The notes below the pieces were generated by a model that saw nothing but the letters and a program-made list of their open reading frames with translations, did no database searches and was not told where the DNA came from. A stretch of 64,000 nucleotides of DNA from a virus: IMG/VR virus record IMGVR_UViG_3300042261_001452, positions 1 through 64,000 of that record, one strand, 5' to 3'. This document shows, in pieces, positions 1 to 64,000 of this stretch. The translations under genes were made by a program, and so were the position numbers. Positions within the stretch are counted from its first letter, which is position 1; each line of letters begins with the position of its first letter.

Positions 1-878
1 CTAACATAATCAAATGTTGCTCCAATATCTTTTAAAGATTTGCCATACATTTGCTGCGATCTTGACAATTCAAATAAAGATTGATTATATTTTAACGTTT
101 TATCTCTAATTGCAGTAAGAGATGCTGATTCAAATCCAAGAACGCTAACCACTTTTAATGTATTAGAAACCCAAGTATTTGCCATATTAACATTTTTTTC
201 TAATGCTTTGACACCTTCTAGTGCTTTTTTATTTACATCCTCTTGCGCCTGTTCCTCTGCCTCCAACTGAGCTATAAGCTCTTTTATTGTAGCAATTTTT
301 TCTTCTAAAGCTTGTCGAGTTTTTTCACTTATTGGCAACCCTTTAGCCAATTGTTCATTAATACCTTTTTGCAAATCAACAGCATCCTTCATGTTCTTTG
401 CATAATTTTTCCTTGGGCTATCATTTCTATTTAAAGATTCTGTTTCATTCTTTAATGCTTTAGCTATGTCTTCCTGAGCTTTTTTTTCTGCCTGCTGAAG
501 CTTTTGATACACTTTAAGTTTTTCAACTTGTTTATCCAAAGCAGATCTAAGTTTATCTGATACTTCAGCTCCATTAGCAGTTTTTTCGTTTATTGAGGCT
601 TGTAATGTTATCGCATTTTTTAATGTTATATTGTATTCCCTACTAGCTTTTTCTTTTGCAATTAATGAACTTTCAAAGCCTTTTGCCGTACCTTGGGCCT
701 GAGAAGTTTTCGTTACGAAATCAGCCATTGTTCTATTTAGATCTTGTATGCTTCTTTCAAATGCTCCTTCTTTAGCATGAGCACCAGCCAATGCCTCAAC
801 CAATTTATTAATTGATGGGGTAAGTTTATCTATTGTCTCTGATAAATTAGCAAGATCGTCTTTTTTGGAACTAGCCAT
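1..878 (-). CDS. Tape measure protein, N-terminal part (runs off left edge)
   Basis: The reading frame opens at 878 (MASSKKDDLANLSETIDKL...) and stays open to the window edge, giving 292 visible residues. The visible part is almost entirely charged heptad-like helix, rich in A, K, E and Q, with no globular motif, as in tape measure proteins that set tail length. It lies downstream of the tail tube and frameshifted chaperone genes, which is where a tape measure gene is expected. The start is 20 bases after the 371-aa gene. The call is an inference from position and coiled-coil composition; the rest of the protein would be needed to see its length and any lytic or membrane domains. Confidence 0.65.
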   Translation of the reverse strand, partial: MASSKKDDLANLSETIDKLTPSINKLVEALAGAHAKEGAFERSIQDLNRTMADFVTKTSQAQGTAKGFESSLIAKEKASREYNITLKNAITLQASINEKTANGAEVSDKLRSALDKQVEKLKVYQKLQQAEKKAQEDIAKALKNETESLNRNDSPRKNYAKNMKDAVDLQKGINEQLAKGLPISEKTRQALEEKIATIKELIAQLEAEEQAQEDVNKKALEGVKALEKNVNMANTWVSNTLKVVSVLGFESASLTAIRDKTLKYNQSLFELSRSQQMYGKSLKDIGATFDYV

Positions 879-898
879 TTTTTATTACCTATGTTTAA

Positions 899-2014
899 TT
901 ATTTAATCTTAGTATAAAGTGTATATAACACACAAGATAATAAAATTAATGTCTCTGGATTTATCCATGCATTTGGAGATATATTATGTGAAATAGTTTC
1001 CTTTTCATGTGTTTCTTCTGGGATCTCTTCATCAGGAATATCCATTTCATTCTCTTCTTTTTTGGTCTTAAAAAGTTTAGTTGGATTTGTCTTTTCTTGT
1101 ATATCAGGAAGACCAAGTTGCATTCTATAAATATATTTATTAAAATCTTCACGGCTCATCATGTCAGTTTCTGCTAAAACCTTATTTCTAATATAGTTAT
1201 ATACATGATCATAATATATTGGATCTAAAAATGAAATGACTCCTTTTACAATTTCATCCGCTTGCTCTTTTGCAAATCTTAATAAAATTGGCTCATAATC
1301 ATTTTTGAAAACTTCTTGAATTATTCTTATCGGATCTCTTAAAACTGAAGGATCAGCACTGATGCCAGCAATATCCATTATTTTTAATTGATTAAAAGCC
1401 TCAGATATTTCAGCCGCAAATCTTCTAGCTAAATAAGCAGATAAGCTTCTAATTAGATCTGATTTGGTAAGCTTTCTTTTATATCCAGACATTTCTTCAA
1501 ATTGTTGCTCTCTATTTTTTCGACTGTTAAATATTTTATAATCATTTTCTAAAATATCTAAACTCTTTTCTACTTCTTCTTGAGATATAGAAGCAAAGCC
1601 GTTATGTTGAGCTCTTCTAGAATTGCTTAAAATATCTTCATATGGTCTCAATATTTCAAACCCTCGTCCTTGTTGGATTGTATCAAACATATGAATCATA
1701 CTAATATATGACTGCAATCTTTTGTCTTCGGCTACCATATATGCAAATATTACCTTATTAACTCCTAATGGATAATTTTTTCTAATATCTTGTAAAACTA
1801 TAATCGTTTCCCAAGCCTCTTGTCTATTTAATTTTGTTTGTCTACTGTTTTTCAAGACATCTCTAATCCATTTTAACATATTGGATTCAAGATTTTCAGA
1901 AGCCCTAGCAGCAATAACAAACAAATTCTCAACTCTTTTATCCTTTGTATTAAGATAAAGTGTATTGAGATCATTTTTAAGAGAATAAATATTATATCTA
2001 GTCTGTATATTCAT
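899..2014 (-). CDS. Unknown tail-region protein with hydrophobic C-terminus
   Basis: 371 aa. I do not recognise a family. The first 300 residues are charged and look helical. A basic/acidic linker (KTKKEENEMDIPDEEIPEE) follows, and the last 20 residues are hydrophobic (LILLSCVLYTLYTKIK), which could be a membrane anchor or a buried helix. It sits between the tail chaperones and the tape measure gene, after a terminator at 2126-2158, so it may start a short transcript with the tape measure. A tail assembly or tape-measure-binding role is plausible from position only. Confidence 0.6.
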   Translation of the reverse strand: MNIQTRYNIYSLKNDLNTLYLNTKDKRVENLFVIAARASENLESNMLKWIRDVLKNSRQTKLNRQEAWETIIVLQDIRKNYPLGVNKVIFAYMVAEDKRLQSYISMIHMFDTIQQGRGFEILRPYEDILSNSRRAQHNGFASISQEEVEKSLDILENDYKIFNSRKNREQQFEEMSGYKRKLTKSDLIRSLSAYLARRFAAEISEAFNQLKIMDIAGISADPSVLRDPIRIIQEVFKNDYEPILLRFAKEQADEIVKGVISFLDPIYYDHVYNYIRNKVLAETDMMSREDFNKYIYRMQLGLPDIQEKTNPTKLFKTKKEENEMDIPDEEIPEETHEKETISHNISPNAWINPETLILLSCVLYTLYTKIK

Positions 2015-2125
2015 GTTTTATAGAAAATCAATTTTAAAACTTATCAATAGGATAGAGATAATTGTTTCTTATATATAATACTCTATTTTTTGATTGAAAT
2101 CCTCTTTTCTTTCGCCCAAAATAAT

Positions 2126-2158
2126 AAAACCCAATCAATATTAAATTGATTGGGTTTT
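2126..2158 (-). terminator. Rho-independent terminator after 170-aa gene
   Basis: A perfect 14-bp inverted repeat (AAAACCCAATCAAT / ATTGATTGGGTTTT) with a 5-base loop. The stem carries A/T runs on both sides, so it could work in both directions. It ends the minus-strand transcript of the tail chaperone group. Confidence 0.85.
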
Positions 2159-2179
2159 ATTAAATTATTGAATAAAATA

Positions 2180-2692
2180 TTAAATAAGACCCTGTGTGGA
2201 AATAGACTCTCTTACTTTGTTAATTATTCCTTTAACAATTTTAGGATTCATATTTACAAGTTCAGAGACAATCAGCTTTTTCTTAAGAGACCATTTTCTC
2301 ATAATAACAATTAGACGAGTAACTTCCAATTGATACATATCTAGTATGCTCATAGATTCAGGAGACTTATAATTAACTCTTGACATAATTGTTTCAAAAT
2401 CTCCCTGACTTGGATATTTAAGTGTCATTGTAAAAGATTTTACATTGGGATTAAATTTATCAAATGTCTCATCTACACCATCTACCAAAAGATCATTATT
2501 TGAATGATAATAAGAGACTTCTATATCAAAAGTATCGTTTTCTCTAATAAACATATCATCATAATTAATATCTTTACTATCTTGCTTAACTTCTAATTTA
2601 ATAGAGATTGCTTCTGGCTTAACTTCAGCTACTTCTGGCTTAATTTCTATCTCATTAGTTTTAACTTCATTTGCAACATTTGCTTCTTCCAT
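2180..2692 (-). CDS. Unknown tail-region protein (170 aa)
   Basis: The N-terminal 45 residues are a low-complexity E/K/V segment with a repeated VKPEA/IKPEV pattern. A globular part rich in aspartate and aromatics follows (residues 45-170). No family was recognised. It lies 14 bases after the frameshift ORF of the tail chaperone and before the terminator, so it belongs to the tail chaperone transcript. It might be a further chaperone or tape-measure partner; this is inference from order only. Confidence 0.6.
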   Translation of the reverse strand: MEEANVANEVKTNEIEIKPEVAEVKPEAISIKLEVKQDSKDINYDDMFIRENDTFDIEVSYYHSNNDLLVDGVDETFDKFNPNVKSFTMTLKYPSQGDFETIMSRVNYKSPESMSILDMYQLEVTRLIVIMRKWSLKKKLIVSELVNMNPKIVKGIINKVRESISTQGLI

Positions 2693-2706
2693 TTTTTTCT
2701 CCTATT

Positions 2707-2964
2707 TTATCTTCCTTTTTCTTTAGTTTTGGCTCTCTCTTCTTCTAGAGCTTGGGCAGTTCTCCTAGCCTCATTTTTCTCTCTTCTTATTATAAAAAAT
2801 TCTAATAGTTTTTTATAAGGAATCTTTGCAATGTCTTGTGGTAGCCAATGGTAGTCTTCAATTAAATCATTTTCTATCAATGCTCTATTAACGGCGGATG
2901 CATCAAGACTTAAAATTTGACGCTTACTTTTGCTTAAAATAATAGCATGCACCCGCCTTGCTAG
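2707..2964 (-). CDS. Tail chaperone T-like part, made by -1 frameshift
   Basis: This frame has no ATG start of its own near the upstream stop; the nearest candidate is a GTG at 2952. It is open back through the slippery heptamer GGGAAAC at 2970-2964. A -1 slip there continues the 141-aa upstream protein with LARRV and then 81 more residues, a fusion of about 226 aa. The end is basic and charged. This matches the lambda G/GT arrangement, in which the GT product binds tape measure and tail tube proteins. The alternative is a separate GTG-started 81-aa protein using AAGG as ribosome site. Confidence 0.75.
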   Translation of the reverse strand, partial: LARRVHAIILSKSKRQILSLDASAVNRALIENDLIEDYHWLPQDIAKIPYKKLLEFFIIRREKNEARRTAQALEEERAKTKEKGR

Positions 2965-3386
2965 TTTCCCTCTTCTTCGTCCGACATTTCAGTAAGAGAG
3001 TCATATTCAACTAGTATAGTTTCTGCAATTTCTTTGGCCAATGATTTGATAGTTTCTGGTGTTATTGGGACAGGGACTACTTTCCCCTTCTCTTCCTTCA
3101 TTGCGTCCCATGAAGCCAATATCTTTTTTAATTTATTTTCTTTATATAGCTTACTATTCCAAACTCTTGATCCACTTGAAATGTCTTTAATTACAGATTC
3201 TTCATTAATTTCGTTATACATTCCCCATGTTAGTTGTTTTGTTTTTACTACTAGACATTTATATTTTGTCTTGTCTTCATCACTAAGATCATTATAATCT
3301 TTTTCATTTTTTGCAATATATACAGAATTTTTAATTCTTCTATAATAAACTTTAATTTCTAAAAAATCCTCAGAATTTATAAACAT
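2961..3386 (-). CDS. Tail assembly chaperone, G-like
   Basis: 141 aa, following the tail tube gene and preceding the tape measure. The second half has the pattern usual for tail chaperones: a tryptophan helix (LKKILASWDAMKEE), then a proline-threonine turn (VPVPITPETI), then SLAKEIAETILVEY. It ends in an acidic tail overlapping the GGGAAAC slippery site. It has a strong ribosome site (GGAGG) and its own promoter-like TATAAAT upstream. The family link is by pattern and genomic order, not by alignment. The role would be chaperoning the tape measure during tail tube polymerisation, in a fixed ratio to the frameshift product. Confidence 0.75.
   Translation of the reverse strand: MFINSEDFLEIKVYYRRIKNSVYIAKNEKDYNDLSDEDKTKYKCLVVKTKQLTWGMYNEINEESVIKDISSGSRVWNSKLYKENKLKKILASWDAMKEEKGKVVPVPITPETIKSLAKEIAETILVEYDSLTEMSDEEEGN
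2964..2970 (-). promoter_or_regulatory. Programmed -1 frameshift site GGGAAAC
   Basis: In the zero frame the codons read GAG GGA AAC TAG, exactly the X XXY YYZ layout, and the stop follows at once. A 5-bp hairpin (TAGCA / TGCTA, 11-base loop) follows directly and may act as a weak stimulator. The downstream frame is open in -1 only. Confidence 0.8.
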
Positions 3387-3406
3387 GATGATTCCTCCTT
3401 TGTATT

Positions 3407-3417
3407 ATTTATACAAA
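3407..3417 (-). promoter_or_regulatory. Promoter-like TTTTGTATAAAT before tail chaperone
   Basis: On the minus strand this reads TTTTGTATAAAT, a member of the TTGTATAAT group found before several operons. It lies 21 bases before the ATG, with a GGAGG ribosome site between, and directly after a terminator. Confidence 0.5.
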
Positions 3418-3456
3418 AATATAAAAAGAAAAAGAAAATAATATATTATTAAACAA

Positions 3457-3483
3457 AAATCCCAGATAAAATATCTGGGATTT
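3457..3483 (-). terminator. Rho-independent terminator after tail tube gene
   Basis: A 12-bp perfect stem (AAATCCCAGATA / TATCTGGGATTT) with a 3-base loop. A/T flanks suit minus-strand termination after the stop at 3509. Confidence 0.85.
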
Positions 3484-3508
3484 CTACATTATATATAAAA
3501 ACTATATC

Positions 3509-4381
3509 TTACCAACCTGCGCCGTCTTGCTTGCCAATACCTACGAATGCAATTGATGATGTGATTGGGCCTACCTGAGAGGTTGGTTGAATTCTATGGA
3601 ATCTTACATTTGTTTCAATTTCTGTTGACCCAATTGAGAACTTAATCTTATCTTGAGGACTTGCAGAATAGTCATCCCATTTAGCAAAGCCTTGAGCACC
3701 GTCAATATTGAATGCAGTCATATCTCCAGTAATACTTACTATACCGGGAACCAAGGCAAATGGATATAGGTCTACTGTGCTTCCTTGAGTAGCAGGCATC
3801 GCCCATTGAGGAGTAACATTATTATTTAATGTAAAGCTAAAGTTACTTAAATACTTAATTGGATCTCCACTTCCGCTACCTCCATTGTCTGTAATTGTTA
3901 GACCAAACTTATCCCAAGTAACTAATTTTTTAACATCAAAATCATGAGTTGTTGAGCTGGGTGACCAAGTTGGAGCTTGTGCTGCTACTAGTTCAATTGA
4001 GAATTGGGCAACCTCACCAGCGGCACAAGAAATTGTCATTTGATTAATAAGTACATCTGGGAAAGTAACTTTAGAATTGGTACTTCCTTGAGTACAAAAG
4101 TAAGTAAGGGACATAGCTTTTGAAGTCATTAAACCGCAATCGTCTCTTTCCTTTGCTATATTCCATAAAGTAGTTCCAAAGTCTTCATCAATTGGACCAG
4201 CCATTGATCCATTAATTTCAACTTTGTTGTAATTGAAGGCTTTTTTCCAGTAAGAGCCACCAACTAGATCAGGAACGTTAACATCTTGCTTAGCTGTTAA
4301 GCTACAATCTGTAAAGCGGAAATAGTTGCTATCAATCTCCACAAATCCCATAAAGCCAGCATTTATATCACCAGTTGCCAT
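3509..4381 (-). CDS. Major tail tube protein
   Basis: 290 aa, beta-rich. It starts with MATGDINAGFMGFVEIDSNY and has conserved-looking segments typical of tail tube proteins: an opening strand pair, a VGGSYWKKAFNYNKVEINGS loop, and a C-terminal strand closing the fold. It has a clear ribosome site (AAGGAG) and sits just before the frameshifted chaperones and tape measure, the standard order. It is followed by its own terminator, as expected for a strongly expressed gene. No sheath gene is seen next to it. The call is from fold-level pattern and context. Confidence 0.7.
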   Translation of the reverse strand: MATGDINAGFMGFVEIDSNYFRFTDCSLTAKQDVNVPDLVGGSYWKKAFNYNKVEINGSMAGPIDEDFGTTLWNIAKERDDCGLMTSKAMSLTYFCTQGSTNSKVTFPDVLINQMTISCAAGEVAQFSIELVAAQAPTWSPSSTTHDFDVKKLVTWDKFGLTITDNGGSGSGDPIKYLSNFSFTLNNNVTPQWAMPATQGSTVDLYPFALVPGIVSITGDMTAFNIDGAQGFAKWDDYSASPQDKIKFSIGSTEIETNVRFHRIQPTSQVGPITSSIAFVGIGKQDGAGW

Positions 4382-4438
4382 AATTTAAATCTCCTTTTTT
4401 CCTTAATTCTTTATTTTTATTGCCTCTTCCTGCTTCAA

Positions 4439-4807
4439 TTAACTGCTAAATTTCATAGGTGCTTTTGCTGTTACTTGTGTGCCATATTGCCCAGCCGTAT
4501 GTCCATGAACAAAGTCATAAATATAATCAATTATTGCTGATTTAATATCTGCATATGCATTCGCAGTATCAACAGCACTTTGCTTTTGGCCATTTAATGC
4601 TAAATCAGATAAACTTTCTATAATTACTGGAGAATATGCCAAATTATTTGTATCTCTATTAGTATTTGTAATCTTAATAAAATATCTATTATCTAAGTCA
4701 GCAGTTACATCGTGAGGTAATGTTGCAATAGGAAAAGTTTGAAAATCTACAGTAATTGATTTAGTAGTATTATATACATTGCTATATATTGATAATGTTA
4801 TTGCCAT
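4439..4807 (-). CDS. Small putative tail/neck virion protein (122 aa)
   Basis: Short beta-rich protein beginning MAITLSIYSNVYNTTKSITVDFQ. It resembles the next gene upstream (129 aa) in its opening strands (ITxxxY...K.(F/I)T(I/V)xF) and size, so the two may be paralogues. The second half is helical (AVDTANAYADIKSAIIDYIYDF). It has a ribosome site (AGGAG) and sits just before the tail tube gene. The function is unknown. Confidence 0.6.
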   Translation of the reverse strand: MAITLSIYSNVYNTTKSITVDFQTFPIATLPHDVTADLDNRYFIKITNTNRDTNNLAYSPVIIESLSDLALNGQKQSAVDTANAYADIKSAIIDYIYDFVHGHTAGQYGTQVTAKAPMKFSS

Positions 4808-4824
4808 TTTAAAATCTCCTATTT

Positions 4825-5214
4825 TTAACCCTCTAAAATCTCTCCCTCTAAAATGGAACTAGAAGAAGTTTCACTTATTTCTGTGGAACTAGAACTACTG
4901 CTTGAACTACTAGAGCTAGAGCTAGAACTAGAACTACTTTCGAAAACTGTGGCTTCTAAGAAATAACTTGTCCATTTATTGCATAAATCTGTAAAATCGC
5001 TAGCTGCTGAATATCCGGGCGGAACATCATTCATGGTTCTTACAACATAATTACCAAATGAAAGCCCAGCAATTGCCAAAGTAGTTGATACTTTTAAATA
5101 AATGTCATTCCATCCTGTAAAAGGAAGATTATCATTTAATATATTGTTACTAATATCAAAAGTAATAGTAAATGTTTTATCTGAAATCCCATTATATGCT
5201 GTAATTGTTGCCAT
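4825..5214 (-). CDS. Small putative virion protein with poly-serine tail
   Basis: 129 aa. Residues 1-90 look like a compact beta domain (ITAYNGISDKTFTITFDISN...). They are followed by a run of about 19 serines and an S/E/T-rich end. The serine run is built from variants of AGT, AGC, TCT and TCC rather than one codon. This is a likely paralogue of the neighbouring 122-aa protein, which lacks the serine tail. The tail may be a flexible linker or exposed glycosylation target; a glycosyltransferase gene lies at 19300-20766. Function unknown. Confidence 0.6.
   Translation of the reverse strand: MATITAYNGISDKTFTITFDISNNILNDNLPFTGWNDIYLKVSTTLAIAGLSFGNYVVRTMNDVPPGYSAASDFTDLCNKWTSYFLEATVFESSSSSSSSSSSSSSSSSSTEISETSSSSILEGEILEG
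4885..4940 (-). repeat. Serine-coding hexamer-like microsatellite
   Basis: Degenerate repeats of TAGAAC / TAGAGC / ACTACT on the plus strand encode the serine run of the 129-aa protein. The repeats could vary in length by slippage. Confidence 0.7.
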
Positions 5215-5263
5215 ATTTTTAACTCCTATTATTATTTCTCTTATCTTATAATTATTCCTTCTT

Positions 5264-6274
5264 TTATTCTGGTAAAAATTTATTAGTCTTTTGAGGGAAA
5301 TAAAAATGATTAATAATTCTACCCCACCAACTTAATTGAGATGCTCTTAAATAAGCACTTCCTTTAGATACCTTTCCATATGTTATGTCCCCAACCCTAG
5401 AATCCCAAACATAATAACGATTAGATTTAAATAATCTTCCAAAATCAGCAATATTAATAGACGTTCCTAATGCCCTATCCATCGTAAGAATCATCTCTGC
5501 GCCAGAAAAACTTATATTTGAAATGTCAAACCCACAACATACTCCATTGTTATTATCTTGAATATTATATCTAGCACCATAATAATCATGCGTTGGAGTA
5601 GTAACTATAATATTTTTTCTATTTTCCGCCGTATCCTTTATACTTAATGTAGTATCGCCAGCAACATAATTTGCCGTCAATAATGTAGAATATTCATCAA
5701 TATTTAAGTGAATATTGTTCATTAATAATTGATAAACACTATCTGAATATCTATCTAAAATTCTACGACCATCTTCGAATTTTATATCTCTTCCATAAAT
5801 AATAATATCCAACTTATATTCTTCTTTTAATCCACCTTGAATATACATCCAATCATTAGTTACAGAAGATGGTTCTACGGCGATAGCTATTTCATCCAAA
5901 GGAATAACCTCTCTATCTCCATAATAAATATTGTTTTCATACAATGGAGTATGTCCAATCGTTTTCTGAATAAAAGTCTTATTAGAAACAAGCCAATCAC
6001 TCTGAATAGGCGTAGTTAATGTAATGGCTGTTGTATTATTTACCTCTTCTATCTTAGAATATTCAAAAGCATGATAATGAGGAGTGCCTTTAATATTGTA
6101 ATTATAATCTATTAAAACTATTTCTCTTGTAGTCTTATAATCTGCAAATTGAAAAGAATTCTCGACATTAATAATAGTATCCCCAGCGCGAATATCAGAA
6201 GTCACATTGGTTTTTGCAATGATATTTTGTTTAATCAATTCTATTATCGCATCTGCAAAGGGTTCTATTGCCAT
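5264..6274 (-). CDS. Putative neck or tail-completion protein (336 aa)
   Basis: No family recognised with certainty. The protein is rich in beta strands and aromatic residues, with segments such as AGDTIINVENSFQFADYKT and YGDREVIPLDEIAIAVEPSS. It sits between the head-tail connector and the tail tube, where tail terminator, neck and head-closure proteins are usually encoded. It overlaps the upstream 88-aa gene by 10 bases, indicating translational coupling. A virion role is inferred from order. Confidence 0.6.
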   Translation of the reverse strand: MAIEPFADAIIELIKQNIIAKTNVTSDIRAGDTIINVENSFQFADYKTTREIVLIDYNYNIKGTPHYHAFEYSKIEEVNNTTAITLTTPIQSDWLVSNKTFIQKTIGHTPLYENNIYYGDREVIPLDEIAIAVEPSSVTNDWMYIQGGLKEEYKLDIIIYGRDIKFEDGRRILDRYSDSVYQLLMNNIHLNIDEYSTLLTANYVAGDTTLSIKDTAENRKNIIVTTPTHDYYGARYNIQDNNNGVCCGFDISNISFSGAEMILTMDRALGTSINIADFGRLFKSNRYYVWDSRVGDITYGKVSKGSAYLRASQLSWWGRIINHFYFPQKTNKFLPE

Positions 6275-6531
6275 TTTATTTTTCCTAAAGCTTGATCTAT
6301 TCTATTTTCCATATATTGAATAGGATTTTTATTCTTATCAATAACCTCTTCTGATTTTTCTGTTCCTTCTTCTTCTATTCCTTCATTCATAGGAATAATA
6401 ATAGTAACTGGTCTAATAACTGTCTTCAAAGACGGAGAAGTCTCTTCTTTTGAAGCAATATTCATATCCTCCTGAATTTTTTTCATTTCAAGAACGGCTT
6501 GCTCAAGACTATCTATCAATGCCTCAAACAT
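6265..6531 (-). CDS. Small unknown protein (88 aa), coupled
   Basis: Acidic and helical (MFEALIDSLEQAVLEMKKIQEDMN...), ending in a basic helix (ENRIDQALGKIKW). The start overlaps the stop of the connector gene (TAATG arrangement at 6531) and the end overlaps the next gene by 10 bases, so it is translated as part of the connector-neck group. No family recognised. Confidence 0.6.
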   Translation of the reverse strand: MFEALIDSLEQAVLEMKKIQEDMNIASKEETSPSLKTVIRPVTIIIPMNEGIEEEGTEKSEEVIDKNKNPIQYMENRIDQALGKIKWQ

Positions 6532-7232
6532 TATCCTTTCTCCCTGCCAAATTGGAATTGTGAAGTAGGATTGTAATAATTATCAAATAAAGTACCTCTG
6601 ACAAATCTTCTTCCAGTTTGTTCCTGACCAAATAAAAATGCACTTCCATCCATAATATTATCTAAACTATTATGTGCCAATTTTCTTTGTTCTGTTCCAT
6701 AGTTTGATATGTCTGGAGATTGCTCAGCGGAAAATAATCCATCAAAAGCATAAGATACTGCCAATCTTGCAGTAATTAATGGGACAGGATCAGGATATTT
6801 TATTACGGCAGCAGTGACATCATTCTCAACATGGAAAGTCTGTTTTAGCCTATCTACAATAAATGTATGACTGCTTCTTACTTGGGTAATTACTGTTGTC
6901 TCTAAAGCATAATAACTTTGTATCCTTACAATATCACCAACACTAAATTGAGCAGTTGTCCATAATCTAATCTCTACATTATTCCCAGCTATTGCATCTT
7001 CTGCTAAGGCTTCTTCGAATATTTTAATTTGTTTTAATGGAGTTAAATAAAATGGACTTAATCTAGCGTCAACCTCCTGTTGAGCCATAGAAATAAAACC
7101 AAGAGCCTGTTCTGTTGTCAATACTCCATCTTTGTCAGTAAATTTTCCCGGACTAGGAATACCCAAATTAGCATCATTAATTCGAATATTGCTAGGTAAT
7201 AACTGCACCATATCTTCTACTGTAGCATACAT
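6531..7232 (-). CDS. Head-tail connector (gp6/gp15-like)
   Basis: 233 aa from the methionine at 7232 (MYATVEDMVQLLP). I chose this start because GGAG lies 7 bases upstream; an in-frame ATG at 7262 has no ribosome site. The opening 'MYATxEDMxxLLP ... TTEQALGFISMAQQEVDARLSPFY' is the usual pattern of adaptor/connector proteins (HK97 gp6 / SPP1 gp15 group), a helical bundle that assembles under the portal. An inserted beta segment lies at about residues 80-150, and a helical return (LITARLAVSYAFDGLFS) follows. Family assignment by pattern. Confidence 0.65.
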   Translation of the reverse strand: MYATVEDMVQLLPSNIRINDANLGIPSPGKFTDKDGVLTTEQALGFISMAQQEVDARLSPFYLTPLKQIKIFEEALAEDAIAGNNVEIRLWTTAQFSVGDIVRIQSYYALETTVITQVRSSHTFIVDRLKQTFHVENDVTAAVIKYPDPVPLITARLAVSYAFDGLFSAEQSPDISNYGTEQRKLAHNSLDNIMDGSAFLFGQEQTGRRFVRGTLFDNYYNPTSQFQFGREKG

Positions 7233-7311
7233 AAATTTGCTCCAATCTATTTGGATTATCATTTCTTTTATATTATTCTTATTATTACTTAATATTTCCT
7301 ATTAATAAAAA

Positions 7312-7348
7312 AAATAAAGAATGTTACAAAAAGTAACATCCTTTATTT
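7312..7348 (-). terminator. Rho-independent terminator after actin-like gene
   Basis: AAATAAAG-A-ATGTTAC, loop AAAAA, GTAACAT-C-CTTTATTT: a 15-bp stem with one mismatch, lying 20 bases after the actin-like stop and before the connector gene. Confidence 0.8.
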
Positions 7349-7368
7349 AATTAATTTTTTAACTATTA

Positions 7369-8421
7369 TTAACCTGCTTTCTTGGCAGCATCAGATAAGG
7401 CTCTTAAACAGGCTCCTTGAGATACTGAATAGAAAGGAGTTTCAGAATGACGTACCCTATAAATCTTAAATGGAAAATCTTGCTCTTCTATTGTTTTAGT
7501 AAATAAATCACAAAAAGCTTTAGGCATTGATGTTCCGCCAGCGACTACTATTTCAACTTCTCCACTAAGATCTGTATTCCTATTGGCAAATTCTCTAGCA
7601 ATCAAGCTACAAACTCTATTAATATATTCATAATAATATATTTCTAAAGCAGATAATACTCTATCAGATGTGTTATCCTTGCCTAAATCTAGATCCTTTT
7701 CCTTCATTTTTGTAACTTTAGATTTTTGAATTCCTGTAACTTTTGCTACTTGTTCGTCAATTTGATCTCCAGATCCAGTAATTGAAAAAGAATGAACTTC
7801 CATGCCCTTATAACAAAGAGCTAGATTGGTCATTCCCGCTCCTGCACTCAAAACTATCCCACTTAAAGGAGTAGATTTTTCATCCTCTTTCATAACTGGA
7901 TTACAATCATAAGCAACACACATCGCTTCATTTACAGCCTTGGCATCAAATCCTAGCTTCTTAAAGAAATTTAAAAGAATCATCTTATGGAAAGTATTAT
8001 CAAACTTTGCATCTATTGGATTTGCAGGAATACAAAATCTTAAAGGCTCATTATCAATAATAGCATCGCCTACACAAGCTTTGATAATATAAAATAATAA
8101 TTCTGAAGATTCCTTAAGAGATGGATTTAAAATGCCATCTTTCATTGGACGAACTACTTCCCCAGTTCCCAAAGCTCTTACTAATGTTAATGCATCTTCA
8201 CCAACTACATAATATTTATCATCTACTTTAACATAAAGATAAGAACTCTTTGTAATTAAATCCGAAGATTCTTCTGATACCTCTAGAGGGTATAGCATAT
8301 TTCTATGGAATTTACTTACAAATTTTCCATCAACTGTTTGTCTAGTTACAACAATACTACTTGTTCCAACATCTACCCCTATTCCGGGCTTATATTTGCT
8401 TATCAGTTCTTTATTTGCCAT
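7369..8421 (-). CDS. Actin-like ATPase (ParM/MreB/Alp-type)
   Basis: 350 aa, usual for bacterial actins (330-350). The three actin-fold nucleotide motifs are visible: phosphate-1 GIGVDVGTSSIVV (residues 13-25), phosphate-2 GIVLSAGAGMTNLALCY (about 187-203) and the adenosine motif EIVVAGGTSMPKAF (about 296-309). It is likely a filament-forming ATPase in the cytoplasm of the infected cell. It is placed inside the virion gene order, just before the connector genes, and followed by its own terminator. Phage actins are known to place or segregate phage DNA (for example Alp6A and corynephage AlpC); plasmid-like segregation or placement of capsids would both fit. Which one applies here is not shown. 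Confidence 0.8.
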   Translation of the reverse strand: MANKELISKYKPGIGVDVGTSSIVVTRQTVDGKFVSKFHRNMLYPLEVSEESSDLITKSSYLYVKVDDKYYVVGEDALTLVRALGTGEVVRPMKDGILNPSLKESSELLFYIIKACVGDAIIDNEPLRFCIPANPIDAKFDNTFHKMILLNFFKKLGFDAKAVNEAMCVAYDCNPVMKEDEKSTPLSGIVLSAGAGMTNLALCYKGMEVHSFSITGSGDQIDEQVAKVTGIQKSKVTKMKEKDLDLGKDNTSDRVLSALEIYYYEYINRVCSLIAREFANRNTDLSGEVEIVVAGGTSMPKAFCDLFTKTIEEQDFPFKIYRVRHSETPFYSVSQGACLRALSDAAKKAG

Positions 8422-8437
8422 TTTTTATCTCCTTTTT

Positions 8438-8767
8438 TTAGTCTCCTAGATTTTTTAATAAATCAATAGTTTTATCAACATCTTCTGTTTTCTTAGTAAT
8501 CTCTTCCATGTTTCCTAAATCGTTAAAATTAGATTCTTTATTTCCTCTTTGAACTATCATTCTTTCTGAAAGCTTACTCATAACCTTTTCATTGTCATCT
8601 TGTAATCTTGCTTCTACTTTCTTTTCTTCCTCCTTCTTCATATATTTTGATAACTCTTCTGCAAGTTGTTTAACATCAAGAGGTTGTGACGAAGTGGCAG
8701 GGGCAGGAGGTGGAGCATTATCTGTTACAAACTTTACAATATCTCTATTTTTAGTATAATCACCCAT
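8438..8767 (-). CDS. Small coiled-coil protein next to actin-like gene
   Basis: 109 aa from the ATG at 8767 (MGDYTKNRDIVKFV). This start overlaps the stop of the upstream zinc-ribbon gene (TAATG) and has GGGAG six bases upstream; a longer frame starting at 8824 lacks this. There is a proline-rich hinge at about 20-32 (APPPAPATSSQP), then a charged helix. The gene directly precedes the actin-like gene by 16 bases, the position where actin-operon adaptor or regulator proteins are often encoded. A partner role is inference. Confidence 0.6.
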   Translation of the reverse strand: MGDYTKNRDIVKFVTDNAPPPAPATSSQPLDVKQLAEELSKYMKKEEEKKVEARLQDDNEKVMSKLSERMIVQRGNKESNFNDLGNMEEITKKTEDVDKTIDLLKNLGD

Positions 8768-8976
8768 TAATATCTCCCAATAGCTGGCAATGGCAATGGA
8801 CTTTGTTGTTGTTTTTTCTGCCAATTCTTAAAATCTATAATATTTTCATGTTTACAAGATTTATTATGACATAGAAAAACAATTTTTTGTTCTAGAAAAT
8901 CTATCTCTAGCATTAGCTCATCTTCAGCATTCATAAAAATTTGTCTGCATTTTTCACATCTTAATGCCATTTTCAT
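8767..8976 (-). CDS. Zinc-ribbon small protein (69 aa)
   Basis: A CEKC knuckle near the start (residues 7-10) and a second C..C pair (LCHNKSCKH) separated by an acidic strand suggest a single zinc ribbon. Start at 8976 with GGGAG 9 bases upstream; an ATG two codons later is an alternative. First gene of the transcript that goes on to the 109-aa protein and the actin-like ATPase. It could be a DNA-binding regulator of that small operon, which is only a guess. Confidence 0.6.
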   Translation of the reverse strand: MKMALRCEKCRQIFMNAEDELMLEIDFLEQKIVFLCHNKSCKHENIIDFKNWQKKQQQSPLPLPAIGRY

Positions 8977-9001
8977 ATTTCATTCTCCCGTCAATATAAT
9001 C

Positions 9002-9010
9002 ATTATACAA
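9002..9010 (-). promoter_or_regulatory. Promoter TTGTATAAT of zinc-ribbon/actin operon
   Basis: The minus strand reads TTTTTTGTATAATG. It directly follows the terminator hairpin at 9013-9046, and predicted transcription would begin about 19 bases before the ATG at 8976. No good -35 is visible. Confidence 0.55.
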
Positions 9011-9012
9011 AA

Positions 9013-9046
9013 AATAAGCCTAAAATAATATTATTTTAGGCTTATT
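9013..9046 (-). terminator. Rho-independent terminator after 489-aa gene
   Basis: AATAAGCCTAAAATAA / TTATTTTAGGCTTATT, a stem of up to 16 bp, followed on the minus strand by a T run that merges into the next promoter. Confidence 0.8.
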
Positions 9047-9071
9047 AAAATAGAATAATATTGTCTATATT

Positions 9072-10541
9072 TTATAGTTTTTTGCCAATTCTTATTATTT
9101 TAAAAGTTTTAGAAGATGCCTCTTGTAATACTTTTCCAAATGTTGCTTCTGGACTATGTGCTGCTGGTGCTGGCCTTGGCTTTAGACGCTTTACTCCCTG
9201 TGGTATTGGCCCTGAAGTTGCTGGAACTGGCGTTGCAGATGGAGTTTTGATCTCTGTTTCTGGAATTGCTTTTCCAAATGTTGCTTCTGGACTATGTGCC
9301 GCTGGAACTGGCGTTGGAGGTGAAGCTTCTGGAATTGTCCCTGGAATTTTCTCATTACTAACTTCTGTACTTGGATCTAATACCTTAGATTTCTCTTCTG
9401 TACTTGGATTTAATACCTTATATCTCTCTTCTACCTTACTGGTAAATTCTTTTAATAATTGTGGATTTCTTTTAATATATTGTATAAGAGTCTGAATATT
9501 TTGTGGCAACACAGTAGACTGTGCATATCTCTTATTTTCTGAGACTTTTGAAGATGCTGTACTTAACTTTAATTGCCTTAACACCTCATTTACTATTTCA
9601 GGAGTCCATTTTTCAATCCCAATATTATTCATCTGTTGTGTCGCAAGCTTCTTCTGCTCTGGAGTAAGATCTTGTTCTGGACGAACTTTTGCAGGCGCTC
9701 CATACTGCTGAGCTAAGTCTGCCTGTTGTTTCTTAGCAATTTCTGCAATAGCAGGAACTGCCTTATAAACTGTTATAACAGATTGATATAAATCATTCAA
9801 ACTATTGGCATATGCTCCTTGAAACTCTTCTGGTAAAGTTTTAACCATTTTTGAAACATCATCATAACTTACTTCCTTCTCAGGGTCTAATAAAGCGATT
9901 TGTTGTAAGGCTTTATAGGCAGTATTAAAACTTCCTCTTTGTCCCTCTAGTTTCTCTTTCTTTTCTAATCGCTCTTTCTTTTCCTGTTCTTTTAATGGAG
10001 TAGCAACTTGTTGACTAAAAGGATCTTTATTGAGTTTTTGCTTTATCCAATCTGTTATTCCAGCTTCTTTCATAATAGAAATATCTTCATTGGTAAATCT
10101 ATCATCTATTGCATGTTTAGCACAAACAATAAGCTTTTTAGAAATTTCTGACTTGCCTTGTTCATCCATTGCAGATGACATCTTTATTAACTCTTTCACA
10201 AGATTGGCTGCTTTCTCATTCATTTTAACATCCCTCCATTCCAATACCTTATATCTAGGTGGTAATCCTTTTAAAGATTGAAATCTTACTTTATATTCAC
10301 TATTTTTATTCCCATAAATATTCAATAAACGCATGAGTTCTCCTATTTCTCCTACAATATTTCTTATGGAGACAGGATCATCAGCCAATTTATCAAGCTC
10401 TTCTGTAACTGGTAAATTCTTTATTCTAAATTGTATCTGTGGCAATGCTTCTTGTTCTACAAAAGAAAACCCTGACATTCTTAATCCATGAATAATAGAT
10501 TTAAGTTCTTCAAGAGTTAGGTTTTGATTAAACTCTGTCAT
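9072..10541 (-). CDS. Large unknown helical protein with repetitive proline-rich C-terminus
   Basis: 489 aa. Residues 1-350 are charged helices without a recognised fold. The last 120 residues are low-complexity P/A/T/E sequence with internal repeats: KVLNPSTE/KVLDPSTE, and PAAHSPEATFGK twice (DNA copies at 9131-9161 and 9269-9299 are identical over 31 bases). The gene follows the 135-aa gene with no gap, and a terminator comes after it. A flexible virion-associated or internal head protein is possible from the context. Confidence 0.6.
   Translation of the reverse strand: MTEFNQNLTLEELKSIIHGLRMSGFSFVEQEALPQIQFRIKNLPVTEELDKLADDPVSIRNIVGEIGELMRLLNIYGNKNSEYKVRFQSLKGLPPRYKVLEWRDVKMNEKAANLVKELIKMSSAMDEQGKSEISKKLIVCAKHAIDDRFTNEDISIMKEAGITDWIKQKLNKDPFSQQVATPLKEQEKKERLEKKEKLEGQRGSFNTAYKALQQIALLDPEKEVSYDDVSKMVKTLPEEFQGAYANSLNDLYQSVITVYKAVPAIAEIAKKQQADLAQQYGAPAKVRPEQDLTPEQKKLATQQMNNIGIEKWTPEIVNEVLRQLKLSTASSKVSENKRYAQSTVLPQNIQTLIQYIKRNPQLLKEFTSKVEERYKVLNPSTEEKSKVLDPSTEVSNEKIPGTIPEASPPTPVPAAHSPEATFGKAIPETEIKTPSATPVPATSGPIPQGVKRLKPRPAPAAHSPEATFGKVLQEASSKTFKIIRIGKKL
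9131..9299 (-). repeat. 31-bp perfect direct repeat inside the 489-aa gene
   Basis: Copies at 9131-9161 and 9269-9299 encode the repeated PAAHSPEATFGK segment. Identity at DNA level suggests a recent duplication or recombination. Confidence 0.85.
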
Positions 10542-10949
10542 TTATTTCCCTAAAAAGAAACTCTGAGGAATTCCCGGAGCTTTTGGAGCTTGTACTTCTT
10601 CCTTCTTCTCGACCTTAATAGGTTTTTCCATTGGCTCTACTGATTCCATTTGTCCTGCTGGCTCTTCCTTTCTTCTAATAGTATTTACTTCAGAAGTTAA
10701 TCCACCAGCTACAATATCAAGTAATTTCTTGGAATTCTCTCTTAAAGTAGTATTTAAAGCCTCTATCGCCTCCCTATTTTCAGCAATATCTTGTGCTTCG
10801 GCTGCTGCTTCTACCTTTTCCATGAAGTTTCTAATCTCTTGTATAAGCCCAAGAATAGAATTAATACCATCACCTTTCTTAGTCTTTTTCTTTTCTTCTT
10901 CAGCGCAAATTAAGATCTTATCTCTGCTAAAAAAATCTACTTTACCCAT
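10542..10949 (-). CDS. Small coiled-coil protein (135 aa)
   Basis: Begins MGKVDFFSRDKILICAEEEKKK and continues as a charged helix (residues 25-80), with a P/K/E-rich end and a final IPQSFFLGK. No family recognised. It is placed immediately before the 489-aa gene (adjacent stop and start), so the two are co-translated and may act together. Ribosome site AGGAGAT is present. Confidence 0.55.
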   Translation of the reverse strand: MGKVDFFSRDKILICAEEEKKKTKKGDGINSILGLIQEIRNFMEKVEAAAEAQDIAENREAIEALNTTLRENSKKLLDIVAGGLTSEVNTIRRKEEPAGQMESVEPMEKPIKVEKKEEVQAPKAPGIPQSFFLGK

Positions 10950-11009
10950 AACTATCTCCTATTATTAGTGTATTCTATTCTTTATTCTAAATATATGAAT
11001 AAATTCCTT

Positions 11010-12332
11010 TCACTTATTCCAATAAGCATCTTGTATTTGTTCCAGCAACATGTCTTTTTTATCTTTTTCTTTCTTGTCTTTTTTTTTCTGTTTTTCTAAG
11101 TTCTGTTCAAACTTATCTATATCATATTCAGGATAAAAAGATGAGACTTCCCTTAACCAAGGATGTTTCTTATAAAATATAGCTCTAGCTTGTGACTCTG
11201 TTTTTGCATATACCCATTCACCAATTAATCTCTCTATTGGCTCAAATTGATCAAAATTATTTAATCTAACTGCCATATAGGGATATTTTAAGGGTTTATT
11301 GTCCTCTTTCATCTTATTTTTAACCCAATCATATCCCGAACTGGTTTTATACCAATTATTAGATTTTGCCTCAACTTCGATACTGGGAGTTGAAGGAATA
11401 GAAGTTAAAAGATCTGGAAATGCTTGTTTTGCTCGTCCTAATGTAGTTCCATGCCAAACAGTATTTGAATCATCTATCTCCATCCCCGGCAAATTCATCT
11501 GCTTGTCTTCATATATTTTATTCATATTTAGCCAACTATGATACATGATACTTTCAGCAGAAATAATTAATCTTCCATCCTCGTCAACGATTTCTCCTTT
11601 ATCATTCTTTTGCCATCCTTCCTCTTCTATCTCTTCATCACTCATTTCCCAAGGATCTTTTCCCATATCTTCATCAATCTTCACAAAAGGAATTAAATAG
11701 ATCGCCTTGACTCTTCCACTTATTATTGGATGCATAACTCTAAATTGTCCAATAACCGCAATTTTTAAATCTTCTGGTATGTTTCCAGCAATTAAAGACT
11801 GAACTATCTGTAAAATTCTATCCTGATTCTCACGCAAATAATTGCTTATTGCTACTGGAGGAATGGTTTGGTGTTCTTGGATTAAATCCGTTCCATCTGT
11901 TTGCCAACCCATATTATCATCTTCTAAATCATTAAATATTAAATCTATTTTTTCTTTATCTTCAATATTTAAATTAAGAATATTTTGTAATTCTGTCTTT
12001 TTATCTATTAAATAATATTTTAAACTTTCATCTGCTTCTGCATCAACATCTGCTTTCATTGGTAAATCTTGTTTATAAATTTCAATTAATACTGGAGGAT
12101 CATCTTTAGTTGCCTTATTTTCAGCATATAAAGCAGCTAACTCAGGAGTAAATGCAAAGTGAACTCCTGAATATTTCTCCTCTAATTCTTTTTGATTTTG
12201 CCTTTGATGAACTTTACCATATGGAGTCCATGCGATATCTTGATGCTGTCTTAATCTAGCAGGATTTAATTCATTCTCCCATGCTCTAGGATCAAGAGCT
12301 TTCGTAACTTTATATAAATTAAACTTACTCAT
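11010..12332 (-). CDS. Unknown protein with ADP-ribosyltransferase-like segments
   Basis: 440 aa. The N-terminal part has VHFAFTPELAALYAENKA followed by PPVLIEIY, which looks like the 'feature/active strand' pattern of some ART-fold phage proteins. A second segment reads NTVWHGTTLGRAKQAFPDLLT. The family call is weak. At about residue 322 it carries SNNWYKTSSGYDW, one copy of the recurrent WYK tag of this window, marking the start of a third module (residues 322-400). The C-terminus is a lysine/aspartate-rich helix. It overlaps the upstream 362-aa gene by 4 bases (ATGA). Alternatively it is a purely structural protein. Confidence 0.45.
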   Translation of the reverse strand: MSKFNLYKVTKALDPRAWENELNPARLRQHQDIAWTPYGKVHQRQNQKELEEKYSGVHFAFTPELAALYAENKATKDDPPVLIEIYKQDLPMKADVDAEADESLKYYLIDKKTELQNILNLNIEDKEKIDLIFNDLEDDNMGWQTDGTDLIQEHQTIPPVAISNYLRENQDRILQIVQSLIAGNIPEDLKIAVIGQFRVMHPIISGRVKAIYLIPFVKIDEDMGKDPWEMSDEEIEEEGWQKNDKGEIVDEDGRLIISAESIMYHSWLNMNKIYEDKQMNLPGMEIDDSNTVWHGTTLGRAKQAFPDLLTSIPSTPSIEVEAKSNNWYKTSSGYDWVKNKMKEDNKPLKYPYMAVRLNNFDQFEPIERLIGEWVYAKTESQARAIFYKKHPWLREVSSFYPEYDIDKFEQNLEKQKKKDKKEKDKKDMLLEQIQDAYWNK

Positions 12333-13417
12333 AATGCTAACATCTTTTTTAAGTCTTCTATTTCCTCATCTAATTGATCCATAAGTATCCAATTTACCTT
12401 TTCGTTCCTTAATAGCTTTTCTATTATTGAGGCATTATTTTGATATAACTGAATATCTTCTGGAAGCCAATTGTGATATCCTTTTTTAATTTTTTCTACA
12501 AAAGCTTCAATATTATTCTTTTCAGTTCTAGACATTCCTTTTTTTACAGCAGTTTTATACCAATTATTAGAAGAAGCAAATTCAAACAAATCTTCTAGTG
12601 TTATTTTTTTACCACATTCAGGATATATTTCGTAATCATCTAGAGAAACTATATCAAGACAAATATCTCCATGACTATGAACATACCTCTTATAAAGGCG
12701 ATGTACTATTTCTATGTTTTTTCTTAATGCCTCTTTAGTACATTGAATTGAAAAGACATTATTCCAAGTTGAAAATCTAATAGCTCCAAATTTAAAGGCT
12801 ATTCTGTATAGTTCTAAGTCATGCATGCTCATATTGGACAAATTCTTCTTAAATTCTTCAGATACTCCAAACTGTCCAATATTTTCATAGACATATTCAG
12901 AGTGTAACATTAAACCTAGCAATTCTACTCTTCCATCTGGCATTATCCAACCATTGGCGGGATAATTTTTAGCTACTTTTATTATGTTTTTATTAGAGGC
13001 AAATTCAAATATCTCATCTAGGCTATTAAATCTTTCAGATCTATTAGAGGTAGCATTTTCAACTATAATTAATGCTCCTTTTGGGGCTGATTCATTATAA
13101 ATTTTCTGAATAGTATTAAAATGATTATATATTGCTTCTAAATTCCCTTGAATGGCAAAAAAGTTATGCATTAGCATTTTTAATATACTAACTCTGACTG
13201 CTCCTTTATCAAAAGCTAATTTACAAATATCTTTTGCTTGAGAAGCTTCTTCTTTATCTATATTAAAATCTTTAAGTTGTTTAATAACAAAAGAAGAATG
13301 AGAGCATCCTCCTAAATTTATTACCTTTCCATTTGGCATTATCCAAAAGCCTAAAGAAATTATATCAAGATTAGCTTTCTTGGATATAGTATTCTTATTT
13401 AATTTGAAAATTCTCAT
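12329..13417 (-). CDS. Protein with two tandem 'W-I-x-P-x-G' domains
   Basis: 362 aa. Two related domains of about 120 residues are visible. Each opens with GFWIMPNGKVINLGG or GWIMPDGRVELLG, has an H-S pair soon after, and ends with AFDKGAVRVS or AFKFGAIRFS and a closing strand (FFAIQ, VFSIQ). A linker with NNWYKTAVKKGMS (about residue 279) leads to a helical C-terminus. A third copy of the domain occurs in the 214-aa gene at 25385-26029. The family is not named here. The gene opens with MRIFKLNKNTISKKA, the KIFK-type start seen in several genes of the window. Confidence 0.55.
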   Translation of the reverse strand: MRIFKLNKNTISKKANLDIISLGFWIMPNGKVINLGGCSHSSFVIKQLKDFNIDKEEASQAKDICKLAFDKGAVRVSILKMLMHNFFAIQGNLEAIYNHFNTIQKIYNESAPKGALIIVENATSNRSERFNSLDEIFEFASNKNIIKVAKNYPANGWIMPDGRVELLGLMLHSEYVYENIGQFGVSEEFKKNLSNMSMHDLELYRIAFKFGAIRFSTWNNVFSIQCTKEALRKNIEIVHRLYKRYVHSHGDICLDIVSLDDYEIYPECGKKITLEDLFEFASSNNWYKTAVKKGMSRTEKNNIEAFVEKIKKGYHNWLPEDIQLYQNNASIIEKLLRNEKVNWILMDQLDEEIEDLKKMLAL

Positions 13418-13495
13418 CTTTATTTATTCAACAAAAACCAATTTGCCCCCTGTTTTATACGCCTAGATCTTTATGAAATATTTTAAAAATAATTT

Positions 13496-13523
13496 TTGAA
13501 ATATTTTTATTTCATGGTATAAT
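13496..13523 (+). promoter_or_regulatory. Sigma70-type promoter of the homing endonuclease gene
   Basis: TTGAAA at 13496-13501, 16-base spacer, TATAAT at 13518-13523 with an extended -10 (TGG before it). Ribosome site AAGGAG at 13552-13557 precedes the ATG at 13564. It is the best consensus promoter of the window and serves only this plus-strand gene. Confidence 0.8.
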
Positions 13524-13563
13524 ATACTCAGGTCGAACCAAAATATAAAAAAAGGAGCAAAAA

Positions 13564-14748
13564 ATGAAAGAGATATCAAAAGAAACAATAGAAAAAATAT
13601 CACAAACCAAATTAGAATCAAATAGAAAAGAAACATTATTTAATATAATTAAAAATGATATCCCAAAACAAGTAGATAATAATCTGGCTATACCTTCTCA
13701 CAGAACACGTCAACATATATCTTTTGATGAGTTTAAAACTCTTATACAAGAAGGAAAAACCTTCAAAGAGCTATGTCAAACATATTCAAAACATCTAATG
13801 TTATTTTATAATTATCTATCAAGAGGACAAGTATCAATAAGCAAAGAACAATTTGAAGAACAATATAATAAAGGAATCTCTCTTGATGAAATAGCAAGAT
13901 CAAGTAATACACCAAGAGAACATATTACTTATCTTAGAGAATATTATGGAATTAAAAGAAAGGGAGCCAATTTTATTAAAAGACTACAAAAAGAAGTTCC
14001 CTTAAGCCAAGAAGCAAAAGATATTATTATTGGATCTATATTGGGAGATGGATGTATTACTCCTTTAGGATATTTCTCTGAAAAACATTCTGAAAAACAA
14101 GTAGAATATCTTGAATGGAAGGCTGAGTTTTTAAAGCCAATTTTAACATCTAAATCATTTTCTTGCTATAAAGAGTTTGATAAGAGATATGGAAATGGAT
14201 CAATGAATTATTCCTTTTGTCTAAGAACAATTGCACATAGTTTTCTTTATGAAATAAGAGAAAAATTCTATAAGGAAATAAATAATGAATGGGTTAAGAT
14301 AATCCCAGAAGATATTGGAAGTATAATAAATGAAAGAATTTTAGCCATATGGTTTATGGATGATGGGCATACAGATTGGGGATATAGAAATGGAGAAAAA
14401 GAATATGAAAATCAACTACCACAATGCAAAATATCTTCTGAATCTTTTTCTCTAGAAGACAATATCAAACTTCAAAAAGTACTTGCTGAAAAATATTCTA
14501 TAAATTCCAACATTCGTTTTAGAGATACAAAAAACTTTCAAAAGCCATATTTGAGGATAGATTGTAAAACTTCCCCTTTATTTATGGAAATTATAAAAAA
14601 ATTCATCACACCCGAACTCTTATATAAAATAGACGAAAAAGAATATATTGATCACAAAAAAAGAATATATGATAAAGAAAAAATAACTAATTTATTTATG
14701 GAAAAACATGGCATTTCTCAAATAAAAGAATATGGAAAAGATGCATAA
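13564..14748 (+). CDS. Free-standing LAGLIDADG homing endonuclease
   Basis: 394 aa. Residues 50-135 carry two helix-turn-helix-like segments (FKELCQTYSKHLMLFYNYL; ISLDEIARSSNTPREHITYL). The endonuclease core follows, with the two helix motifs IIIGSILGDGC (154-164) and RILAIWFMDDGH (about 256-267); both acidic residues are kept, so it should be active. It lies on the plus strand between minus-strand virion genes, with its own consensus promoter, ribosome site and no intron or intein around it. It is a selfish gene that would cut phage genomes lacking it. The exact target site is not visible here. Confidence 0.88.
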   Translation: MKEISKETIEKISQTKLESNRKETLFNIIKNDIPKQVDNNLAIPSHRTRQHISFDEFKTLIQEGKTFKELCQTYSKHLMLFYNYLSRGQVSISKEQFEEQYNKGISLDEIARSSNTPREHITYLREYYGIKRKGANFIKRLQKEVPLSQEAKDIIIGSILGDGCITPLGYFSEKHSEKQVEYLEWKAEFLKPILTSKSFSCYKEFDKRYGNGSMNYSFCLRTIAHSFLYEIREKFYKEINNEWVKIIPEDIGSIINERILAIWFMDDGHTDWGYRNGEKEYENQLPQCKISSESFSLEDNIKLQKVLAEKYSINSNIRFRDTKNFQKPYLRIDCKTSPLFMEIIKKFITPELLYKIDEKEYIDHKKRIYDKEKITNLFMEKHGISQIKEYGKDA

Positions 14749-14767
14749 ATCGTTGATAATCAACTAG

Positions 14768-16255
14768 TTACCCCTTGTATAAGTACCTAAACCAGCGCGA
14801 GCGGCCCCCAGGAAGTGAATACTCTGGACTAATAAATGCGACCATACCGGGTAATTTTCTAGTCTTAGTATTTTTAGCTTGTTCAGCAAACAAATCATTA
14901 TAAGTCTTATATAGATCTTGCCATATGGCATAGGCTTTATCAGCTTCTTCTGGTCTACCATAGATAATTCTTCTTTCTTGGAAAGACCAACCGAAAATTA
15001 ATCTTCTCATGGCGGTTGCAGCAGCATATAATATTATTGGACCCCACCAAGCTCTAGGACAAGAACTTAATGTTGAATATGTCTCACTTGCCGGAGGTAA
15101 ACCATTCATCATATTTAGTCCTAACTGTAAGAATGACAATAATTCCTGTTTGCTAAAATATGAGAACGAATATGACACATTGGGAACATCTTCTGGAGAT
15201 AATAATCTATCGAAATATAATTTCCCATCATAATCGGCATGCCATCCGTCATCAATAATTCTTTTTCCTAGTCTTACTATTGGACTTGGATCTTGACGCC
15301 AATTTCCATAGGCAAAACCAAAGACTGTTGACATTCTAGATACTTTTTTTGCAACACTTATAAATTTTATAGCCTTAGATGACTCACTATTGCCCTTAAA
15401 AAATACTAATGTTCCTGAATCTGGAGGATCACTTATTCCAACACAAGTTAATATTGTTTGTTCTTGATAAGGTGTTGTAGTTGTAGTAGTAAATTCTTCT
15501 GATGAAGTAGAGGCATTTAGGGTAGAGCTACTTGAACTACTTGAAGAGGATTGATATTCGGTAGAAAGAGAAGAATCGCTTGAAGTACTTGAAGAGGATT
15601 GATATTCGGTAGAAGTGGATGATCCTGAATTTGAAGAGATGGAGGATTCCTCTGAGGAACTAGATTCAATAGTTGAAGTAATGGTTTGGAAGACAGTAAA
15701 TCTTTTACTATTTACTACAAATATATCCCCTTCTGAGGCATTATAATAGTTATAAGTATCTAGGGTAAAATAGTAATAATTTTCCATTGCCTTTGGACGA
15801 TTTTCTTGTTGTATTCTATGTCCTTGTTCAAAATATACTGGAATATGTTGAGCTTCATAGATAAAGTCATTTTCTAGGTCATTAAGTAATTGTGCTGCGG
15901 CAGCAGAGGTTTTGCAATCTATTCCTTTGCTTAAGAAATTAATATATGATTCTAAGCTTCTGACTGTAATGATCATTGTCATTTCAGAAGCTCCAGAACT
16001 ATTATCCCATTGATAAGTCCATCTATCGTAATAATTCCCTAATGGCAAATTAGCAGGAACAAACCAGTCCACATAAAATATTCCGGGTTGTTCCATAACT
16101 GCATTAAGGGCGCATATTACAGTGACTCCATCTCTATCTAATATTTCCACCATTGGCTGTCCAATAGGATTAGATAAGATGCCATCTTTATTGAAGTGGC
16201 AATATAATCTTGCTATTTCATTTTGTAATGCAGTTGTTCTGGTTTGAATTGACAT
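14768..16255 (-). CDS. Serine-rich virion protein (495 aa)
   Basis: The N-terminal 190 residues look like a beta domain (VEILDRDGVTVICALN..., FYVDWFVPANLPLGNYYDRW). About 60 residues of S/T/E follow, with a repeated STEYQSSSS unit, then a globular C-terminal domain ending EYSLPGGRSRWFRYLYKG. The phrase LPLGNYYDRWTY with a preceding 'PGIFYVDW' resembles domains seen in phage structural proteins, where a ligand-like strand is presented. The stop faces the stop of the homing endonuclease gene 19 bases away. Possible fibre, decoration or neck-associated protein; the exact role is unknown. Confidence 0.6.
   Translation of the reverse strand: MSIQTRTTALQNEIARLYCHFNKDGILSNPIGQPMVEILDRDGVTVICALNAVMEQPGIFYVDWFVPANLPLGNYYDRWTYQWDNSSGASEMTMIITVRSLESYINFLSKGIDCKTSAAAAQLLNDLENDFIYEAQHIPVYFEQGHRIQQENRPKAMENYYYFTLDTYNYYNASEGDIFVVNSKRFTVFQTITSTIESSSSEESSISSNSGSSTSTEYQSSSSTSSDSSLSTEYQSSSSSSSSSTLNASTSSEEFTTTTTTPYQEQTILTCVGISDPPDSGTLVFFKGNSESSKAIKFISVAKKVSRMSTVFGFAYGNWRQDPSPIVRLGKRIIDDGWHADYDGKLYFDRLLSPEDVPNVSYSFSYFSKQELLSFLQLGLNMMNGLPPASETYSTLSSCPRAWWGPIILYAAATAMRRLIFGWSFQERRIIYGRPEEADKAYAIWQDLYKTYNDLFAEQAKNTKTRKLPGMVAFISPEYSLPGGRSRWFRYLYKG
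15538..15614 (-). repeat. 29-bp direct repeat coding STEYQSSSS units
   Basis: Identical copies at 15538-15566 and 15586-15614, 48 bases apart, inside the serine-rich linker. Confidence 0.85.
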
Positions 16256-16258
16256 AAT

Positions 16259-16483
16259 TTATCTTTTTATAAAATATCTATCGGCAGAGATTCCATTGAG
16301 CTCTTCAGATTCAACGATAATTGTTCCATCTCCTTCTAGAATTGAAAGAACATCTGCAACGAAATCGATATTATATTTCCCTTTTAGATTTTTAATTAAA
16401 TCATCTGCTGGCAGTCCATATCTTGCCATACTTACTAATTCAACAACATTTTCCTTTAAGATATTAATTTGTTCGTTATCCAT
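16259..16483 (-). CDS. Small helical protein (74 aa)
   Basis: MDNEQINILKENVVELVSMARYGLPADDLIKNLKGKYN... ends in a strand pair (TIIVESEELNGISADRYFIKR). The layout of helices followed by a hairpin is like a small winged helix, but no family can be named. It lies 3 bases before the 495-aa gene and directly after the 74-aa KLSKAQW gene, so it is co-transcribed with virion genes. Confidence 0.55.
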   Translation of the reverse strand: MDNEQINILKENVVELVSMARYGLPADDLIKNLKGKYNIDFVADVLSILEGDGTIIVESEELNGISADRYFIKR

Positions 16484-16486
16484 GTA

Positions 16487-16711
16487 TTAATCCTTCTTTT
16501 TTCTCCAATCTGTTGTTCCTTTTACTTTATCAACAATAGAAGCGCAATATGCTCCGGGATTATCTTTATCTTTATTTTTTTCGATACATTCATCTATAAA
16601 GCCATGTTTTTTTGGAGAATGCTTATATTTTTTCTTTTTAGCTTCTGTATTTAGCCAACCAGTTTTTGATCCAATTAATTCCCACTGGGCTTTTGATAAT
16701 TTAATTCTCAT
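16487..16711 (-). CDS. Small basic protein with LSKAQWxxIGxKTGW start motif
   Basis: 74 aa. It opens MRIKLSKAQWELIGSKTGW, the motif shared with genes at 28032 and 24311 and with an internal segment of the 218-aa gene next door. The second half (GFIDECIEKNKDKDNPGAYCASIVDKVKGTTDWR) has two cysteines and a 'NPGAYCASI' pattern found in short phage proteins of unknown role. It could bind nucleic acid, being highly basic (KKKKYKHSPKKHG). Function unknown. Confidence 0.55.
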   Translation of the reverse strand: MRIKLSKAQWELIGSKTGWLNTEAKKKKYKHSPKKHGFIDECIEKNKDKDNPGAYCASIVDKVKGTTDWRKKKD

Positions 16712-16725
16712 CTCTGATCTCTTTT

Positions 16726-17382
16726 TTAAACTTCATCTAAATTAGAAGGTTTTTCTCCAGAAGACTCTCTTTCATTTAGTCTTTCAAAATATCTTTGGGA
16801 AGTTAATTCAGTCTTAGCAATATCATCCCAATGTTCAGGAGCATTATTTTCTACTGATATAGCATAATCTGCCGCTGCTTCATCTGACATATCATATTTT
16901 ATAGCTGCCTCATAATAAACGCCAAAATCATGTGAATTCCTTTCCATTATAAAACGAGCATTAACATTTTCAGGGATTGGAAATAGTCTCATAAGTTGTT
17001 TAATAAAAGCTCTTACTTCCATTCTATTTAAGTCTATGTCATCATGGCCTACTTGAGCGCATTTTTCATCTGCTGGAGTTGGGCCAATAGATATAGTATC
17101 AAATTCAGAAAGTAGTTGTGCTTTCTTAATCCATCCTGTTTTATGACCTATTTGCGCCCATTGAGCAGAGGAAAGTTTTAGAGTCATTGTAGAGCTATCT
17201 GCTTTCTTACTTTTCTTATTTTTCTTATTTTTCTTTGCAATATCTCTATCATATTTAGTTCCTTTGCATTCTGGAAATAATTGCGTATCTAAATGTCCTT
17301 TAGGTTTTGGCCATTTAGTATCTCTATCTTCTTTTTGACATTCACATGAATTGCAACTAGTTTTTACTTTTTTATAAAACAT
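16726..17382 (-). CDS. Cysteine-rich two-part protein (218 aa)
   Basis: The N-terminus has SCNSCECQK and a lone C before a lysine block, perhaps a small metal site. At about residues 66-85 an internal MTLKLSSAQWAQIGHKTGW segment repeats the start motif of the neighbouring gene, including a methionine, as if a second protein had been fused in. The C-terminal 120 residues form a helical domain (DFGVYYEAAIKYDMSDEAAADYAISVENNAPEHW). Ribosome site AAGGAG six bases before the start. An internal start at the fused motif is possible but I see no strong ribosome site for it. Confidence 0.55.
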   Translation of the reverse strand: MFYKKVKTSCNSCECQKEDRDTKWPKPKGHLDTQLFPECKGTKYDRDIAKKNKKNKKSKKADSSTMTLKLSSAQWAQIGHKTGWIKKAQLLSEFDTISIGPTPADEKCAQVGHDDIDLNRMEVRAFIKQLMRLFPIPENVNARFIMERNSHDFGVYYEAAIKYDMSDEAAADYAISVENNAPEHWDDIAKTELTSQRYFERLNERESSGEKPSNLDEV

Positions 17383-17397
17383 ATTTATCTCCTTATA

Positions 17398-18138
17398 TTA
17401 TTCTAGATTTTCATAAGCTATTTGATAAGAAATAATTAGGCCAGATGCAGTATTTGATTCTACATGTATAGCCTGATTAACGGAAAGAACATGAATATCG
17501 TCATGATAATGTTCTGTTACTGTACTTCCAGTCGCATCAATAATCCAAGCCTCATTATTTAGACCATAAACATTTGAATTACTTGCGATAGAAGAGGTAT
17601 AAGATGTATTTGCTGTTAGCCCATAAATATATCCAGCAATACTTTGTTTTAATGGTAATGGCTGGGTATTGTCAAAATCCACATATCTTATCGTTCCAGA
17701 ATTTGGAGTAATTGTAAATGTTCCAAGTGTAGAACTATAGACTACGGTAAAAGTACGTCCCGCTCCTGAGAAAACCGTATCGGCATTTAGAGCATTTTGC
17801 AATAGGGTAGCTAGGCGAACACCAGTATAGAATCCCGGAGTTAAAAAGATTTGTCTTCTCCCTAGACCAGAAGCTTCTATAAAGAGAAAATCATTACGAC
17901 CTGAAACAATTGTTGCTCCATTAGCGACAGATACTGAATAACTTCTACTTGTGGCAGCACTAAAATTTAAAGAAATTGAATCAATCTGCCAATCGGTATT
18001 ATTATATATATAATCACTAATAGCAGAAGATGTTACACTAGCAGATGCAGATTTAACAGAAACTTCTCTTTGAGCTAATACTCTATCAATGGCATGTGGT
18101 TTCTTAGGGGTTCTATTTGTAAAGTATGGAATAGGCAT
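17398..18138 (-). CDS. Beta-rich virion protein (246 aa)
   Basis: After a basic start (IPYFTNRTPKKPHAIDRVLAQRE) the protein is beta-rich with a segment usual in viral structural proteins: FLTPGFYTGVRLATLLQNALNA followed by FTVVYSSTLGTFTITPNSG. This is the 'strand, long helix, test-strand' pattern seen in several capsid-penton or tail-surface proteins. The later part reads HVESNTASGLIISYQIAYENLE. Likely a minor virion component. Ribosome site GGAGAAAATATG precedes the start. Confidence 0.6.
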   Translation of the reverse strand: MPIPYFTNRTPKKPHAIDRVLAQREVSVKSASASVTSSAISDYIYNNTDWQIDSISLNFSAATSRSYSVSVANGATIVSGRNDFLFIEASGLGRRQIFLTPGFYTGVRLATLLQNALNADTVFSGAGRTFTVVYSSTLGTFTITPNSGTIRYVDFDNTQPLPLKQSIAGYIYGLTANTSYTSSIASNSNVYGLNNEAWIIDATGSTVTEHYHDDIHVLSVNQAIHVESNTASGLIISYQIAYENLE

Positions 18139-18212
18139 ATTTTCTCCTTTTTAAGTATTACTTATCGTAACTTTAATTCAAGAATAATATTCCTATTCCC
18201 TTTATATTTTTC

Positions 18213-19286
18213 TTATCTTTCTATTTTTTTAATAACCTTATTTTGCAATCCGGGACTTGATGGAGGTCTATTGGATAAATTAGATGATCCTCCCCCATGA
18301 ACTGATTTTCTGACGCCACCTGATAAGGTTGTAGTTCCAGAAAGAACAGGTCTTCCTACTTCTGATGCCAATTTTTCTTGTTCAGAAGGACCATCTAAAT
18401 CACTTTCTCCTAAGTCCATAACCATTCCAGAGTCATTTGCATTTTCATATCCATTTTCTATATCTCTTTCGGCAGCATCTTTATTACTAAAGGTTTTAAG
18501 TCCATAGGATTCACTTTCTTTAAGTTTTTTATGATAATTAGGGACATCATCTGGAGATATTATTTTAATAAGGCCAGATTTAAAAGAAGAAATTAATTCT
18601 CTACTAAGCAATATTCTTTTCGCAGATATATTAGAAAGATCAAATGGAATATTGAGTTCAAGACTAATTCCTAAATCATTTATAGTCAAGCTAGCACATT
18701 TATCATTAACTATAAATGCTTTTTTATCAATGGCTTCTTCTTTTTCTTTAAGCTCCATAGCTAAAGCTTTTTGTCTTATATTGGTGATAGTATCTAAGTT
18801 AATTTTGCTATTTTTAGTTTCGCTAGCTTTTTTAGCTTCTGCTAACAATTCTTCAACTGTGGATACGAATTTCTGATAGCTTGGATTATTTAAAGATGTT
18901 CCGAATTGTTTTGGTGCTTCTCTATTTATTTGGTCTTTAGATTTTATAGCCGTGGCAACCTTTTTCTCATTGACAGGGGCTTCTGTTACGGCTAATCTAC
19001 CAACAAATCCTCCACTTTCGCCTCCTTCTCCGCTAAAAATAGAGCCAACTGATTCTCCTCCGGTATTTTCAATATTAGAATCTACAGGAGTCAACATAAT
19101 ACTTGTTTCCTTATTAATAAAATCATTAGGAATTAAAATAGTATCTTCTGATACAATAACCAATTTAGCTTCTCCTTTTCCATCTACTAAATTATTACAA
19201 ACCAAAGTTATTTTGGTTTCTCCATCCTTTACTAGCGATCTTAATTTCTTGCTCAAGGATACATTACACATTATTGTCATAATCAT
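18213..19286 (-). CDS. Unknown protein (357 aa) with beta N-terminus and glycine/serine tail
   Basis: The N-terminal 75 residues form a beta segment (KITLVCNNLVDGKGEAKLVIVSEDTILIPNDF). A Gly-rich linker (FSGEGGESGGF) and a coiled-coil segment follow. Residues 190-260 have strands and a helix (SLTINDLGISLELNIPFDLSN...LLSRELISSFKSGLIKII) that loosely resemble the start of the 258-aa protein at 61448. The C-terminus is low-complexity S/G/P. No known family. The start chosen has no strong ribosome site; a methionine five codons in is an alternative. Confidence 0.5.
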   Translation of the reverse strand: MIMTIMCNVSLSKKLRSLVKDGETKITLVCNNLVDGKGEAKLVIVSEDTILIPNDFINKETSIMLTPVDSNIENTGGESVGSIFSGEGGESGGFVGRLAVTEAPVNEKKVATAIKSKDQINREAPKQFGTSLNNPSYQKFVSTVEELLAEAKKASETKNSKINLDTITNIRQKALAMELKEKEEAIDKKAFIVNDKCASLTINDLGISLELNIPFDLSNISAKRILLSRELISSFKSGLIKIISPDDVPNYHKKLKESESYGLKTFSNKDAAERDIENGYENANDSGMVMDLGESDLDGPSEQEKLASEVGRPVLSGTTTLSGGVRKSVHGGGSSNLSNRPPSSPGLQNKVIKKIER

Positions 19287-19299
19287 ATTTTTTTCTCCG

Positions 19300-20766
19300 T
19301 TATTGTAGTTTTAACACTCTTTCATAAACTTTATCTGCTGCTTTCGCCCATGTATATTCAGATCTAATTATATTAGTTAATTTTTCTCCTTTGAGAGTGG
19401 CTTCTTCTCTATTTTCATAGACATATCTCATATGTTTTCTAGTTTGTTTTATTGCATCTGGTCCAAAGTTAGGGAATAATTGATCTTCATAAAATCCACA
19501 ATGACAAGCTAATCTTCTTAAATGGCCATTAGTAGAAACTTTTACAAACCCTTCTGGCTCAACTAGAAATGAATTATCATTAGTTAAAAAGTCAGTATGG
19601 GCAGTACAATTAGTCGCAATTACTGGTAGGCCACAAGATGCTGCTTCTACAACACCTAAAGAGAAGCCTTCGCCTCTAGACATTAATACGAAAGACTGGC
19701 AAGAGTTATATACTTTTGGCATATCTTTTTCAGGTATTATTTTATCATATAAAGAAACATGTGGCAGAGCATCATCTGATTTATCTACTCCTCCACGAAT
19801 AAATTCAAAATCCTTATATATTCTTTCTTTATCTGGGTCTACTTCATTTCTACTAACCATTAATAAAGTCACATCATCTTTACTATCAAATTCTTCTAGA
19901 TAGGCTCTAAGAAGAATATCAAATCCTTTTCTATATCCCCATTTAAATACACTTAGAAAAGTAAAACTATTTCTATCTATTCCGAAGTTATAAGAGGTAT
20001 TATTTTTCTTATATCTTTCCGCATCTACTCCTAGTGGCATGACATAAATAGGAGGTCTAATTTTATTTTTTAGAAACTGATTTTTACCATAATTAGTTGG
20101 AACCCATATTTCATCAAACAGATTAAGTTTTTCTATATAATCTTTATGTAAGGTCTCTGATGTTTCCATCATTGTGTAGAGAATCTTTTTACCGGCATGA
20201 TACATACTTATGGGGACTGTAGCTCCGAAGACTTTTGGGGCATCCGGTCTTAATATTATTCTTTCCATTCTTTTTAGTTCATTCAGAGTAGTTTCGCTGA
20301 CTTCTATAGTTGATTTCTGAATATCTGGCTTTATATCTATGGCTCTATTAGCTAGTTCAAATAACATTGCTCTATTCATTCTAGAAAATCCAGAATAAGA
20401 GGTAAAATGCCCGTACCAATAAAGCTGAGGATGTTTATTTACTAAAATTGTTTCTGGGTCCATTATTTCTACTCCGTATTTATTTATTTCTTGTTCTGTT
20501 AATTCTTCTTGGTTATTTCTATCTTCTTTATGGTGATAAACAGTAGCTCTTTTCTCTACTAAGTCATTATCTTGTTCTTGTTCTAATGTAGGATCATCTA
20601 AGAGCATTCTTTCCCATTGGGCAATAAAATCTGGAGAGTTATTAATTCTTTCCAGATCTTTTTGGCGCTTTTTTTCCGCTTGTTTTTGAAATTCTTCGGC
20701 ATATTTCGATTTTATAATGCGTAAAGAAGCTAGCTCATAAGCTGATTTTAATTCTTTGTTATCCAT
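19300..20766 (-). CDS. Glycosyltransferase, GT4 family
   Basis: 488 aa, longer than a usual GT4 (about 380) because of a charged N-terminal extension of about 110 residues. The GT-B acceptor side begins WYGHFTSYSGFSRMNRAML, and the donor-site motif SRGEGFSLGVVEAASCGLPVIATN is near residue 364, including the E-x7-E pattern of retaining GT4 enzymes. It would move a sugar from a nucleotide-sugar to an acceptor in the cytoplasm, perhaps a serine-rich virion protein or the cell surface. The promoter-like GTATAATATAAA is only 10 bases before the ATG and no ribosome site is visible, so the message may be almost leaderless. Confidence 0.85.
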   Translation of the reverse strand: MDNKELKSAYELASLRIIKSKYAEEFQKQAEKKRQKDLERINNSPDFIAQWERMLLDDPTLEQEQDNDLVEKRATVYHHKEDRNNQEELTEQEINKYGVEIMDPETILVNKHPQLYWYGHFTSYSGFSRMNRAMLFELANRAIDIKPDIQKSTIEVSETTLNELKRMERIILRPDAPKVFGATVPISMYHAGKKILYTMMETSETLHKDYIEKLNLFDEIWVPTNYGKNQFLKNKIRPPIYVMPLGVDAERYKKNNTSYNFGIDRNSFTFLSVFKWGYRKGFDILLRAYLEEFDSKDDVTLLMVSRNEVDPDKERIYKDFEFIRGGVDKSDDALPHVSLYDKIIPEKDMPKVYNSCQSFVLMSRGEGFSLGVVEAASCGLPVIATNCTAHTDFLTNDNSFLVEPEGFVKVSTNGHLRRLACHCGFYEDQLFPNFGPDAIKQTRKHMRYVYENREEATLKGEKLTNIIRSEYTWAKAADKVYERVLKLQ

Positions 20767-20776
20767 AATCGTTTAT

Positions 20777-20785
20777 ATTATACAT
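20777..20785 (-). promoter_or_regulatory. Promoter TGTATAATATAAA of glycosyltransferase gene
   Basis: TATAAT at 20782-20777 on the minus strand, with an overlapping TATAAA, very near the ATG at 20766. Member of the TTGTATAAT group. Confidence 0.5.
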
Positions 20786-20825
20786 TTTGCAAGGAAAGAT
20801 AAAAAAATATGTAGAATTAATATAC

Positions 20826-21311
20826 ATGGCAACTTCATCTAATATATCAACATTAAATTCCCAAGTAGTAGTTTTAGCTCCATCTTCGATTGTATTAAAT
20901 GGAGATGATATTGATAATGTTCTTAATTTATCCAAAATAAATAATATCGATTTTGGGCCATTATCTCCGGGAGAAACTTCTTCTACTGCTATAATGTATT
21001 TAAATATAGCAAATGCAACTCAGATTGGCAATATTTCTATTGGATTAACAAATATAGGTTCATTAACTTTTTCTGAATGCACTTTTGGAGTAGACACATT
21101 AGACTACTTGGATTATAATTATGTCCCTCAAAATTTATTCTTAGGTATTAATTCTTCTAGAGATCCAGTTAGTTTTTATAATATATCAGTTCCAAATAGT
21201 AAATTAAATACTAGTCAATATGTTTATTTAAATATTAAAGTAACAAATAGAATTAAATTTAAAGTTGCTGGAACAGTAAGATATAAATGGTTCTTTAATT
21301 ATGGGATATAG
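20826..21311 (+). CDS. Beta-sandwich-like small protein on plus strand (161 aa)
   Basis: Starts MATSSNISTLNSQVVVLAPSS at 20826; a TTG start at 20787 would add 13 residues and is less likely. It is beta-rich, rich in N, S and T, with VVLAPSSIVLNGDDIDNVLNLSKI and a closing strand VAGTVRYKWFFNYGI. It looks like an exposed virion or adhesion-type domain, not an enzyme. It runs against the surrounding genes, diverging from the glycosyltransferase gene and facing the 529-aa gene 3 bases away. Function unknown. Confidence 0.55.
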   Translation: MATSSNISTLNSQVVVLAPSSIVLNGDDIDNVLNLSKINNIDFGPLSPGETSSTAIMYLNIANATQIGNISIGLTNIGSLTFSECTFGVDTLDYLDYNYVPQNLFLGINSSRDPVSFYNISVPNSKLNTSQYVYLNIKVTNRIKFKVAGTVRYKWFFNYGI

Positions 21312-21314
21312 CCA

Positions 21315-22904
21315 TTATTTAATTCTAATATTTGTATCTTCTTTCTCTTTGACAATAGTCTCTTTTTCTTCGACATATTTGAAACTAGGTAAATAACGAT
21401 AATAGACTTCTAGCATTAAGGCACATAGGCAAGTGTCTTGAACTGTTCCACCAGTATGCTCTCCACTTGATGGGCTTTTCCAGTAACCTATATCTACTTT
21501 TTTCCCATCTATATCTTCGATAGCATCCTTTTCAATAATTTGTGTTTTACATAATTCTGGAGAAAATTGCTTATTCCATGCTATAAAAGAATCTGCATTA
21601 TGTTGAAACTTAGCCTGCGTTATATAATACCAATAATATAATGGACTATTTCCATTATAAGGTTGATTATTATAATTGGCAAAGCTAAAGGTACAAGCTT
21701 CTAGGAATTTCATAGTCTTTTTAACCTCAGATGCCTGTGGATTTCCTAAGATTTGAAGACAAAGCACTCCTGCTCCACTTAATCCAGTTTTTCCTTGCTC
21801 TATATATCCAAATCCACCATCTGCACTAGCATTTAATTTGAATCCTGCAATTGCTTTTTTAATTGCAGGATCTAATCCCGGTAAATCATATTCAAATTGT
21901 GCTATATTTGCAGCTTTCAAAGCCTGACAGCACCACCCCATATAGGAAGTATCATCTCTATCGCTTGGAATTAATTTATAACCAAAGTTACCATTAGCAT
22001 TTTGACCCTTAATTATTTCCGAGACAGCTTTAATAGCAGCTTGTTTGATATCTGGATGCTGAATTAGGCTATAGGCTTCACAAAGGGCATACGCTGCAAT
22101 AGGCTGAGAATAATCATTTCCATCTTTGCCATTAAAATGTCCATTGGCATTTTGATTAGTTATTAGCCATTCAATAGCCTTTTTAACAGTTAGGCCAAAT
22201 TCTTTAGAAGTAGCTGGAATTTCGCCATGAGCCAAGAACGTTAATAAAGCTAAGGCTGTCATTGCTGGTGGAGCATTTTGTTTATCTCCTTTCCAAGAGC
22301 CATCTGACTGTTGTTCCTTTTTAAGCCATCTTAATGCTTTTAAAACTGCTTCTTCTGTTGATGTACTGCTAGCTCCTCCATTGCCTCCCCATTTTTTTAA
22401 CGCTCCATTTCTTCCACTTGATGTTCTACTATGATTTAACCCTTTTAAGACTAGTCTGGATTTTACCGTAATATCAATTTCAAATCCTTTGTTTAGATTG
22501 TCAGAGCTACTAGTTCCTATTCCTGTTCCTTCTGTTAAATCTCCCGCTCCCCCTATAGGTTGGTCTGTGGGGGTAAGAGAAAAACCACCAGATTCTTCTT
22601 GGGATATTTCTTTTATTTCTTCTTGTTTTTGTTGAATTGGTTTTTCTATTGGAATATCCTTATCTAAGTCTTCTGGCTTGGCATTTGCAACAATTTCAAC
22701 AGGATTAGTATCTACATAATTGCTAGAAGAGCTTGTGGCAAAGGTAACTAATACGCCAATAGCTATAACATGGAATACTAATGATCCTGCTGGACCCCAT
22801 AGATGGATTAGAAATTGCCTCCAATGTTTCCTTATATTGTTGAAAAAACTCAGTTTTGGTTCTTCCCATGAAGCCCTTCCACTTTCTAGATCGAAATTTT
22901 TCAT
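21315..22904 (-). CDS. Membrane-anchored protein with squalene-cyclase/prenyltransferase-type repeats
   Basis: 529 aa. One transmembrane helix (about residues 38-57, LWGPAGSLVFHVIAIGVLVTFA) is followed by a TonB-like, proline- and glutamate-rich linker (to about 130) and a glycine-rich stretch. From about residue 185 come alpha-alpha barrel repeats of the terpenoid-cyclase type: ALRWLKKEQQSDGSW, IEWLITNQNANGHF, GFKLNASADGGFGY. The aspartate-rich cyclase active-site motif DxDD is not seen, so it is probably not an active cyclase. Similar membrane-anchored repeat proteins occur in Planctomycetes and Verrucomicrobia (recalled, not searched). A host-derived gene is likely. Confidence 0.75.
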   Translation of the reverse strand: MKNFDLESGRASWEEPKLSFFNNIRKHWRQFLIHLWGPAGSLVFHVIAIGVLVTFATSSSSNYVDTNPVEIVANAKPEDLDKDIPIEKPIQQKQEEIKEISQEESGGFSLTPTDQPIGGAGDLTEGTGIGTSSSDNLNKGFEIDITVKSRLVLKGLNHSRTSSGRNGALKKWGGNGGASSTSTEEAVLKALRWLKKEQQSDGSWKGDKQNAPPAMTALALLTFLAHGEIPATSKEFGLTVKKAIEWLITNQNANGHFNGKDGNDYSQPIAAYALCEAYSLIQHPDIKQAAIKAVSEIIKGQNANGNFGYKLIPSDRDDTSYMGWCCQALKAANIAQFEYDLPGLDPAIKKAIAGFKLNASADGGFGYIEQGKTGLSGAGVLCLQILGNPQASEVKKTMKFLEACTFSFANYNNQPYNGNSPLYYWYYITQAKFQHNADSFIAWNKQFSPELCKTQIIEKDAIEDIDGKKVDIGYWKSPSSGEHTGGTVQDTCLCALMLEVYYRYLPSFKYVEEKETIVKEKEDTNIRIK

Positions 22905-22925
22905 GATTTTCTCCTCCTAATTGCC

Positions 22926-22934
22926 ATTATATCA
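22926..22934 (-). promoter_or_regulatory. Extended -10 promoter TGATATAAT
   Basis: TGATATAAT on the minus strand before the 529-aa gene, with ribosome site AGGAGGAG between it and the ATG. No clear -35. Confidence 0.5.
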
Positions 22935-22953
22935 CAAAATAGAAGAATATCTT

Positions 22954-22978
22954 GAAAAAAAATTATTATGAAATAATT
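22954..22978 (-). terminator. Weak terminator after ferritin gene
   Basis: A 7-bp A/T-only stem (AATTATT / AATAATT) with a 4-base loop, followed by eight T on the minus strand. It overlaps the ferritin stop codon. Confidence 0.4.
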
Positions 22979-23441
22979 ATTTTAGAAGTACTTTTCTAAA
23001 TTTGCAAAACTCATCTAAATGTTCAACTTCATCGCCAAGAATTTTTTCAATTAACATTTCGGTTGCTCTATCATTAGCTTGTTCGCACAAATCTAGGATT
23101 TCAGTATATAATTTTATTGCTTTTTTCTCAGCAAGAATATCTTGTTTTAAAGCTTCGTCAATATCTGAGGTAAAGGGAGCTAATGGTTCAATTTCCGTAG
23201 TTGGAGTACCACCCAATGAGCAAATTCTCATACAAAGAGAATGAGCATGCCCATTTTCTTCATCCATATGGGCCTTAAAATGTTCAATTGTATCTACGAA
23301 TTTCCCTTTGACATTATTATAATGTTGTTGATATTGCATTGAAGCTTGATATTCGGAGGCTAGGGCTTTATTTAAGAGGTCAACTAGATCAGTATTATTA
23401 GTATCATCATCAAAAAGCTTATTTGAATTGGTAAGTGACAT
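22977..23441 (-). CDS. Ferritin-like di-iron protein (bacterioferritin type)
   Basis: 154 aa, the usual length. It is a four-helix bundle with di-iron ligands in the right spacing: E30, then E62-x-x-H65 (DEENGHAH), E105 and E138-x-x-H141 (DEVEHLDEF). It should bind and oxidise iron, storing it in a 24-mer shell or protecting DNA from peroxide. The methionine heme ligand of true bacterioferritins cannot be assigned. It has a good ribosome site (AGGAGAT) and lies 9 bases after the lysozyme-like gene. A ferritin inside a phage virion module is unusual; it may adjust host iron use or ride along as cargo. Confidence 0.85.
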   Translation of the reverse strand: MSLTNSNKLFDDDTNNTDLVDLLNKALASEYQASMQYQQHYNNVKGKFVDTIEHFKAHMDEENGHAHSLCMRICSLGGTPTTEIEPLAPFTSDIDEALKQDILAEKKAIKLYTEILDLCEQANDRATEMLIEKILGDEVEHLDEFCKFRKVLLK

Positions 23442-23450
23442 TTATATCTC

Positions 23451-24215
23451 CTATCTTATTGAATTTGAAATTCTTATTACGTCATCTGCATATTCTAGTG
23501 AATGTTCAGATTTCCAACCATTTGGCCCACCACCTTGATGCATTGCAATAAGTTGTCTTAAGGTAGGTGCCTTGCCAGTATCTTCCATAAATTCTCTTAC
23601 CCATTTTGTAAGATATGCTCTAACAACTTTTTTTGCAATATTTGAATTGTGGCGTACTTGATTTACAGTATATTTGGCATTCATTTCTTTATTAGCATCT
23701 GTCAAATAACTTTGTTGTATTTGATAATCGCCATAAGACCATTTCTTATTTATATCTAATTTTTTAATTCCCTTTTTACCAGTAGTTTCTTTATATGCAA
23801 TTGCCGAAAGAATTTTATCGCTAAGTAATTCATTTATAACTTCTTTGGCAGAGGAATATTCTTTTGCAGATAGCGTAGCTTTAGGGCTTTGTTGAGTTGG
23901 AACTTGTTCTTTAGGCTGAAGTTTATTAGAAAGCCAACTATCCGGGATTTCAGGAACATTAAATGAGTTATCTGGAGTACGATTATATGCAAGATAGTTT
24001 TTTTCTGCTTCTGATAGATTATTCATTTTTCTTTGAATATCTTCTTTTTTAACATTCATTTTCTGAGCGGCTTCAAGGGGGGAATAGCCCATCATTACTA
24101 AAAGAATTGCAGATAAGATAGCTTTGCTCCAATCTCCACCCCCTTCTTTATACCAATCATCACAACTGGCGAGTATGAGATCATCAATTAGTTTATCTGA
24201 CTTAATATTATGCAT
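23451..24215 (-). CDS. Lysozyme/transglycosylase-like protein
   Basis: 254 aa. Residues 1-125 are a linker-like, charged part with DDWYKEGGGDWSKA near residue 21 (WYK-type tag). The C-terminal half has the lysozyme-fold signature: catalytic-type glutamate E143 in IAYKETTG, the strand SYGDYQI at 160-166, and a closing HQGGGPNGW at 226-234. This is the pattern of SLT-type muramidases. It has no signal peptide, so it is probably carried in the virion to open the cell wall during DNA entry. No strong ribosome site is seen before the ATG. Confidence 0.7.
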   Translation of the reverse strand: MHNIKSDKLIDDLILASCDDWYKEGGGDWSKAILSAILLVMMGYSPLEAAQKMNVKKEDIQRKMNNLSEAEKNYLAYNRTPDNSFNVPEIPDSWLSNKLQPKEQVPTQQSPKATLSAKEYSSAKEVINELLSDKILSAIAYKETTGKKGIKKLDINKKWSYGDYQIQQSYLTDANKEMNAKYTVNQVRHNSNIAKKVVRAYLTKWVREFMEDTGKAPTLRQLIAMHQGGGPNGWKSEHSLEYADDVIRISNSIR

Positions 24216-24271
24216 ATTTTATATTTCTTTTTTTAAAAAATATATCCCTTCTTATATTGGGTAGGATTTTT

Positions 24272-24302
24272 TATAATATTCGTAGAAAAAGATATAAAGG
24301 AG
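24272..24302 (+). promoter_or_regulatory. Plus-strand promoter and ribosome site of the 123-aa gene
   Basis: TATAAT at 24272-24277 with no clear -35, then AAAGGAG at 24296-24302, eight bases before ATG 24311. It lies in the divergent gap between two operons. Confidence 0.55.
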
Positions 24303-24310
24303 AAAAAAAT

Positions 24311-24682
24311 ATGAAACTTACATTTTCTAAGAAAGAATGGGACTCTTTAGGTGCTTCCAAGATAAAACTAGCTCAAAAAACAGAACAAAAGACAGAACAA
24401 AAGACTGAGAAACAACAACCTCAATTACAGCAAGTTGGTAATACTTATTATGCCAATTATAAACTAGAGAAAGAGACTGGAGATACTGTCATTACGGTAA
24501 CTGATGAGGTTGGTAGAATTTTTGCAAGTGTAAGAACTGGCCCTGATGCTAGAGAAAATGCAAGAGATATTATCAGTGATTATGAAATGATGAGAAACAT
24601 AGATGACTTATTTGGCCTAAAACATTTCCTAGTTCGTTTTGGCATAATTAGAAGAAAAGATCAGCTCGTCAAGGCAAAATGA
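24311..24682 (+). CDS. Small protein with LSxxEW-type start (123 aa)
   Basis: Start at 24311 (MKLTFSKKEWDSLGASKIKLAQ), chosen because AAAGGAG precedes it; the frame is open further upstream, but only through the promoter. The start is a diverged copy of the LSKxQWxxxGxK motif, and KIKLAQ is the KxAQ tag. A KTEQKTEQKTEQ stretch leads to a C-terminal beta-helix domain (YYANYKLEKETGDTVITVTDE...). It ends in ATGA overlap with the ART-like gene, so the two are co-translated. Function unknown. Confidence 0.6.
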   Translation: MKLTFSKKEWDSLGASKIKLAQKTEQKTEQKTEKQQPQLQQVGNTYYANYKLEKETGDTVITVTDEVGRIFASVRTGPDARENARDIISDYEMMRNIDDLFGLKHFLVRFGIIRRKDQLVKAK

Positions 24683-25383
24683 AAATCTTTAAAATATCTC
24701 AAAAAGTAACTGAAAAACTATTTGACCTTTATGATGTAGTATGGAATGCTAATTCTATCGAAGAACTTAAAAATGAATTAGTTAAAAATAATATTAATTT
24801 TAATGAGTTAAATCTTAAAGGAAATATTGTGCTTACTATTAATCATAATGGTAAGAAACAAGTTATTGATGATAGTCTAAATATAAAAGAAGCAACTGAA
24901 TGGATTTGGAGCATTTTAGATCATCAGTTAGATCAATATATTGGAGAAGATAACGAAGATTTTAATGAAAAATTTTGGAAAAATGTTTGTACGCCATATG
25001 GCAATAATGAACTATATCATGCTACTCGCAGTAAAAATGTTGACGAAATAAAGGCTCGTGGATTATTAAAGATGAATAAGTCCAGAGGAATTAATAATAA
25101 ATCAACAGGAAATGCTGTTTTTACAAGTTTAACAGATACAGATATTGATTCTTATGGAGAAATTATTATTAAAATAGATATGTGCCAAATGAAGAAAGAT
25201 GGATACATGCCTGAAGTTAGTATGGAAAAACCAATTGAAGAGGCAAATTTAAGAAATCAGTTAGCATGGAAAATAGGAATAAAAGAATTTAATGCAATTG
25301 ATGAATATTCTTCTGAGGGATTATTTGAAACAACTGTTGTTATTTATGGAAATATACCTCCAAAATATCTTTATTTTGCATAA
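24679..25383 (+). CDS. ADP-ribosyltransferase-like protein (234 aa)
   Basis: Residues 1-105 form a helical lead beginning MKIFKISQKVTEKLF. The C-terminal part has the usual ART-fold order: LYHATRSKNVDEIKARGLL (first strand and following helix), AVFTSLTDTDIDSYGEIIIKID (second strand and later), and FETTVVIYGNIPPKYLYF (last strands with a glutamate). This resembles small phage and toxin ART domains that start 'YHxT...I...GL'. It might modify a host protein, or belong to a defence or takeover pair with the 123-aa gene. The family call is from pattern only, with catalytic residues not proven. Confidence 0.5.
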   Translation: MKIFKISQKVTEKLFDLYDVVWNANSIEELKNELVKNNINFNELNLKGNIVLTINHNGKKQVIDDSLNIKEATEWIWSILDHQLDQYIGEDNEDFNEKFWKNVCTPYGNNELYHATRSKNVDEIKARGLLKMNKSRGINNKSTGNAVFTSLTDTDIDSYGEIIIKIDMCQMKKDGYMPEVSMEKPIEEANLRNQLAWKIGIKEFNAIDEYSSEGLFETTVVIYGNIPPKYLYFA

Positions 25384-25384
25384 T

Positions 25385-26029
25385 TTAGATATTAATTCTT
25401 ATTCCGCTTTTCCAACCATTATAGGCACTATTCTTATCTATTACCATCACAACTTTTTCATTAAAGTCATATTTTTTAATCTTCTTTCTTCCCCACTTCC
25501 CATATGTCTCATCAGTTAATTGGAAAAAAGCCTTCCCATTTTTATTAACAAATAATCTTACCCCGCCATGATCTAAAACTAGTTTAATTAATTTGTTTGG
25601 ATGGGAAGATAAATTCGCATGCATCGCAAAAGTATCAATGTCTAAAAGAGAAATAAATAAGTCCATATTCTTCTTTGCAATAGTACAATGATTAGGCCCA
25701 CTAACTAAGATGCCTTTTGAAACTATCCAATAATTGCCTAATAACTTTTCAGATTTTACTTCCTTATTTACCTCTCCTATAATATCTTGTCCAGTAATCT
25801 TTTTCCATAAAAATCTAATGTTTTCAGCAATTATCTTTAATTCTCCCAAAGATAAATCATTTTCTACCTGCCTTGGAGTAGGTAAATTATAAATAAGCTT
25901 TCTTAATTGCTCTTCTCCCACTTTATAACTCTTGGAATATAACTTAAGAGATTCAACGTAGGCTGCTAAATCTTTTGCAGATGGCATCTCCCCATTCTTT
26001 ATCGCAGCTAAACTTATTATATTATTCAC
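25385..26029 (-). CDS. Protein with one 'W-I-x-x-x-G' domain (214 aa)
   Basis: The N-terminal 90 residues are helical. The C-terminal half begins NYWIVSKGILVSGPNHC and later reads LVLDHGGVRLFVNKNGKAFFQL. This matches the layout of the two tandem domains in the 362-aa protein at 12329 (WIM-P-x-G ... H ... AFxxGAxRxS). It overlaps the upstream CCA-enzyme gene by 8 bases, so it is translated with it. The stop faces the stop of the ART-like gene across one base. Function unknown. Confidence 0.5.
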   Translation of the reverse strand: MNNIISLAAIKNGEMPSAKDLAAYVESLKLYSKSYKVGEEQLRKLIYNLPTPRQVENDLSLGELKIIAENIRFLWKKITGQDIIGEVNKEVKSEKLLGNYWIVSKGILVSGPNHCTIAKKNMDLFISLLDIDTFAMHANLSSHPNKLIKLVLDHGGVRLFVNKNGKAFFQLTDETYGKWGRKKIKKYDFNEKVVMVIDKNSAYNGWKSGIRINI

Positions 26030-28025
26030 TAATATTCTCCAATAATTTAGGCTTTATTATTCTCTCCTTTGGAATCATATCAATTACCTTTTGATAATTC
26101 TCAGGTGATAAATGATACACCCTAGAGGCAACCTCTTTAATAACTTCATCTTTTGTTCCAGTTTCTAACATTAAAAGTAATCCCAAAACAGATGCATTCA
26201 ATATTATATCAAAGAAATTCTCTTCGGCCTTATTAAATAATATCAGTAACGTTTTATTGTTTCTAAGCTTTGGATTTATCAATAATATTTTAAAAAGAAA
26301 TAAAGCCATATTCTTTACTACATCCTCATCAGCTTCGTAATTTTCTAATAGATCTTCTACTATTGTTAAAGCTTCTATTTCTTTATTCTCTTTTAACAGT
26401 GTTTTAATAGTAAATATCTTTTTGTTTAATAAATGCTTAGAACAAATGGTTCCCGAAGGTTTTCTTTTCTTTGTCTGAGCGGTTTTGAATTTACCAAATT
26501 TATCTTTAAGCAATAAAATAGCTTCTTCTTTAGTGATATCTGGATTATCATCTTTTAAACCTTTTACAAACTCTGTAATTTCATTCATGTGTGGACCGGG
26601 CTTAATATTAAGAGCTTGCATGATCTCATTTCCATTAAGAATAGGCGCAACCTTTTCCTTACTACCAATTGATAAAGAACTTACAGCAGACTCTAATTGT
26701 TGTTTTAAATTATTATATTCCGCTATTGTATCCTCACTAACGGTTTTATCTTTAGAATATGCATCAGCAGTAGAAAGATTTAAAATATCCATCCATTGAA
26801 GAGAGGCTTCTCCCATATTTCTAATAAATTTTCTAAATGCCTTAGCTCCACTATCGTCCCTTGTAAAGGAATGAAGCTTCATATGATTCTTAACTATATC
26901 AGAAACTTCTTTTATATAAGGATCTAATTTTAAAAACTTTAATATATGCTTAACAATTTCTGCACTCTCATCTTCATGTCCAATATAACTCGTATATCCT
27001 TTTTCATGCCCCGGATATTTATCTGTTCCAATCCTTTTTGTTTGTATTTCTGAATATAATTTCCCTATATCATGAGTTAAAGCCGCTAATATCATTACCA
27101 CTCTTCTCTCTCCCTCATATTCAGGATGATTTTTTAATAGATTATTAATTACTTGAAAGGTATGTCCCCATAAAGATAGCTTATGATTAGGATTATTTTG
27201 ATCCATATCTAAATCAGCCATTTTGCCTTCATATTTAGTTCCAACTAAAGATTCTTTCAATAGCTCTTGAAGCAATCCAGTATCTTTAAGGAGAGATATA
27301 CCTATTTCTGAATTTGGATTTTTAAATATCTTTTGTAGCTCTTGCCCAATTCTTTCTTTAGATATTTTCTTTTTAATATCTTCTATTAATTCAGGATTCT
27401 TCATGGCTTCATATGTTTCAGAATGAATTGTAAAGCCAAGTTGAGAGGCAAATCTTATACATCTAAATATTCTTAATGGATCTTCCTTAAATGTCATTAA
27501 TGGATCTAATGGAGTCCTGACAGTCTTTGCTATAATATCTTTTATGCCTTTCCCCGTAAAGTCTTCTACTAAATTAGTATTTAAGTTATAAAAAAGAGAA
27601 TTCATTGTAAAATCTCTTCTTAAAGCATCTTCTTCTGGAGTTGCTGCCATAACCTCTGGAACTCTAGAATCATCCTTATAAATCTCTGTTCTCGCTTGAG
27701 CAAAATCTACTTCAATAACTTTTCCACTAGAAGGCAATGGAATATAGGCTTTAGCTGTTGTAATATTTTTTGACTTCTCTGGATTAGATTTAATAATATG
27801 AGCAGGATTAGCTGATAAATAATTACTAACTAGATTGGCTATTTGTTCTCCACTTAAATTATCTACCATAATATCAATGTCAGAAGCTTCTTTCCCTAAA
27901 AGCTTATTTCGTATCCATCCTCCAGCAATTCTTAAAGTAGTATTAGGAGCTTTTTCTCTAATAATTGTTTTTAGAATATTAAAAAGCTCTTTTTCTTCTG
28001 AGGTGATATTGATATTTGAATTCAT
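26022..28025 (-). CDS. cca: CCA-adding tRNA nucleotidyltransferase with HD domain
   Basis: 667 aa. The class II nucleotidyltransferase head has LRIAGGWIRNKLLG (GG at 35-36) followed by DID (D49, D51) and a third acidic residue in EVDF (about 105-107). RRDFTMNS (136-143), EDPLRIFRCIRFASQLGF and SKERIGQELQKI are the standard neck motifs. An HD phosphohydrolase domain follows (ALTHDIGKL at about 320). About 190 residues of extra helices at the end are unusual, including a FKTAQTKKRK tag. It would build or repair the 3' CCA of tRNA in the cytoplasm. No tRNA gene is seen in this window. Confidence 0.93.
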   Translation of the reverse strand: MNSNINITSEEKELFNILKTIIREKAPNTTLRIAGGWIRNKLLGKEASDIDIMVDNLSGEQIANLVSNYLSANPAHIIKSNPEKSKNITTAKAYIPLPSSGKVIEVDFAQARTEIYKDDSRVPEVMAATPEEDALRRDFTMNSLFYNLNTNLVEDFTGKGIKDIIAKTVRTPLDPLMTFKEDPLRIFRCIRFASQLGFTIHSETYEAMKNPELIEDIKKKISKERIGQELQKIFKNPNSEIGISLLKDTGLLQELLKESLVGTKYEGKMADLDMDQNNPNHKLSLWGHTFQVINNLLKNHPEYEGERRVVMILAALTHDIGKLYSEIQTKRIGTDKYPGHEKGYTSYIGHEDESAEIVKHILKFLKLDPYIKEVSDIVKNHMKLHSFTRDDSGAKAFRKFIRNMGEASLQWMDILNLSTADAYSKDKTVSEDTIAEYNNLKQQLESAVSSLSIGSKEKVAPILNGNEIMQALNIKPGPHMNEITEFVKGLKDDNPDITKEEAILLLKDKFGKFKTAQTKKRKPSGTICSKHLLNKKIFTIKTLLKENKEIEALTIVEDLLENYEADEDVVKNMALFLFKILLINPKLRNNKTLLILFNKAEENFFDIILNASVLGLLLMLETGTKDEVIKEVASRVYHLSPENYQKVIDMIPKERIIKPKLLENISE

Positions 28026-28031
28026 ATTCTT

Positions 28032-28409
28032 TTAGAATTTTATTGGCGAATTAGATAAAGCAAAATCCGCTAAATCATCGGGAATAACTTTCGGTTTATG
28101 AGGAGAACAATCTTTCCACCCACGCCAAAAAGCTCTCCCAATTGGAAACTTCTTTATCTCGGGATTCAGCATCATCCATTCTCCTTTTATATGTTCTTCT
28201 TTTGATTCCCAACCACGAAAATATGCATCTTCAATTTTTTGTTTAAAATTAGGATCATTTTTATCAATCTTAGAAGTAACAGATTGTTCTTTTTTTTGTT
28301 TAAAATTAGGATCATTTTTATCAGTCTTAGAAGTAACAGATTGTTCTTTGAACCAACCTGCCTTTTTACCCATTTCTTCCCACTGACTCTTACTTAGCTT
28401 TATTTTCAT
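28032..28409 (-). CDS. Small protein with LSKSQWEEMGKKAGW start motif
   Basis: 125 aa. It opens MKIKLSKSQWEEMGKKAGW, the same motif as the 74-aa gene at 16487. A tandem 19-residue repeat (EQSVTSK(T/I)DKNDPNFKQK) follows, then a globular end with two tryptophan motifs (GRAFWRGWKD). It overlaps the upstream zinc-ribbon gene by 4 bases (ATGA) and lies 6 bases before the CCA enzyme gene. Function unknown. Confidence 0.6.
   Translation of the reverse strand: MKIKLSKSQWEEMGKKAGWFKEQSVTSKTDKNDPNFKQKKEQSVTSKIDKNDPNFKQKIEDAYFRGWESKEEHIKGEWMMLNPEIKKFPIGRAFWRGWKDCSPHKPKVIPDDLADFALSNSPIKF
28235..28347 (-). repeat. 57-bp tandem duplication in the 125-aa gene
   Basis: Copies at 28235-28290 and 28292-28347 differ at only one base, so the duplication is recent. 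It adds 19 residues to the linker after the start motif. Confidence 0.85.
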
Positions 28410-28642
28410 ATCTTCTCTTCCTTTTTAATTTGTCTTATTTGAATTTTACCACCACAGTTTTTACATTTTTTAAATCCATATTGATCTTTAATTACTTTAG
28501 GATTTACTTCTCCGCAATATTGACAATATCTTTCTATATTCTTCTTTAGAAAGTCTTTCAATAATTCACTGGGAGACGTTTCCTCTTCTTGATTATCTTG
28601 CGATATTCTAAATATTCTCATATAAAATAATTCAAGAAACAT
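28406..28642 (-). CDS. Zinc-ribbon small protein (78 aa)
   Basis: A four-cysteine ribbon is plain: CQYCGE ... CKNCGGK. The long start at 28642 has AAAGGA eight bases upstream, which favours it. An in-frame methionine at 28621 gives MRIFRISQ, the tag-like start seen in other genes here, so that start is also possible (71 aa). It overlaps the next gene by 4 bases. It may bind RNA, DNA or a protein partner. Confidence 0.6.
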   Translation of the reverse strand: MFLELFYMRIFRISQDNQEEETSPSELLKDFLKKNIERYCQYCGEVNPKVIKDQYGFKKCKNCGGKIQIRQIKKEEKI

Positions 28643-28680
28643 TATTTTATTCCTTTAGTTTTATCGCTATTGGCAAATTT

Positions 28681-28893
28681 TTATTCGATAATTGGAATCG
28701 CTGGAGTTAGACCATCTTTAAAATTTTTGTTTAAATGTATTTCTAACATTTTTTCTTTTATGACTTTAGCATTTTGACCGATATAAAACCAATAGATAAG
28801 AGTTAATCTTTTAGGATTTTCACCACATTGATTAACATAACTGGATGATTTGGTTAATTCATCAGATGTAATGCTAACTATTGGAGGTATCAT
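28681..28893 (-). CDS. Small unknown protein (70 aa)
   Basis: MIPPIVSITSDELTKSSSYVNQCG... with a helical core (LTLIYWFYIGQNAKVIKEKMLEI). It has a ribosome site (GAGGAG) seven bases before the start. It is the first gene after the capsid operon terminator. No family recognised. Confidence 0.55.
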   Translation of the reverse strand: MIPPIVSITSDELTKSSSYVNQCGENPKRLTLIYWFYIGQNAKVIKEKMLEIHLNKNFKDGLTPAIPIIE

Positions 28894-28950
28894 ATTTTAC
28901 TCCTCAAATGTGGATAAAGATAGATGTTCCTATTTCTTTCAAAAAATAGA

Positions 28951-28981
28951 AAAACAAAAAAGAGGGTTTTTCAACCCTCTT
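28951..28981 (-). terminator. Rho-independent terminator of the capsid transcript
   Basis: A 9-bp GC-containing stem (AAGAGGGTT / AACCCTCTT) with a 4-base loop, followed on the minus strand by TTTTTGTTTT. Classical terminator 30 bases after the major capsid gene. Confidence 0.9.
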
Positions 28982-29010
28982 CCTTGTTTAATTTGAAACT
29001 TTATTCAATC

Positions 29011-29877
29011 TTAGGAACCAGCAGTAACTGTAATCTTGGCAACTGCATAGTTGTTGATGATTACAATACCAATATCCTCATAGATTACCCAGCCCAAACG
29101 AAGCTTCTTTGGATCGTCAGCGGGAAGTACGGTGATGTCCTGACGAACAGGGAATGCACCAACGTATTCTGCGGGGGCTAGTAGGAATACTGTATCTGAT
29201 GGACACTTAGACGATACGTGAATATCGGCTGTGAAAATGTGACCAAATAGACCAGTTGTAAGAACTTCCTTCTGAGTGGCCTCATCATAAACAGTCTTAC
29301 CCCAGTTACGAATATCAATGTAACGAAGAGCGTGTGTTACGACCTTGCCAACAGTTAGATCATGCTGCTCAATTGTACCGAAAGCTGAATTAAGAGCCTG
29401 AACGGTTAGAGCGCCACCAGTAGAAACTACGGTATTAGCCGCAGTAACAGCAGCGTTAATAGCGTTGAAGATGTTAAGATCTTCTTCCTTCTGGATGGCT
29501 TCCTTAGCCTTAATCTGAGCGCGATCTACAATATAGAAACGGCGAGCCTTAACTTCCGATAGACGGATGGTGGGGTTCGTAGCAATTTCGAATGTAGGAA
29601 CTAGGATTTCCTCACCTTCGGTGAATCCATCTGGTACTGCGCCTCTACGAGAAATTACGAATGCGGTCTGTCTTACGTCCTTCTCATAACGGGCATAAGC
29701 GCCTTGTGGTAGTTCATCTACCATTAATAGTTTACGACCTACTGCTTGGTATTCTAGAGCGCGGCGGATAGGTTCTACCATTGCTTGTGCAAGGGCGACT
29801 CTTCCATCGGGTGTCTCTAGAGCCTGTGCAATTAGGGCTTCTCTCTCTGCATTTACTGCTCTCTTATCAATAGCCAT
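29011..29877 (-). CDS. Major capsid protein, HK97-fold type
   Basis: 288 aa. A helical N-terminal arm (residues 1-45) is followed by mixed strands and helices with segments usual in HK97-like and encapsulin-like capsid proteins: VDELPQGAYARYEKDV, EGEEILVPTFEIATNPTI, KEEDLNIFNAINAAV and a C-terminal DITVLPADDPKKLRLGWVIYEDIGIVIIN. The gene is richer in G and C than its neighbours and uses many GCG, CGT and ATC-type codons, as strongly expressed genes do. Its terminator is the strongest of the window. The decoration protein gene lies upstream. Confidence 0.8.
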   Translation of the reverse strand: MAIDKRAVNAEREALIAQALETPDGRVALAQAMVEPIRRALEYQAVGRKLLMVDELPQGAYARYEKDVRQTAFVISRRGAVPDGFTEGEEILVPTFEIATNPTIRLSEVKARRFYIVDRAQIKAKEAIQKEEDLNIFNAINAAVTAANTVVSTGGALTVQALNSAFGTIEQHDLTVGKVVTHALRYIDIRNWGKTVYDEATQKEVLTTGLFGHIFTADIHVSSKCPSDTVFLLAPAEYVGAFPVRQDITVLPADDPKKLRLGWVIYEDIGIVIINNYAVAKITVTAGS

Positions 29878-29935
29878 TTTATTTCTCCTTTTTTTGTAAC
29901 TTATAGGGGTGTTAAGTAGCCTATAAACTTATTTA

Positions 29936-30466
29936 TTAGATTAACAACTTAATTTCGATGTAGTTGTTAGCAGTACCACTAGGGGACTGACCAGCAAGAG
30001 CTGCATCGCCGTTAATGTTTACGCCGGGAACTCCAGAAGGATAGCTTCCAGCAGTCTTGGTTAGAACTGCAACAACAGTTGAAGTGCTATGGGTATCTAC
30101 TGTATCAAGAACGCCATTAACACCATATAGGCGGGCCATAATGCTAGCACTTGCTACGTTAGCAGCAAATTGATCTGTAGCAAACTCACCACCGCTATGA
30201 TATACTGTCATCTTGCCGCTTGCCTTGGTCTCATCATAGTAATCGGAAGCGCGACCCTGCCAGCCAGAAGAAACTCCGGGCATTGAAGAAACAGAGGTGC
30301 TCTTTGAGTCACCAGCTAGACCATATGGCTGAATGTTTGTGCTGCTCTGTAGAACGACATTGCCGTTTGAATCTAGAGAAACAACTTGACCTTCTAGAAT
30401 CGAGGTCTGACCTGTAGCAACTGTTTTCTCAGCAGCAACTACGAAAAAATTTGGAATTATTGCCAT
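29936..30466 (-). CDS. Capsid decoration/cement protein
   Basis: 176 aa, beta-rich, starting MAIIPNFFVVAAEKTVATGQTSILEGQVVSLDSNGNVVL, followed by PYGLAGDSKS; this is the pattern of small head-stabilising proteins (the 'GQVVxLDSNGxV...GLA' motif). Codon use is high-expression type, as in the neighbouring capsid gene, and a strong ribosome site precedes it (AAGGAG). The gene sits between the protease/scaffold gene and the major capsid gene, the usual place. It likely binds the capsid surface in many copies. Confidence 0.65.
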   Translation of the reverse strand: MAIIPNFFVVAAEKTVATGQTSILEGQVVSLDSNGNVVLQSSTNIQPYGLAGDSKSTSVSSMPGVSSGWQGRASDYYDETKASGKMTVYHSGGEFATDQFAANVASASIMARLYGVNGVLDTVDTHSTSTVVAVLTKTAGSYPSGVPGVNINGDAALAGQSPSGTANNYIEIKLLI

Positions 30467-30815
30467 TTTTTTATCTCCTTTTAAGATTATGTTTTTTGTA
30501 CTTTCGTTTACCTATTGGCTGCTCTATTTTCTTTCTCATCTATATCAATCAATTTAATTCTTTGTTACCGTCCTTACTGCTCCATTTTTATTCCACTTTA
30601 TATTCTCAGAGAATTATTGCCAATTTATGTATATTTGTTCTAAAAATATTAAGAAATTCCTTCTATAAAAAATAAATATTTCACTAAATGTCAAAACAAT
30701 CAATTTTATTGGTGTTTTTAATGTTTTTAGAAACAAAAAGGGCTTGGGAATTTTATTTCCCAAGCCCTAATATGTAATTATTGATTATTTTTTTATATTT
30801 ATTTACTCAATATAT
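30467..30815 (-). other. 349-base gap before the capsid genes
   Basis: No open frame with coding character. The right part holds the terminator at 30731-30767. The left 270 bases would be the leader or promoter region of the decoration-capsid transcript, on the minus strand. A TTGACA hexamer at 30694-30689 has no good -10 at normal spacing, so no firm promoter can be set. Confidence 0.5.
30731..30767 (-). terminator. Rho-independent terminator after protease/scaffold gene
   Basis: An 11-bp GC-rich stem (GGGCTTGGGAA / TTCCCAAGCCC) with a 6-base loop and TTTTTGTTT behind it on the minus strand, 49 bases past the stop at 30816. Confidence 0.92.
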
Positions 30816-33800
30816 TTATTCGCCTTGATAGCCATATATTGTAAGCTTCTGATCAAAATCTTTACTTCCGATTGTGAATGCACTAGCTAGCTTATCCTTA
30901 AGACCTTTACTTTCTGATTTGCTTTCTAGCATGATTGCAGGAATAGCATGACCAGCTTCATTGGTATCTGAGACTGTTGATGCGACTCTAGCGGCTGTCT
31001 TAACAGGGAAGAGTTTATCAGCTACTGAAGCGATCTTATCAATTTCAAATGTTGATAGAGCCTTAATTGCACTCTCATAGGCGTCCATATCATTGGCTAG
31101 TCTGTTATTAGCAATTAGCCATGCTGCAATCTTAGTAGCCTGTTGCTCTCTAGCCTTAGCTATCTTAGAAACCTGATCCTCTCTTTGCTGGCGAACAACC
31201 TTTAACATTTCGTCATTAATTTCGGGCATATCCTTTTGAATTTCCTTTTCATTACCCATATAAGCATTATTCATTGGTACATCTGGTCCCTTTAGAGGCT
31301 TATTAATTAGAGAATCAGCATCCTTTTCTTGACCCATATAGGCTTCTTGACGAGGAACATCTGGTCCCTTATTTGGTGTATTGATAGCAGAATCGGCATC
31401 CTTTTCCTTGCCCATATAGGCATCTTTACGAGGAACATCGGCATCCTTTTCTACTGTATCAACTACTTTCATCTGCTTGGCTTCTTTTGTAACATTCTTG
31501 TCTCCAGCGATAACAGTTCCCTTGATTTCATTATTAATGGCTGGCATACCCTTTTGAGTATTGACTTCATCGCCCATTAGAGAATTACCGACTGGTACAT
31601 CTGGTCCTTTTAGTGGCTTATTAATTAGAGAATTAGCAGATTGTTCCTGTCCCATATAGGCATCCTTACGAGGAACATTTGGGCTATTCATTTTCTTATT
31701 AATTAGAGAATCAGCTTCCTTTTCTTTGCCCATATAGGCATCTTTACGAGGAACGCCAGCTTCAACATTATTTTCAATTGTCTTTACTAATGTTGGAGTC
31801 TTGGCAATCTTTACGATTTCCTCTCCTACCTTTAATACTCTGTGACTTGCCATAGCTTCAACCTCCTTTGCTGTATTATCAGCTTTTGCCTTGCATTCTT
31901 CGCAATCGGCTTTATTACATTCGCATTCCTTTTTGCAAATTTCCTTGACTTCATTTTTTTCTTCTTTTTTCTCTTCTTTCTTCTCTTCTGACTTTACAGG
32001 AGCCTTATCAGTCTTAGCTTCTTTAACAATTTCTACTTCAACTTCGGCTTCCTTTAGAGCAGGAAGATCAGAGCCAATATCCTTTTCTAGCTCAGCTTCT
32101 TTAGCAGCTACAACTTTCTTTTGTGCGGCGGCTACAGCTTCCTGATCAATCTTTTGAAGAGTGATTAGGTCGTATTTAGTAAGTCTATCTTCTTTACCAG
32201 CTACTACATCCTTTCCAAAAGCATGGACATAGATATTGTCTGCATGTTCAGAAGCTTTTGCTTTCTTAATGCAACCACAAATGTCACTTGCTTCCTTTAG
32301 ATTATAGCCTTGCTTTTTCTGATCAGCAATGCATTCATCCATTGGGTCTTTTTGTAGAGAAGCTTCTGCTAGTCTTATCATATCCTTTACTTTTGTAAAA
32401 GCTAGTCTTTGGAGACTCTTACATACGCAATCTGCTAGAGCCTTACCCTTGCAAGGCCCGAAAGTCGCAACAGTATTTCCACCATAGCTTCTTGCCATTC
32501 TTTCAATACAATTTGCCATTGGGAAAGAATCCTTATTCTGAGTAGCGGCCTTTAGCATTTTGGTCATCTTTAGTGAAGATGCAAACTTAGCAGCCTTTTC
32601 TTCGCAACCTTGACACTTAGTATCATGTCTAAGATCCCACTTGACTCTTAGATAGCTTTCTTTTGGATTTGCAGCAGCAATTAGAATATCTTTTACTACT
32701 TCAGTCTTGCAAGAAGGACAAGTGAATTCTGTATGACCATCATCTTCCTTAGAGGCTGTGCAATTCTTTTTACCACAGGCAGGACAGACATGACCATGCG
32801 CCTTTACATTGCTACCAATTCTACGGATTGAACCCTTATCAATTCTCGTCTGGGCAGCTACAGGTAGGGCTGGAACTTCTGCTGGAGCTTCTGGAGCCTC
32901 AGCACCTTCTGGTTCACCTTTCCCCGGAGTCTTACCTACGCTTACGGTAGGCTTAATAATCTTAAACTCAACTTCTTTCTTTAGAAGAGCCTCATATTCT
33001 GCACCACACTTCTGACAAGTACCCTTAATATTTCCTTTGTCATTTGTAACATCAACATCAGATGTTCCGCATTCTGGACAGATTGTCCAAGGCATTTGTT
33101 GCTCGCCTACAGTTGGGATGTCTTCTGCAATTTCCTTCCCTTCTGCTGGGGCATCCATTGTAAGTGATTGGATTGCGTCGCCTTGTGGAGCAGCGCCCGG
33201 AAGAGCCTGTTCAGGAGCGCCAGAAGCAGCTACGCCACCGGGAGTACCGGGAACACCACCACCCATAGGAGACTGAGCTATTTTCTTAAGAGCTACTTTC
33301 TTTGAGGCCATAGTAGGAGCCATTGCGGGAGCGGCACCTGTGGGAGCAGCAGCGGGAGCGGCAGGTGGTAGGGCAGATAGAGCATCTACTCCTTCTCCTG
33401 TCATATCGCCTTCTGGAACAATCTCTTCTGTTTCGGGCTGAGTTGTATCGCCAACAGGAATTTCTACTTCTTGATCGCCTTCATCTGTTTGGACTGCAAT
33501 CTGAATAGTATCACCACTAATAGTAACATTGGTTACAGCAGCTAGCTTAATATTCTGAGAGGCAAGTGCTCCTTTAGCAAAAGATCTTATATCCTTTTTA
33601 AAAGTTGCGCTTTCTTTCGTACTTCCAAGTTCAGAAAAATTTGTTTCAATAACAGTATCAGCGCCATTTAACCCTTTTGGATTAAGAATGTTATTGGCTT
33701 GTCTTTTTTGACCTTTTTCAAGAGCAGCTAGAATTTCTTTTCTTTCTGTCTCTCTCTGTTTCTTTGAGTCAACAGCTTTATCAACTGTAGAAGCTAGAAG

Positions 33801-34640
33801 AGCATTTCTTAGTTCTTCCTTACGAGAAGTTTTCTTTACTTCCTTTGTAGAAGCAAGTTTCTCTTCGACCTTCTTAGTGATTACTGGAACTGCTGTTTCT
33901 TCAGAGACAACTTCAAGAGCATCAATTAGAACATCAGGATTAATTGTGGAATCTGTAGCAATTTTTCTTAGTCCACCAACAAGAATTTCGGCAATTTGCT
34001 GTTTTCCAGCACTTGCAACCTTTAGATTCTTATTGTTCCAGAATGCAATTCTCTTGGCATAATTAATATCTTCCTTATCTTCAGTCTGCTCAAGAATAGA
34101 AGTTGCTAGGTAATAACGATTCTTTACTGAATCTACCATAGAAGAGGCAACTAGTTGAACTTCCTCAGGGGTGCAACCGGCAGTAATTATTGTATTTGCA
34201 GCAGCTTCAACAACAGCAGCCATGTGATCAGCGGCACTCTTAAACTGTTTAGGATCACGACTAGCTGATCTTGCCCAAGGAGCAGAGATATCATCAAGTT
34301 GTTTTTCAGTTATAACGTCTTTTTCAGACTTTGCACGATAATCAGCTAACTGAGCCTGAGTAATCTGATTTGCATCAGTATTTTCTCTTACAGCCTCTAG
34401 TTGCTTTTCGCTAATAACTTCTGGAGTAGCATTTTCTCTCTTGGAGTCAAGTTGCTTTTCTGTAACAACTTCCTGCTCTCCCTTACGTTTAGCTTCTAGC
34501 TGGGCTTGAGTTACTTGTTCTGCATCAACGCCTGTTCTGGCATGATATAGATCTTTCTGCTCAAGTTGTTTTTCGGTAATTACTTCTGGAGCCTTATTCA
34601 CAGAGGTAGCTCCTGCACTCTTATTTATTTCGGTTGCCAT
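30816..34640 (-). CDS. Nested in-frame scaffold candidate (internal start)
   Basis: At codon 569 of the 1842-aa frame stands AGGAG, five bases, ATG GCA (MATEINKSAGATSVNK), a layout identical to the true gene starts of this window. Internal initiation here would yield a 1274-aa product without the protease domain, starting exactly at the EKQL repeats. Lambda makes its scaffold Nu3 in this way from inside protease gene C. The proposal is inference; the ribosome site is seen in the sequence. Confidence 0.55.
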   Translation of the reverse strand: MATEINKSAGATSVNKAPEVITEKQLEQKDLYHARTGVDAEQVTQAQLEAKRKGEQEVVTEKQLDSKRENATPEVISEKQLEAVRENTDANQITQAQLADYRAKSEKDVITEKQLDDISAPWARSASRDPKQFKSAADHMAAVVEAAANTIITAGCTPEEVQLVASSMVDSVKNRYYLATSILEQTEDKEDINYAKRIAFWNNKNLKVASAGKQQIAEILVGGLRKIATDSTINPDVLIDALEVVSEETAVPVITKKVEEKLASTKEVKKTSRKEELRNALLASTVDKAVDSKKQRETERKEILAALEKGQKRQANNILNPKGLNGADTVIETNFSELGSTKESATFKKDIRSFAKGALASQNIKLAAVTNVTISGDTIQIAVQTDEGDQEVEIPVGDTTQPETEEIVPEGDMTGEGVDALSALPPAAPAAAPTGAAPAMAPTMASKKVALKKIAQSPMGGGVPGTPGGVAASGAPEQALPGAAPQGDAIQSLTMDAPAEGKEIAEDIPTVGEQQMPWTICPECGTSDVDVTNDKGNIKGTCQKCGAEYEALLKKEVEFKIIKPTVSVGKTPGKGEPEGAEAPEAPAEVPALPVAAQTRIDKGSIRRIGSNVKAHGHVCPACGKKNCTASKEDDGHTEFTCPSCKTEVVKDILIAAANPKESYLRVKWDLRHDTKCQGCEEKAAKFASSLKMTKMLKAATQNKDSFPMANCIERMARSYGGNTVATFGPCKGKALADCVCKSLQRLAFTKVKDMIRLAEASLQKDPMDECIADQKKQGYNLKEASDICGCIKKAKASEHADNIYVHAFGKDVVAGKEDRLTKYDLITLQKIDQEAVAAAQKKVVAAKEAELEKDIGSDLPALKEAEVEVEIVKEAKTDKAPVKSEEKKEEKKEEKNEVKEICKKECECNKADCEECKAKADNTAKEVEAMASHRVLKVGEEIVKIAKTPTLVKTIENNVEAGVPRKDAYMGKEKEADSLINKKMNSPNVPRKDAYMGQEQSANSLINKPLKGPDVPVGNSLMGDEVNTQKGMPAINNEIKGTVIAGDKNVTKEAKQMKVVDTVEKDADVPRKDAYMGKEKDADSAINTPNKGPDVPRQEAYMGQEKDADSLINKPLKGPDVPMNNAYMGNEKEIQKDMPEINDEMLKVVRQQREDQVSKIAKAREQQATKIAAWLIANNRLANDMDAYESAIKALSTFEIDKIASVADKLFPVKTAARVASTVSDTNEAGHAIPAIMLESKSESKGLKDKLASAFTIGSKDFDQKLTIYGYQGE

Positions 34641-36344
34641 ATTTTCTCCTTCTTTTTGCTTTTTGGTTAGACTTGCAAATGTTTCTAATAACTTAATAGA
34701 AGCTTCTCTTGGTGAATTTTTAATTGTTGTTTTGTCATCTTCCGTCAAATCCTCATATGTCCAAACAATCCTATCTTCTTCAGAATTTAGTTTATTCTCT
34801 GCGACAATTATGAAAGAATCATCTTTCTTACTTATCGTCAGGCGATTTTCATTATCCTGAATAGAAGGCATTTCTTTTATATACTCGAAAAAGTCTTGTT
34901 TTTCCTTCCAAGAATTTGACAAAATTTGCATTACTCTCTCTTTCTGCTCATTTTTAGCAGCTAAAGTTCTTCTTTTAGACATATTAGACATATCTAAATC
35001 TCCCATTTTGTTCAGTTTTTCATTTAAATTTGCTACTTTTAAGAACATTTCTTCCTGTGATAGCTTATTGTTATTATTACTTATACTGCAAGAACAATTA
35101 TTTTCTGCAACTTTTTGAATTATATTATCTTCTTGAGAGGCTTTTGGTCTAATAGGTGCCGTAATAGGTAGTTTAGGTAATTTTAATGCGGAAGACTTAG
35201 CAGGAGCAGAAGCAGGTGTTTCTACTGTTGCAGGAGTTGCTTCTGGTGTTTCTTCGGCACTAATAGGTGTTGGAACAGCCCCACCAGCAGCAGGAGTATT
35301 AGGAGTAGGTACAGGAGCAGGAGCGGGAGCAGCAGGAGCTTGTCCTTCTTCTACATTGCCTGCTGTTCCGGGGACTCCACTATCTTGAAGATTGCCATAA
35401 CCAGCACCAACTAGTTCATCTACCCATGTTTGTAAATTAGAAAGAATCTCTACAAGATCAGTAGAAAACTCCATTTCTACTTGTTTTCTATTCTTAATTA
35501 AATTAATAGCGATATTTTCTAGTGTTTGTAAAACTTGCTCTAAGTCTTTAATTTCTTGTTGACCAGCAGTTTTATTTAAAGAAGCTGTCTTAACTAGATA
35601 ATCTCTTACTGTATTTTCAAGGTTAGCAGCTTTTGTTAGAAAATCATCATTATGAATAATTCCTTGAATATGGCATGTTGGGCAAGCAGGATCTACTACT
35701 GCACTTAATTCAATAAACTTAAGGCCATAATTATACTCATAAACTGGATGATCTTTAAATGTCTTAAATTCTCCAGTTATTACATCTCTTGCTTTTCCAC
35801 TGAATTTTCTACCTTTCTTTTCTTTAATATGAGAACAATATTGCTCTGTTTTTTCGGCCTTATTATGACAAATATTACATACAGAATATTCAACGCTGCA
35901 ACCCATCGAAACACCACTCACGTATTCTTCTTCAATACCTCTGCAAATATCTGGATAAGCATCTCTATCTACGAAAGCTACTGTATAAACTGATTTATCT
36001 GAGGGATTCCATCTTGCAAAAATTACTTTTCCTCTAGCATTTTCAATATTTTGATTATTATGATTTGTAAATATTGGTACTCCTTCAAAGGTCTTATAAG
36101 CTTTTACAAGTTCTTCTTCTGAGAAATAATCTCCATTAGAATTCATCTTATTGGCTTCAATAGCTTTTGCTTCGAAAAATAAGGCATTTGGATGCTTTTT
36201 AATCTCAGCAGAAACAATCTTAGATACCTCACTAGAAGGATCAATATTAATGCGACCAGAAGCAGCAGTCCGCATCATATAATTAGAACCATTATTTTCT
36301 ATTGGAGTAACATTAGAAAATGATAAAGCTATTTTTCTTAACAT
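30816..36344 (-). CDS. Giant prohead protease-scaffold polyprotein
   Basis: 1842 aa. Residues 60-240 carry a prohead serine protease of the herpes-assemblin/T4 gp21 type: NGDYFSEEEL, histidine H95 in GVPIFTNHN, and serine S146 in YVSGVSMGCS. A C-x-x-C...C-x-H insert (156-175) may bind zinc. The following 1600 residues are unlike any single family. They hold coiled coils, P/A/G-rich linkers, six 'EKQL' repeats (about 582-690), two four-cysteine ribbons (CPECG...CQKCG; CPACG...CPSC) and six 'RKDAYMGKEKDADS' repeats. A start with strong ribosome site lies inside at 34640. The gene is directly downstream of the 860-aa gene and before the capsid genes, so a combined protease and scaffold is likely. 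Confidence 0.75.
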   Translation of the reverse strand: MLRKIALSFSNVTPIENNGSNYMMRTAASGRINIDPSSEVSKIVSAEIKKHPNALFFEAKAIEANKMNSNGDYFSEEELVKAYKTFEGVPIFTNHNNQNIENARGKVIFARWNPSDKSVYTVAFVDRDAYPDICRGIEEEYVSGVSMGCSVEYSVCNICHNKAEKTEQYCSHIKEKKGRKFSGKARDVITGEFKTFKDHPVYEYNYGLKFIELSAVVDPACPTCHIQGIIHNDDFLTKAANLENTVRDYLVKTASLNKTAGQQEIKDLEQVLQTLENIAINLIKNRKQVEMEFSTDLVEILSNLQTWVDELVGAGYGNLQDSGVPGTAGNVEEGQAPAAPAPAPVPTPNTPAAGGAVPTPISAEETPEATPATVETPASAPAKSSALKLPKLPITAPIRPKASQEDNIIQKVAENNCSCSISNNNNKLSQEEMFLKVANLNEKLNKMGDLDMSNMSKRRTLAAKNEQKERVMQILSNSWKEKQDFFEYIKEMPSIQDNENRLTISKKDDSFIIVAENKLNSEEDRIVWTYEDLTEDDKTTIKNSPREASIKLLETFASLTKKQKEGENMATEINKSAGATSVNKAPEVITEKQLEQKDLYHARTGVDAEQVTQAQLEAKRKGEQEVVTEKQLDSKRENATPEVISEKQLEAVRENTDANQITQAQLADYRAKSEKDVITEKQLDDISAPWARSASRDPKQFKSAADHMAAVVEAAANTIITAGCTPEEVQLVASSMVDSVKNRYYLATSILEQTEDKEDINYAKRIAFWNNKNLKVASAGKQQIAEILVGGLRKIATDSTINPDVLIDALEVVSEETAVPVITKKVEEKLASTKEVKKTSRKEELRNALLASTVDKAVDSKKQRETERKEILAALEKGQKRQANNILNPKGLNGADTVIETNFSELGSTKESATFKKDIRSFAKGALASQNIKLAAVTNVTISGDTIQIAVQTDEGDQEVEIPVGDTTQPETEEIVPEGDMTGEGVDALSALPPAAPAAAPTGAAPAMAPTMASKKVALKKIAQSPMGGGVPGTPGGVAASGAPEQALPGAAPQGDAIQSLTMDAPAEGKEIAEDIPTVGEQQMPWTICPECGTSDVDVTNDKGNIKGTCQKCGAEYEALLKKEVEFKIIKPTVSVGKTPGKGEPEGAEAPEAPAEVPALPVAAQTRIDKGSIRRIGSNVKAHGHVCPACGKKNCTASKEDDGHTEFTCPSCKTEVVKDILIAAANPKESYLRVKWDLRHDTKCQGCEEKAAKFASSLKMTKMLKAATQNKDSFPMANCIERMARSYGGNTVATFGPCKGKALADCVCKSLQRLAFTKVKDMIRLAEASLQKDPMDECIADQKKQGYNLKEASDICGCIKKAKASEHADNIYVHAFGKDVVAGKEDRLTKYDLITLQKIDQEAVAAAQKKVVAAKEAELEKDIGSDLPALKEAEVEVEIVKEAKTDKAPVKSEEKKEEKKEEKNEVKEICKKECECNKADCEECKAKADNTAKEVEAMASHRVLKVGEEIVKIAKTPTLVKTIENNVEAGVPRKDAYMGKEKEADSLINKKMNSPNVPRKDAYMGQEQSANSLINKPLKGPDVPVGNSLMGDEVNTQKGMPAINNEIKGTVIAGDKNVTKEAKQMKVVDTVEKDADVPRKDAYMGKEKDADSAINTPNKGPDVPRQEAYMGQEKDADSLINKPLKGPDVPMNNAYMGNEKEIQKDMPEINDEMLKVVRQQREDQVSKIAKAREQQATKIAAWLIANNRLANDMDAYESAIKALSTFEIDKIASVADKLFPVKTAARVASTVSDTNEAGHAIPAIMLESKSESKGLKDKLASAFTIGSKDFDQKLTIYGYQGE
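31229..31760 (-). repeat. Repeat array coding RKDAYMGKEKDADSLIN units
   Basis: At least six imperfect units of about 25-30 residues, of the form (P)xVPRKDAYMG(K/Q)E(K/Q)xADSxIN(K/T), with two variants (VPVGNSLMGDE, VPMNNAYMGNE). They lie near the C-terminus of the 1842-aa protein. Confidence 0.85.
34280..34600 (-). repeat. Repeat array coding VITEKQL / QITQAQL units
   Basis: Six units with EVITEKQLE, QVTQAQLEA, EVVTEKQLD, EVISEKQLE, QITQAQLAD and DVITEKQLD, about 17-20 residues apart, right after the internal start. A related pattern occurs at the start of the 450-aa protein next to terL. Confidence 0.85.
34638..34651 (-). promoter_or_regulatory. Internal ribosome binding site AAGGAG-AAAAT-ATG
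   Basis: AGGAG at 34650-34646, spacing 5, ATG at 34640-34638, inside an open frame. It is as strong as the sites of the capsid and tail tube genes. Confidence 0.7.
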
Positions 36345-36360
36345 GTTTTTTTCCTAATTT

Positions 36361-38943
36361 TTATCTATTTATATATTTTCTAATTATTTTATGAATTTCC
36401 TCTGCGGCACCAAACTTTCCATTGTCATCTAAATCACTAGCTATTTTTACTAGGTTTTTAATAGTATAGCTAAGAACATCCTCCTCTTCTATCTCTGGAG
36501 TAGGTGCTGGTTTTTTCTTTTTAGGATTTTTAGGATTTTTAGGAATTATTGGTTCATCCATCTGTAAATCCATCTCATCTAATTCTAGTTCTGGTTCTGT
36601 AATAGAAGGAGTTGGAATAGATCTTCTAGGAGGTCTTTTAACTTGAGGAACATCTTGTGTAATATCTGTAATCTCCATCTCATCTAATTCAGGATCTGGA
36701 GTTTCTTGATTCTTACGAAGATTTGGATTAACAGGTTTATTTTGTTCTTCAGGCATTTCTAAATCGTCCATAAGATCTGGAACAATTGCATCCTCATCCA
36801 TCGTTGAATTTTCCCCTGTTTTATCTTCTGCTTCAGCTCTATCTTCTGCTTCAGCCTTATCTTCAATAGTAGGAATATCCATTCGTGGGGCCTTACTAAT
36901 ACTACCATACATCTTTCCGATATATTGCTCAACTAAGGCACGATTAACCTTTTCAGCTTCAACAAGGGATATAGGAGTAGGAGCCTTATCTCTTTTTTCT
37001 TTTGCATCTATAGCCATTTTTGATAATACAGTAGAATTTAATTGAAGGTCCATATTTTCCGTAAGAGAACCAAAAGTATTTTCATCAATAGCTCTATTTA
37101 TTCTACCTCTTGTAGCAGGAATAATATTTTCAGCTTCTGTTCCAGCCCAAGTAATATTTGCCCATAGGAGAAGTTCTTTTGGATCACGAAGGCCTTTTTC
37201 TTGCTTTGTTTTTTCCTCGATAAGAGATCTTTTCGTAGCAATTGCCTTTTGCAATGCTCCAGAATAGGTATATTTCTCTGTCTTTTTCCCCTTTTTCTTT
37301 GCTTTTGCTTTATTTTCTGCAAGTTCAGATTTAATTAAGTCTAAATGATCCTTTACACTCTCTGGGGTAAATTCTCCCTTGCCTTTGACTTGAGGATGTT
37401 TTCTAATTATTAATTGGCAATAACTAGCAATGCTTTCTGGAGTAATATCAGATTCTTTAACTTGTTGCCCACCAGCGGCTTTAGAGGCAATTAATTCTTT
37501 AATAGCTGTTAATACTAAAATTTTAGTATCAAGATCTCTTTCTTTATCTTCTGGAACTTTAAGAGCAGTATATGTAACTTGTCCTGCTTTTCCGGGATAT
37601 CTAAATTCAGTAACTGTACATTTAGATGGAAGCAAAGAAGCAGTTGCTAAATCGCCTTTTTTAATAAGATCTGCTTTCATATTGCTTATTGTCCTAGTAA
37701 GAATTTTCATTCCTACATAATCAATATCTTCTTCAAGACTTCTAGCAAATTGTTCTCTAGTCATACTCATTTGGGCAGCAGCTTTATCCATCGCTTGTTC
37801 AAAAATTGCTTGTGCTTGTGGCCCTTTATGTCTAAAGCATGTTTCTAGAAGTTTCAAAATACCTCTTGCGCTAAGAGCGACTTCGGCAGGTCCATCTAGA
37901 GGAGCAACTTGTTCGCCAACAGCACGGCCATTAGAACCTAAGAAATTTTGAATACCTGTAATTTCTATAGACTCCCATTTCTTTTGAGATTCTTCTCCTT
38001 CTGCTCCAAGTTCTCCAAAAGTAGGAGCATTTAATGGCATTGCCTTGGTAGTATATTGAAGATCATCGCCATTTTTACAAATTGATGCTTCTAATTCTTT
38101 ACGCAAGGCTTCTGCTTCTGCATTGTATTCTGTAGGATTAAAGTTAGGGATTGCAGTTGGATCTCCGCGCCTTTGTTTTTCCATTTCTTGGGCGATTTGC
38201 TCATCATTCATATATGGAATGTTAAAGTTTGAAATTACTGCTTCAAATATTTTATTAACAAACTTACTTAAATGAGACTTAACTAATTCAGGTGTTAATT
38301 GACCATATTTTTTAACAAATCCACCATATAAATTAAGCATATCTGCCCTATATCTTAAAAGTGCATCTCTTGTTTTTTCTTCGGTACTTTTTCTAGTATA
38401 AGTAGGCTGTTTAATTTTCGCATACCCGATTTCTTTTGGTGTTTCAATAGAGGCAATTTCTGGATAATCTTCTTGAATAGCCTTTAAAAGAGCATCAGGA
38501 GTTGCTGGAATCCCTTTGCTTGCGATATATTTTCTGGCAAGTGCTCTTTCGTCTTTTGGACATCTATACGGTCCTAATGCTAATGCCCAAAGACCTTCTC
38601 CACTTCTAAAACCTATAAGAACACAATATAGTTTCTGAGCCTGTTTTATTGAAATATTATATTTGGTCATATAATAAGAAATACGTTCAAAATATTCGCG
38701 TTTAATATTAGCTAGAGTTCTATTATAATAACTCATTTGTGCTCTTTCTTCTCTAGTTGGAAGACTTGGATCTATAGGCATGCTATTTTCTATTAACTTA
38801 TTCCATTCTCTAGCCCTACCATCCATAATATCTGTTAGATTATAAAACCAATCGGGTTGCTCTTTATAATGGCGAGCCTTTCGACCAGCAATTCCCATTG
38901 CTTCCTTTAATAAATAATCTCTTAATAAATTAAATGTGACCAT
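36361..38943 (-). CDS. Large unknown virion protein (860 aa)
   Basis: No family recognised. It begins MVTFNLLRDYLLKEAMGIAGRKARHYKEQPDWFYNLTDIMDGR, is helical and basic up to about 600, then has an acidic, proline-rich part with two repeats of 'LEMPEEQN..PDPELDEMEITD / PEPELELDEMDLQMDE', and ends in a small helical domain (SYTIKNLVKIASDLDDNGKFGAAEEIHKIIRKYI). The KIAS tag lies in that end. The gene lies between portal-side genes and the protease gene with short gaps, so it is part of the head operon. A minor capsid or injected protein is plausible. Confidence 0.55.
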   Translation of the reverse strand: MVTFNLLRDYLLKEAMGIAGRKARHYKEQPDWFYNLTDIMDGRAREWNKLIENSMPIDPSLPTREERAQMSYYNRTLANIKREYFERISYYMTKYNISIKQAQKLYCVLIGFRSGEGLWALALGPYRCPKDERALARKYIASKGIPATPDALLKAIQEDYPEIASIETPKEIGYAKIKQPTYTRKSTEEKTRDALLRYRADMLNLYGGFVKKYGQLTPELVKSHLSKFVNKIFEAVISNFNIPYMNDEQIAQEMEKQRRGDPTAIPNFNPTEYNAEAEALRKELEASICKNGDDLQYTTKAMPLNAPTFGELGAEGEESQKKWESIEITGIQNFLGSNGRAVGEQVAPLDGPAEVALSARGILKLLETCFRHKGPQAQAIFEQAMDKAAAQMSMTREQFARSLEEDIDYVGMKILTRTISNMKADLIKKGDLATASLLPSKCTVTEFRYPGKAGQVTYTALKVPEDKERDLDTKILVLTAIKELIASKAAGGQQVKESDITPESIASYCQLIIRKHPQVKGKGEFTPESVKDHLDLIKSELAENKAKAKKKGKKTEKYTYSGALQKAIATKRSLIEEKTKQEKGLRDPKELLLWANITWAGTEAENIIPATRGRINRAIDENTFGSLTENMDLQLNSTVLSKMAIDAKEKRDKAPTPISLVEAEKVNRALVEQYIGKMYGSISKAPRMDIPTIEDKAEAEDRAEAEDKTGENSTMDEDAIVPDLMDDLEMPEEQNKPVNPNLRKNQETPDPELDEMEITDITQDVPQVKRPPRRSIPTPSITEPELELDEMDLQMDEPIIPKNPKNPKKKKPAPTPEIEEEDVLSYTIKNLVKIASDLDDNGKFGAAEEIHKIIRKYINR

Positions 38944-38947
38944 ATTT

Positions 38948-39460
38948 TTACTCCTTATAAGAACCCTTTGAATCTTTTGAATCTTTTGAATCTTTTGAAT
39001 CTAAAGCTGCATCTCTATCAGGTTCTTCTTCCTTATATTCCTCTTTCCATTTCTTTATTCTCGATTTAATATCGTATAATTGGGCAGATGTATAGGGCTT
39101 CATTTTGGCAGGAATTGGAACCCCCCATGTTTCAAAAGCATATTTAGCAGCACTATCCATGCTATCAAAATATTTACCACTGGCAGAATAAGTAGCTGGT
39201 AATTTTCTTACTCCAGCAAAGAATTTCTCTTTAGGAGCATGAATATTTGCTGGACCAATAATACAATAATATTCATCTCCTTCTGAGGACATTCCCTCAA
39301 AACGAAAATAACTTCCAGATCCTATTACAGCAGCAAATTGCTTCTTTAAGAAAGATGTTTTAACAGTATATTTCTCTTTCCAAATTATCTTTTTCTCTAC
39401 TAACTTTTCTCTGGCATATATAAGTATATTTGACATTTTTCTATTTAATCCGATACTCAA
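38948..39460 (-). CDS. Unknown small virion-region protein (170 aa)
   Basis: The frame starts with TTG at 39460 behind AAAAGG; an ATG at 39436 (MSNILIYAREKLV) is the other candidate. The body has strand-rich segments (VIGSGSYFRFEGMSSEGDEYYCIIGPANIH) and a helical end with four tandem KDS units. No family recognised. It sits between the portal and the 860-aa gene, four bases from the latter. Function unknown. Confidence 0.5.
   Translation of the reverse strand: MSIGLNRKMSNILIYAREKLVEKKIIWKEKYTVKTSFLKKQFAAVIGSGSYFRFEGMSSEGDEYYCIIGPANIHAPKEKFFAGVRKLPATYSASGKYFDSMDSAAKYAFETWGVPIPAKMKPYTSAQLYDIKSRIKKWKEEYKEEEPDRDAALDSKDSKDSKDSKGSYKE
38966..39001 (-). repeat. 9-bp microsatellite coding DSK x4
   Basis: Four tandem units of TTTTGAATC on the plus strand, the first with one change. 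Slippage would change the length of the protein's tail in steps of three residues. Confidence 0.85.
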
Positions 39461-39509
39461 TTGAAAATACCTTTTTTAATTCAAGAAAATATAATTATAT
39501 TCCTTCCTT

Positions 39510-42500
39510 TCAAGAATTAGCAGGCGAATTATTTTGATTCTTTTCTGCCTGAGCAACTTGATTTTGGAAATACATTTGTTTTTGCATTACAGTCTTAACA
39601 ATCTTTTGTATTACTTGAGGCATTCTTTTATCTACATCTGTATCCCAAAATCTTACTGTAGTCCAGCCTTGTTGAGCCAATAACTTATCTCTTTCTTGAT
39701 CTTTAGCCTTTTGCTTAGGAGCAGTATGGAAGATTTCTCCATCTACTTCTACTGCAACCTTAAGTTGAGGGAAAGCAAAGTCAATAACATATTCTTCCCC
39801 ATTAGCTTGCACTCTATATTGAGGAACAATTACTAAATTTCCTAATAGTCCATCATTTTGAGCTTGTTTAAGAGGGCCTATTAATTTTCTTTCTGCTCCA
39901 GTAAAGGCAATTCTTCCCTTTTCATCTCTTATTTGTCCATCTGTGCCTTTTTCATATGAAATTTCACTTGCCTTTGTTTCATGTCTTTGTTGTCTCATTT
40001 GATCACTAAGAAATTTGGCTCTTGTCTTTTGTTTTAGAATTTTTCCACCAAATTGACCCGGATCAGCTACTTCAGCAGTAACAGAAGATGCCTTTGAAAT
40101 TGGAGGCCCACCTACACCACCGCCAACAGGTTCAGATGGTGCGCCCATATCTCCACCGGGGGCTATTGGGGGTTCTCCGCCTCCGCCTCCGCCTCCTCCA
40201 CCGCCACCACCAAGCATTGCGCCTAATCCTCCTAATCCACCGCCCCCTCCACCGGAACCGCCTGCTTCTCCTTGTTGACCTTGACCCAATGCCATCATTT
40301 GTAGTGAGTCATATTTCTTTCTCTCAATTTCCTGATCTGGATCAAAATCAAAGGCTTCCAATACTGTTTGAGCACTTAATAATCCTTTCTCATATAATTG
40401 AATTACAAATTGTCTATATTGTTGTTGATCTCTTAAATGCATTGAATTCCATTTAATTTTAGGAACAATATATTCTATCTCTTCCCCTTCATCATCCTCG
40501 TCAATAAATCCTTGTCTTTTAGCTTCTGGAATATAAATTGATTCCATCAGCCAAGAAGTAATACTCTCTCTAAATGTAGTTAATCTTTGAATCATTGCTT
40601 CAATACCAACTGCTGCTGCGCTATTCCCATGAACGCCAAATAAGCCATTTCTTTCAGTAATTATAAAATGGTTTGGAACTTCGACACACCAAACCTTACC
40701 TACATAATCTTCATCAAAAATAACTTGTTTGCTAGTTTGTGACTCAGTAGCCATATCTCTAGAAGTTAGCGTTGGAAATCTTCCAATATTTTCTTTGTCA
40801 GACCAGCTTATCGTATATTGCGTTTGTAGATTTGGACTATCAAACATAATCTTAGTAAATCTTGGACTATATCCTAATTTAAGCAATATTTCTATTACGT
40901 CATCTCGTAATTGTGTTGAAACGGTTGTATAGCTATAACATTTTTTATCTGTTGGCTTTTTCTTTGTTGCATCTCTTTCGCTGCCATCTCCATCTACCAA
41001 CGCCTCTAGTAAAATAGCTAGATTTTTAGAATCCATATTTTTTAATTCATATGGAAGACACTTCGTATTTGCTTTATCTCCAGTATTATTTGCTAAATAT
41101 TGAACAAGTTCTCTATTCATAGAATTTGAAATAATAAAAGCATCAAGATTAGATGGAAGAGTATGAAAAATATTATTAGCCTCTAAAGTATTTTTCATTT
41201 TAGCATATGTAATTCTATTAGCTGTAGAACTTTGAGCGATTCCTATTGAATAAATGTTGCCAGTATTTGCATCTTTTATTTTCCATCCTTCACTAACATA
41301 CCATCCAACAATTTTTAAGAAATCAGGAGTCTTTATCCCAAAATATTCTCCTTTATCTTCCGTTGTTCCATTCCATTTATCAACACAAGCTCTAAATCTA
41401 TAGCGATTTTTAACTTTTGAAGCATCCATTACTTGCCAATTGCCATATTCTTCTTTTTTAAATGAAATTTTTCTAGGAGCGCAGAGCATCTTATGGTTTG
41501 GAGTAACTAACATATCGATTCTCTTGGTCAAAAAATGTTTCATCGGAGCATCTTTTCCATCAACAGAATTATAATTATATTCCCACTTTTTGATAGCCTT
41601 TTGATATTCTAATGCTCCTGTTTCCTTATTAAAAGTAGCTATTAGATCTTTTTCAATATCTAATTCTGACCTATACTTTAATCCATTGTTAGTTAATATT
41701 CTGGAATCATCTGACAGGCAAAAATTAGGGCCTTCGCCGTTTAATAATGCATTATTAATCATCATACCATCAAGTATTTCTTGATTAATAAATTCAAACT
41801 CATTATTTAATGTTAAGATTTTTCCAGAAGCGCCAACGAAGTCGATATCAAATGCATGGTGAGTAATAATTGCAAGATTAGGATCATTGGCTGTTGCAGC
41901 TACGCTTGCCTGAACTGCTGCAATATCGGCTGGGCCAGCAGGACGTTCATCACTACCTACTTTAACTAATTTAATAGGAACTATTAATCTTTCAGCAACA
42001 ATCCATTGAGCAACCATTAATTTTGTCTTATAAGAAAGAGTAGGAAATAATCTTCTTACCATACCAATTCCATATTTTTCATATCCACATTCGCCATATT
42101 TAAGGTGAGAAACATTGCGATTATCAAGTCTAATAGGTTGGCCACTAGCAATTAATTTAATTACTTCAGGTGATAATTTTTCATATCCGGGAATTTTCCT
42201 TGATACCATATTTATTAGTTCTTCATCTGGTCTTAAGGCAATTATTGGCTCTGGATTAAGTGGATTGGTTAGTACCTCTACATAGTCTGGATTTAAAATA
42301 ATTAGTCTTTTTACAGTTCCACCATTATGTTCGCAAATATCAGTTCCAATTCTTCCAGACCCATTACATTCTGGGCAAGATATTTCTACCATTGGGAAAC
42401 AATCTCCAAGAAGATGAACTTCATGGCTAATTAATCGGCACCAGTACGGTAGTTTTAATCTTATTTTAAGTTTATCAAAGTGTTTTTTAATCTTTTGATC

Positions 42501-43877
42501 TCTGCATTCATGCTCCCAATTACTCATTGGAAATAAAGAATAAAAGTCAATAGAAGAACCAACTTTAGGTTCATTTTGATAAAAGAATCTACAGTTAGAA
42601 ACTTTAAAACCTGATAGAGTATAAGATCTTTCAGGATCTATTTGCATATCATAGCCAACTCCAGAATATAGGAATTTCTTTATTTCCTTGATTGGCTGGC
42701 AAAAGTATTTTATTCCATTTTGCTCTTTAAAGAATTTAAGTTCTTGTTTTTCTTGTTTTGAATTTATCGAAATATTTTCTGGAATTCTTTCAGTCTGCAT
42801 ATATTTTTTAAATTTGCCAATATCTGCATATGAAACAGAAATCAAGTGCATGCTATCCTTGCAAGTTATATTTGCCTTTATTCCACAGCGGATCAACATC
42901 CACCAAATTTGGTCTGAAATATCTTTAGAATAACTAGTTGCATTTAGAGTATTTTCTTTGAAATCATAATATCCATCACAATCAAAATATCCCGCCAAGA
43001 CATTAAGAATTTCTTTTTCTGATAGATTAAAAATATTCTTAGTAAATTTCTTTTTGCTGGTTTGTCCAACAATATAGTTTCTAAACTGAGAATGAGTAAT
43101 GGTAGTCTTATTCTTTTTTATTAAAATAGATGTGAAAGTAGGTAGGTCATAGACAGATGAAATACTAGCTATTTTTGAAATACATAATCCTAATAGCCAT
43201 GCTTTACTATTTCCAATTGTCTCTTGGTTATTAAACGGAACACAAGGAGTTAATAGATAGTCATTAAAAGAGACATCCTTCGCTTGTTTTTTCACAATCG
43301 AATTAACTTTCTTGTCAAAAACAAATATATTGTGTTCTTCTGTTACTGAAAAATGATTACAGTGTTCGATTGCAGAAAACTTATATGATTCTTTATCTTT
43401 ACAAATTCTTTCTCCCCATTTTACAGGCTTTCTAATATTTCCATCTCCTGAAAGGATAGAAGGAGAAATAGGATCTTCATATAATATTCCATTAGTGATA
43501 GAGTCTTCGGAGATATTTCCAGATACTTCAAAGCTTTCAATATTTTGATAAGTATAGTCTTCTGCTAGAATTTGCCCACTTATTACCATCCATTGATAAA
43601 TTTCAAGTCTCTTACTTGGAATTTGCCAGTTAATATTTGTATGAACTGGAGAGAAGAAAGAAGGTTGACCATAAATAGTTCCACCACCTCCAGCAGAAGC
43701 AGTTCTCATATTTCCCCCAACATTTATGAATGCTGAAGGTGCATAATTGCTTCTAGGAATAGGTTTATAACCCGGATTCTCTGGAACGATAGTATTTTGA
43801 ACTCTTAATGGATCTCTATTTCTTAAGGCTTGAAATGTTTCAGATAAATTAGTAGTTTGAATGAGTGGGTCCGCCAT
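39510..43877 (-). CDS. Portal protein with two inteins and C-terminal Vsr/DUF559-like nuclease domain
   Basis: 1455 aa before splicing, about 757 aa after removing two inteins (residues 97-428 and 720-1085). The extein parts join into a portal: LEIYQW + CRFFYQNEPKVGSSIDFYSLFPMS, then HLLGDCFPMVEISCPECNGSG, and GEGPNF + SAAAVGIEAMIQRLTTF. After a glycine-rich linker (40100-40290), residues about 1340-1445 read YVIDFAFP, VAVEVDGEIFH (E1377, D1379), KDQERDKLLAQQGW and TVRFWDTDV. This is the restriction-like fold of Vsr/DUF559 nucleases with its acidic residues kept. The protein would form the dodecameric DNA gate of the head. Fusion of a nuclease to a portal is highly unusual; cutting or holding DNA at packaging or exit are both possible. 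Confidence 0.8.
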   Translation of the reverse strand: MADPLIQTTNLSETFQALRNRDPLRVQNTIVPENPGYKPIPRSNYAPSAFINVGGNMRTASAGGGGTIYGQPSFFSPVHTNINWQIPSKRLEIYQWMVISGQILAEDYTYQNIESFEVSGNISEDSITNGILYEDPISPSILSGDGNIRKPVKWGERICKDKESYKFSAIEHCNHFSVTEEHNIFVFDKKVNSIVKKQAKDVSFNDYLLTPCVPFNNQETIGNSKAWLLGLCISKIASISSVYDLPTFTSILIKKNKTTITHSQFRNYIVGQTSKKKFTKNIFNLSEKEILNVLAGYFDCDGYYDFKENTLNATSYSKDISDQIWWMLIRCGIKANITCKDSMHLISVSYADIGKFKKYMQTERIPENISINSKQEKQELKFFKEQNGIKYFCQPIKEIKKFLYSGVGYDMQIDPERSYTLSGFKVSNCRFFYQNEPKVGSSIDFYSLFPMSNWEHECRDQKIKKHFDKLKIRLKLPYWCRLISHEVHLLGDCFPMVEISCPECNGSGRIGTDICEHNGGTVKRLIILNPDYVEVLTNPLNPEPIIALRPDEELINMVSRKIPGYEKLSPEVIKLIASGQPIRLDNRNVSHLKYGECGYEKYGIGMVRRLFPTLSYKTKLMVAQWIVAERLIVPIKLVKVGSDERPAGPADIAAVQASVAATANDPNLAIITHHAFDIDFVGASGKILTLNNEFEFINQEILDGMMINNALLNGEGPNFCLSDDSRILTNNGLKYRSELDIEKDLIATFNKETGALEYQKAIKKWEYNYNSVDGKDAPMKHFLTKRIDMLVTPNHKMLCAPRKISFKKEEYGNWQVMDASKVKNRYRFRACVDKWNGTTEDKGEYFGIKTPDFLKIVGWYVSEGWKIKDANTGNIYSIGIAQSSTANRITYAKMKNTLEANNIFHTLPSNLDAFIISNSMNRELVQYLANNTGDKANTKCLPYELKNMDSKNLAILLEALVDGDGSERDATKKKPTDKKCYSYTTVSTQLRDDVIEILLKLGYSPRFTKIMFDSPNLQTQYTISWSDKENIGRFPTLTSRDMATESQTSKQVIFDEDYVGKVWCVEVPNHFIITERNGLFGVHGNSAAAVGIEAMIQRLTTFRESITSWLMESIYIPEAKRQGFIDEDDEGEEIEYIVPKIKWNSMHLRDQQQYRQFVIQLYEKGLLSAQTVLEAFDFDPDQEIERKKYDSLQMMALGQGQQGEAGGSGGGGGGLGGLGAMLGGGGGGGGGGGGEPPIAPGGDMGAPSEPVGGGVGGPPISKASSVTAEVADPGQFGGKILKQKTRAKFLSDQMRQQRHETKASEISYEKGTDGQIRDEKGRIAFTGAERKLIGPLKQAQNDGLLGNLVIVPQYRVQANGEEYVIDFAFPQLKVAVEVDGEIFHTAPKQKAKDQERDKLLAQQGWTTVRFWDTDVDKRMPQVIQKIVKTVMQKQMYFQNQVAQAEKNQNNSPANS
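40623..41720 (-). other. Intein 2 in portal (366 aa), LAGLIDADG type
   Basis: Begins with Cys (CLSDDSRILTNNGL), block B IDMLVTPNHKML, endonuclease motifs LKIVGWYVSEGW and LLEALVDGDGS, and ends FIITERNGLFGVHGN before Ser. All classical splice residues are present, so it should be active. It splits the portal sequence GPNF/SAAAVG. Confidence 0.92.
42594..43589 (-). other. Intein 1 in portal (332 aa), with DOD endonuclease remnant
   Basis: Splice blocks: block B HFSVTEEHNIFVF; block F YDMQIDPERSYTLSGF; block G ending KVSN followed by extein C. The endonuclease motif NVLAGYFDCDGYY is present, while the first one (WLLGLCISKIAS) is degenerate. The residue after extein W96 is methionine (MVISGQILAEDY), not Cys or Ser, and the residue before the final Asn is Ser instead of His. 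Either splicing is unusual or this intein has decayed. Confidence 0.7.
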
Positions 43878-43905
43878 ACATAGATCTCCTCTATAATTTA
43901 TTTCT

Positions 43906-43914
43906 ATTATACAA
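43906..43914 (-). promoter_or_regulatory. Promoter TTGTATAAT before portal gene
   Basis: AAATTGTATAATAGAAA on the minus strand. The leader of about 22 bases contains GAGGAG eight bases before the portal ATG. Confidence 0.55.
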
Positions 43915-43940
43915 TTTATCTTACTTGTATTATCACTTTA

Positions 43941-45536
43941 TTATATATTCTTTTCTGAAACATTATCCTCTGAGACATCAGTTACATTAAAGTTTTCTTC
44001 TGGATTTATAGCTACAGCAGGAGTTGCAGGATTATTTGCAATATTTGTTTCATTTAATCCCAATGAATCTGCCGCTTCTTGAATTCTATTTCCATCCCCA
44101 ATAGGTTCAGCCACAATACGTTGCCAATTAGGAACCTTTAAAACTTTATCTTCAAATTGAACTCTTAATTCTGATTTAGAAGAAGATGTATCAAATCCTT
44201 TTGCGATACTAATGGTTGAATTAGGAGGAATTACAAAAGGCTCATTATTCTCTGTTAATGCCTTGACTGTCTCAGGAACAAACCAAGTGTCAGAAACACT
44301 AATGGAAGTTCCTAAGGTGGTGGCTGTAGCAAAGCTATACATTAGTCCTTCGTGTCTATCTCTTAGTTTCTTAGCTTCCTTATAAACTTGAGCAACCTTT
44401 AAGATAGTAGTATTATAATGTTTTGCAGTTGCTTCTAGCATTGTTGAAAAATCAATGCCTGCCTCTGACATATCTAAAACATCCTTAAAGATATTATAAA
44501 CATTATCATTATGTCTATTTTCTTGACTTACATGAGAAGCTATTTTAATTGTCTTATTAGCAGAAGCATTTACAGTAATATCAGAAGTTTTATTGCCTCT
44601 TGCTTCTTCTAATCTTCTTTCAGTAGAATATTGATGAGGTCTTGGGAGTCTTGTTCTCTCGCCGGGGATTAATCCCATTTGATTTCCACCATCTCTAGGA
44701 GCATCGGGATTATCAGGTGTTCCAGCATCAGGGAATACATAGAATCTATCGTTAATATATCCACCAACCCATTTGCCTTCTTTATTCATATATTCGGTTG
44801 TAAATTTATCCATGACATACATACGCCAAATAGCTTCACCACTATATACTCTAGTTGGATCTTCATCAAACTTAATATCATCAGTATAATAATGGGTAAA
44901 ATTATAGAATTTATCTCTGTCAATTCTCCAAGGAGTTCCCTCATTAAATCCATCTACTGTTCTATTCCATTTGTTTCTCATTCCTCTTACCCATCCATTT
45001 CTTTGTCTTGAGGTGCTTTGAGCCATTTTTACATTTGTATCAACATTATTGCCTTTTTGCATAGCAATTTCCATTTCATTTGATAAGTCAATTAAATGAG
45101 CATTACCATGATCACTAATAACAAAGACATTAGGATAAAATTCATCTTCTATCATTTTTTTACATAGTTGTAATCTTGTTCCAGTTACATATAGTCTTCC
45201 GTATTGATACCAATGAATATCATCTTGGGTGGAAATATCTCCTGCATTATGATCATATTCATCATCTCCTGCCTCTTGATCATATTCATCTGAGCCAAGT
45301 TCTTGAGCAACCTTAACTGTTTTCTTAAGACTATTTGCCAATACCCCAAAAAGAATAGTAGAAACCTTATCAGCTTCTTCATCTTCTTTTGTTTCAAATA
45401 TTTGTCTACAAGTATCTTTAACTCTCTGTTGATCGATTGGATTAACAATATTGACAAGCATAGAAGCTGCCTCATCTTTAGTCTTTCTGGATTTTATCCA
45501 ACCCTTTAGATCATCTGGACTAGTAAAAAATTCCAT
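43941..45536 (-). CDS. Unknown virion-region protein (531 aa)
   Basis: No family recognised. The N-terminal helical domain begins MEFFTSPDDLKGWIKSRKTKDEAASMLVNIV. The middle is beta-rich and aromatic (DGFNEGTPWRIDRDKFYNFTHYY), and the C-terminal domain has strands (TLGTSISVSDTWFVPETV, SELRVQFEDKVLKVPNW). It carries four spaced tags of the K-x-A-Q/S type (KVAQE, KMAQS, KIASH, KVAQV), the highest count in the window. It is the last gene of the operon whose upstream genes include the 329-aa and AAA+ proteins. Likely a virion component. Confidence 0.55.
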   Translation of the reverse strand: MEFFTSPDDLKGWIKSRKTKDEAASMLVNIVNPIDQQRVKDTCRQIFETKEDEEADKVSTILFGVLANSLKKTVKVAQELGSDEYDQEAGDDEYDHNAGDISTQDDIHWYQYGRLYVTGTRLQLCKKMIEDEFYPNVFVISDHGNAHLIDLSNEMEIAMQKGNNVDTNVKMAQSTSRQRNGWVRGMRNKWNRTVDGFNEGTPWRIDRDKFYNFTHYYTDDIKFDEDPTRVYSGEAIWRMYVMDKFTTEYMNKEGKWVGGYINDRFYVFPDAGTPDNPDAPRDGGNQMGLIPGERTRLPRPHQYSTERRLEEARGNKTSDITVNASANKTIKIASHVSQENRHNDNVYNIFKDVLDMSEAGIDFSTMLEATAKHYNTTILKVAQVYKEAKKLRDRHEGLMYSFATATTLGTSISVSDTWFVPETVKALTENNEPFVIPPNSTISIAKGFDTSSSKSELRVQFEDKVLKVPNWQRIVAEPIGDGNRIQEAADSLGLNETNIANNPATPAVAINPEENFNVTDVSEDNVSEKNI

Positions 45537-45537
45537 C

Positions 45538-46527
45538 TTATTTCCCCTTTAGTTTTTTTTCTAGTTCTTTAGCCAATATACTAGAAACAGTTCTTGTTGC
45601 CTCTCTACTCATTTGCATAGGATCATCTTCTAATCTTTCTCTTTGAATAGATTTCTTATACTGTTGGCTTTGTTCCTTTAACATTTCGCCAGCAGTCTTA
45701 TCGGGAATCATATTCTTATCAAATCTTGAAGATATTCTTTCTGACATTGGTGAATTTAATCCATTTTGAGCATTTAATGATTCTGTTGGAAATACTAATC
45801 CCTTAGGAATAATATCTCGATGAATCATATTATTGATCATTTCAGTCTCTTGGCTTAGACGTTCTTTTTGTCTTGCTTGTTCTCTTTCAGCTTTTTCCAT
45901 CTTAAGTCTAATGCTAGTATCTTGTTCGCTACTTTCTACTAAGTTTTTAATAGCATCTGGATTAGTTATGCTATTCTGATTTTTAGCAGGATTAGTATCT
46001 GAATTAAGATTATAATTTTCTCCTCCTCTAACTGGAACAATAGCTTTATTTACTAGACTTGGAGCTTCTTTCATCTTGGCTTCTTTTGAAATTATCTGCC
46101 ATTTTTGCTTTGGCTCCTCAGAAGCGAACTTTTTATCTAAATTAAAAGGATCGCCTAATGCATTCTTAAGTTGATCTACTTTACCATTATCCTTTGATGC
46201 TATTTTAATCATAGTTTCTCCCATATTTGCTGTTTTTGTAGTAATATTAGCACATCTAAAATTCTTTTGAGATAGCCCACAAGCAAGGGCATACTCTTTA
46301 AGATGATTTATTACTTCTTTATCCCAAGATGAATTATACCAATAAGATTCATTTTTAGATGCACAAATTTCTATTTTGTCACATTCTTTAGCAATAACTT
46401 CTTCTGTTATAGAACTAGCCAAGGTTGTATTAACCATTGGAGAAATATTTTCTATTTCAAGACTAGCTGTAGCATTAATTGGCCATGCTGGTGCTTTTTG
46501 TTCATTAGCCATTTTAAATATTGTCAT
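45538..46527 (-). CDS. Unknown virion-region protein (329 aa)
   Basis: Begins MTIFKMANEQKAPAWP, with AAAGGA eight bases upstream. Early part compact, with two cysteines in spaced sites; residues 110-250 are charged linker; a long helix (SIRLKMEKAEREQARQKERLSQETEMINNMI) precedes a basic end. The tag MIKIASKDNG is near residue 110. It lies one base before the 531-aa gene. No family recognised. Confidence 0.5.
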   Translation of the reverse strand: MTIFKMANEQKAPAWPINATASLEIENISPMVNTTLASSITEEVIAKECDKIEICASKNESYWYNSSWDKEVINHLKEYALACGLSQKNFRCANITTKTANMGETMIKIASKDNGKVDQLKNALGDPFNLDKKFASEEPKQKWQIISKEAKMKEAPSLVNKAIVPVRGGENYNLNSDTNPAKNQNSITNPDAIKNLVESSEQDTSIRLKMEKAEREQARQKERLSQETEMINNMIHRDIIPKGLVFPTESLNAQNGLNSPMSERISSRFDKNMIPDKTAGEMLKEQSQQYKKSIQRERLEDDPMQMSREATRTVSSILAKELEKKLKGK

Positions 46528-46530
46528 ATT

Positions 46531-49500
46531 TTATTTCCTTTGCTTATTTTGTATTTGCTCTGATTCTGTCATATCAAATAATTCTACTGGGGCAACCATG
46601 CATTGTCCATTCCAGAACATTCCTACACCTACATCTTCTAGTTTATCAAAGGCTTTTGAATCCTTAGCTTTTTTATCAGCATCTAGTCTTCTTATTATCT
46701 CTCTAAACTCCTCAGCCTTCTCAGGTGACAATTGTTGATTATTTTTTAATTCATTATCAAGTTTCTTTAGGCCCTTATCAGCTATTGTATTATTATAAGC
46801 AACAACCAACTTATCATCTTGTATAATTCCTTTATTCTTTAAGAAGCTATATAGATAATCAGTTGATGTCGTTGCCCGAGCTACATTATCAGTGGATTGA
46901 TTCTGTAAATTGGGTTTATTTTCCTGCTTTTTAACCTTTGTCTTATCAGTCTCTTCTCCCTTTTTAGGTTTTTCTGGAGTCTTAGCTGGAGGAGTTATTT
47001 TTTCTTGAGTGGTTTCTGCGGTTGGCTCTTCTTGATCCTCCTTCATTCCTTCATCCTTAAGATCTTGCATTGTCTTAGTTTTCTTAACAGGAACTCTTTC
47101 AAGTTTTGTCTTTGTGGGATCGTTAGGATCAGGGACTTCTATAGTAACCACTCCATATTGATCTTCCTCTTCCTCTTCTTTTTTCAGAGGGGCTTTACCA
47201 TCAACAAGTTCTTGTAACTCTTTTGGCAAACGATAAACTTTTCTCATTACTGGATTTTTAGGATCTTTTTGAACTACTGTTGGATCTGGAACCATAACTT
47301 CTTCCAATGGTTTAGAAGCTAATAGTTCTGAAGTTTCTTTATGAATCTTTGTAGCATAGTCTCCAACACCTAGTTTATCCTTGCCTTCTCTATCTACTAG
47401 TGATTCATTGATTGCCCCTAATAGGTTTTCAGTTGTAAAAGGAAGTCCCATCATAGGAGTTTTTACTCCTCTCTTTAAGCTATCTTGCCATTGTGCATAA
47501 GAATCATATTCCTTGAACATCATTTCTACTAAGTTTACAATTGAACGAACACCTAAGTGTTTACCTACTAGAGCTTTAGCAATTGCATCAACATCTACTT
47601 TGTTTTCTCTTAGGATATTTCTAATAACATCCCATCTTTGCTTAGGAGTATTGCCAAAGCTAGGTTGTGATAGCCAAGGATGATTAGGTCTAGCTTGTTC
47701 TTCATCATCAATGCATTCATTTAAGAATCTAACAAATTCTGAAGGATCATCTGGAGGTAGAACTTCCATTTGTCCCATCTGTCCTCTATTTTTTAGAGCG
47801 TTATCGAGATTTGCGACATTATTAGTGGTCATAATGACGAAGATATTTCTATTGATTAATAATTCTTGATTATCTCTTTCAAAGAATTGTAAGAATTTCT
47901 TTACTTGTTCTTTTGTTGTTTCATGAGTTTCTTGAGCGGCACCACCACCTCCGCCTCCACTAGTGCCTTGAGATAACATTCTGTCAATTTCGTCAAAGAT
48001 ATATATGCAGTTTCTAGAATCTGCAATATGTTCAATTAATAGATCGGTAAGTCTTCCTGTTTCTCCTAGCCATTTATTCTTTGTCTGTTCAACATTTACA
48101 GAATATAAAGAAATAGGCTCGCCAACTGTTTGAATAATATCTGCTAGAGCTTCCCCCCAAACAGTTTTACCAACTCCCGGTTTACCATATAGAATTGTAA
48201 AGTGAGGAATAGCAGTTTGCAGGAAAATAGAAGCCTGAGCTTTTAAATCTTTCCACATTCTATTGCTAGCAACAATTTCTTGACTATACATCTCTTTTGT
48301 TGCTTTATCTTTTGCAGAATCCCTTAATCTAGTTAATTCTTTAATCTTTTTAGCTATCTTGCTCATTTCTTCCCCATTTTCACTCAAAATGAGAAGTTTT
48401 GTCTTAATTTCCTCCATCTTTTCACCCCATCCACCTTTCTTATTATAGATGAATGATTTAAATTTAACTCTTGGAGTTTTGGCAACAATACCCATCGTCT
48501 GGCCTTTGCGCTCATTTGTTTCTTTAACTAGATTTTCTTTGGCGGTATCTGCATCAAAATAAATGCCCATTCTTTGACCTTGTTCATCATAAAGGGTTTC
48601 ATTTAATCCATGAAGATTTTCACTTATAGTTTTATTTACTAGATCAATTGCATCTTTTTGACTTAATCCAATAATTGCATTAACTAAAGCATTTACCACA
48701 TCTTTAGATTGAGAATCTATTGTCCCTTTACTTCTTTCTTTTTCAAATTCTGTCTTTGCCTTTTCGAGTTCACTAACAAGAGTATTTGGATCATCTTCAT
48801 ACTCTTCTTCCAACTCTTCTTGTTTTCTATAAAGTCTTGCATCAACCATTTTATTAATAAATGGCCCCATCATATGCCTAACAATAATTCTTGCCTCTTC
48901 ATCGGTAACTGGGAATGCTGCTAAGTCTGCATATTTGGCACCTTCAATTTTAATCTTTTCATTGGATATAAAAACAATTCTTCTTCCATCTGGAATTGAT
49001 TTGCCTTCAATAGCTTTAAGATCTCTCGCGGCACAAGTATCAAAGAAGTCACTAAATCTTTTTTGATCTTGTAGCTGATATCTATAGCCTTGGCCTTCAT
49101 CTTTCTTGTCGGATCTATTGCTATCAAATGGTTGAATGACAGCACATCTATCCATATTTTGAAGAACCATTGTCTTGCCATGAGAACTTGCTTTAGCATT
49201 AAACTTTCTCATTTCTTCTTGTATGTTGCTTTGTTTAGCTAGAATTAGTCTAATTGTCTGAGAAGGATCTTCTTGCCCTTGCGGATTTTTAATTTTAGCT
49301 GTTAAAATTCCTAAAATATTATTTTTAATGCCAATTAACTCTTCGTCTGTAGTTTGATATTCTTCTAATTTTGTACTTAGTATTTCTAGACTTCTATTAA
49401 AATCTGCTATGATAGATTCTTGACTTTGAGATCTATTTGCTCTATCTATTTGTCCACGAAAATCTTTATAAGATTCATTAAGCCATTTTAATGGATTCCA

Positions 49501-50748
49501 AGTTGCAAATCCACCTTCTCTAATATCTTCTAAACTAAAATTCTTATATAGTCCAGTTCTGCCGAATAAGGCTCTTACTGTTAAGGAATTTGCTGGTAAA
49601 AATTTTGTCTGTCCTGCTTCTTCTTCTGGCAATTGTGAAGCAGCAAAGGCTTCTTGAAGATTAACGCTTCTTCCAGACCTAAGCATATTATAATAATTAA
49701 TACAGACTCCTCTTTCTCTTCTATACTGCTGAAGAATGGTTGACTTTACATTTTCATGTAGCTTTTCCTCTATTTTATTTAAAATGGATATAGCCTCTAG
49801 ATCAGCAGGAGAATTCATAACCGCCTCTTCATCCATATTAAGCAATCTTAATCTATCATTATAAATTGCTAATTCTTCTTTGGTTAAGTCACGAAGAATC
49901 TCTTCCTGTGACTCATATAATTTATTATTTCTTTTATCTTCTAATATTTTTTGGATTTTTTTCTGTCTTGCCTGAAGACTCTTATTAATTTTGGCATATC
50001 TTTCTTTAACTTCTTTAACATTAACAGGATTGCCATCATCGTCAAATGAGGTGACATTCTTGGCACGTTCAGTATTAGCTGCTATAGCATTGTTAATTCT
50101 TTCTAGTTCTATTTCTATTCCTTTATATTCTCTATCTAGCAAGAGTCTTTTATGGGCCTCTCTCATTTTCATAGCAGTTGTCGATTCTTCCATTATCTCT
50201 TTAAGGTTCTTTTCAAATTCTATAATAGATTCTTTTATTTTTTTGCTATTTCCCGTTTGAGATCCATCTGGACTAAAAATTTGGTCAATAATAGAAAGAT
50301 CAAATCCCTTCTCTTCTAACCAACTAGGAGTAACAACTCTTTCTTGTCCATAGAGAAGAGAATCAATATTATTGACCACGTTTGGATAATCCGTTGTTAA
50401 TCTTTTACCTAGAAGATCATCAGTTGTAACATCTTGGAAGTAATCTTCTGGAAGACTAGCATTTGTTGCGTCTGGATAATAAACTTCATTGTTTGATGGA
50501 GGAATAGCATAACGCATAAGCATTTCAACTAATGGCATATAAGGATCAGTACCAATTACAAAATTTACCATGCCTGTTGATCTTAGTTTAGAATATAATC
50601 TTTCATATTTGGGCAACTTACAAATAGCATCTAACATTTTATAATTGGCAACATCTTTTGTTCCCAAAACATCATTAAAATGTCCTAAGGCTGCTTGTTT
50701 CTTTAGTTTATTATTATGAATTTTCTTTATAGCTATTATTTTAAACAT
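46531..50748 (-). CDS. Giant AAA+ ATPase (1405 aa)
   Basis: About 840 residues of mostly helical sequence precede one AAA+ module: Walker A YGKPGVGKT (854-861), Walker B IYIFDEID (about 913-920), sensor-1 IFVIMTTNN, and an arginine-finger-like NRGQMGQ. The C-terminal 300 residues are a charged linker and a small domain ending GVGMFWNGQCMVAPVELFDM. Such large AAA+ proteins normally work as hexameric unfoldases or remodelling machines. It is placed in the head operon between the second AAA+ gene and portal-side genes, so a role in capsid assembly, maturation or DNA handling is plausible. I cannot name the family. Confidence 0.75.
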   Translation of the reverse strand: MFKIIAIKKIHNNKLKKQAALGHFNDVLGTKDVANYKMLDAICKLPKYERLYSKLRSTGMVNFVIGTDPYMPLVEMLMRYAIPPSNNEVYYPDATNASLPEDYFQDVTTDDLLGKRLTTDYPNVVNNIDSLLYGQERVVTPSWLEEKGFDLSIIDQIFSPDGSQTGNSKKIKESIIEFEKNLKEIMEESTTAMKMREAHKRLLLDREYKGIEIELERINNAIAANTERAKNVTSFDDDGNPVNVKEVKERYAKINKSLQARQKKIQKILEDKRNNKLYESQEEILRDLTKEELAIYNDRLRLLNMDEEAVMNSPADLEAISILNKIEEKLHENVKSTILQQYRRERGVCINYYNMLRSGRSVNLQEAFAASQLPEEEAGQTKFLPANSLTVRALFGRTGLYKNFSLEDIREGGFATWNPLKWLNESYKDFRGQIDRANRSQSQESIIADFNRSLEILSTKLEEYQTTDEELIGIKNNILGILTAKIKNPQGQEDPSQTIRLILAKQSNIQEEMRKFNAKASSHGKTMVLQNMDRCAVIQPFDSNRSDKKDEGQGYRYQLQDQKRFSDFFDTCAARDLKAIEGKSIPDGRRIVFISNEKIKIEGAKYADLAAFPVTDEEARIIVRHMMGPFINKMVDARLYRKQEELEEEYEDDPNTLVSELEKAKTEFEKERSKGTIDSQSKDVVNALVNAIIGLSQKDAIDLVNKTISENLHGLNETLYDEQGQRMGIYFDADTAKENLVKETNERKGQTMGIVAKTPRVKFKSFIYNKKGGWGEKMEEIKTKLLILSENGEEMSKIAKKIKELTRLRDSAKDKATKEMYSQEIVASNRMWKDLKAQASIFLQTAIPHFTILYGKPGVGKTVWGEALADIIQTVGEPISLYSVNVEQTKNKWLGETGRLTDLLIEHIADSRNCIYIFDEIDRMLSQGTSGGGGGGAAQETHETTKEQVKKFLQFFERDNQELLINRNIFVIMTTNNVANLDNALKNRGQMGQMEVLPPDDPSEFVRFLNECIDDEEQARPNHPWLSQPSFGNTPKQRWDVIRNILRENKVDVDAIAKALVGKHLGVRSIVNLVEMMFKEYDSYAQWQDSLKRGVKTPMMGLPFTTENLLGAINESLVDREGKDKLGVGDYATKIHKETSELLASKPLEEVMVPDPTVVQKDPKNPVMRKVYRLPKELQELVDGKAPLKKEEEEEDQYGVVTIEVPDPNDPTKTKLERVPVKKTKTMQDLKDEGMKEDQEEPTAETTQEKITPPAKTPEKPKKGEETDKTKVKKQENKPNLQNQSTDNVARATTSTDYLYSFLKNKGIIQDDKLVVAYNNTIADKGLKKLDNELKNNQQLSPEKAEEFREIIRRLDADKKAKDSKAFDKLEDVGVGMFWNGQCMVAPVELFDMTESEQIQNKQRK

Positions 50749-50827
50749 AATTATCTTCCTAAATTTTTATATTGATAAAATTTAACTTCTTTTATTATTT
50801 CTTGAAATAAATCCAAAACTCCTACCT

Positions 50828-52771
50828 TTATCCCTCTATAAATCCTCTTTCTTTTACGGGAAAAGGAAGTTCAAGTTGTTCTTCTTTATTTTCTTCCTCT
50901 TCTGTAAAGAATTGTCTATCTCCTAACACTAATTCTCCTGTTCCATTTTTTCTTACAGAGCCTTGACTATTCTCAAGGATCTTTATAAAATTTTCAGAAT
51001 TCCACTTGATTCCTTCCCCTGTTTTTACAAAGAAATAATCATATGTAGCCATTTCCACTAATAATGTCTCAACATCTCTAACTGTAAACCCCTTAATTGT
51101 CGCTATATGTGCTATTCTATCTAAATCTAATTTATTAATCTTTTCTTGAAATGTTTCTGCCGAACTATAGCCTATAATCTTAATGCCTCTATTATTCATT
51201 CTTCTGGCAGAGGTCAATAATGTCTCTTTTAAAGATTTGGCATCAAAGTTGTCAATATTTATTACTAAATCTGCTCTTCCAGATCTTAATAATGGGCCTG
51301 TTATATTTTCTTTATGGTTAGTTGTTAATACTATAAAGATATTATTTTTAACTAACCCATTCTCTTCTTGAATATTTTGTAACCAATTCATGAATTCAGA
51401 TTCAACCTGCTTATGAGATTCATGCATTCCTTGTCCAGCTTGATTTGTAGCACCAATGGCTCTATCATATTCATCTATCCTTACGATTAAATGAGAGGCA
51501 TTAGCAATTTTTTTCAAACTTTCTCTCATTCTTTCTGCTCCTTCTCCAACCCATTTTGAGTGTACGGCACCTATATTAAAGTCCCATACATCAAATCCTA
51601 ATAATCCTGCCAAATGAATCGGAAAACTACTTTTACCTACTCCACCCTTTCCATAAAGAACTAAAACATGTGGTATTCTAGTTTGTAAGGCTTCTATTGT
51701 TTCAGAATAATAATCATCTTTACAAGATTTTAAGGCTTGATCTTGGGCTTGTTTCAAATCCCTAATTTCATTAAAATCTCTCAATATCTTTTTAACATCA
51801 TATGTAAAACTACTAGTCTCTGGACAAATATAATCTTCCCATGGTCTAGGTATTAATTGCGTGAGTCCAAATCCATCTTCCATAAAATTCTTATTAATTT
51901 TATCTCTTAATACTTTTACTAATGCATTTCCGTTAATAATTGTTTCATCTACTTTATCTTTTGACCTAGAAAAAGCATATCCTAAAATATCACCTGCATT
52001 AAGATAAGTTAGACCAGAAACTTTTCTTAAAATTTGTTCTCTATGAGAATGATTCATAAGAACTTTATATTTGTAGTTATTAAATAAAAAGATATAACTA
52101 TCCAATAAATGATCTGCACCAAATTTATCAACTGGAGGAAGTTCAATAGTTCTTATCTTAAAAGGAAATTGCAATTTTATATTTGATATCAATAATAATC
52201 TACAAGACTTTCTATTTGTGACATTTCTAAAATCATCAAAAATCCATAAGGCTCTTTGATCTATTCTTCCGGGTTCTTTACAAAAATCTAGACTATAATC
52301 AATATTTCTTATTACCAGATATTTATCTTTAAAATCATTTAGTAAAACTTCTTTCCTAGAAACAAATCCATCTGGTTTTCTCAATCTTTTACCAGTTTGA
52401 TAATCTATTTTAAAGGTTGGCATTCCATTAGAATCAATTTCAGTTTCAAAATTACCATAAATAAGTTCATCTAAAGATGTTGTACTATTGCTTGCTCCGG
52501 GCGAACCTTTTTGAAGTTCGACAGCATCTATTTTAGTAGTATTACGAAATAACTCTTGTTTTTTAAAACAATCATCCAAGAAAAAATCAACAAGGCAAGG
52601 ATCTTCATAATTTACAACTAAATTGGTTATTCCTGTTAAAGATAGCTTAATGGCTCCCAAAAGTTCTTTTTTAGTTTCTTGAAAACGCTCGCTATTTTGA
52701 ATAAGTGAAATAAAATCAATATTCTTTTTGATTTTTTGATTATTTTCTTCAATATTAATATCTTCTGCCAT
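50828..52771 (-). CDS. AAA+ ATPase (647 aa), leaderless candidate
   Basis: Start ATG at 52771 (MAEDINIEENNQKI), six bases after TATAAT and without ribosome site. Walker A LYGKGGVGKSS (near residue 370), Walker B LIVRIDEYDRA (near 425), sensor FIVLTTNH and GRADLVINID. The N-terminal 360 residues are helical and contain no known domain. It is a second, shorter AAA+ beside the 1405-aa one, so the two could form a mixed ring or divide initial and late steps. The role is not known. Confidence 0.75.
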   Translation of the reverse strand: MAEDINIEENNQKIKKNIDFISLIQNSERFQETKKELLGAIKLSLTGITNLVVNYEDPCLVDFFLDDCFKKQELFRNTTKIDAVELQKGSPGASNSTTSLDELIYGNFETEIDSNGMPTFKIDYQTGKRLRKPDGFVSRKEVLLNDFKDKYLVIRNIDYSLDFCKEPGRIDQRALWIFDDFRNVTNRKSCRLLLISNIKLQFPFKIRTIELPPVDKFGADHLLDSYIFLFNNYKYKVLMNHSHREQILRKVSGLTYLNAGDILGYAFSRSKDKVDETIINGNALVKVLRDKINKNFMEDGFGLTQLIPRPWEDYICPETSSFTYDVKKILRDFNEIRDLKQAQDQALKSCKDDYYSETIEALQTRIPHVLVLYGKGGVGKSSFPIHLAGLLGFDVWDFNIGAVHSKWVGEGAERMRESLKKIANASHLIVRIDEYDRAIGATNQAGQGMHESHKQVESEFMNWLQNIQEENGLVKNNIFIVLTTNHKENITGPLLRSGRADLVINIDNFDAKSLKETLLTSARRMNNRGIKIIGYSSAETFQEKINKLDLDRIAHIATIKGFTVRDVETLLVEMATYDYFFVKTGEGIKWNSENFIKILENSQGSVRKNGTGELVLGDRQFFTEEEENKEEQLELPFPVKERGFIEG

Positions 52772-52777
52772 TTTATT

Positions 52778-52786
52778 ATTATACAA
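52778..52786 (-). promoter_or_regulatory. Promoter TTGTATAAT with TATAAT-N6-ATG spacing
   Basis: TATAAT at 52783-52778, six bases, ATG at 52771. A start of transcription at normal distance would fall on the A of the ATG, giving a leaderless message. Confidence 0.6.
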
Positions 52787-52820
52787 AAAAAGAAGGACGA
52801 CAAAAATCGTCCTTCTTTTT
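52787..52820 (-). terminator. Rho-independent terminator after acidic protein gene
   Basis: A 14-bp perfect stem (AAAAAGAAGGACGA / TCGTCCTTCTTTTT) with a 6-base loop. It directly abuts the next promoter. Confidence 0.9.
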
Positions 52821-52863
52821 AAGTTTGTTTATTATATGAGTTATAATATTTAGATTTTATATC

Positions 52864-53679
52864 TTACTTCTCATAATCTGTAACAAGAAGCTTACAGAAG
52901 TCTGGAATATAACCTAGATCATTCTTCCAGTATTCATAAATCTTTTTCTTGACAGAAGGACTAAGCTTGGCAACTCTAACCATTCCATCACTATCAGTAG
53001 AAGCACTCTTCATCTCTACTTTCTTAGAAGCCTTGCCGCTTTCTTGAATGATTTCATCTTCCTTTTTGCCTTCGCCTTCATCTTCCTTATCTTCATCACC
53101 TTCTTCTTCGTCAGTGACTTCTAGCTCAATTGCTTCTTCCTCTTCATTATCTTCATCTGTATCAGTGATTTCAACTTCAATCTCTTCGCCATTGTCTTTA
53201 TTTTCATCTTCAACAATGACTTCTGTATCTGCATCAACTGGCTCAGCTTCGTCTTCAATTTCGATTTCTACTTCTTCAGGAACAACTTTGTCACCACCAA
53301 CTACTTCCTTAACTTCCTGAACAGCCTGCTCGACCTTCTCTACTGCCTGTCCTATTTTGCCAGCTAGATCTTCAGCTTTCTTGGCTTTATCAACAAGATC
53401 AGCAACGGCCTTTTGGGCATCAGTACCAACTTCCTTGCTAATCTCGCCAACTTGAGCCATGGGTTCCTGACAAGGAGCGCAAATCTCAGTAGTTTCTCCC
53501 TCTTCAACTGTAGCCTCTATCTGAGCTTTCTTATCACTTAGATAAGATTTTGCAGCAGCAAATAGAGCGTCTTTATCTGTTTTGTCTTGTTGGGTGCCTG
53601 TAGAAGCAGTCTTAGTTAGGACTTTGCCCTTAGGACTCCAATTAAATTCTGAATTACCAACTGGTGTAATAATAGCCAT
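52864..53679 (-). CDS. Highly acidic protein with small C-terminal domain (271 aa)
   Basis: Residues 60-130 form a coiled coil (VADLVDKAKKAEDLAGKIGQAVEKVE). About 90 residues of nearly pure Glu/Asp follow. A compact end reads LSPSVKKKIYEYWKNDLGYIPDFCKLLVTDYEK. The tag KGKVLTKTASTG is near residue 20. Such charge is usual in scaffold or chaperone-like phage proteins and DNA mimics. It has its own promoter (53713-53741) and a strong terminator, so it may be made at high level. Role unknown. Confidence 0.6.
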   Translation of the reverse strand: MAIITPVGNSEFNWSPKGKVLTKTASTGTQQDKTDKDALFAAAKSYLSDKKAQIEATVEEGETTEICAPCQEPMAQVGEISKEVGTDAQKAVADLVDKAKKAEDLAGKIGQAVEKVEQAVQEVKEVVGGDKVVPEEVEIEIEDEAEPVDADTEVIVEDENKDNGEEIEVEITDTDEDNEEEEAIELEVTDEEEGDEDKEDEGEGKKEDEIIQESGKASKKVEMKSASTDSDGMVRVAKLSPSVKKKIYEYWKNDLGYIPDFCKLLVTDYEK

Positions 53680-53712
53680 TTTTATATCTCCTTATTTGTT
53701 CTTATGCACTCT

Positions 53713-53741
53713 ATTATGTGCCTTGATATTGTTATACTCAA
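53713..53741 (-). promoter_or_regulatory. Sigma70-like promoter of the acidic protein gene
   Basis: TTGAGT at 53741-53736, 17-base spacer, CATAAT at 53718-53713 on the minus strand; ribosome site AAGGAG lies further down before ATG 53679. Confidence 0.5.
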
Positions 53742-53773
53742 AAACTAATAAATATTCCTTCTTACATTTTTAT

Positions 53774-53995
53774 TTATTTTTTATCCCCATGAGCGGCATG
53801 ATTCAACGTCCAGTCTTTCCCACTATCTTTCTGAAATTCTTCTAGGCAAGAAAACCAAGCCTCTTGAGGATTCATCCCATCATTTAGCTTACTTCGATAA
53901 GCATTCATCCAAGAACGAGAAAGCCCTAACATCAAGCCTCTTCCATCATCATTAAAAGCTTTTTTAACAAATTTATTTAAATTAAAAGTCGTCAT
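53774..53995 (-). CDS. Small unknown protein (73 aa)
   Basis: MTTFNLNKFVKKAFNDDGRGLMLGLSRSWMNAYRSKLNDGMNPQEAWFSCLEEFQKDSGKDW... looks like a compact helical domain. A weak ribosome site (AGGAA) is 12 bases upstream. No known family. Between the acidic protein gene and the DUF192 gene. Confidence 0.5.
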   Translation of the reverse strand: MTTFNLNKFVKKAFNDDGRGLMLGLSRSWMNAYRSKLNDGMNPQEAWFSCLEEFQKDSGKDWTLNHAAHGDKK

Positions 53996-54045
53996 AATTA
54001 TTTATTTCCTATATTTTAAAAAAAATCCTTCTGTTTTTTATATTT

Positions 54046-55008
54046 CTACATTAATCTATCTACTTCCTGTCTACTTCTTTCACGAAATTCATTTAACTTA
54101 TTAGGATCTATTTCTTGATCATTATAATCTAAAACTATTAAATTGACAATATTATCTAATAAAAAGCTCTTAGGTTGATTCCCTTTAATCGTCCATCCAT
54201 CCCCACCAGATATATTTGAAGATATATCAAAAGCCACTAAAAATTCTCCGTTAGGCCCACTTTTAATGACATAACCTTCTCCGGGTAAAGGCATAACTTT
54301 TCTAGGGGGTAATATATGTCCATTTAATGTCCAATAAATAATTTCCATTTTAAGGTTGAATTCATCAGCAAAACGAATTTTTCCTCTTAAATCTCTTAAC
54401 CAATCAACCTTATCTGCCATTTCTTCATCATGTTTTTCTAGGTAAAGGCTTTGAGGATATTGCCCTCCTTCTGGCTGTTGTTCTGGAGGAGTTAATTCTT
54501 TTGGCTGTTCTTCTACTTTCTCTGGAATTGTCTTAGTTTCTTCTACCTTAGGAGTTTCTTTTGGCTTAACTTCTTCCTTTTTGGGTTCTTCTTTCTTTTT
54601 AAATGGTCTTGATAATAAATCTTTAATTGTCTTAATAAATCCGCCTTGGGCAGTTATTTCTCTTTTATTTCTATGAGTAACGCCTTCTCCAACTATTGAA
54701 AATCCAATATTTACATTATTCTCTCTAAACCAATTCTTATTGACTTCCAATGCATATTTACAAGGTTTATTAGAACGAATTGATCTTGTGCTTAAAGGAG
54801 CCATACTTTCTATTTGAGTAATTGTTCCTTTTTCATCTATAAAGGCAATATCTAATGGAATATAAGTATTCTTCATCCAAAAACTTAAAACATTAGATTC
54901 TGGAAATTTAAATAGCATTCCATTATTTTGAGCTAATTTTTTCCTTCCCATTAATCCAAGTTCCCTCTTGGAAGGAGTATCAGCTAATTCTATTTTTAGT
55001 TTTTTCAT
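54046..55008 (-). CDS. DUF192-domain protein with long linker and C-terminal domain
   Basis: 320 aa from the ATG at 55008, which overlaps the upstream stop (ATGA) and so is the best start. Residues 1-110 are a complete DUF192 domain: IELADTPSKRELGLMGRKKL, GMLFKFPESNVLSFWMKNTYIPLDIAFID, and ALEVNKNWF. A basic linker leads to about 60 residues of K/E/P-rich repeats and then a domain of strands and helices ending RERSRQEVDRL. DUF192 proteins are widespread, small and of poorly known role. A phage copy with an extra 210 residues is unusual. Confidence 0.8.
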   Translation of the reverse strand: MKKLKIELADTPSKRELGLMGRKKLAQNNGMLFKFPESNVLSFWMKNTYIPLDIAFIDEKGTITQIESMAPLSTRSIRSNKPCKYALEVNKNWFRENNVNIGFSIVGEGVTHRNKREITAQGGFIKTIKDLLSRPFKKKEEPKKEEVKPKETPKVEETKTIPEKVEEQPKELTPPEQQPEGGQYPQSLYLEKHDEEMADKVDWLRDLRGKIRFADEFNLKMEIIYWTLNGHILPPRKVMPLPGEGYVIKSGPNGEFLVAFDISSNISGGDGWTIKGNQPKSFLLDNIVNLIVLDYNDQEIDPNKLNEFRERSRQEVDRLM

Positions 55009-55241
55009 TTTTCTCTTGCTGCCTTTTCCAAAGTAAAAACATCTTGCCAAGAAATTCCACTTGTATCTAAGCCTTCAGTTAATTCCTGATAAGCATCTTC
55101 GTCTTCACAAGTGAAATATAAATTTCTAGATCCTGCTTTATTTGCCAAGTTAACACCATAAGGTACTTCTAGACTATATTGCCCATTAATAACCTTTTGG
55201 TATTGTGATTTAGAAAGAATAGCTATTATATCTTTTGCCAT
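55005..55241 (-). CDS. Small unknown protein (78 aa)
   Basis: MAKDIIAILSKSQYQKVINGQYSLEVPYGVNLANKAGSRN... a small alpha/beta protein. It overlaps the DUF192 gene by 4 bases and follows the 153-aa gene by one base, so it is part of a tightly coupled set. The 'LSKSQY' string recalls the LSKxQW motif of other genes. Function unknown. Confidence 0.5.
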   Translation of the reverse strand: MAKDIIAILSKSQYQKVINGQYSLEVPYGVNLANKAGSRNLYFTCEDEDAYQELTEGLDTSGISWQDVFTLEKAAREK

Positions 55242-55242
55242 A

Positions 55243-55704
55243 TTAATCTAATCTGATATTATTGTTATTATTAGCAGCATATGTAGGAGTTCTGTATCCT
55301 GTTTTTCCTTTAATGCTTATACTTGCTAAAATTTCAGTATATTTCTTACTCTTCTGATCTTTTAAGAACTTATTATTCTCTCCTAGTGCCATCGTAGTAA
55401 TAATAGTTTTTGCTCTATTAGTAAAACTAAGTTTTTGTTTGTCTTCAGAAATCAGCCCTCTCTGCTTTAATCTTTGAATGTCATCTTTTGATATTTTTGA
55501 ATTTTCTTTTAGCTTATATATTTCATCGCCAACTTTTTCAGTTTCATTCCAAATCTCTACAAGAAGATCGGCATCATTATTAGAGGCTAAAACCTCTAAT
55601 CCATTTTTTTTAACAGGACCAATATTCTTTAAAAAAGAATAATCTATTCCAGAATACCCTGTCTCATTATTCTCATCTTTAGTCTTTCCTATTGGCAATG
55701 GCAT
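55243..55704 (-). CDS. Winged-helix-like small protein (153 aa)
   Basis: Residues 60-120 (ISKDDIQRLKQRGLISEDKQKLSFTNRAKTIITTMALG) have the helix-turn-helix-wing order of small regulators, with a final helix NKFLKDQKSKKYTEILASI. A DNA-binding or packaging-related role is possible. The ends are polar and disordered. It follows the 1235-aa gene by one base. Confidence 0.5.
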   Translation of the reverse strand: MPLPIGKTKDENNETGYSGIDYSFLKNIGPVKKNGLEVLASNNDADLLVEIWNETEKVGDEIYKLKENSKISKDDIQRLKQRGLISEDKQKLSFTNRAKTIITTMALGENNKFLKDQKSKKYTEILASISIKGKTGYRTPTYAANNNNNIRLD

Positions 55705-55705
55705 T

Positions 55706-58700
55706 TTAGTCTCCTATTAGTTTTTCTAATCTAAATTTCTTCAAAATATCCCTTAATTCCTCTCCATCTTTACAATTAAATAAAGTAGATATATTTTCAT
55801 TTATGTAAATTCTATACTTTTCATCAAATAATAAATTTGAATTTGATATAATTGCAACCATAAGATCTTCTGAAATATTATATCCCTCAATATTATATTT
55901 AATCGCTCTTACAATAATCATCGGATTGAGTTTAACTACTTCATTAGCATCTAAAACAGTCTCTAATGTATTATTATTTATATCTTCTACCGCTCTCCCA
56001 AGAATATCAATAATATTATTATCACATATATTAAGAGCCAATGTATTTATTGTAAAATCTCTATTGCATGCTGACCTGACTAAGCTATTTTTTAAATGTT
56101 CTTCATTTAATTCTTCAGTAAGCTTATTTAATTTTGGATAATGAGCAGATTTACTAAAATCTAGCTGTATTCCTTTATATACAAACGAAAGGCCAAAACG
56201 AGCACTTTCATAAATGTCTTCCCCACTAACGCCAAGTTTTTCCATTAAGGCATAGCCTATCTTTTGGCAAACATCTGGATTATTTGCGATAAATTCTAGT
56301 TTATTAATATTAAAGTCCTTATTAAGATAAATTCTTCTAGGCAAATCACCAATAATATAAAAATTGCTATATTCTAACTCCTTACATATATGCTTAATAT
56401 TAGATACAATAGACTTAATATTACTCTCTCTTTTCTCCTTAATACCAATAATCTTCTCTACTATATTCTTTAGCTCTTCTTTTACTTCATTATTTTGAAA
56501 ATAAGATTCACAATCATCTATTAAAGTATCTCTTAATTCTTCTGAAAAAAGCCAAATTGCACAAACATCTTCCCAATCTCCAATTGTTTTTGGAGGAATA
56601 TCATATGTATTGACTCTTATTCCATCCTTGGGCATCATTTTAATTATAAAGTCAGAGAATCCTTTATTTGTAACTATTCTACTTGCCTTGATTTTATTAT
56701 TTAGAATACTATATTCTATAGTTCTTAAAATCTTTAAAATATCAATAATTTCTTTATCTAATTGTCCTTTTTGTGCAAATCTTAAAGCTGGAGTTGTATG
56801 AGAATAATCTCTTGTCATATCATCAAATAACTGAGGACGGAATCTAGGCTCAATCCATCTATAATAAAACCCTTTGACATCATATTCTGGGTTATATCTT
56901 GGCTGCTTGCGAATTTCTTTATCACTCCATGCAAAATCTTCATCTCTATCATCCCAAGCCATTACTCTATCGCTTAATCCGGGAATAGTGCTTCCATCTG
57001 AAATATCAAGATTATTAAACCATCCAAATAGGAATCTATCTCCAGCTTTTCTCGCTTCTTTCTTAAAAGGATCATAAGAAAAAGCTTTAATATTCTCTAT
57101 CTTTAGATTTTCTGTAATAGGAATCATTAATGGCTTAGGTCTTTTATTCTCTAAAAGCATTTCGAGAGAAGTATAGCCTATAGATTCATCTCTGCTAGGC
57201 TCCAATAATTCTTCCATGATTAATTTTACATTTGGCCTAGAATCCATTCTAGTTTGTTTTCTTAATTGTTCTTCAATACTATTGTCTCTTTGAGATATAT
57301 CAGGAGCAAGATATTGTCTATTATCTCTTGCAATCTCTAACCTTCTATCGGTTGGGTCGCCTGAGCGTTGAGTTAGAATCATCGACCAATCAGGCAAAGA
57401 AGATAAATTAGATTGAGAAAGATATCTTCCTTGAATATCTGAGCCAGTAGGCTGTCCACTTAAAACAGACCCAGACATATGAGGACGAAATTGGGCTTGT
57501 TTATACCAAGAGTTACTTTGAGCATGAATTGTTTCGTGACCTACAGAAAGAGGCGTATAATATTTTTCTAAATTAGAACTCTGAAGCCGTTTCATATATT
57601 CTGAATTTACATAGTTGGTTTGCGCCCATGCTCTAAATTTAGCTTCTTCTGCTTCTGCTGGTCCTTCACTTGTAGCTCCCTTAGAGTGAGTAGCTTCATG
57701 TACAATTGTTGCAGCTAAATGATATATCCCAAGAACATTTGTTAAAATTTGCTTGATTTCACTAGGCAAATTAGGATCTTGGTTTCTTAACCCATCAATA
57801 ATATTATTAACATTTTGATTGGTGGCACTAATTATTCCGCTCATATTAAGACCAATAGCTGTTCCTCCACCACTTTCTATTTGTCTCCATAGTGAATCTA
57901 TATCTTCTTCTACCTTGGCTTGATCAATAGCATCATCTTTAGGATAGGCAAACAACATATTATTTTCATCTTTAATGATATAGCCTTTTTGTTCTAACTT
58001 CTTCTTAAGAAGATTAGTTTTAATAGCTCTATCTAAGGCTGGAACATAAACGCCAAAAGCCCCGCCTTTAGAGAAATTAAACACAAATGCTATATTTCTG
58101 AGAAAATCTCCAGAATATTTATTTACTAGTTGAATAGCTTCATTTGTTCCACCAAAGACTCCTGCAATTTGAGAGGCATCAACAGATGACGTTCCTATAA
58201 ATCTTTCAGCATGCTCGGGAATATTGCCAGAAAAATATCCATCGAAATCTGTTGGTTTTTCTATCTTCATTTGAGCATTTTTCTTTATCCCTTCATACCA
58301 ATTAGAAGCAATATTCTCATCAAACAAGTTTCTCATTCTCTTTAGTTTCTTAATTCTTTCCATTTCTGGGGAAATCGTTGAAGATGGAGTCTTTTCTTCC
58401 TCGTCTGTATCCTCTTGTGAAGCTTGTTCTGATTGTGGTAATGGCTTTACTTCTGGAGTTTGTGGAATTTTATCTTCTGCTTCCTGAGAAGGCATATCAT
58501 AATTTTTAGGTCTATTTAGTTCAAAATTCCAGTTGTTCTTTGTAGCATCAACTGGAATATAATTTATATTTTCTGATCCCACATACTTTTTCTCAGATTT
58601 TGCTGATTCAATAGCTTTTCTTAAAATAACTCTTACCTCATCTATGTTTTCTCTATATGTTTCTTGCAATGGTTGAACCTTAGATTGATTTTCACTTTCA

Positions 58701-59413
58701 AGATCAATGTATTCAAAGGCAGGAATAAATGCTGAGCTAGAAAACTCACTAAGTCCCCTACGTCTAACAATAAATAAATTCATTACCGATGCATGATAAA
58801 TTCGACTCTTCATTCTTGTTAATCTGACTAGGCCCATTATATCATATGATCCATATTTAGTTGTCTGTTCGTCATAAATGGCTTCTCGCTCAGCAATTGT
58901 GTCTGCTAGTCTTTCTTTTTCAGATTTATTTCTTTCTTTCTCTATTCTTACTTCTTCTATATATTCCTCATAATCATTAACTGTCAATGCAGATCTTGAT
59001 CCCCATGGAATTCTAAAAATAGCTAAAATTCTTCTAACTGCCTCATTATAAGGTAATTGTTTTTTACTCTTATCATACTCTACAGTAAATATAGGTTTAT
59101 TATCAAGAATGCTAAAAAGCGTGACTGTAAAAGAATTGTATTTGTCTTGACTTTTACCATATACCATTTTTAACATGTATTCTGGTCTATTTTTTACCCT
59201 ATTTGGAAGATTAATGTTCCCAATGCAGGTTTTAAAGGCAGAATCATCAGTATAAGAGAATTCTTCTTTGTTTTGCCAAATAATTCCCGGACTTTTTGAT
59301 ATTTTAAAGAAAAAATTTCTCTGAACACTATTAATATCTTTTATAGTAGCTACGTTACTTATAAAATTGAATTCTGATTGCTCAGAAGATTGTGCTTTTT
59401 TATACCAATTCAT
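55706..59413 (-). CDS. Giant protein: zinc metallopeptidase plus degenerate nucleotidyltransferase
   Basis: 1235 aa from the ATG at 59413 (MNWYKKAQSS), six bases after TATAAT. Three modules are each introduced by a WYK tag: residues 1, about 368 (ASNWYEGIKKNAQ) and about 628 (SNSWYKQAQ). The middle module holds HEATH at 571-575 followed by EGPAEAEE, a zinc HExxH protease with a third ligand. The C-terminus (1010-1235) follows the layout of CCA-type nucleotidyltransferases (GDLPRRIYLNK, CNRDFTINTLALN, LNPMIIVRAIKY) but lacks the DxD acidic pair, so it is probably inactive. It is a unique combination; I infer a fusion of at least three genes. Confidence 0.7.
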   Translation of the reverse strand: MNWYKKAQSSEQSEFNFISNVATIKDINSVQRNFFFKISKSPGIIWQNKEEFSYTDDSAFKTCIGNINLPNRVKNRPEYMLKMVYGKSQDKYNSFTVTLFSILDNKPIFTVEYDKSKKQLPYNEAVRRILAIFRIPWGSRSALTVNDYEEYIEEVRIEKERNKSEKERLADTIAEREAIYDEQTTKYGSYDIMGLVRLTRMKSRIYHASVMNLFIVRRRGLSEFSSSAFIPAFEYIDLESENQSKVQPLQETYRENIDEVRVILRKAIESAKSEKKYVGSENINYIPVDATKNNWNFELNRPKNYDMPSQEAEDKIPQTPEVKPLPQSEQASQEDTDEEEKTPSSTISPEMERIKKLKRMRNLFDENIASNWYEGIKKNAQMKIEKPTDFDGYFSGNIPEHAERFIGTSSVDASQIAGVFGGTNEAIQLVNKYSGDFLRNIAFVFNFSKGGAFGVYVPALDRAIKTNLLKKKLEQKGYIIKDENNMLFAYPKDDAIDQAKVEEDIDSLWRQIESGGGTAIGLNMSGIISATNQNVNNIIDGLRNQDPNLPSEIKQILTNVLGIYHLAATIVHEATHSKGATSEGPAEAEEAKFRAWAQTNYVNSEYMKRLQSSNLEKYYTPLSVGHETIHAQSNSWYKQAQFRPHMSGSVLSGQPTGSDIQGRYLSQSNLSSLPDWSMILTQRSGDPTDRRLEIARDNRQYLAPDISQRDNSIEEQLRKQTRMDSRPNVKLIMEELLEPSRDESIGYTSLEMLLENKRPKPLMIPITENLKIENIKAFSYDPFKKEARKAGDRFLFGWFNNLDISDGSTIPGLSDRVMAWDDRDEDFAWSDKEIRKQPRYNPEYDVKGFYYRWIEPRFRPQLFDDMTRDYSHTTPALRFAQKGQLDKEIIDILKILRTIEYSILNNKIKASRIVTNKGFSDFIIKMMPKDGIRVNTYDIPPKTIGDWEDVCAIWLFSEELRDTLIDDCESYFQNNEVKEELKNIVEKIIGIKEKRESNIKSIVSNIKHICKELEYSNFYIIGDLPRRIYLNKDFNINKLEFIANNPDVCQKIGYALMEKLGVSGEDIYESARFGLSFVYKGIQLDFSKSAHYPKLNKLTEELNEEHLKNSLVRSACNRDFTINTLALNICDNNIIDILGRAVEDINNNTLETVLDANEVVKLNPMIIVRAIKYNIEGYNISEDLMVAIISNSNLLFDEKYRIYINENISTLFNCKDGEELRDILKKFRLEKLIGD

Positions 59414-59419
59414 AATAGT

Positions 59420-59431
59420 ATTATACTTCAA
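59420..59431 (-). promoter_or_regulatory. Promoter TTGAAGTATAAT with TATAAT-N6-ATG spacing
   Basis: TATAAT at 59425-59420, then ACTATT, then ATG at 59413. Same geometry as the 647-aa AAA+ gene, with no ribosome site. Confidence 0.6.
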
Positions 59432-59451
59432 AAAAATGAACAAAAAACCTT

Positions 59452-59487
59452 TAAACAAAAAGCCAACGAAGAATTATCTCGTTGGCC
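59452..59487 (-). terminator. Rho-independent terminator after 115-aa gene
   Basis: GCCAACGA / TCGTTGGC stem of 8 bp with flanking A/T and a 9-base loop, followed by TTTTTGTTT on the minus strand. Ends the transcript from the protease group. Confidence 0.8.
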
Positions 59488-59511
59488 TTTTATTTTTCAA
59501 ACTATTCTTTT

Positions 59512-59859
59512 TTAAACGCCAAAGCCTTTATCTAAGGCTCTTTGAGTGCTTTGTGGATCAAGATCTTCAAGAGTTCTAAGACCCTTTGACTTTTCTTTCT
59601 GTGGAGTCTTAGCAGTAGGAGCCTGTACTCTACTTAAATGTTTAGTAGCTTCTTCTAGTCCTTCTGCTGTTAGTCCTGAATCTAGCTTATCCTCACCTTC
59701 GGCTAGCATATCTATTAGTGTTTGGTCTAACCCATCAGAACAACTAGATCCTTCAGAGTGTCCAAGAATATGATAGGCTGCACTGCCACTTTCCATATCA
59801 AGAGTAATTTGGATTGTTCTTTTTCCCTTTCCTGCTGCGGCTAATTTAAATATTTTCAT
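59512..59859 (-). CDS. DUF2997-like small protein (115 aa)
   Basis: MKIFKLAAAGKGKRTIQITLDMESGSAAYHILGHSEGSSCSDGLDQTLIDML... The core (residues 12-52) resembles DUF2997: two strands, then G-x-S-C and a helix. A low-complexity C-terminus follows (QAPTAKTPQKEKSKG). It lies 17 bases after a gene resembling DUF1257, and those two domains are often neighbours in bacterial operons that also contain an AAA+ ATPase. Family call by pattern only. Confidence 0.4.
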   Translation of the reverse strand: MKIFKLAAAGKGKRTIQITLDMESGSAAYHILGHSEGSSCSDGLDQTLIDMLAEGEDKLDSGLTAEGLEEATKHLSRVQAPTAKTPQKEKSKGLRTLEDLDPQSTQRALDKGFGV

Positions 59860-59876
59860 TTTATTAATCCTCTTTC

Positions 59877-60329
59877 TTAGTTTAGAATTTTTCCTTTTAC
59901 TGATCCCATTGCCTCATCAGGAACTTCTAGAGTTATAATAACCTTATTGCCCGCTTTAGTTATTTTTGGGGTAGCACCTAGTTTTGCAGCTAATGCCTTT
60001 AAATTTCTTTCTTTAATCTTGGTTTTAACGACATTTGGAATATTTAATCCGCCTTTTGTTTTCATATAGTCGGAGTCTGCAATCATAGTCCAATTACCAT
60101 CATCATCCTGTGCAAAACCGATTGATCTCCATGATCCTTTTAAAACAACCTTACATTTTCGTCCATTAACTAATGTTTCGCCACTAGGATCAATAACTAA
60201 ATGCTTGCGCCATTCAGATCCTATCATGCTTTTCCAATGCTGCATTACATCACCTTGTCCTACCAAAATATCTACCAAAACGTTAACGGAACATTTACAT
60301 TTCATATTTGTAGTCATCCAAGTACTCAT
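59877..60329 (-). CDS. DUF1257/Ycf35-like protein (150 aa)
   Basis: Beta-rich protein whose middle reads CKVVLKGSWRSIGFAQDDDGNWTMIADSDYM and whose end reads NLKALAAKLGATPKITKAGNKVIITLEV. This is close to the order of strands in DUF1257 (a 'vvl..ydigf..n.dG.y.lvaD' strand pair followed by a late helix and two strands). The family is often beside DUF2997 and an AAA+ protein, and its function is unknown. Alternatively it is an unrelated structural protein. Confidence 0.35.
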   Translation of the reverse strand: MSTWMTTNMKCKCSVNVLVDILVGQGDVMQHWKSMIGSEWRKHLVIDPSGETLVNGRKCKVVLKGSWRSIGFAQDDDGNWTMIADSDYMKTKGGLNIPNVVKTKIKERNLKALAAKLGATPKITKAGNKVIITLEVPDEAMGSVKGKILN

Positions 60330-60343
60330 TTTCTTCTCCTATT

Positions 60344-61414
60344 TTATTTAATATCTTTTAAAAATTGTTCTAAATAGATAGATGATAATCCTGCATTTAG
60401 GCCATACTCACCAACATCTGAAACAATTGCCGTCAACATTCCTATTACTTTCCCATTATTTATATTAACTATTGGACACCCACTATTGCCGGGGAAAGCT
60501 GATAAATCAACAAATATATAGTCTGGAGCATTTGTATAATTGTAAATTCGTCTATTTAAACTTCCAATTGTTCCAAATGTCACATTATTCTCAAATCCAT
60601 GCGGACTTCCTACTGCCATTATATCTAACCCAATAGTAATGCTTTGCCGATTATCTAATTCAAAAGGCTCTACATCTATATCTGCCCTTAATAATGCAAT
60701 ATCTAATGTTGGATTAACTTTTTCAATAACTGCTGGATATTTTTGATTATTTTGCATTAAGAATATTTGAATATTATTAGATATTCCAACGTTTTCCATT
60801 TCTTTTCTAGCAGCATTATTATTTTTATCATATCTTGAAATGACATGAGCGCAAGTTAAGAATAATCCAGGACCAATACAAAATGCAGATCCAATTTCTC
60901 TAACTCCTTTTAGTGCATTAATACTTTCAACCATAAAAGTCTTTTCAAGAGCTTCTGCAATAACTATAGCCTTATTATTCTGGGCAATTCTAGTTAATGA
61001 TATTGAAGATATCCCTTTGTCTTTTAAGTTTGATATATATTTCTGAGCAGAATAATAAGAAGAAAAAGTTTTTGCTCCACCGGGAACTTTAACTCTCCAT
61101 TTTTCCATATTTAATTGACCTATAGGAAGCATACCCTCTAAGATAGACATATCCATTTGTTCTCTTTTATATTGTCCACCATCTTCCTTATAAGATTTGC
61201 CTACATCTTCGCCCCATGTTTGCGGAGACATTTCAGACCAATCTCCTCCACCACTTGGTATACGATATTTTTTACCCTCTAAAGCATCTTGCAAGGTAAA
61301 AACATTGTTAGCTGGAATAACTGATTTATCCGTAATCGGACTTAATCCAGTTCCCGGACTAATTATTTCAGGCATAAAGGTTCTTGATTCTTTTATTATG
61401 GGTTTCTTTTCCAT
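60344..61414 (-). CDS. Trypsin-like serine protease (HtrA/S1C type)
   Basis: 356 aa. The catalytic triad is visible: His190 in FLTCAHVIS, Asp238 in NPTLDIALL, Ser311 in FPGNSGCPIV. The preceding glycine motif GSAFCIGPGLFLTCAHV is typical. There is no PDZ domain and no signal peptide. About 160 residues precede the protease part and include KTFSSYYSAQKYISNL, perhaps an inhibitory or targeting region. In a head-packaging group next to the terminase it could be a second maturation protease, besides the prohead protease at 36 kb. The ribosome site is weak. Confidence 0.88.
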   Translation of the reverse strand: MEKKPIIKESRTFMPEIISPGTGLSPITDKSVIPANNVFTLQDALEGKKYRIPSGGGDWSEMSPQTWGEDVGKSYKEDGGQYKREQMDMSILEGMLPIGQLNMEKWRVKVPGGAKTFSSYYSAQKYISNLKDKGISSISLTRIAQNNKAIVIAEALEKTFMVESINALKGVREIGSAFCIGPGLFLTCAHVISRYDKNNNAARKEMENVGISNNIQIFLMQNNQKYPAVIEKVNPTLDIALLRADIDVEPFELDNRQSITIGLDIMAVGSPHGFENNVTFGTIGSLNRRIYNYTNAPDYIFVDLSAFPGNSGCPIVNINNGKVIGMLTAIVSDVGEYGLNAGLSSIYLEQFLKDIK

Positions 61415-61447
61415 AATACTATTTTCAAAATTTTATAAGATATTCCT

Positions 61448-62224
61448 CTAGTACTCGCCTGTTTTATCGCCACTAATATCTTCTATATCTGGATTATTAT
61501 TTAAATTTATAAAAGCACCTTTTACATTATCGCTAATCTTATTGTTTATTTCAGTGTCTATAAATGCCTCTCTATCAGAATTATCATCTACAGAATTAAT
61601 AAACTTAATATTCTTCCCTTTAGCTCTTGCTTTGGCAGAAACTTCTGATTCTAGAAGGATAGAATTTCTCATATTTACTTTGGTTGCTTCTTTTCCAGTT
61701 CCAACAGTAGCTTCTAATCCCATTCTTTCATTCATTTGCAAATTAGATTCGTCAACTTCTATTTCCTCTTCATTTTCGTAATCTTCTTCTTCTAATCTCT
61801 TTAATGCCTCAATTGAAGCTCTTGTTGCATCTGTTTCTGGGATATCGCCAGTCATATTTCTTAACATTTTCCCATGTCTAGGACCATTAAGAGTCATAGC
61901 TGTAACTTCGCTATTGTCAGTTTTATCTTCTTTTCTAGCAATTGCCTTAACAAACTTCTTAACTGAAGTATTATTTTTATTCTCTATTGGGGTATTTCCA
62001 TTCTCTATTATAGGATTAATTTTTATTTCTTCCATTCTTTGGGTTTTAGCCTCTAAGGACTGTGAATCTATCAAAAGGCCAGCATTCTTAAGACTAATAA
62101 TTTCTCGCATTTGTTCATCATCTGTAATTTCTATATTAGATAATTTGGTTTTACCTACCAAAGAACGCTTTAAACTATTTAACACAATAGTAGAATCAGT
62201 CAATCCCTGTATGGAAATAATCAT
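61448..62224 (-). CDS. Unknown coiled-coil protein (258 aa)
   Basis: Begins MIISIQGLTDSTIVLNSLKRSLVG, a beta and helix part up to about residue 65 with the phrase REIISLKNAGLLIDSQSLE, which resembles a segment of the 357-aa protein at 18213. The rest is charged linker and coiled coil with an acidic block (EEEDYENEEEIEVDE). The ribosome site AAAGGAG is strong. Function unknown. Confidence 0.55.
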   Translation of the reverse strand: MIISIQGLTDSTIVLNSLKRSLVGKTKLSNIEITDDEQMREIISLKNAGLLIDSQSLEAKTQRMEEIKINPIIENGNTPIENKNNTSVKKFVKAIARKEDKTDNSEVTAMTLNGPRHGKMLRNMTGDIPETDATRASIEALKRLEEEDYENEEEIEVDESNLQMNERMGLEATVGTGKEATKVNMRNSILLESEVSAKARAKGKNIKFINSVDDNSDREAFIDTEINNKISDNVKGAFINLNNNPDIEDISGDKTGEY

Positions 62225-62249
62225 GTTTTTACTCCTTTGTTTTTCTTCT

Positions 62250-62258
62250 ATTATACAA
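62250..62258 (-). promoter_or_regulatory. Promoter TTGTATAAT before the 258-aa gene
   Basis: ATTCTTGTATAATAGAAG on the minus strand, 26 bases before the ATG, with AAAGGAG between. Confidence 0.55.
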
Positions 62259-62261
62259 GAA

Positions 62262-62471
62262 TTAATAAAGTGCGTCTAAAGAAATATGCTTTTTATCCAT
62301 TTCTTTTCTAATCTTAGCTAAAAACTTAGATTTTTCACCCTGAGAAAATTGAGCAGCACCTAATAGACTCATTATTTCTCTATTGGCAGCAGGGAGATCA
62401 ACATCCTTAAATTTACTAATAAAAGAATTAAAAGCCTTATTTACTTTATTTTCAGATGTTTTAGGGTCTAC
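62262..62471 (-). CDS. Frameshift extension of the 450-aa protein (69 aa)
   Basis: Directly behind the A9 run the -1 frame is open for 69 codons and looks like real coding sequence: VDPKTSENKVNKAFNSFISK, then LPAANREIMSLLGAAQFSQG and FLAKIRKEMDKKHISLDALY. It has no start with ribosome site of its own. A slip on AAAAAAG would make a 519-aa product. A true sequence error in the homopolymer would give the same reading, so both are possible. Confidence 0.6.
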   Translation of the reverse strand, partial: VDPKTSENKVNKAFNSFISKFKDVDLPAANREIMSLLGAAQFSQGEKSKFLAKIRKEMDKKHISLDALY

Positions 62472-63820
62472 TTTTTTTTTATATCTGCAATAACAATTGG
62501 GAAGTCATAATCTGATTTAGCAGTATGAACTTCTGGCATATCTTTAGACTTCAAAGGGTTCTTTTCAATTGTCTCTGGCAATTCAGAAAATTCTATATTT
62601 TCTGGAATTTCAGTCTCATCAACTTCTTCTGGAGAAACTTCTGTTATTGGAATATCTTCTTCTTCGTCTGCTGTTTCATTTCCAGCATACATGAATTTAA
62701 TGACCTTATTTACTTTGTCTAAAGAGAAGGCACTAGCTGGAATTTCAACTCCCTTTTCATCAGCAATATAATTTGCAGCATCTGCTAAAAGTTGATCAAT
62801 ATAATCTTCATCGTTTAAATTTGTTGCAATAGAAGGATTTAACTTAACAGTACCAAACTGATGAACTGTCCCATCTATATCTTTCGTATTTAATGTGATA
62901 TTAGTAAAAGGATTTTGAATTTCATTTCCTTCTGCTTTATCTTCTGTAAATCCTAGCATTCTAAAATTGATATCAGAATGATTAAGATTATTTCTTGATT
63001 TAGAAATTGAAAAATCTTCTTCTGAAATTTGTCCAGTCAAGAAAGGATATATTTCTAGTACCTTTTCCATTGCAGATTGTTTAACTTCTGAAACATTGGC
63101 AAAATCATCATTATCATATGACATTTTTACGAATATTGTGGGAGTTCCATCTGGAGTTATAGATTTAACATTTTTAATCATAGAAATCTTTGAAGGATCT
63201 ACTCCAAAAGTAGTAGGCATAGCGGCATCTAATCCTTCTCCTCTTTCATTCTCTTCATCTTCATAAATATCAACAAATGGATCTTCTGGGAGATCAAGCA
63301 CATCTTCGCCTTCATCATCTTCTTTTTGCAAAGCATTAAATCTTTTACCCATTGTGCCATCATCAAAATTTAATCCTCCATACTGAGCTGTCTTAATAGT
63401 ATTTTTTGAAGAAGCTGCTTTCAAACTCTCCCACCATCTCATTTTCTTGCTAATTTCAGATGCTGGCTTATATTTTTCATCTTCTACCTTATTGCCAGCT
63501 AATCTCTTTTCCTCTAGCTTATTAATATTCCCTTGATAGACTTTAGGATTACGGAATTTAGATCCAAACTCCGACGCTGTTGTTTCCAATTGTCTTTCTA
63601 TAAGAGAATCAGCGGAACCCTTTCTAACAGAATCTAGTAATTTTTCAATAGTAACATCTTTTTCTTCTACTCTATCCCTTTCTAATTGTTTTTGAGTAAT
63701 TGTTTCAGGAGCATCTTGTCTCATTTTGTTTTCCTTAAAACGCATATTAATATGAGTATCACCTAAATTTTTCTGTTCTTTTTTTGCCTTCTCAGCCTTA
63801 ATTTTGATAAAATTAGCCAT
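62468..63820 (-). CDS. Unknown coiled-coil protein next to terminase (450 aa)
   Basis: The N-terminal 100 residues are charged and hold the EKQL-like units ETITQKQLERD, KDVTIEKLLDSV and SLIERQLETT, related to those in the prohead protease-scaffold protein. A tag KNTIKTAQYGG stands near residue 145. The middle is acidic, and residues 210-390 have strands and helices (TPTIFVKMSYDNDDFANVSEVKQSAMEKVLEIY). It ends at a TAG right behind A9, with the -1 frame continuing. It lies 70 bases after terL. A head protein or packaging factor is inferred from context. Confidence 0.6.
   Translation of the reverse strand: MANFIKIKAEKAKKEQKNLGDTHINMRFKENKMRQDAPETITQKQLERDRVEEKDVTIEKLLDSVRKGSADSLIERQLETTASEFGSKFRNPKVYQGNINKLEEKRLAGNKVEDEKYKPASEISKKMRWWESLKAASSKNTIKTAQYGGLNFDDGTMGKRFNALQKEDDEGEDVLDLPEDPFVDIYEDEENERGEGLDAAMPTTFGVDPSKISMIKNVKSITPDGTPTIFVKMSYDNDDFANVSEVKQSAMEKVLEIYPFLTGQISEEDFSISKSRNNLNHSDINFRMLGFTEDKAEGNEIQNPFTNITLNTKDIDGTVHQFGTVKLNPSIATNLNDEDYIDQLLADAANYIADEKGVEIPASAFSLDKVNKVIKFMYAGNETADEEEDIPITEVSPEEVDETEIPENIEFSELPETIEKNPLKSKDMPEVHTAKSDYDFPIVIADIKKK
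62471..62480 (-). promoter_or_regulatory. Candidate -1 slippery run A9G
   Basis: The zero frame reads AAA AAA AAG TAG, so A AAA AAG is in slipping position just before the stop, the same type as the dnaX site. No strong hairpin is seen behind it. Confidence 0.6.
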
Positions 63821-63890
63821 GTTTTACTCCGCTTGTTATATATTTCTGTTATATTTCTTATTAATTATGTGAAATTCCTTCCTATCTGCT

Positions 63891-64000
63891 TTATCTCCAT
63901 CCTACCCACATTGTTGTTGGTTCTGGTAATCCCATTTCAATACTCTCAGATGCCATAGCAACTGCTCCAGCCAATGAGTCTGCCAAGTCATCAGTCTTTA
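63891..64000 (-). CDS. terL: Terminase large subunit, C-terminal end (runs off right edge)
   Basis: The visible 36 residues read KTDDLADSLAGAVAMASESI...EPTTMWVGWR and stop. The D-D-L-A-D-x-L-A-G-A string is the last conserved motif of the RNase-H-fold nuclease of phage terminases, which cuts concatemeric DNA at packaging. It is only the C-terminus, so the ATPase part is outside the window. RuvC-like nucleases of other families can share this string, so some doubt remains. Confidence 0.75.
   Translation of the reverse strand, partial: KTDDLADSLAGAVAMASESIEMGLPEPTTMWVGWR

Follow-up and report, generated by a model that had tools for sequence, protein, structure and literature searches.

Introduction

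To our knowledge, phage portals are regarded as DNA-conducting rings with nothing more at the C-terminus than a crown or a helical barrel. Among the described DNA cutters that work at a portal is T4 endonuclease VII (gp49), whose endonuclease VII/HNH-type fold is unrelated to that of the domain described here. It is a separate protein that associates non-covalently with the portal gp20 during packaging and frees branched DNA stalled at the motor (PMC10893049, PMC9958956). T4 gp4, likewise a separate protein, is a TnsA-like nuclease of the restriction endonuclease (REase) fold required in head maturation (PMC7824862). The closest described portal is gp14 of Bacillus phage G (PHROG 16240), which ends in a Pro/Gly-rich disordered extension without a nuclease domain; DUF559 was not found anywhere in the phage G record. 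Proteins of the DUF559 family (PF04480; structure 3hrl) stand alone or are fused elsewhere, with no earlier link to a portal in the sources searched. Here we describe a portal gene of a clade of huge phages in which such a nuclease is joined covalently to the portal.

Results

The window analysed here, a stretch of 64,000 nucleotides, is part of an 86.6-kb IMG/VR virus record (IMGVR_UViG_3300042261_001452, positions 1 to 64,000). A portal ORF with an ATG start lies on its minus strand at 39510-43877, and the frame is uninterrupted across portal, linker and C-terminal tail. Profile searches matched the portal part to PHROG 16240, the phage-G-type portal (E 4.8e-35), and the tail to Pfam DUF559 (55.7 bits against a curated cut-off of 20.6, E 5.2e-15), a score that excludes a chance match. 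One ORF thus bears both signatures, in agreement with the initial annotation, which had proposed that portal and Vsr/DUF559-type nuclease are physically one protein. Genes for the prohead protease and the major head protein come after the portal gene, forming a head-packaging cluster; the protease (phrog_18299, E 2e-15) lies within an 1842-residue ORF at 30816-36344 on the minus strand, and the large terminase (TerL) gene occupies 63894-65564 of the same record.

The length of 1455 residues originally assigned to the portal is that of the unspliced ORF. Two inteins had gone unmentioned, and once these are removed the protein has ~757 residues, resembling intein-free relatives, most of which measure 711-766 residues. 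Comparison with those relatives placed both inteins and divided the ORF as follows, all on the minus strand. Portal extein 1 (residues 1-96; 43590-43877) precedes intein 1 (residues 97-428; 42594-43589), which carries a LAGLIDADG domain, begins with Met and ends in SN ahead of a Cys. Extein 2 (residues 429-719; 41721-42593) holds the wing, stem and clip core, matches PHROG 16240 and is homologous to phage G gp14 (35% identity over 292 residues). Intein 2 (residues 720-1085; 40623-41720) begins with Cys, ends in HGN ahead of a Ser and contains a LAGLIDADG-type homing endonuclease. Extein 3 (residues 1086-1202; 40272-40622), delimited by alignment to the model of an intein-free relative (L004), comprises the end of the wing and the crown. 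It is followed by a Gly/Pro-rich linker (residues 1203-1272; 40062-40271) that appears disordered from its sequence and from the low confidence of the equivalent stretch in the L004 model, and by the conserved tail (residues 1273-1455; 39513-40061).

The tail consists of a basic helix and a nuclease fold of the DUF559/EDxHD type. The initial annotation had assigned the nuclease to the C-terminal 110 residues; a fold of ~110 residues is indeed present, whereas the conserved unit extends to ~183 residues because the basic helix lies ahead of it. We located the four motifs it had named exactly as claimed, on the minus strand: IDFAFP at residues 1365-1370 (39768-39785), VAVEVDGEIFH at residues 1374-1384 (39726-39758), KDQERDKLL at residues 1392-1400 and GWTTVRFWD at residues 1404-1412. 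The Glu in VEVDG is E1377, as numbered there. Net charge spans -17 to +11 among the tails, whose composition is therefore not consistently basic.

A sequence search of the PDB with the tail returned 3hrl (DUF559; 1.5e-9) and 3r3p, the catalytic domain of I-Bth0305I (6e-4). The AlphaFold2 model of the tail had a pLDDT of 80, with values above 90 over much of the nuclease core, and a fold search with this model retrieved 3hrl (TM 0.79 on the target), PvuRts1I, AbaSI, I-Bth0305I (3r3p, E 4e-4) and, more weakly, Vsr. A TnsA-type protein from a Pseudomonas phage was also among the structural matches. Similarity to restriction-like nucleases is thus seen alike by Pfam profile, by PDB sequence and by fold, contrary to the outcome that the initial annotation had named as a refutation. 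Against the Vsr model TIGR00632 the tail scored 19.8 bits, below the curated cut-off of 97.85, indicating a related fold only. The TnsA-like family PF08722 was absent from the Pfam matches of the tail at E <= 1, and the tail had no Pfam match to a NUMOD or zinc-ribbon DNA-binding arm. By profile score, catalytic acidic residues and fold, the tail is a member of the DUF559/PD-(D/E)xK nucleases, and shares with DUF559 proteins the pattern D..ExDG..H..D. It is akin to EDxHD homing endonucleases in its catalytic domain, which is related to that of I-Bth0305I by sequence and fold, but it is tethered to a portal and has neither their DNA-binding arm nor the sporadic distribution of a mobile element.

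We next considered how widely the fusion occurs. IMG/VR was queried with both the portal core and the tail; together with two phage records, this gave 57 distinct portals after deduplication, from which a maximum-likelihood tree was built on the portal core alone. One clade of 36 portals (support 100/100) carries the tail in 35 members, the other one (L050) ending at a contig edge, while none of the 21 portals outside the clade has it, among them those of phage G and of the 485-kb LR745208 genome. The largest tail-bearing contigs measure 476, 379, 347 and 300 kb, which marks the clade as one of huge phages. The initial annotation had asked whether a stop codon separates the two parts in related phages: of the 35 sequences whose tail is complete, 34 have none, and the remaining one (L097), counted among the tail-bearers, has one in-frame TGA in its linker. 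Most records are fragments, and there is no cultured phage among the tail-bearers. The fusion was not found among 50,697 deposited phage records queried with the tail of the window and with a divergent full-length relative (L101). A search of viral contigs with the single window tail as query returned no relatives, whereas alignment-based searches did retrieve them; one scan of GTDB cellular-genome contigs with the portal core gave no match and hence no clue to the host.

When 15 free-standing relatives were added to a tree of the nuclease domains, a single branch (92/82) set the portal tails apart, and the chief subclades known from the portal tree recur among them. Both observations argue for vertical inheritance, and the sequences make it most likely that the tail has been passed on alongside the portal since a single gain, with no loss seen in the clade. 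Phage G and similar relatives outside the clade end in a comparable Gly/Pro-rich disordered stretch; the nuclease was thus probably joined onto a flexible extension already present.

The acidic residues, described as all in place, proved invariant. In 35 of 35 aligned tails, with identity to the window tail dropping as low as 33%, the equivalents of E1329, D1366, E1377, D1379, H1384, D1393, R1396, D1397 and R1409 are unchanged. For pairs with usable synonymous distances, dN/dS was 0.016-0.15 in the tail and ~0.03-0.07 in the portal core; many further pairs were synonymously saturated and gave no ratio. The L097 tail beyond the TGA is likewise under strong purifying selection. Together, these data indicate that the tail is a stable, vertically inherited and probably catalytically competent PD-(D/E)xK nuclease domain of the DUF559/EDxHD branch.

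To place the tail in the virion we used the AlphaFold2 model of L004, in which the portal spans residues ~85-498 and is followed by a disordered linker (~499-588), a helix and the nuclease (~631-748). Overall pLDDT was 67, a moderate value expected from the disordered linker, and the model does not predict the placement of the domains relative to each other. The portal half gave more than 100 structural matches at E <= 0.001, and the matches listed were portal chains of many phages. The portal part closes with three crown-like helices whose order corresponds to the crown, which in the T4 portal is formed by residues 451-524, comprises three C-terminal helices and is the most internal portal domain (PMC4493910). 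Since the tail follows the crown, the innermost part of the ring in known portals, the nucleases are expected inside the head. By analogy with those portals, up to 12 of them should hang on flexible tethers of ~70-90 residues at the capsid-interior side of the gate, and a folded domain is unlikely to slip back through the channel of roughly 28 Å.

We also examined whether the phages keep their usual packaging nuclease. In an alignment, TerL retains all three RNase H acidic residues, both in the same record as the window and in tail-bearing relatives; the idea that the tail replaces the terminase nuclease was therefore rejected, and the tail is an additional nuclease. Searches for RuvC, endonuclease VII and TnsA-like families and for the RuvC protein of phage G gave 0 matches in tail-bearing contigs and likewise 0 in tail-less partial records, most records being fragments. 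As tail-less partial records are equally devoid of matches, the apparent absence of a resolvase from tail-bearing contigs is uninformative as to whether the tail makes up for a missing Holliday-junction resolvase.

Discussion

As far as the sources searched reach, the combination of a portal with a DUF559 nuclease is undescribed: no portal-nuclease fusion or catalytic portal domain was found in the open-licence literature, and the architecture is in no cultured phage record searched. We suggest, at a probability of roughly 0.4, that the job of the tail is DNA processing tied to packaging, a reading for which we infer catalysis, interior location, substrate and timing. Up to twelve copies would dangle on Gly-rich tethers from the portal crown, inside the capsid, and would cut branches, flaps, damaged stretches or free ends while DNA passes or halts at the portal. 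The tail would then do, covalently attached, a job similar to that of T4 endonuclease VII on gp20, or be the counterpart of T4 gp4, which shares its fold class but belongs to a different subfamily. If so, huge phages would have DNA repair or the processing of ends built into the portal itself, whereas T4 recruits a separate enzyme.

All catalytic readings face the same main difficulty: the packaged genome would lie next to an active nuclease. Because constant activity would put that genome at risk once the head is full, gating must be assumed, and it may act via substrate structure, DNA modification, position or proteolysis. The interior site is also an awkward fit for branch resolution, as branched DNA is held up outside the head, at the motor. 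The variable net charge of the tails is a further point against the packaging reading. In broader terms, we put at slightly short of even odds the view that the portal itself is an enzyme, a ring whose inner face bears as many as twelve gated nucleases that cut DNA within the capsid, or on its way in, as a regular part of packaging, of end formation or of ejection. The sequence does not choose among the activities first put forward, namely trimming or holding the DNA end, clearing competing DNA, or acting on ejected DNA, but the predicted interior position constrains the choice.

A first alternative is an internal effector which, freed by the head-maturation protease or still tethered, would attack the DNA of the host or of a rival during ejection or afterwards, comparable to inner-head proteins and to the nuclease tips of MuF-type head proteins. 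The phage has its own prohead protease (30816-36344), a long accessible linker lies ahead of the tail, and the anti-phage proteins Hhe and ProA have the same nuclease module at their C-terminus. We nevertheless consider this unlikely: portals are not ejected, effector tips usually differ among relatives while the tail domain is uniform here, and inspection by eye found no cleavage motif common to all linkers, TAE-(V/I)ADP being confined to the subclade of the window.

It is improbable that the fold merely holds the DNA end or organises the scaffold without cutting. Vsr-like folds, some of them RNA-binding, are known in mitochondria and appeared among our structural matches within mitoribosomes, and a portal-tethered binding domain could account for conservation, yet pure binding does not need the metal-site and active-site residues that are invariant in 35 of 35 divergent tails.

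Policing of the vertex, in which the tail would cut DNA that competes or is unmodified, be it from host fragments, other phages or mobile elements, and the phage's own DNA would be protected by modification, is likewise improbable. The modification-dependent enzymes PvuRts1I and AbaSI are among the close structural kin of the tail, and PADLOC matches comprised a methyl-directed type II enzyme and the defence proteins PDC-S37 and Hhe; the location inside the head, however, makes selection before packaging hard.

The portal gene is rich in inteins, up to four of them, I-Bth0305I is a structural match, and free-standing homing-endonuclease-like phage proteins with zinc-ribbon arms have related nuclease domains. 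The tail could thus be a selfish element, an EDxHD-type homing endonuclease fused at the 3' end of an intein-hot-spot gene. A homing-endonuclease ancestry is plausible, but a present mobile state is not, and we regard the selfish reading as very improbable: no NUMOD or zinc-ribbon arm is seen, and the tail, present in every complete clade member and in none outside, evolves vertically with the portal. Distribution and vertical inheritance rule out a recent homing-endonuclease insertion. That two genes, or a free gene, were joined by annotation error or misassembly in the low-complexity linker has a negligible chance, since 34 distinct sequences, drawn from many metagenomes, show the same in-frame fusion, the single TGA that parts portal and tail in L097 being the sole exception.

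A conserved, clade-defining nuclease tethered in the head poses the question of how the capsid keeps an apparently active nuclease near its own genome. With an invariant active site in a small, separable domain, this question is open to expression and point mutants.

Additional features of the locus and its relatives

The portal gene of the clade serves as a hot spot for inteins, which occupy several insertion sites, and that of L013 (4937-10459) appears to hold four inteins in one gene. Intein 1 of the window (42594-43589, minus strand) starts with Met, and its equivalents in L013 and L112 with Leu, instead of Cys, Ser or Ala; its boundaries are set by intein-free relatives, and the Pfam Intein_splicing match begins only at profile position 56. 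Possibly, then, this intein works without the usual N-terminal nucleophile. In L081, four ORF pieces on one strand make up the portal gene, which suggests introns. The TerL of L017/L032 (record G008, 34659-34880) has an intein at the second nuclease motif. A stand-alone gene for a 303-residue DUF559 protein resembling homing endonucleases occurs, in addition to the tail, in two tail-bearing huge-phage contigs (G003:222737-222967 and G004:10384-10614).

The lone in-frame TGA of L097 (L097:3635-3637) sits in the Gly-rich linker with an intact nuclease tail after it and may be a sequencing error, a recent mutation or a site of readthrough. In L060, a relative from the phage G clade, the portal is fused in frame with a phage G gp15-like protein, normally the next gene (L060:6596-9643).

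Within the window, the head-maturation protease forms the N-terminus of the ORF at 30816-36344, which also has two zinc-ribbon matches and the repeated motifs VITEKQL and PRKDAYMG. Two AAA+ type ATPases, recognised by Walker-type sequence, are encoded near the portal gene on the minus strand (46531-50748 and 50828-52786), the second of which additionally has PHROG ATPase/clamp-loader matches. The ORF at 26022-28025 (minus strand) is tRNA nucleotidyltransferase-like, and a second, partial match of this kind lies at the C-terminus of the ORF at 55706-59458 (minus strand).

What the first reader, a model, noticed from the sequence alone, without database searches (positions are those of the whole stretch)
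55706..59413. Recurrent N-W-Y-K-x-A-Q tag at protein starts and module joints
The 1235-aa protein has the tag at residue 1 and again where each new module begins (about 368 and 628). The 440-aa, 362-aa and 254-aa proteins carry it as well (NNWYKTSS, NNWYKTAV, DDWYKEGG). A peptide that marks both starts and joints could be a processing or virion-targeting signal left behind in gene fusions, similar in idea to the T4 capsid targeting sequence.
Basis: partly seen in the sequence, partly recalled or inferred. Interest (0 to 1): 0.74.

Follow-up and report, generated by a model that had tools for sequence, protein, structure and literature searches.

The report
Virion address tag on phage proteins
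A short start tag (such as M-N-W-Y-K-x-A-Q) is stuck onto dozens of otherwise unrelated proteins in giant phages related to phage G, and also sits at the joints of fused proteins; it most likely directs these proteins into the virus head, from which they would be cut free and injected into the host.

Summary
The 440- and 362-aa proteins carry it only internally, and the 254-aa match is weak. The phenomenon is much larger than the window. The window is a fragment of a huge phage with a phage-G-like capsid. In its relatives, M-N-W-Y-K-x-A-Q, the interchangeable M-K-I-[FIY]-K-I-A and, in phage G itself, M-K-R-L-I-K-K-[AS] begin tens of unrelated genes, while random internal 8-mers do not cluster. 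The bodies include ADP-ribosyltransferases, GNATs, kinases and a Thoeris inhibitor (Tad6), the kind of cargo T4 injects. The tags share a core, (hydrophobic)-K-x-A-[QSA]. That core is conserved in variable linkers of head-cluster proteins and flanks the head-maturation protease domain in several homologs. In nine homologs of the 1235-aa protein the module-2/3 joint always keeps WY[KR]x[AS]Q. Best reading: a capsid-targeting propeptide ending in the prohead protease's cleavage site, functionally like T4's CTS but unrelated in sequence, and also used inside fused proteins. Packaging and cleavage are inferred; no virion proteomics was available.

The parts
55706..59413 (-). 1235-aa multidomain protein: module 1 (res 1-370), module 2 (res ~382-630, conserved HExxH, putative metallopeptidase), module 3 (res 642-1235, C-terminal CCA-adding/poly(A) polymerase head remnant)
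59390..59413 (-). N-terminal tag MNWYKKAQ of the 1235-aa protein
58271..58303 (-). joint of modules 1 and 2: degenerate tag NWYEGIKKNAQ; relatives start here with MKIIKVSQ / MKIHKIGQ / MKIIRLAQ or keep internal KIAQ / KVSQ
57491..57514 (-). joint of modules 2 and 3: tag NSWYKQAQ, kept as WY[KR]x[AS]Q in all 9 homologs; its W,Y,K,A,Q are the only invariant residues between 622 and 657
11337..11360 (-). internal NNWYKTSS (res 325-332) of the 440-aa protein
12548..12568 (-). internal NNWYKTA (res 284-290) of the 362-aa protein, after repeat 2 of a tandem duplication
12968..12988 (-). internal NIIKVAK (res 144-150) of the 362-aa protein, at the equivalent joint after repeat 1: class-B tag where the other joint has class A
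13394..13417 (-). N-terminal MRIFKLNK (class B-like) of the 362-aa protein
24679..24702 (+). N-terminal tag MKIFKISQ on a Tpt1/RNA 2'-phosphotransferase-like (ART-fold) protein; its homolog in record G011 carries MNWYKQAQ
28598..28621 (-). N-terminal tag MRIFRISQ of a small zinc-ribbon-like protein
59836..59859 (-). N-terminal tag MKIFKLAA of the 115-aa protein
46504..46527 (-). N-terminal MTIFKMAN of the 329-aa head-cluster protein
46195..46209 (-). conserved linker motif IKIAS (IKTAS/VKTAS in homologs) of the 329-aa protein
30816..36344 (-). 1842-aa head maturation protease polyprotein
36327..36344 (-). N-terminal M-L-R-K-I-A of the protease polyprotein; M1, K4 and A6 are the only invariant residues in the first 50 of the aligned fusion proteins
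36258..36278 (-). MMRTAAS just before the protease domain (LVKLAS, FVRTAA, MIKTAS, QIKTAS, NVKFAS in relatives; LVKTAA in phage G gp19)
35643..36206 (-). head maturation protease domain (PHROG 18299/2774), residues 47-234
35580..35597 (-). LVKTAS just after the protease domain, conserved as Phi-[KR]-T-A-[SA] in four homologs
34011..34025 (-). linker motif LKVAS in the protease polyprotein
33273..33287 (-). linker motif KKIAQ (KKQAQ, KKEAQ, KKTAQ, QKKAQ in homologs) in a poorly conserved linker
45018..45032 (-). linker motif VKMAQ of the 531-aa head-cluster protein
44535..44549 (-). linker motif IKIAS of the 531-aa head-cluster protein
53602..53616 (-). motif TKTAS of the 271-aa acidic protein
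60980..60994 (-). motif TRIAQ just before the trypsin-like domain of the 356-aa protein
29011..29877 (-). major capsid protein (PHROG 2522), 56% identical to Bacillus phage G gp27
39510..43877 (-). portal protein with N- and C-terminal extensions; MRTAS at residues 56-60 in the N-terminal extension

Best explanation
The tag is a short capsid-targeting propeptide of phage-G-lineage huge phages. Its outer half (N-W-Y, K-I-F/Y/I or K-R-L-I) would be recognised by the assembling prohead core; this step is inferred. Its inner half, (hydrophobic)-K-x-A-[QSA], is the cleavage site of the phage's own head maturation protease; this is inferred from conservation. Dozens of unrelated proteins, many resembling host-takeover or anti-defence enzymes, carry it at their start, would be packed into the head, trimmed, and ejected into the host with the DNA. 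Fused cargo proteins keep one copy at each module joint, so one gene could give several separate injected proteins. Shown: the tag, its N-terminal enrichment, its interchange between classes on homologous bodies, its conservation at joints, and the same core in head-protein linkers and around the protease. Inferred: packaging, cutting and injection.
For: (1) Add-on peptide: 109 tagged proteins share only M-N-W-Y-K-x-A, with 3% mean column identity overall. Homologous bodies occur with class A, class B or no tag: 80374 MRIYKIA and G001 MNWYKKA; 24679 MKIFKISQ and G011 MNWYKQAQ; G001 MNWYKKAQ and G009 MRVIRTA; the kinase MNNSKTLYIMRG and MNWYKKAQNKKTLYIMRG. (2) Protein-level selection: codons vary at Y, K, A and Q, and the internal joint tag is kept in 9/9 homologs in a drifting linker. 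(3) Link to head assembly: [KR]xA[QS] is conserved at 8 sites, 6 in low-conservation linkers, against 0-2 sites for each of 11 permuted motifs. It is enriched in some head-rich records (26 against 5.8, 20 against 7.5, 22 against 9.5) and not in one non-head stretch (23 against 22.6). It stands just before the protease domain in 8/8 homologs including phage G, and after it in several. All 12 records with this capsid family also carry the protease polyprotein. (4) Cargo like T4's: ART-like proteins, 10 of 10 tagged (8 of these were seeds chosen as tagged); GNATs; zeta-toxin-like kinases; Tad6; against topoisomerase, RNR, helicase and primase in untagged controls. (5) The same method recovers T4's known CTS on IPII and IPIII. 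(6) Phage G and two relatives with the same capsid family carry their own tag, MKRLIKK[AS].
Against: No virion proteomics, cleavage mapping or packaging assay was available; the phage G virion paper is not held. Eleven of 23 tag-bearing records show neither the capsid nor the protease family, though many are fragments. Many class-A proteins depart from the full core: position 7 is A or S in about two thirds, and G011 uses MNWYKxIK[IL]ALP. Some tagged bodies (G6PD, ParB-like) are not obvious effectors. The major capsid protein shows no clear site. Only about a quarter of MCP-bearing loci show a tag within 10 kb (20 of 80). In phage G tagged genes also lie among replication genes.
Confidence: 0.7

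Rival explanations
1. The motif is a docking site only: it binds the prohead core, the protease or the portal and brings proteins into the head, but it is not cut; conserved linker copies are scaffold-binding sites.
For: The outer half of the tag (NWY, KIF, KRL) is as conserved as the K-x-A core. In T4 targeting and processing residues are separable (PMC9026906).
Against: The K-x-A-[QSA] core alone, without the outer half, is what recurs in linkers, on both sides of the protease domain and at the third joint (KTAT-LFGW), as expected of a cleavage site.
Confidence: 0.13
2. The tag addresses proteins to a place inside the infected cell (membrane patch, replication compartment, DNA-bound complex) rather than to the virion.
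For: Tagged phage G genes lie among replication genes. Some cargo (nucleotidyltransferase, kinase, G6PD) would make sense in the cytoplasm.
Against: Does not explain the same core in head proteins and around the head maturation protease, nor the ART and Thoeris-inhibitor cargo as well.
Confidence: 0.1
3. The tag is a DNA- or RNA-level feature (ribosome binding, leader sequence) or an N-end stability signal.
For: It sits mostly at gene starts.
Against: Synonymous codons vary freely; copies in mid-protein are conserved over 9 homologs; class A and class B have unrelated DNA yet interchange on homologous bodies.
Confidence: 0.03
4. The tagged genes are old duplicates that have diverged everywhere except at the start, so the tag is a relic of common descent.
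For: Runs of tagged genes are adjacent (G001 4570-8683, G011 69505-78183, G020 1817-12960).
Against: Bodies belong to unrelated families (ART, GNAT, P-loop kinase, G6PD, rhodanese, Tad6), and homologous bodies carry different tags.
Confidence: 0.02

Closest known systems
T4 capsid targeting sequence (CTS) of the internal proteins IPI-III and Alt, cut by gp21
   Same: Short N-terminal peptide shared by unrelated cargo; cargo of anti-defence inhibitors and an ADP-ribosyltransferase; followed by a short cleavage motif; found again here by the same N-terminus clustering (PMC9026906, PMC12373910).
   Different: No sequence similarity (MKTYQEFIAEA; cleavage after L/I-x-E); up to about 25 carriers per genome instead of a handful; also placed at internal joints of fused proteins; two interchangeable tag classes in one phage.
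phiKZ / SPN3US head-protein propeptides cut at S/A-x-E
   Same: Many head proteins of a giant phage, including the portal, carry propeptides with one short cleavage motif (PMC5694885, PMC9026906).
   Different: Those propeptides are mostly long (over 100 residues) and motif-poor; here about 8 residues with a strict consensus and K-x-A instead of x-E.
Bacillus (Lysinibacillus) phage G
   Same: Same capsid family (MCP 56% identical) and a related protease with LVKTAA before its domain; it carries its own tag, MKRLIKK[AS], on about 25 ORFs including six ART-like proteins.
   Different: Different tag sequence; protease encoded alone (285 aa), not in an 1842-aa polyprotein; no homolog of the 1235-aa protein.
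Polyvalent proteins / ART-PolyVal proteins of phages and conjugative elements
   Same: Multi-domain proteins with ART and metallopeptidase domains thought to enter the host with DNA (own knowledge; two tagged proteins match Pfam ART-PolyVal).
   Different: No short shared address peptide has been described for them, as far as I know.

Membership tests
T4-type capsid targeting sequence (CTS) | About 10-residue N-terminal peptide shared by proteins with otherwise unrelated bodies | tested here: met
   109 tagged proteins share only MNWYKxA; bodies from unrelated families
T4-type capsid targeting sequence (CTS) | Sequence homology to MKTYQEFIAEA and cleavage motif L/I-x-E | tested here: not met
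   Consensus M-N-W-Y-K-x-A-Q or M-K-I-[FIY]-K-I-A; no E at the site
T4-type capsid targeting sequence (CTS) | Phage encodes a prohead protease in the head gene cluster | tested here: met
   PHROG head maturation protease in the window and in 12 of 23 tag-bearing records, always together with the capsid family
T4-type capsid targeting sequence (CTS) | The tag is sufficient to bring a protein into the head | not testable with these tools
   needs a packaging assay
T4-type capsid targeting sequence (CTS) | The tag is removed by the prohead protease | tested here: inconclusive
   K-x-A-[QSA] flanks the protease domain and is conserved in head-protein linkers; no peptide-level proof
phiKZ-type S/A-x-E propeptide system | Cleavage after glutamate at S/A-x-E | tested here: not met
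   the conserved linker motif has no glutamate at the site
Phage G lineage (Donellivirus-like huge phages) | PHROG 2522 major capsid protein and related head maturation protease | tested here: met
   MCP 56% identical to gp27; protease profile finds phage G gp19 at E 6e-43

The most novel reading that the evidence does not exclude
Phage-G-lineage giant phages use a lineage-specific peptide address to load a large, fast-changing set of effector enzymes into their heads. The same peptide inside fused proteins makes them polyproteins that the prohead protease cuts into separate injected parts. Any protein could join the cargo by gaining 8 residues.
Probability: 0.45. Interest if true: 0.9.

Novelty: new variant of a known kind. 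Interest (0 to 1): 0.8.

Why it matters
If true, the tag is a readable label: one could list the candidate injected proteins of a huge phage, mostly unknown genes with some anti-defence and host-takeover candidates, from sequence alone, as was done with the T-even internal proteins. It also suggests the cleavage motif of an uncharacterised head maturation protease, gives cultured phage G a testable set of virion cargo, and could offer a packaging tag for the largest cultured phage capsid.

Tried and rejected
Literature search for the tag string found nothing relevant. The phage G virion proteomics paper (doi 10.1016/j.jmb.2020.05.016) is not held; the phage G tail paper names mass-spectrometry hits only in the tail region. 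WYKxAQ is absent from phage G, Tunturi_5, LR745208 and Rctr197k; de novo clustering then found phage G's own tag, and nothing in Tunturi_5 or LR745208. The tag is not a general feature of this capsid family: 20 of 80 MCP loci show class A, B or C near the MCP. A cellular origin was rejected. Structure of module 2 (pLDDT 85) matched nothing in the PDB; module 3 folded badly (pLDDT 47). The phage G pattern also hits Streptococcus-phage-like proteins starting MKRLIKKAAIGMVAFF; I read these as chance matches to a signal peptide. Permuted and reversed motifs served as controls throughout. No cultured phage encodes a homolog of the 1235-aa protein.
Full report
What was checked. The ORF at 55706-59413 (-) is 1235 aa and begins MNWYKKAQ. 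A second exact copy, NSWYKQAQ, is at residues 634-641, and a degenerate one, NWYEGIKKNAQ, at 371-381. The 440-aa and 362-aa proteins have NNWYKT inside, and the 254-aa one has a weak match at residue 19.

Chance. The window is part of an 86,639-base virus record, which holds exactly two WYKxAQ-coding matches, both in this gene, and none for the pattern read backwards. In IMG/VR the full ATG-N-W-Y-K-x-A-Q pattern gave 26 stretches, nearly all at the starts of ORFs with unrelated bodies and several per contig. In 22 of these records WYKxAQ matches abound (one to eight each), with none for the backwards control. A residue-swapped pattern gave 2 stretches. In 84,980 bacterial and archaeal genomes it gave 4 matches, none at the start of an ORF of 40 aa or more. 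In ten records W[YF][KR]x[AS] is 69 times denser in the first 12 residues than elsewhere. The records were chosen for having at least one tag, so the figure is inflated, but hits such as MNWFKFA and MNWYKKAS were not part of the choice. Gene starts were called with a simple rule, not a gene finder.

A larger system. Clustering ORF starts without any prior pattern gave one or more tag families in most tag-bearing records of useful length: class A MNWYKxAQ (G020, G009, G005, G001, G002, G003, G010, G011, G017), class B MKI[FIY]KIA (8 ORFs in the window's record; also G001, G010, G006) and, in cultured Bacillus phage G, MKRLIKK[AS] on about 25 ORFs. Random internal 8-mers never give clusters above 2 (4 in phage G). 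Two other phages with distant capsid relatives give none of 3 or more. The method recovers T4's known capsid targeting sequence on IPII and IPIII. Some listed clusters, such as MKIRxGFVSNSS in G017 or MIKPIILD in G006, may be paralogs or other tags and were not used.

Which phages. The window's major capsid protein is 56% identical to phage G gp27. Twelve of 23 tag-bearing records carry this capsid family, and the same 12 carry a protein, mostly around 1,850-2,300 aa, with a head maturation protease domain. Two further records with phage G's tag also carry the capsid family.

The tag is an add-on. Aligning 109 tagged proteins leaves only MNWYKxA conserved. The same body occurs with different tags or none in different phages: 80374 (MRIYKIA) and G001 (MNWYKKA), 24679 (MKIFKISQ) and G011 (MNWYKQAQ), 75150 and G005, G001 and G009. 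In the 362-aa window protein, a tandem duplication (26% identity, E 3e-13), the joint after repeat 1 is FEFASNKNIIKVAK and the equivalent joint after repeat 2 is FEFASSNNWYKTAV: class B and class A at the same place.

Joints. The 1235-aa protein has relatives of 794-1129 aa. Several begin at module 2 with a start tag (MKIIKVSQ, MKIHKIGQ, MKIIRLAQ), exactly where the window has its first joint; two fused relatives keep KIAQ or KVSQ there. At the module-2/3 joint all nine sequences have WY[KR]x[AS]Q although the linker drifts. At least two of these (WYRFAQ, WYRFSQ) do not fit the search pattern, so they were not selected for it. In the four-sequence alignment W636, Y637, K638, A640 and Q641 are the only invariant residues between 622 and 657. 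A third joint shows K-x-A-T before LFGW. Module 2 has an invariant HExxH and folds with good confidence but matches no solved structure; calling it a metallopeptidase is inference. Module 3 ends in a CCA-adding enzyme-like region.

Link to the head. In alignments of window proteins with relatives, [KR]xA[QS] is conserved at 8 places, 6 of them in poorly conserved linkers, while 11 permuted motifs give 0-2 places each and 1 low-conservation place in total. The places lie in the protease polyprotein, the 531-, 329- and 356-aa head-cluster proteins and the 1235-aa protein; a related KTAS is shared by three homologs of the 271-aa protein. The protease domain is preceded by such a site in all eight homologs examined, including phage G's stand-alone gp19 (LVKTAA), and followed by one in several. 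The five aligned polyproteins begin M-x-x-K-x-A, and M1, K4 and A6 are the only invariant residues in the first 50. This is the pattern expected of a protease with cleavage sites on both sides.

Cargo. Tagged proteins match GNAT acetyltransferases (6), ADP-ribosyltransferase-type folds, P-loop kinases resembling zeta toxin, ParB-like proteins, a 2H phosphoesterase, a cyclic-phosphate receiver domain, a nucleoside deoxyribosyltransferase and Tad6, an inhibitor of Thoeris defence. A size-matched untagged set matches topoisomerase, ribonucleotide reductase, helicase, primase and similar. An ART profile found ten ART-like ORFs, all tagged; eight were seeds picked as tagged, so only two are independent. 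T4 packs and injects an ADP-ribosyltransferase (Alt) and anti-restriction internal proteins with its CTS (PMC5694885, PMC9026906, PMC12373910).

Reading. The simplest account is a capsid-targeting propeptide ending in the prohead protease's cleavage site, analogous to T4's CTS but not homologous to it. Herpesvirus assemblin, a distant relative of such proteases, cuts A|S (own knowledge), so K-x-A|[SQA] is plausible. Steps shown: existence, extent, interchange, joint conservation and the shared core with head proteins. Steps inferred: recognition by the core, cutting, packaging and injection.

Limits. No proteomics could be read. Records are metagenomic fragments without known hosts. Eleven tag-bearing records lack the capsid and protease families in the part that is held. 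Position 7 of class A is A or S in only about two thirds of tags.

Noticed in passing
G009 (IMGVR_UViG_3300025131_011243) about 58732-65652; similar ~2,270-2,300-aa ORFs in L092, L093, L098: The head maturation protease domain is split by about 350 residues beginning SMG-CFTPDMRVLMNDGT, which looks like an intein inserted at the conserved GVSMGCSVE motif.
   Followed up: partly
window 16487-16711, 28032-28409, 24311-24682; 74064-74351 and 79961-80269 of the record: A third recurrent start, M[KR]IKLSKxQWxxxGxxAGW, on five small ORFs of this record and others in G002 and G003; possibly another address tag or a small domain.
   Followed up: partly
G017 88790-93388: Eleven adjacent ORFs start MKIRxGFVSNSS with different continuations.
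   Followed up: no
G006 33144-54393: About 17 ORFs start M-I-K-[PT]-I-[IT]-L-[DEN] with different continuations.
   Followed up: no
window 13564-14748 (+): LAGLIDADG homing endonuclease gene on the opposite strand.
   Followed up: no
window 60344-61414 (-): Trypsin-like peptidase with TRIAQ/QRIAQ/SRVAQ conserved just before its catalytic domain in four relatives; possibly a second head-associated protease.
   Followed up: partly
window 26022-28025 (-) and 55706-56100 (-): A full CCA-adding enzyme with HD domain and, separately, a degenerate CCA-enzyme head at the end of the 1235-aa protein; a relative in G009 carries MNWYRKVSQ at its start.
   Followed up: partly
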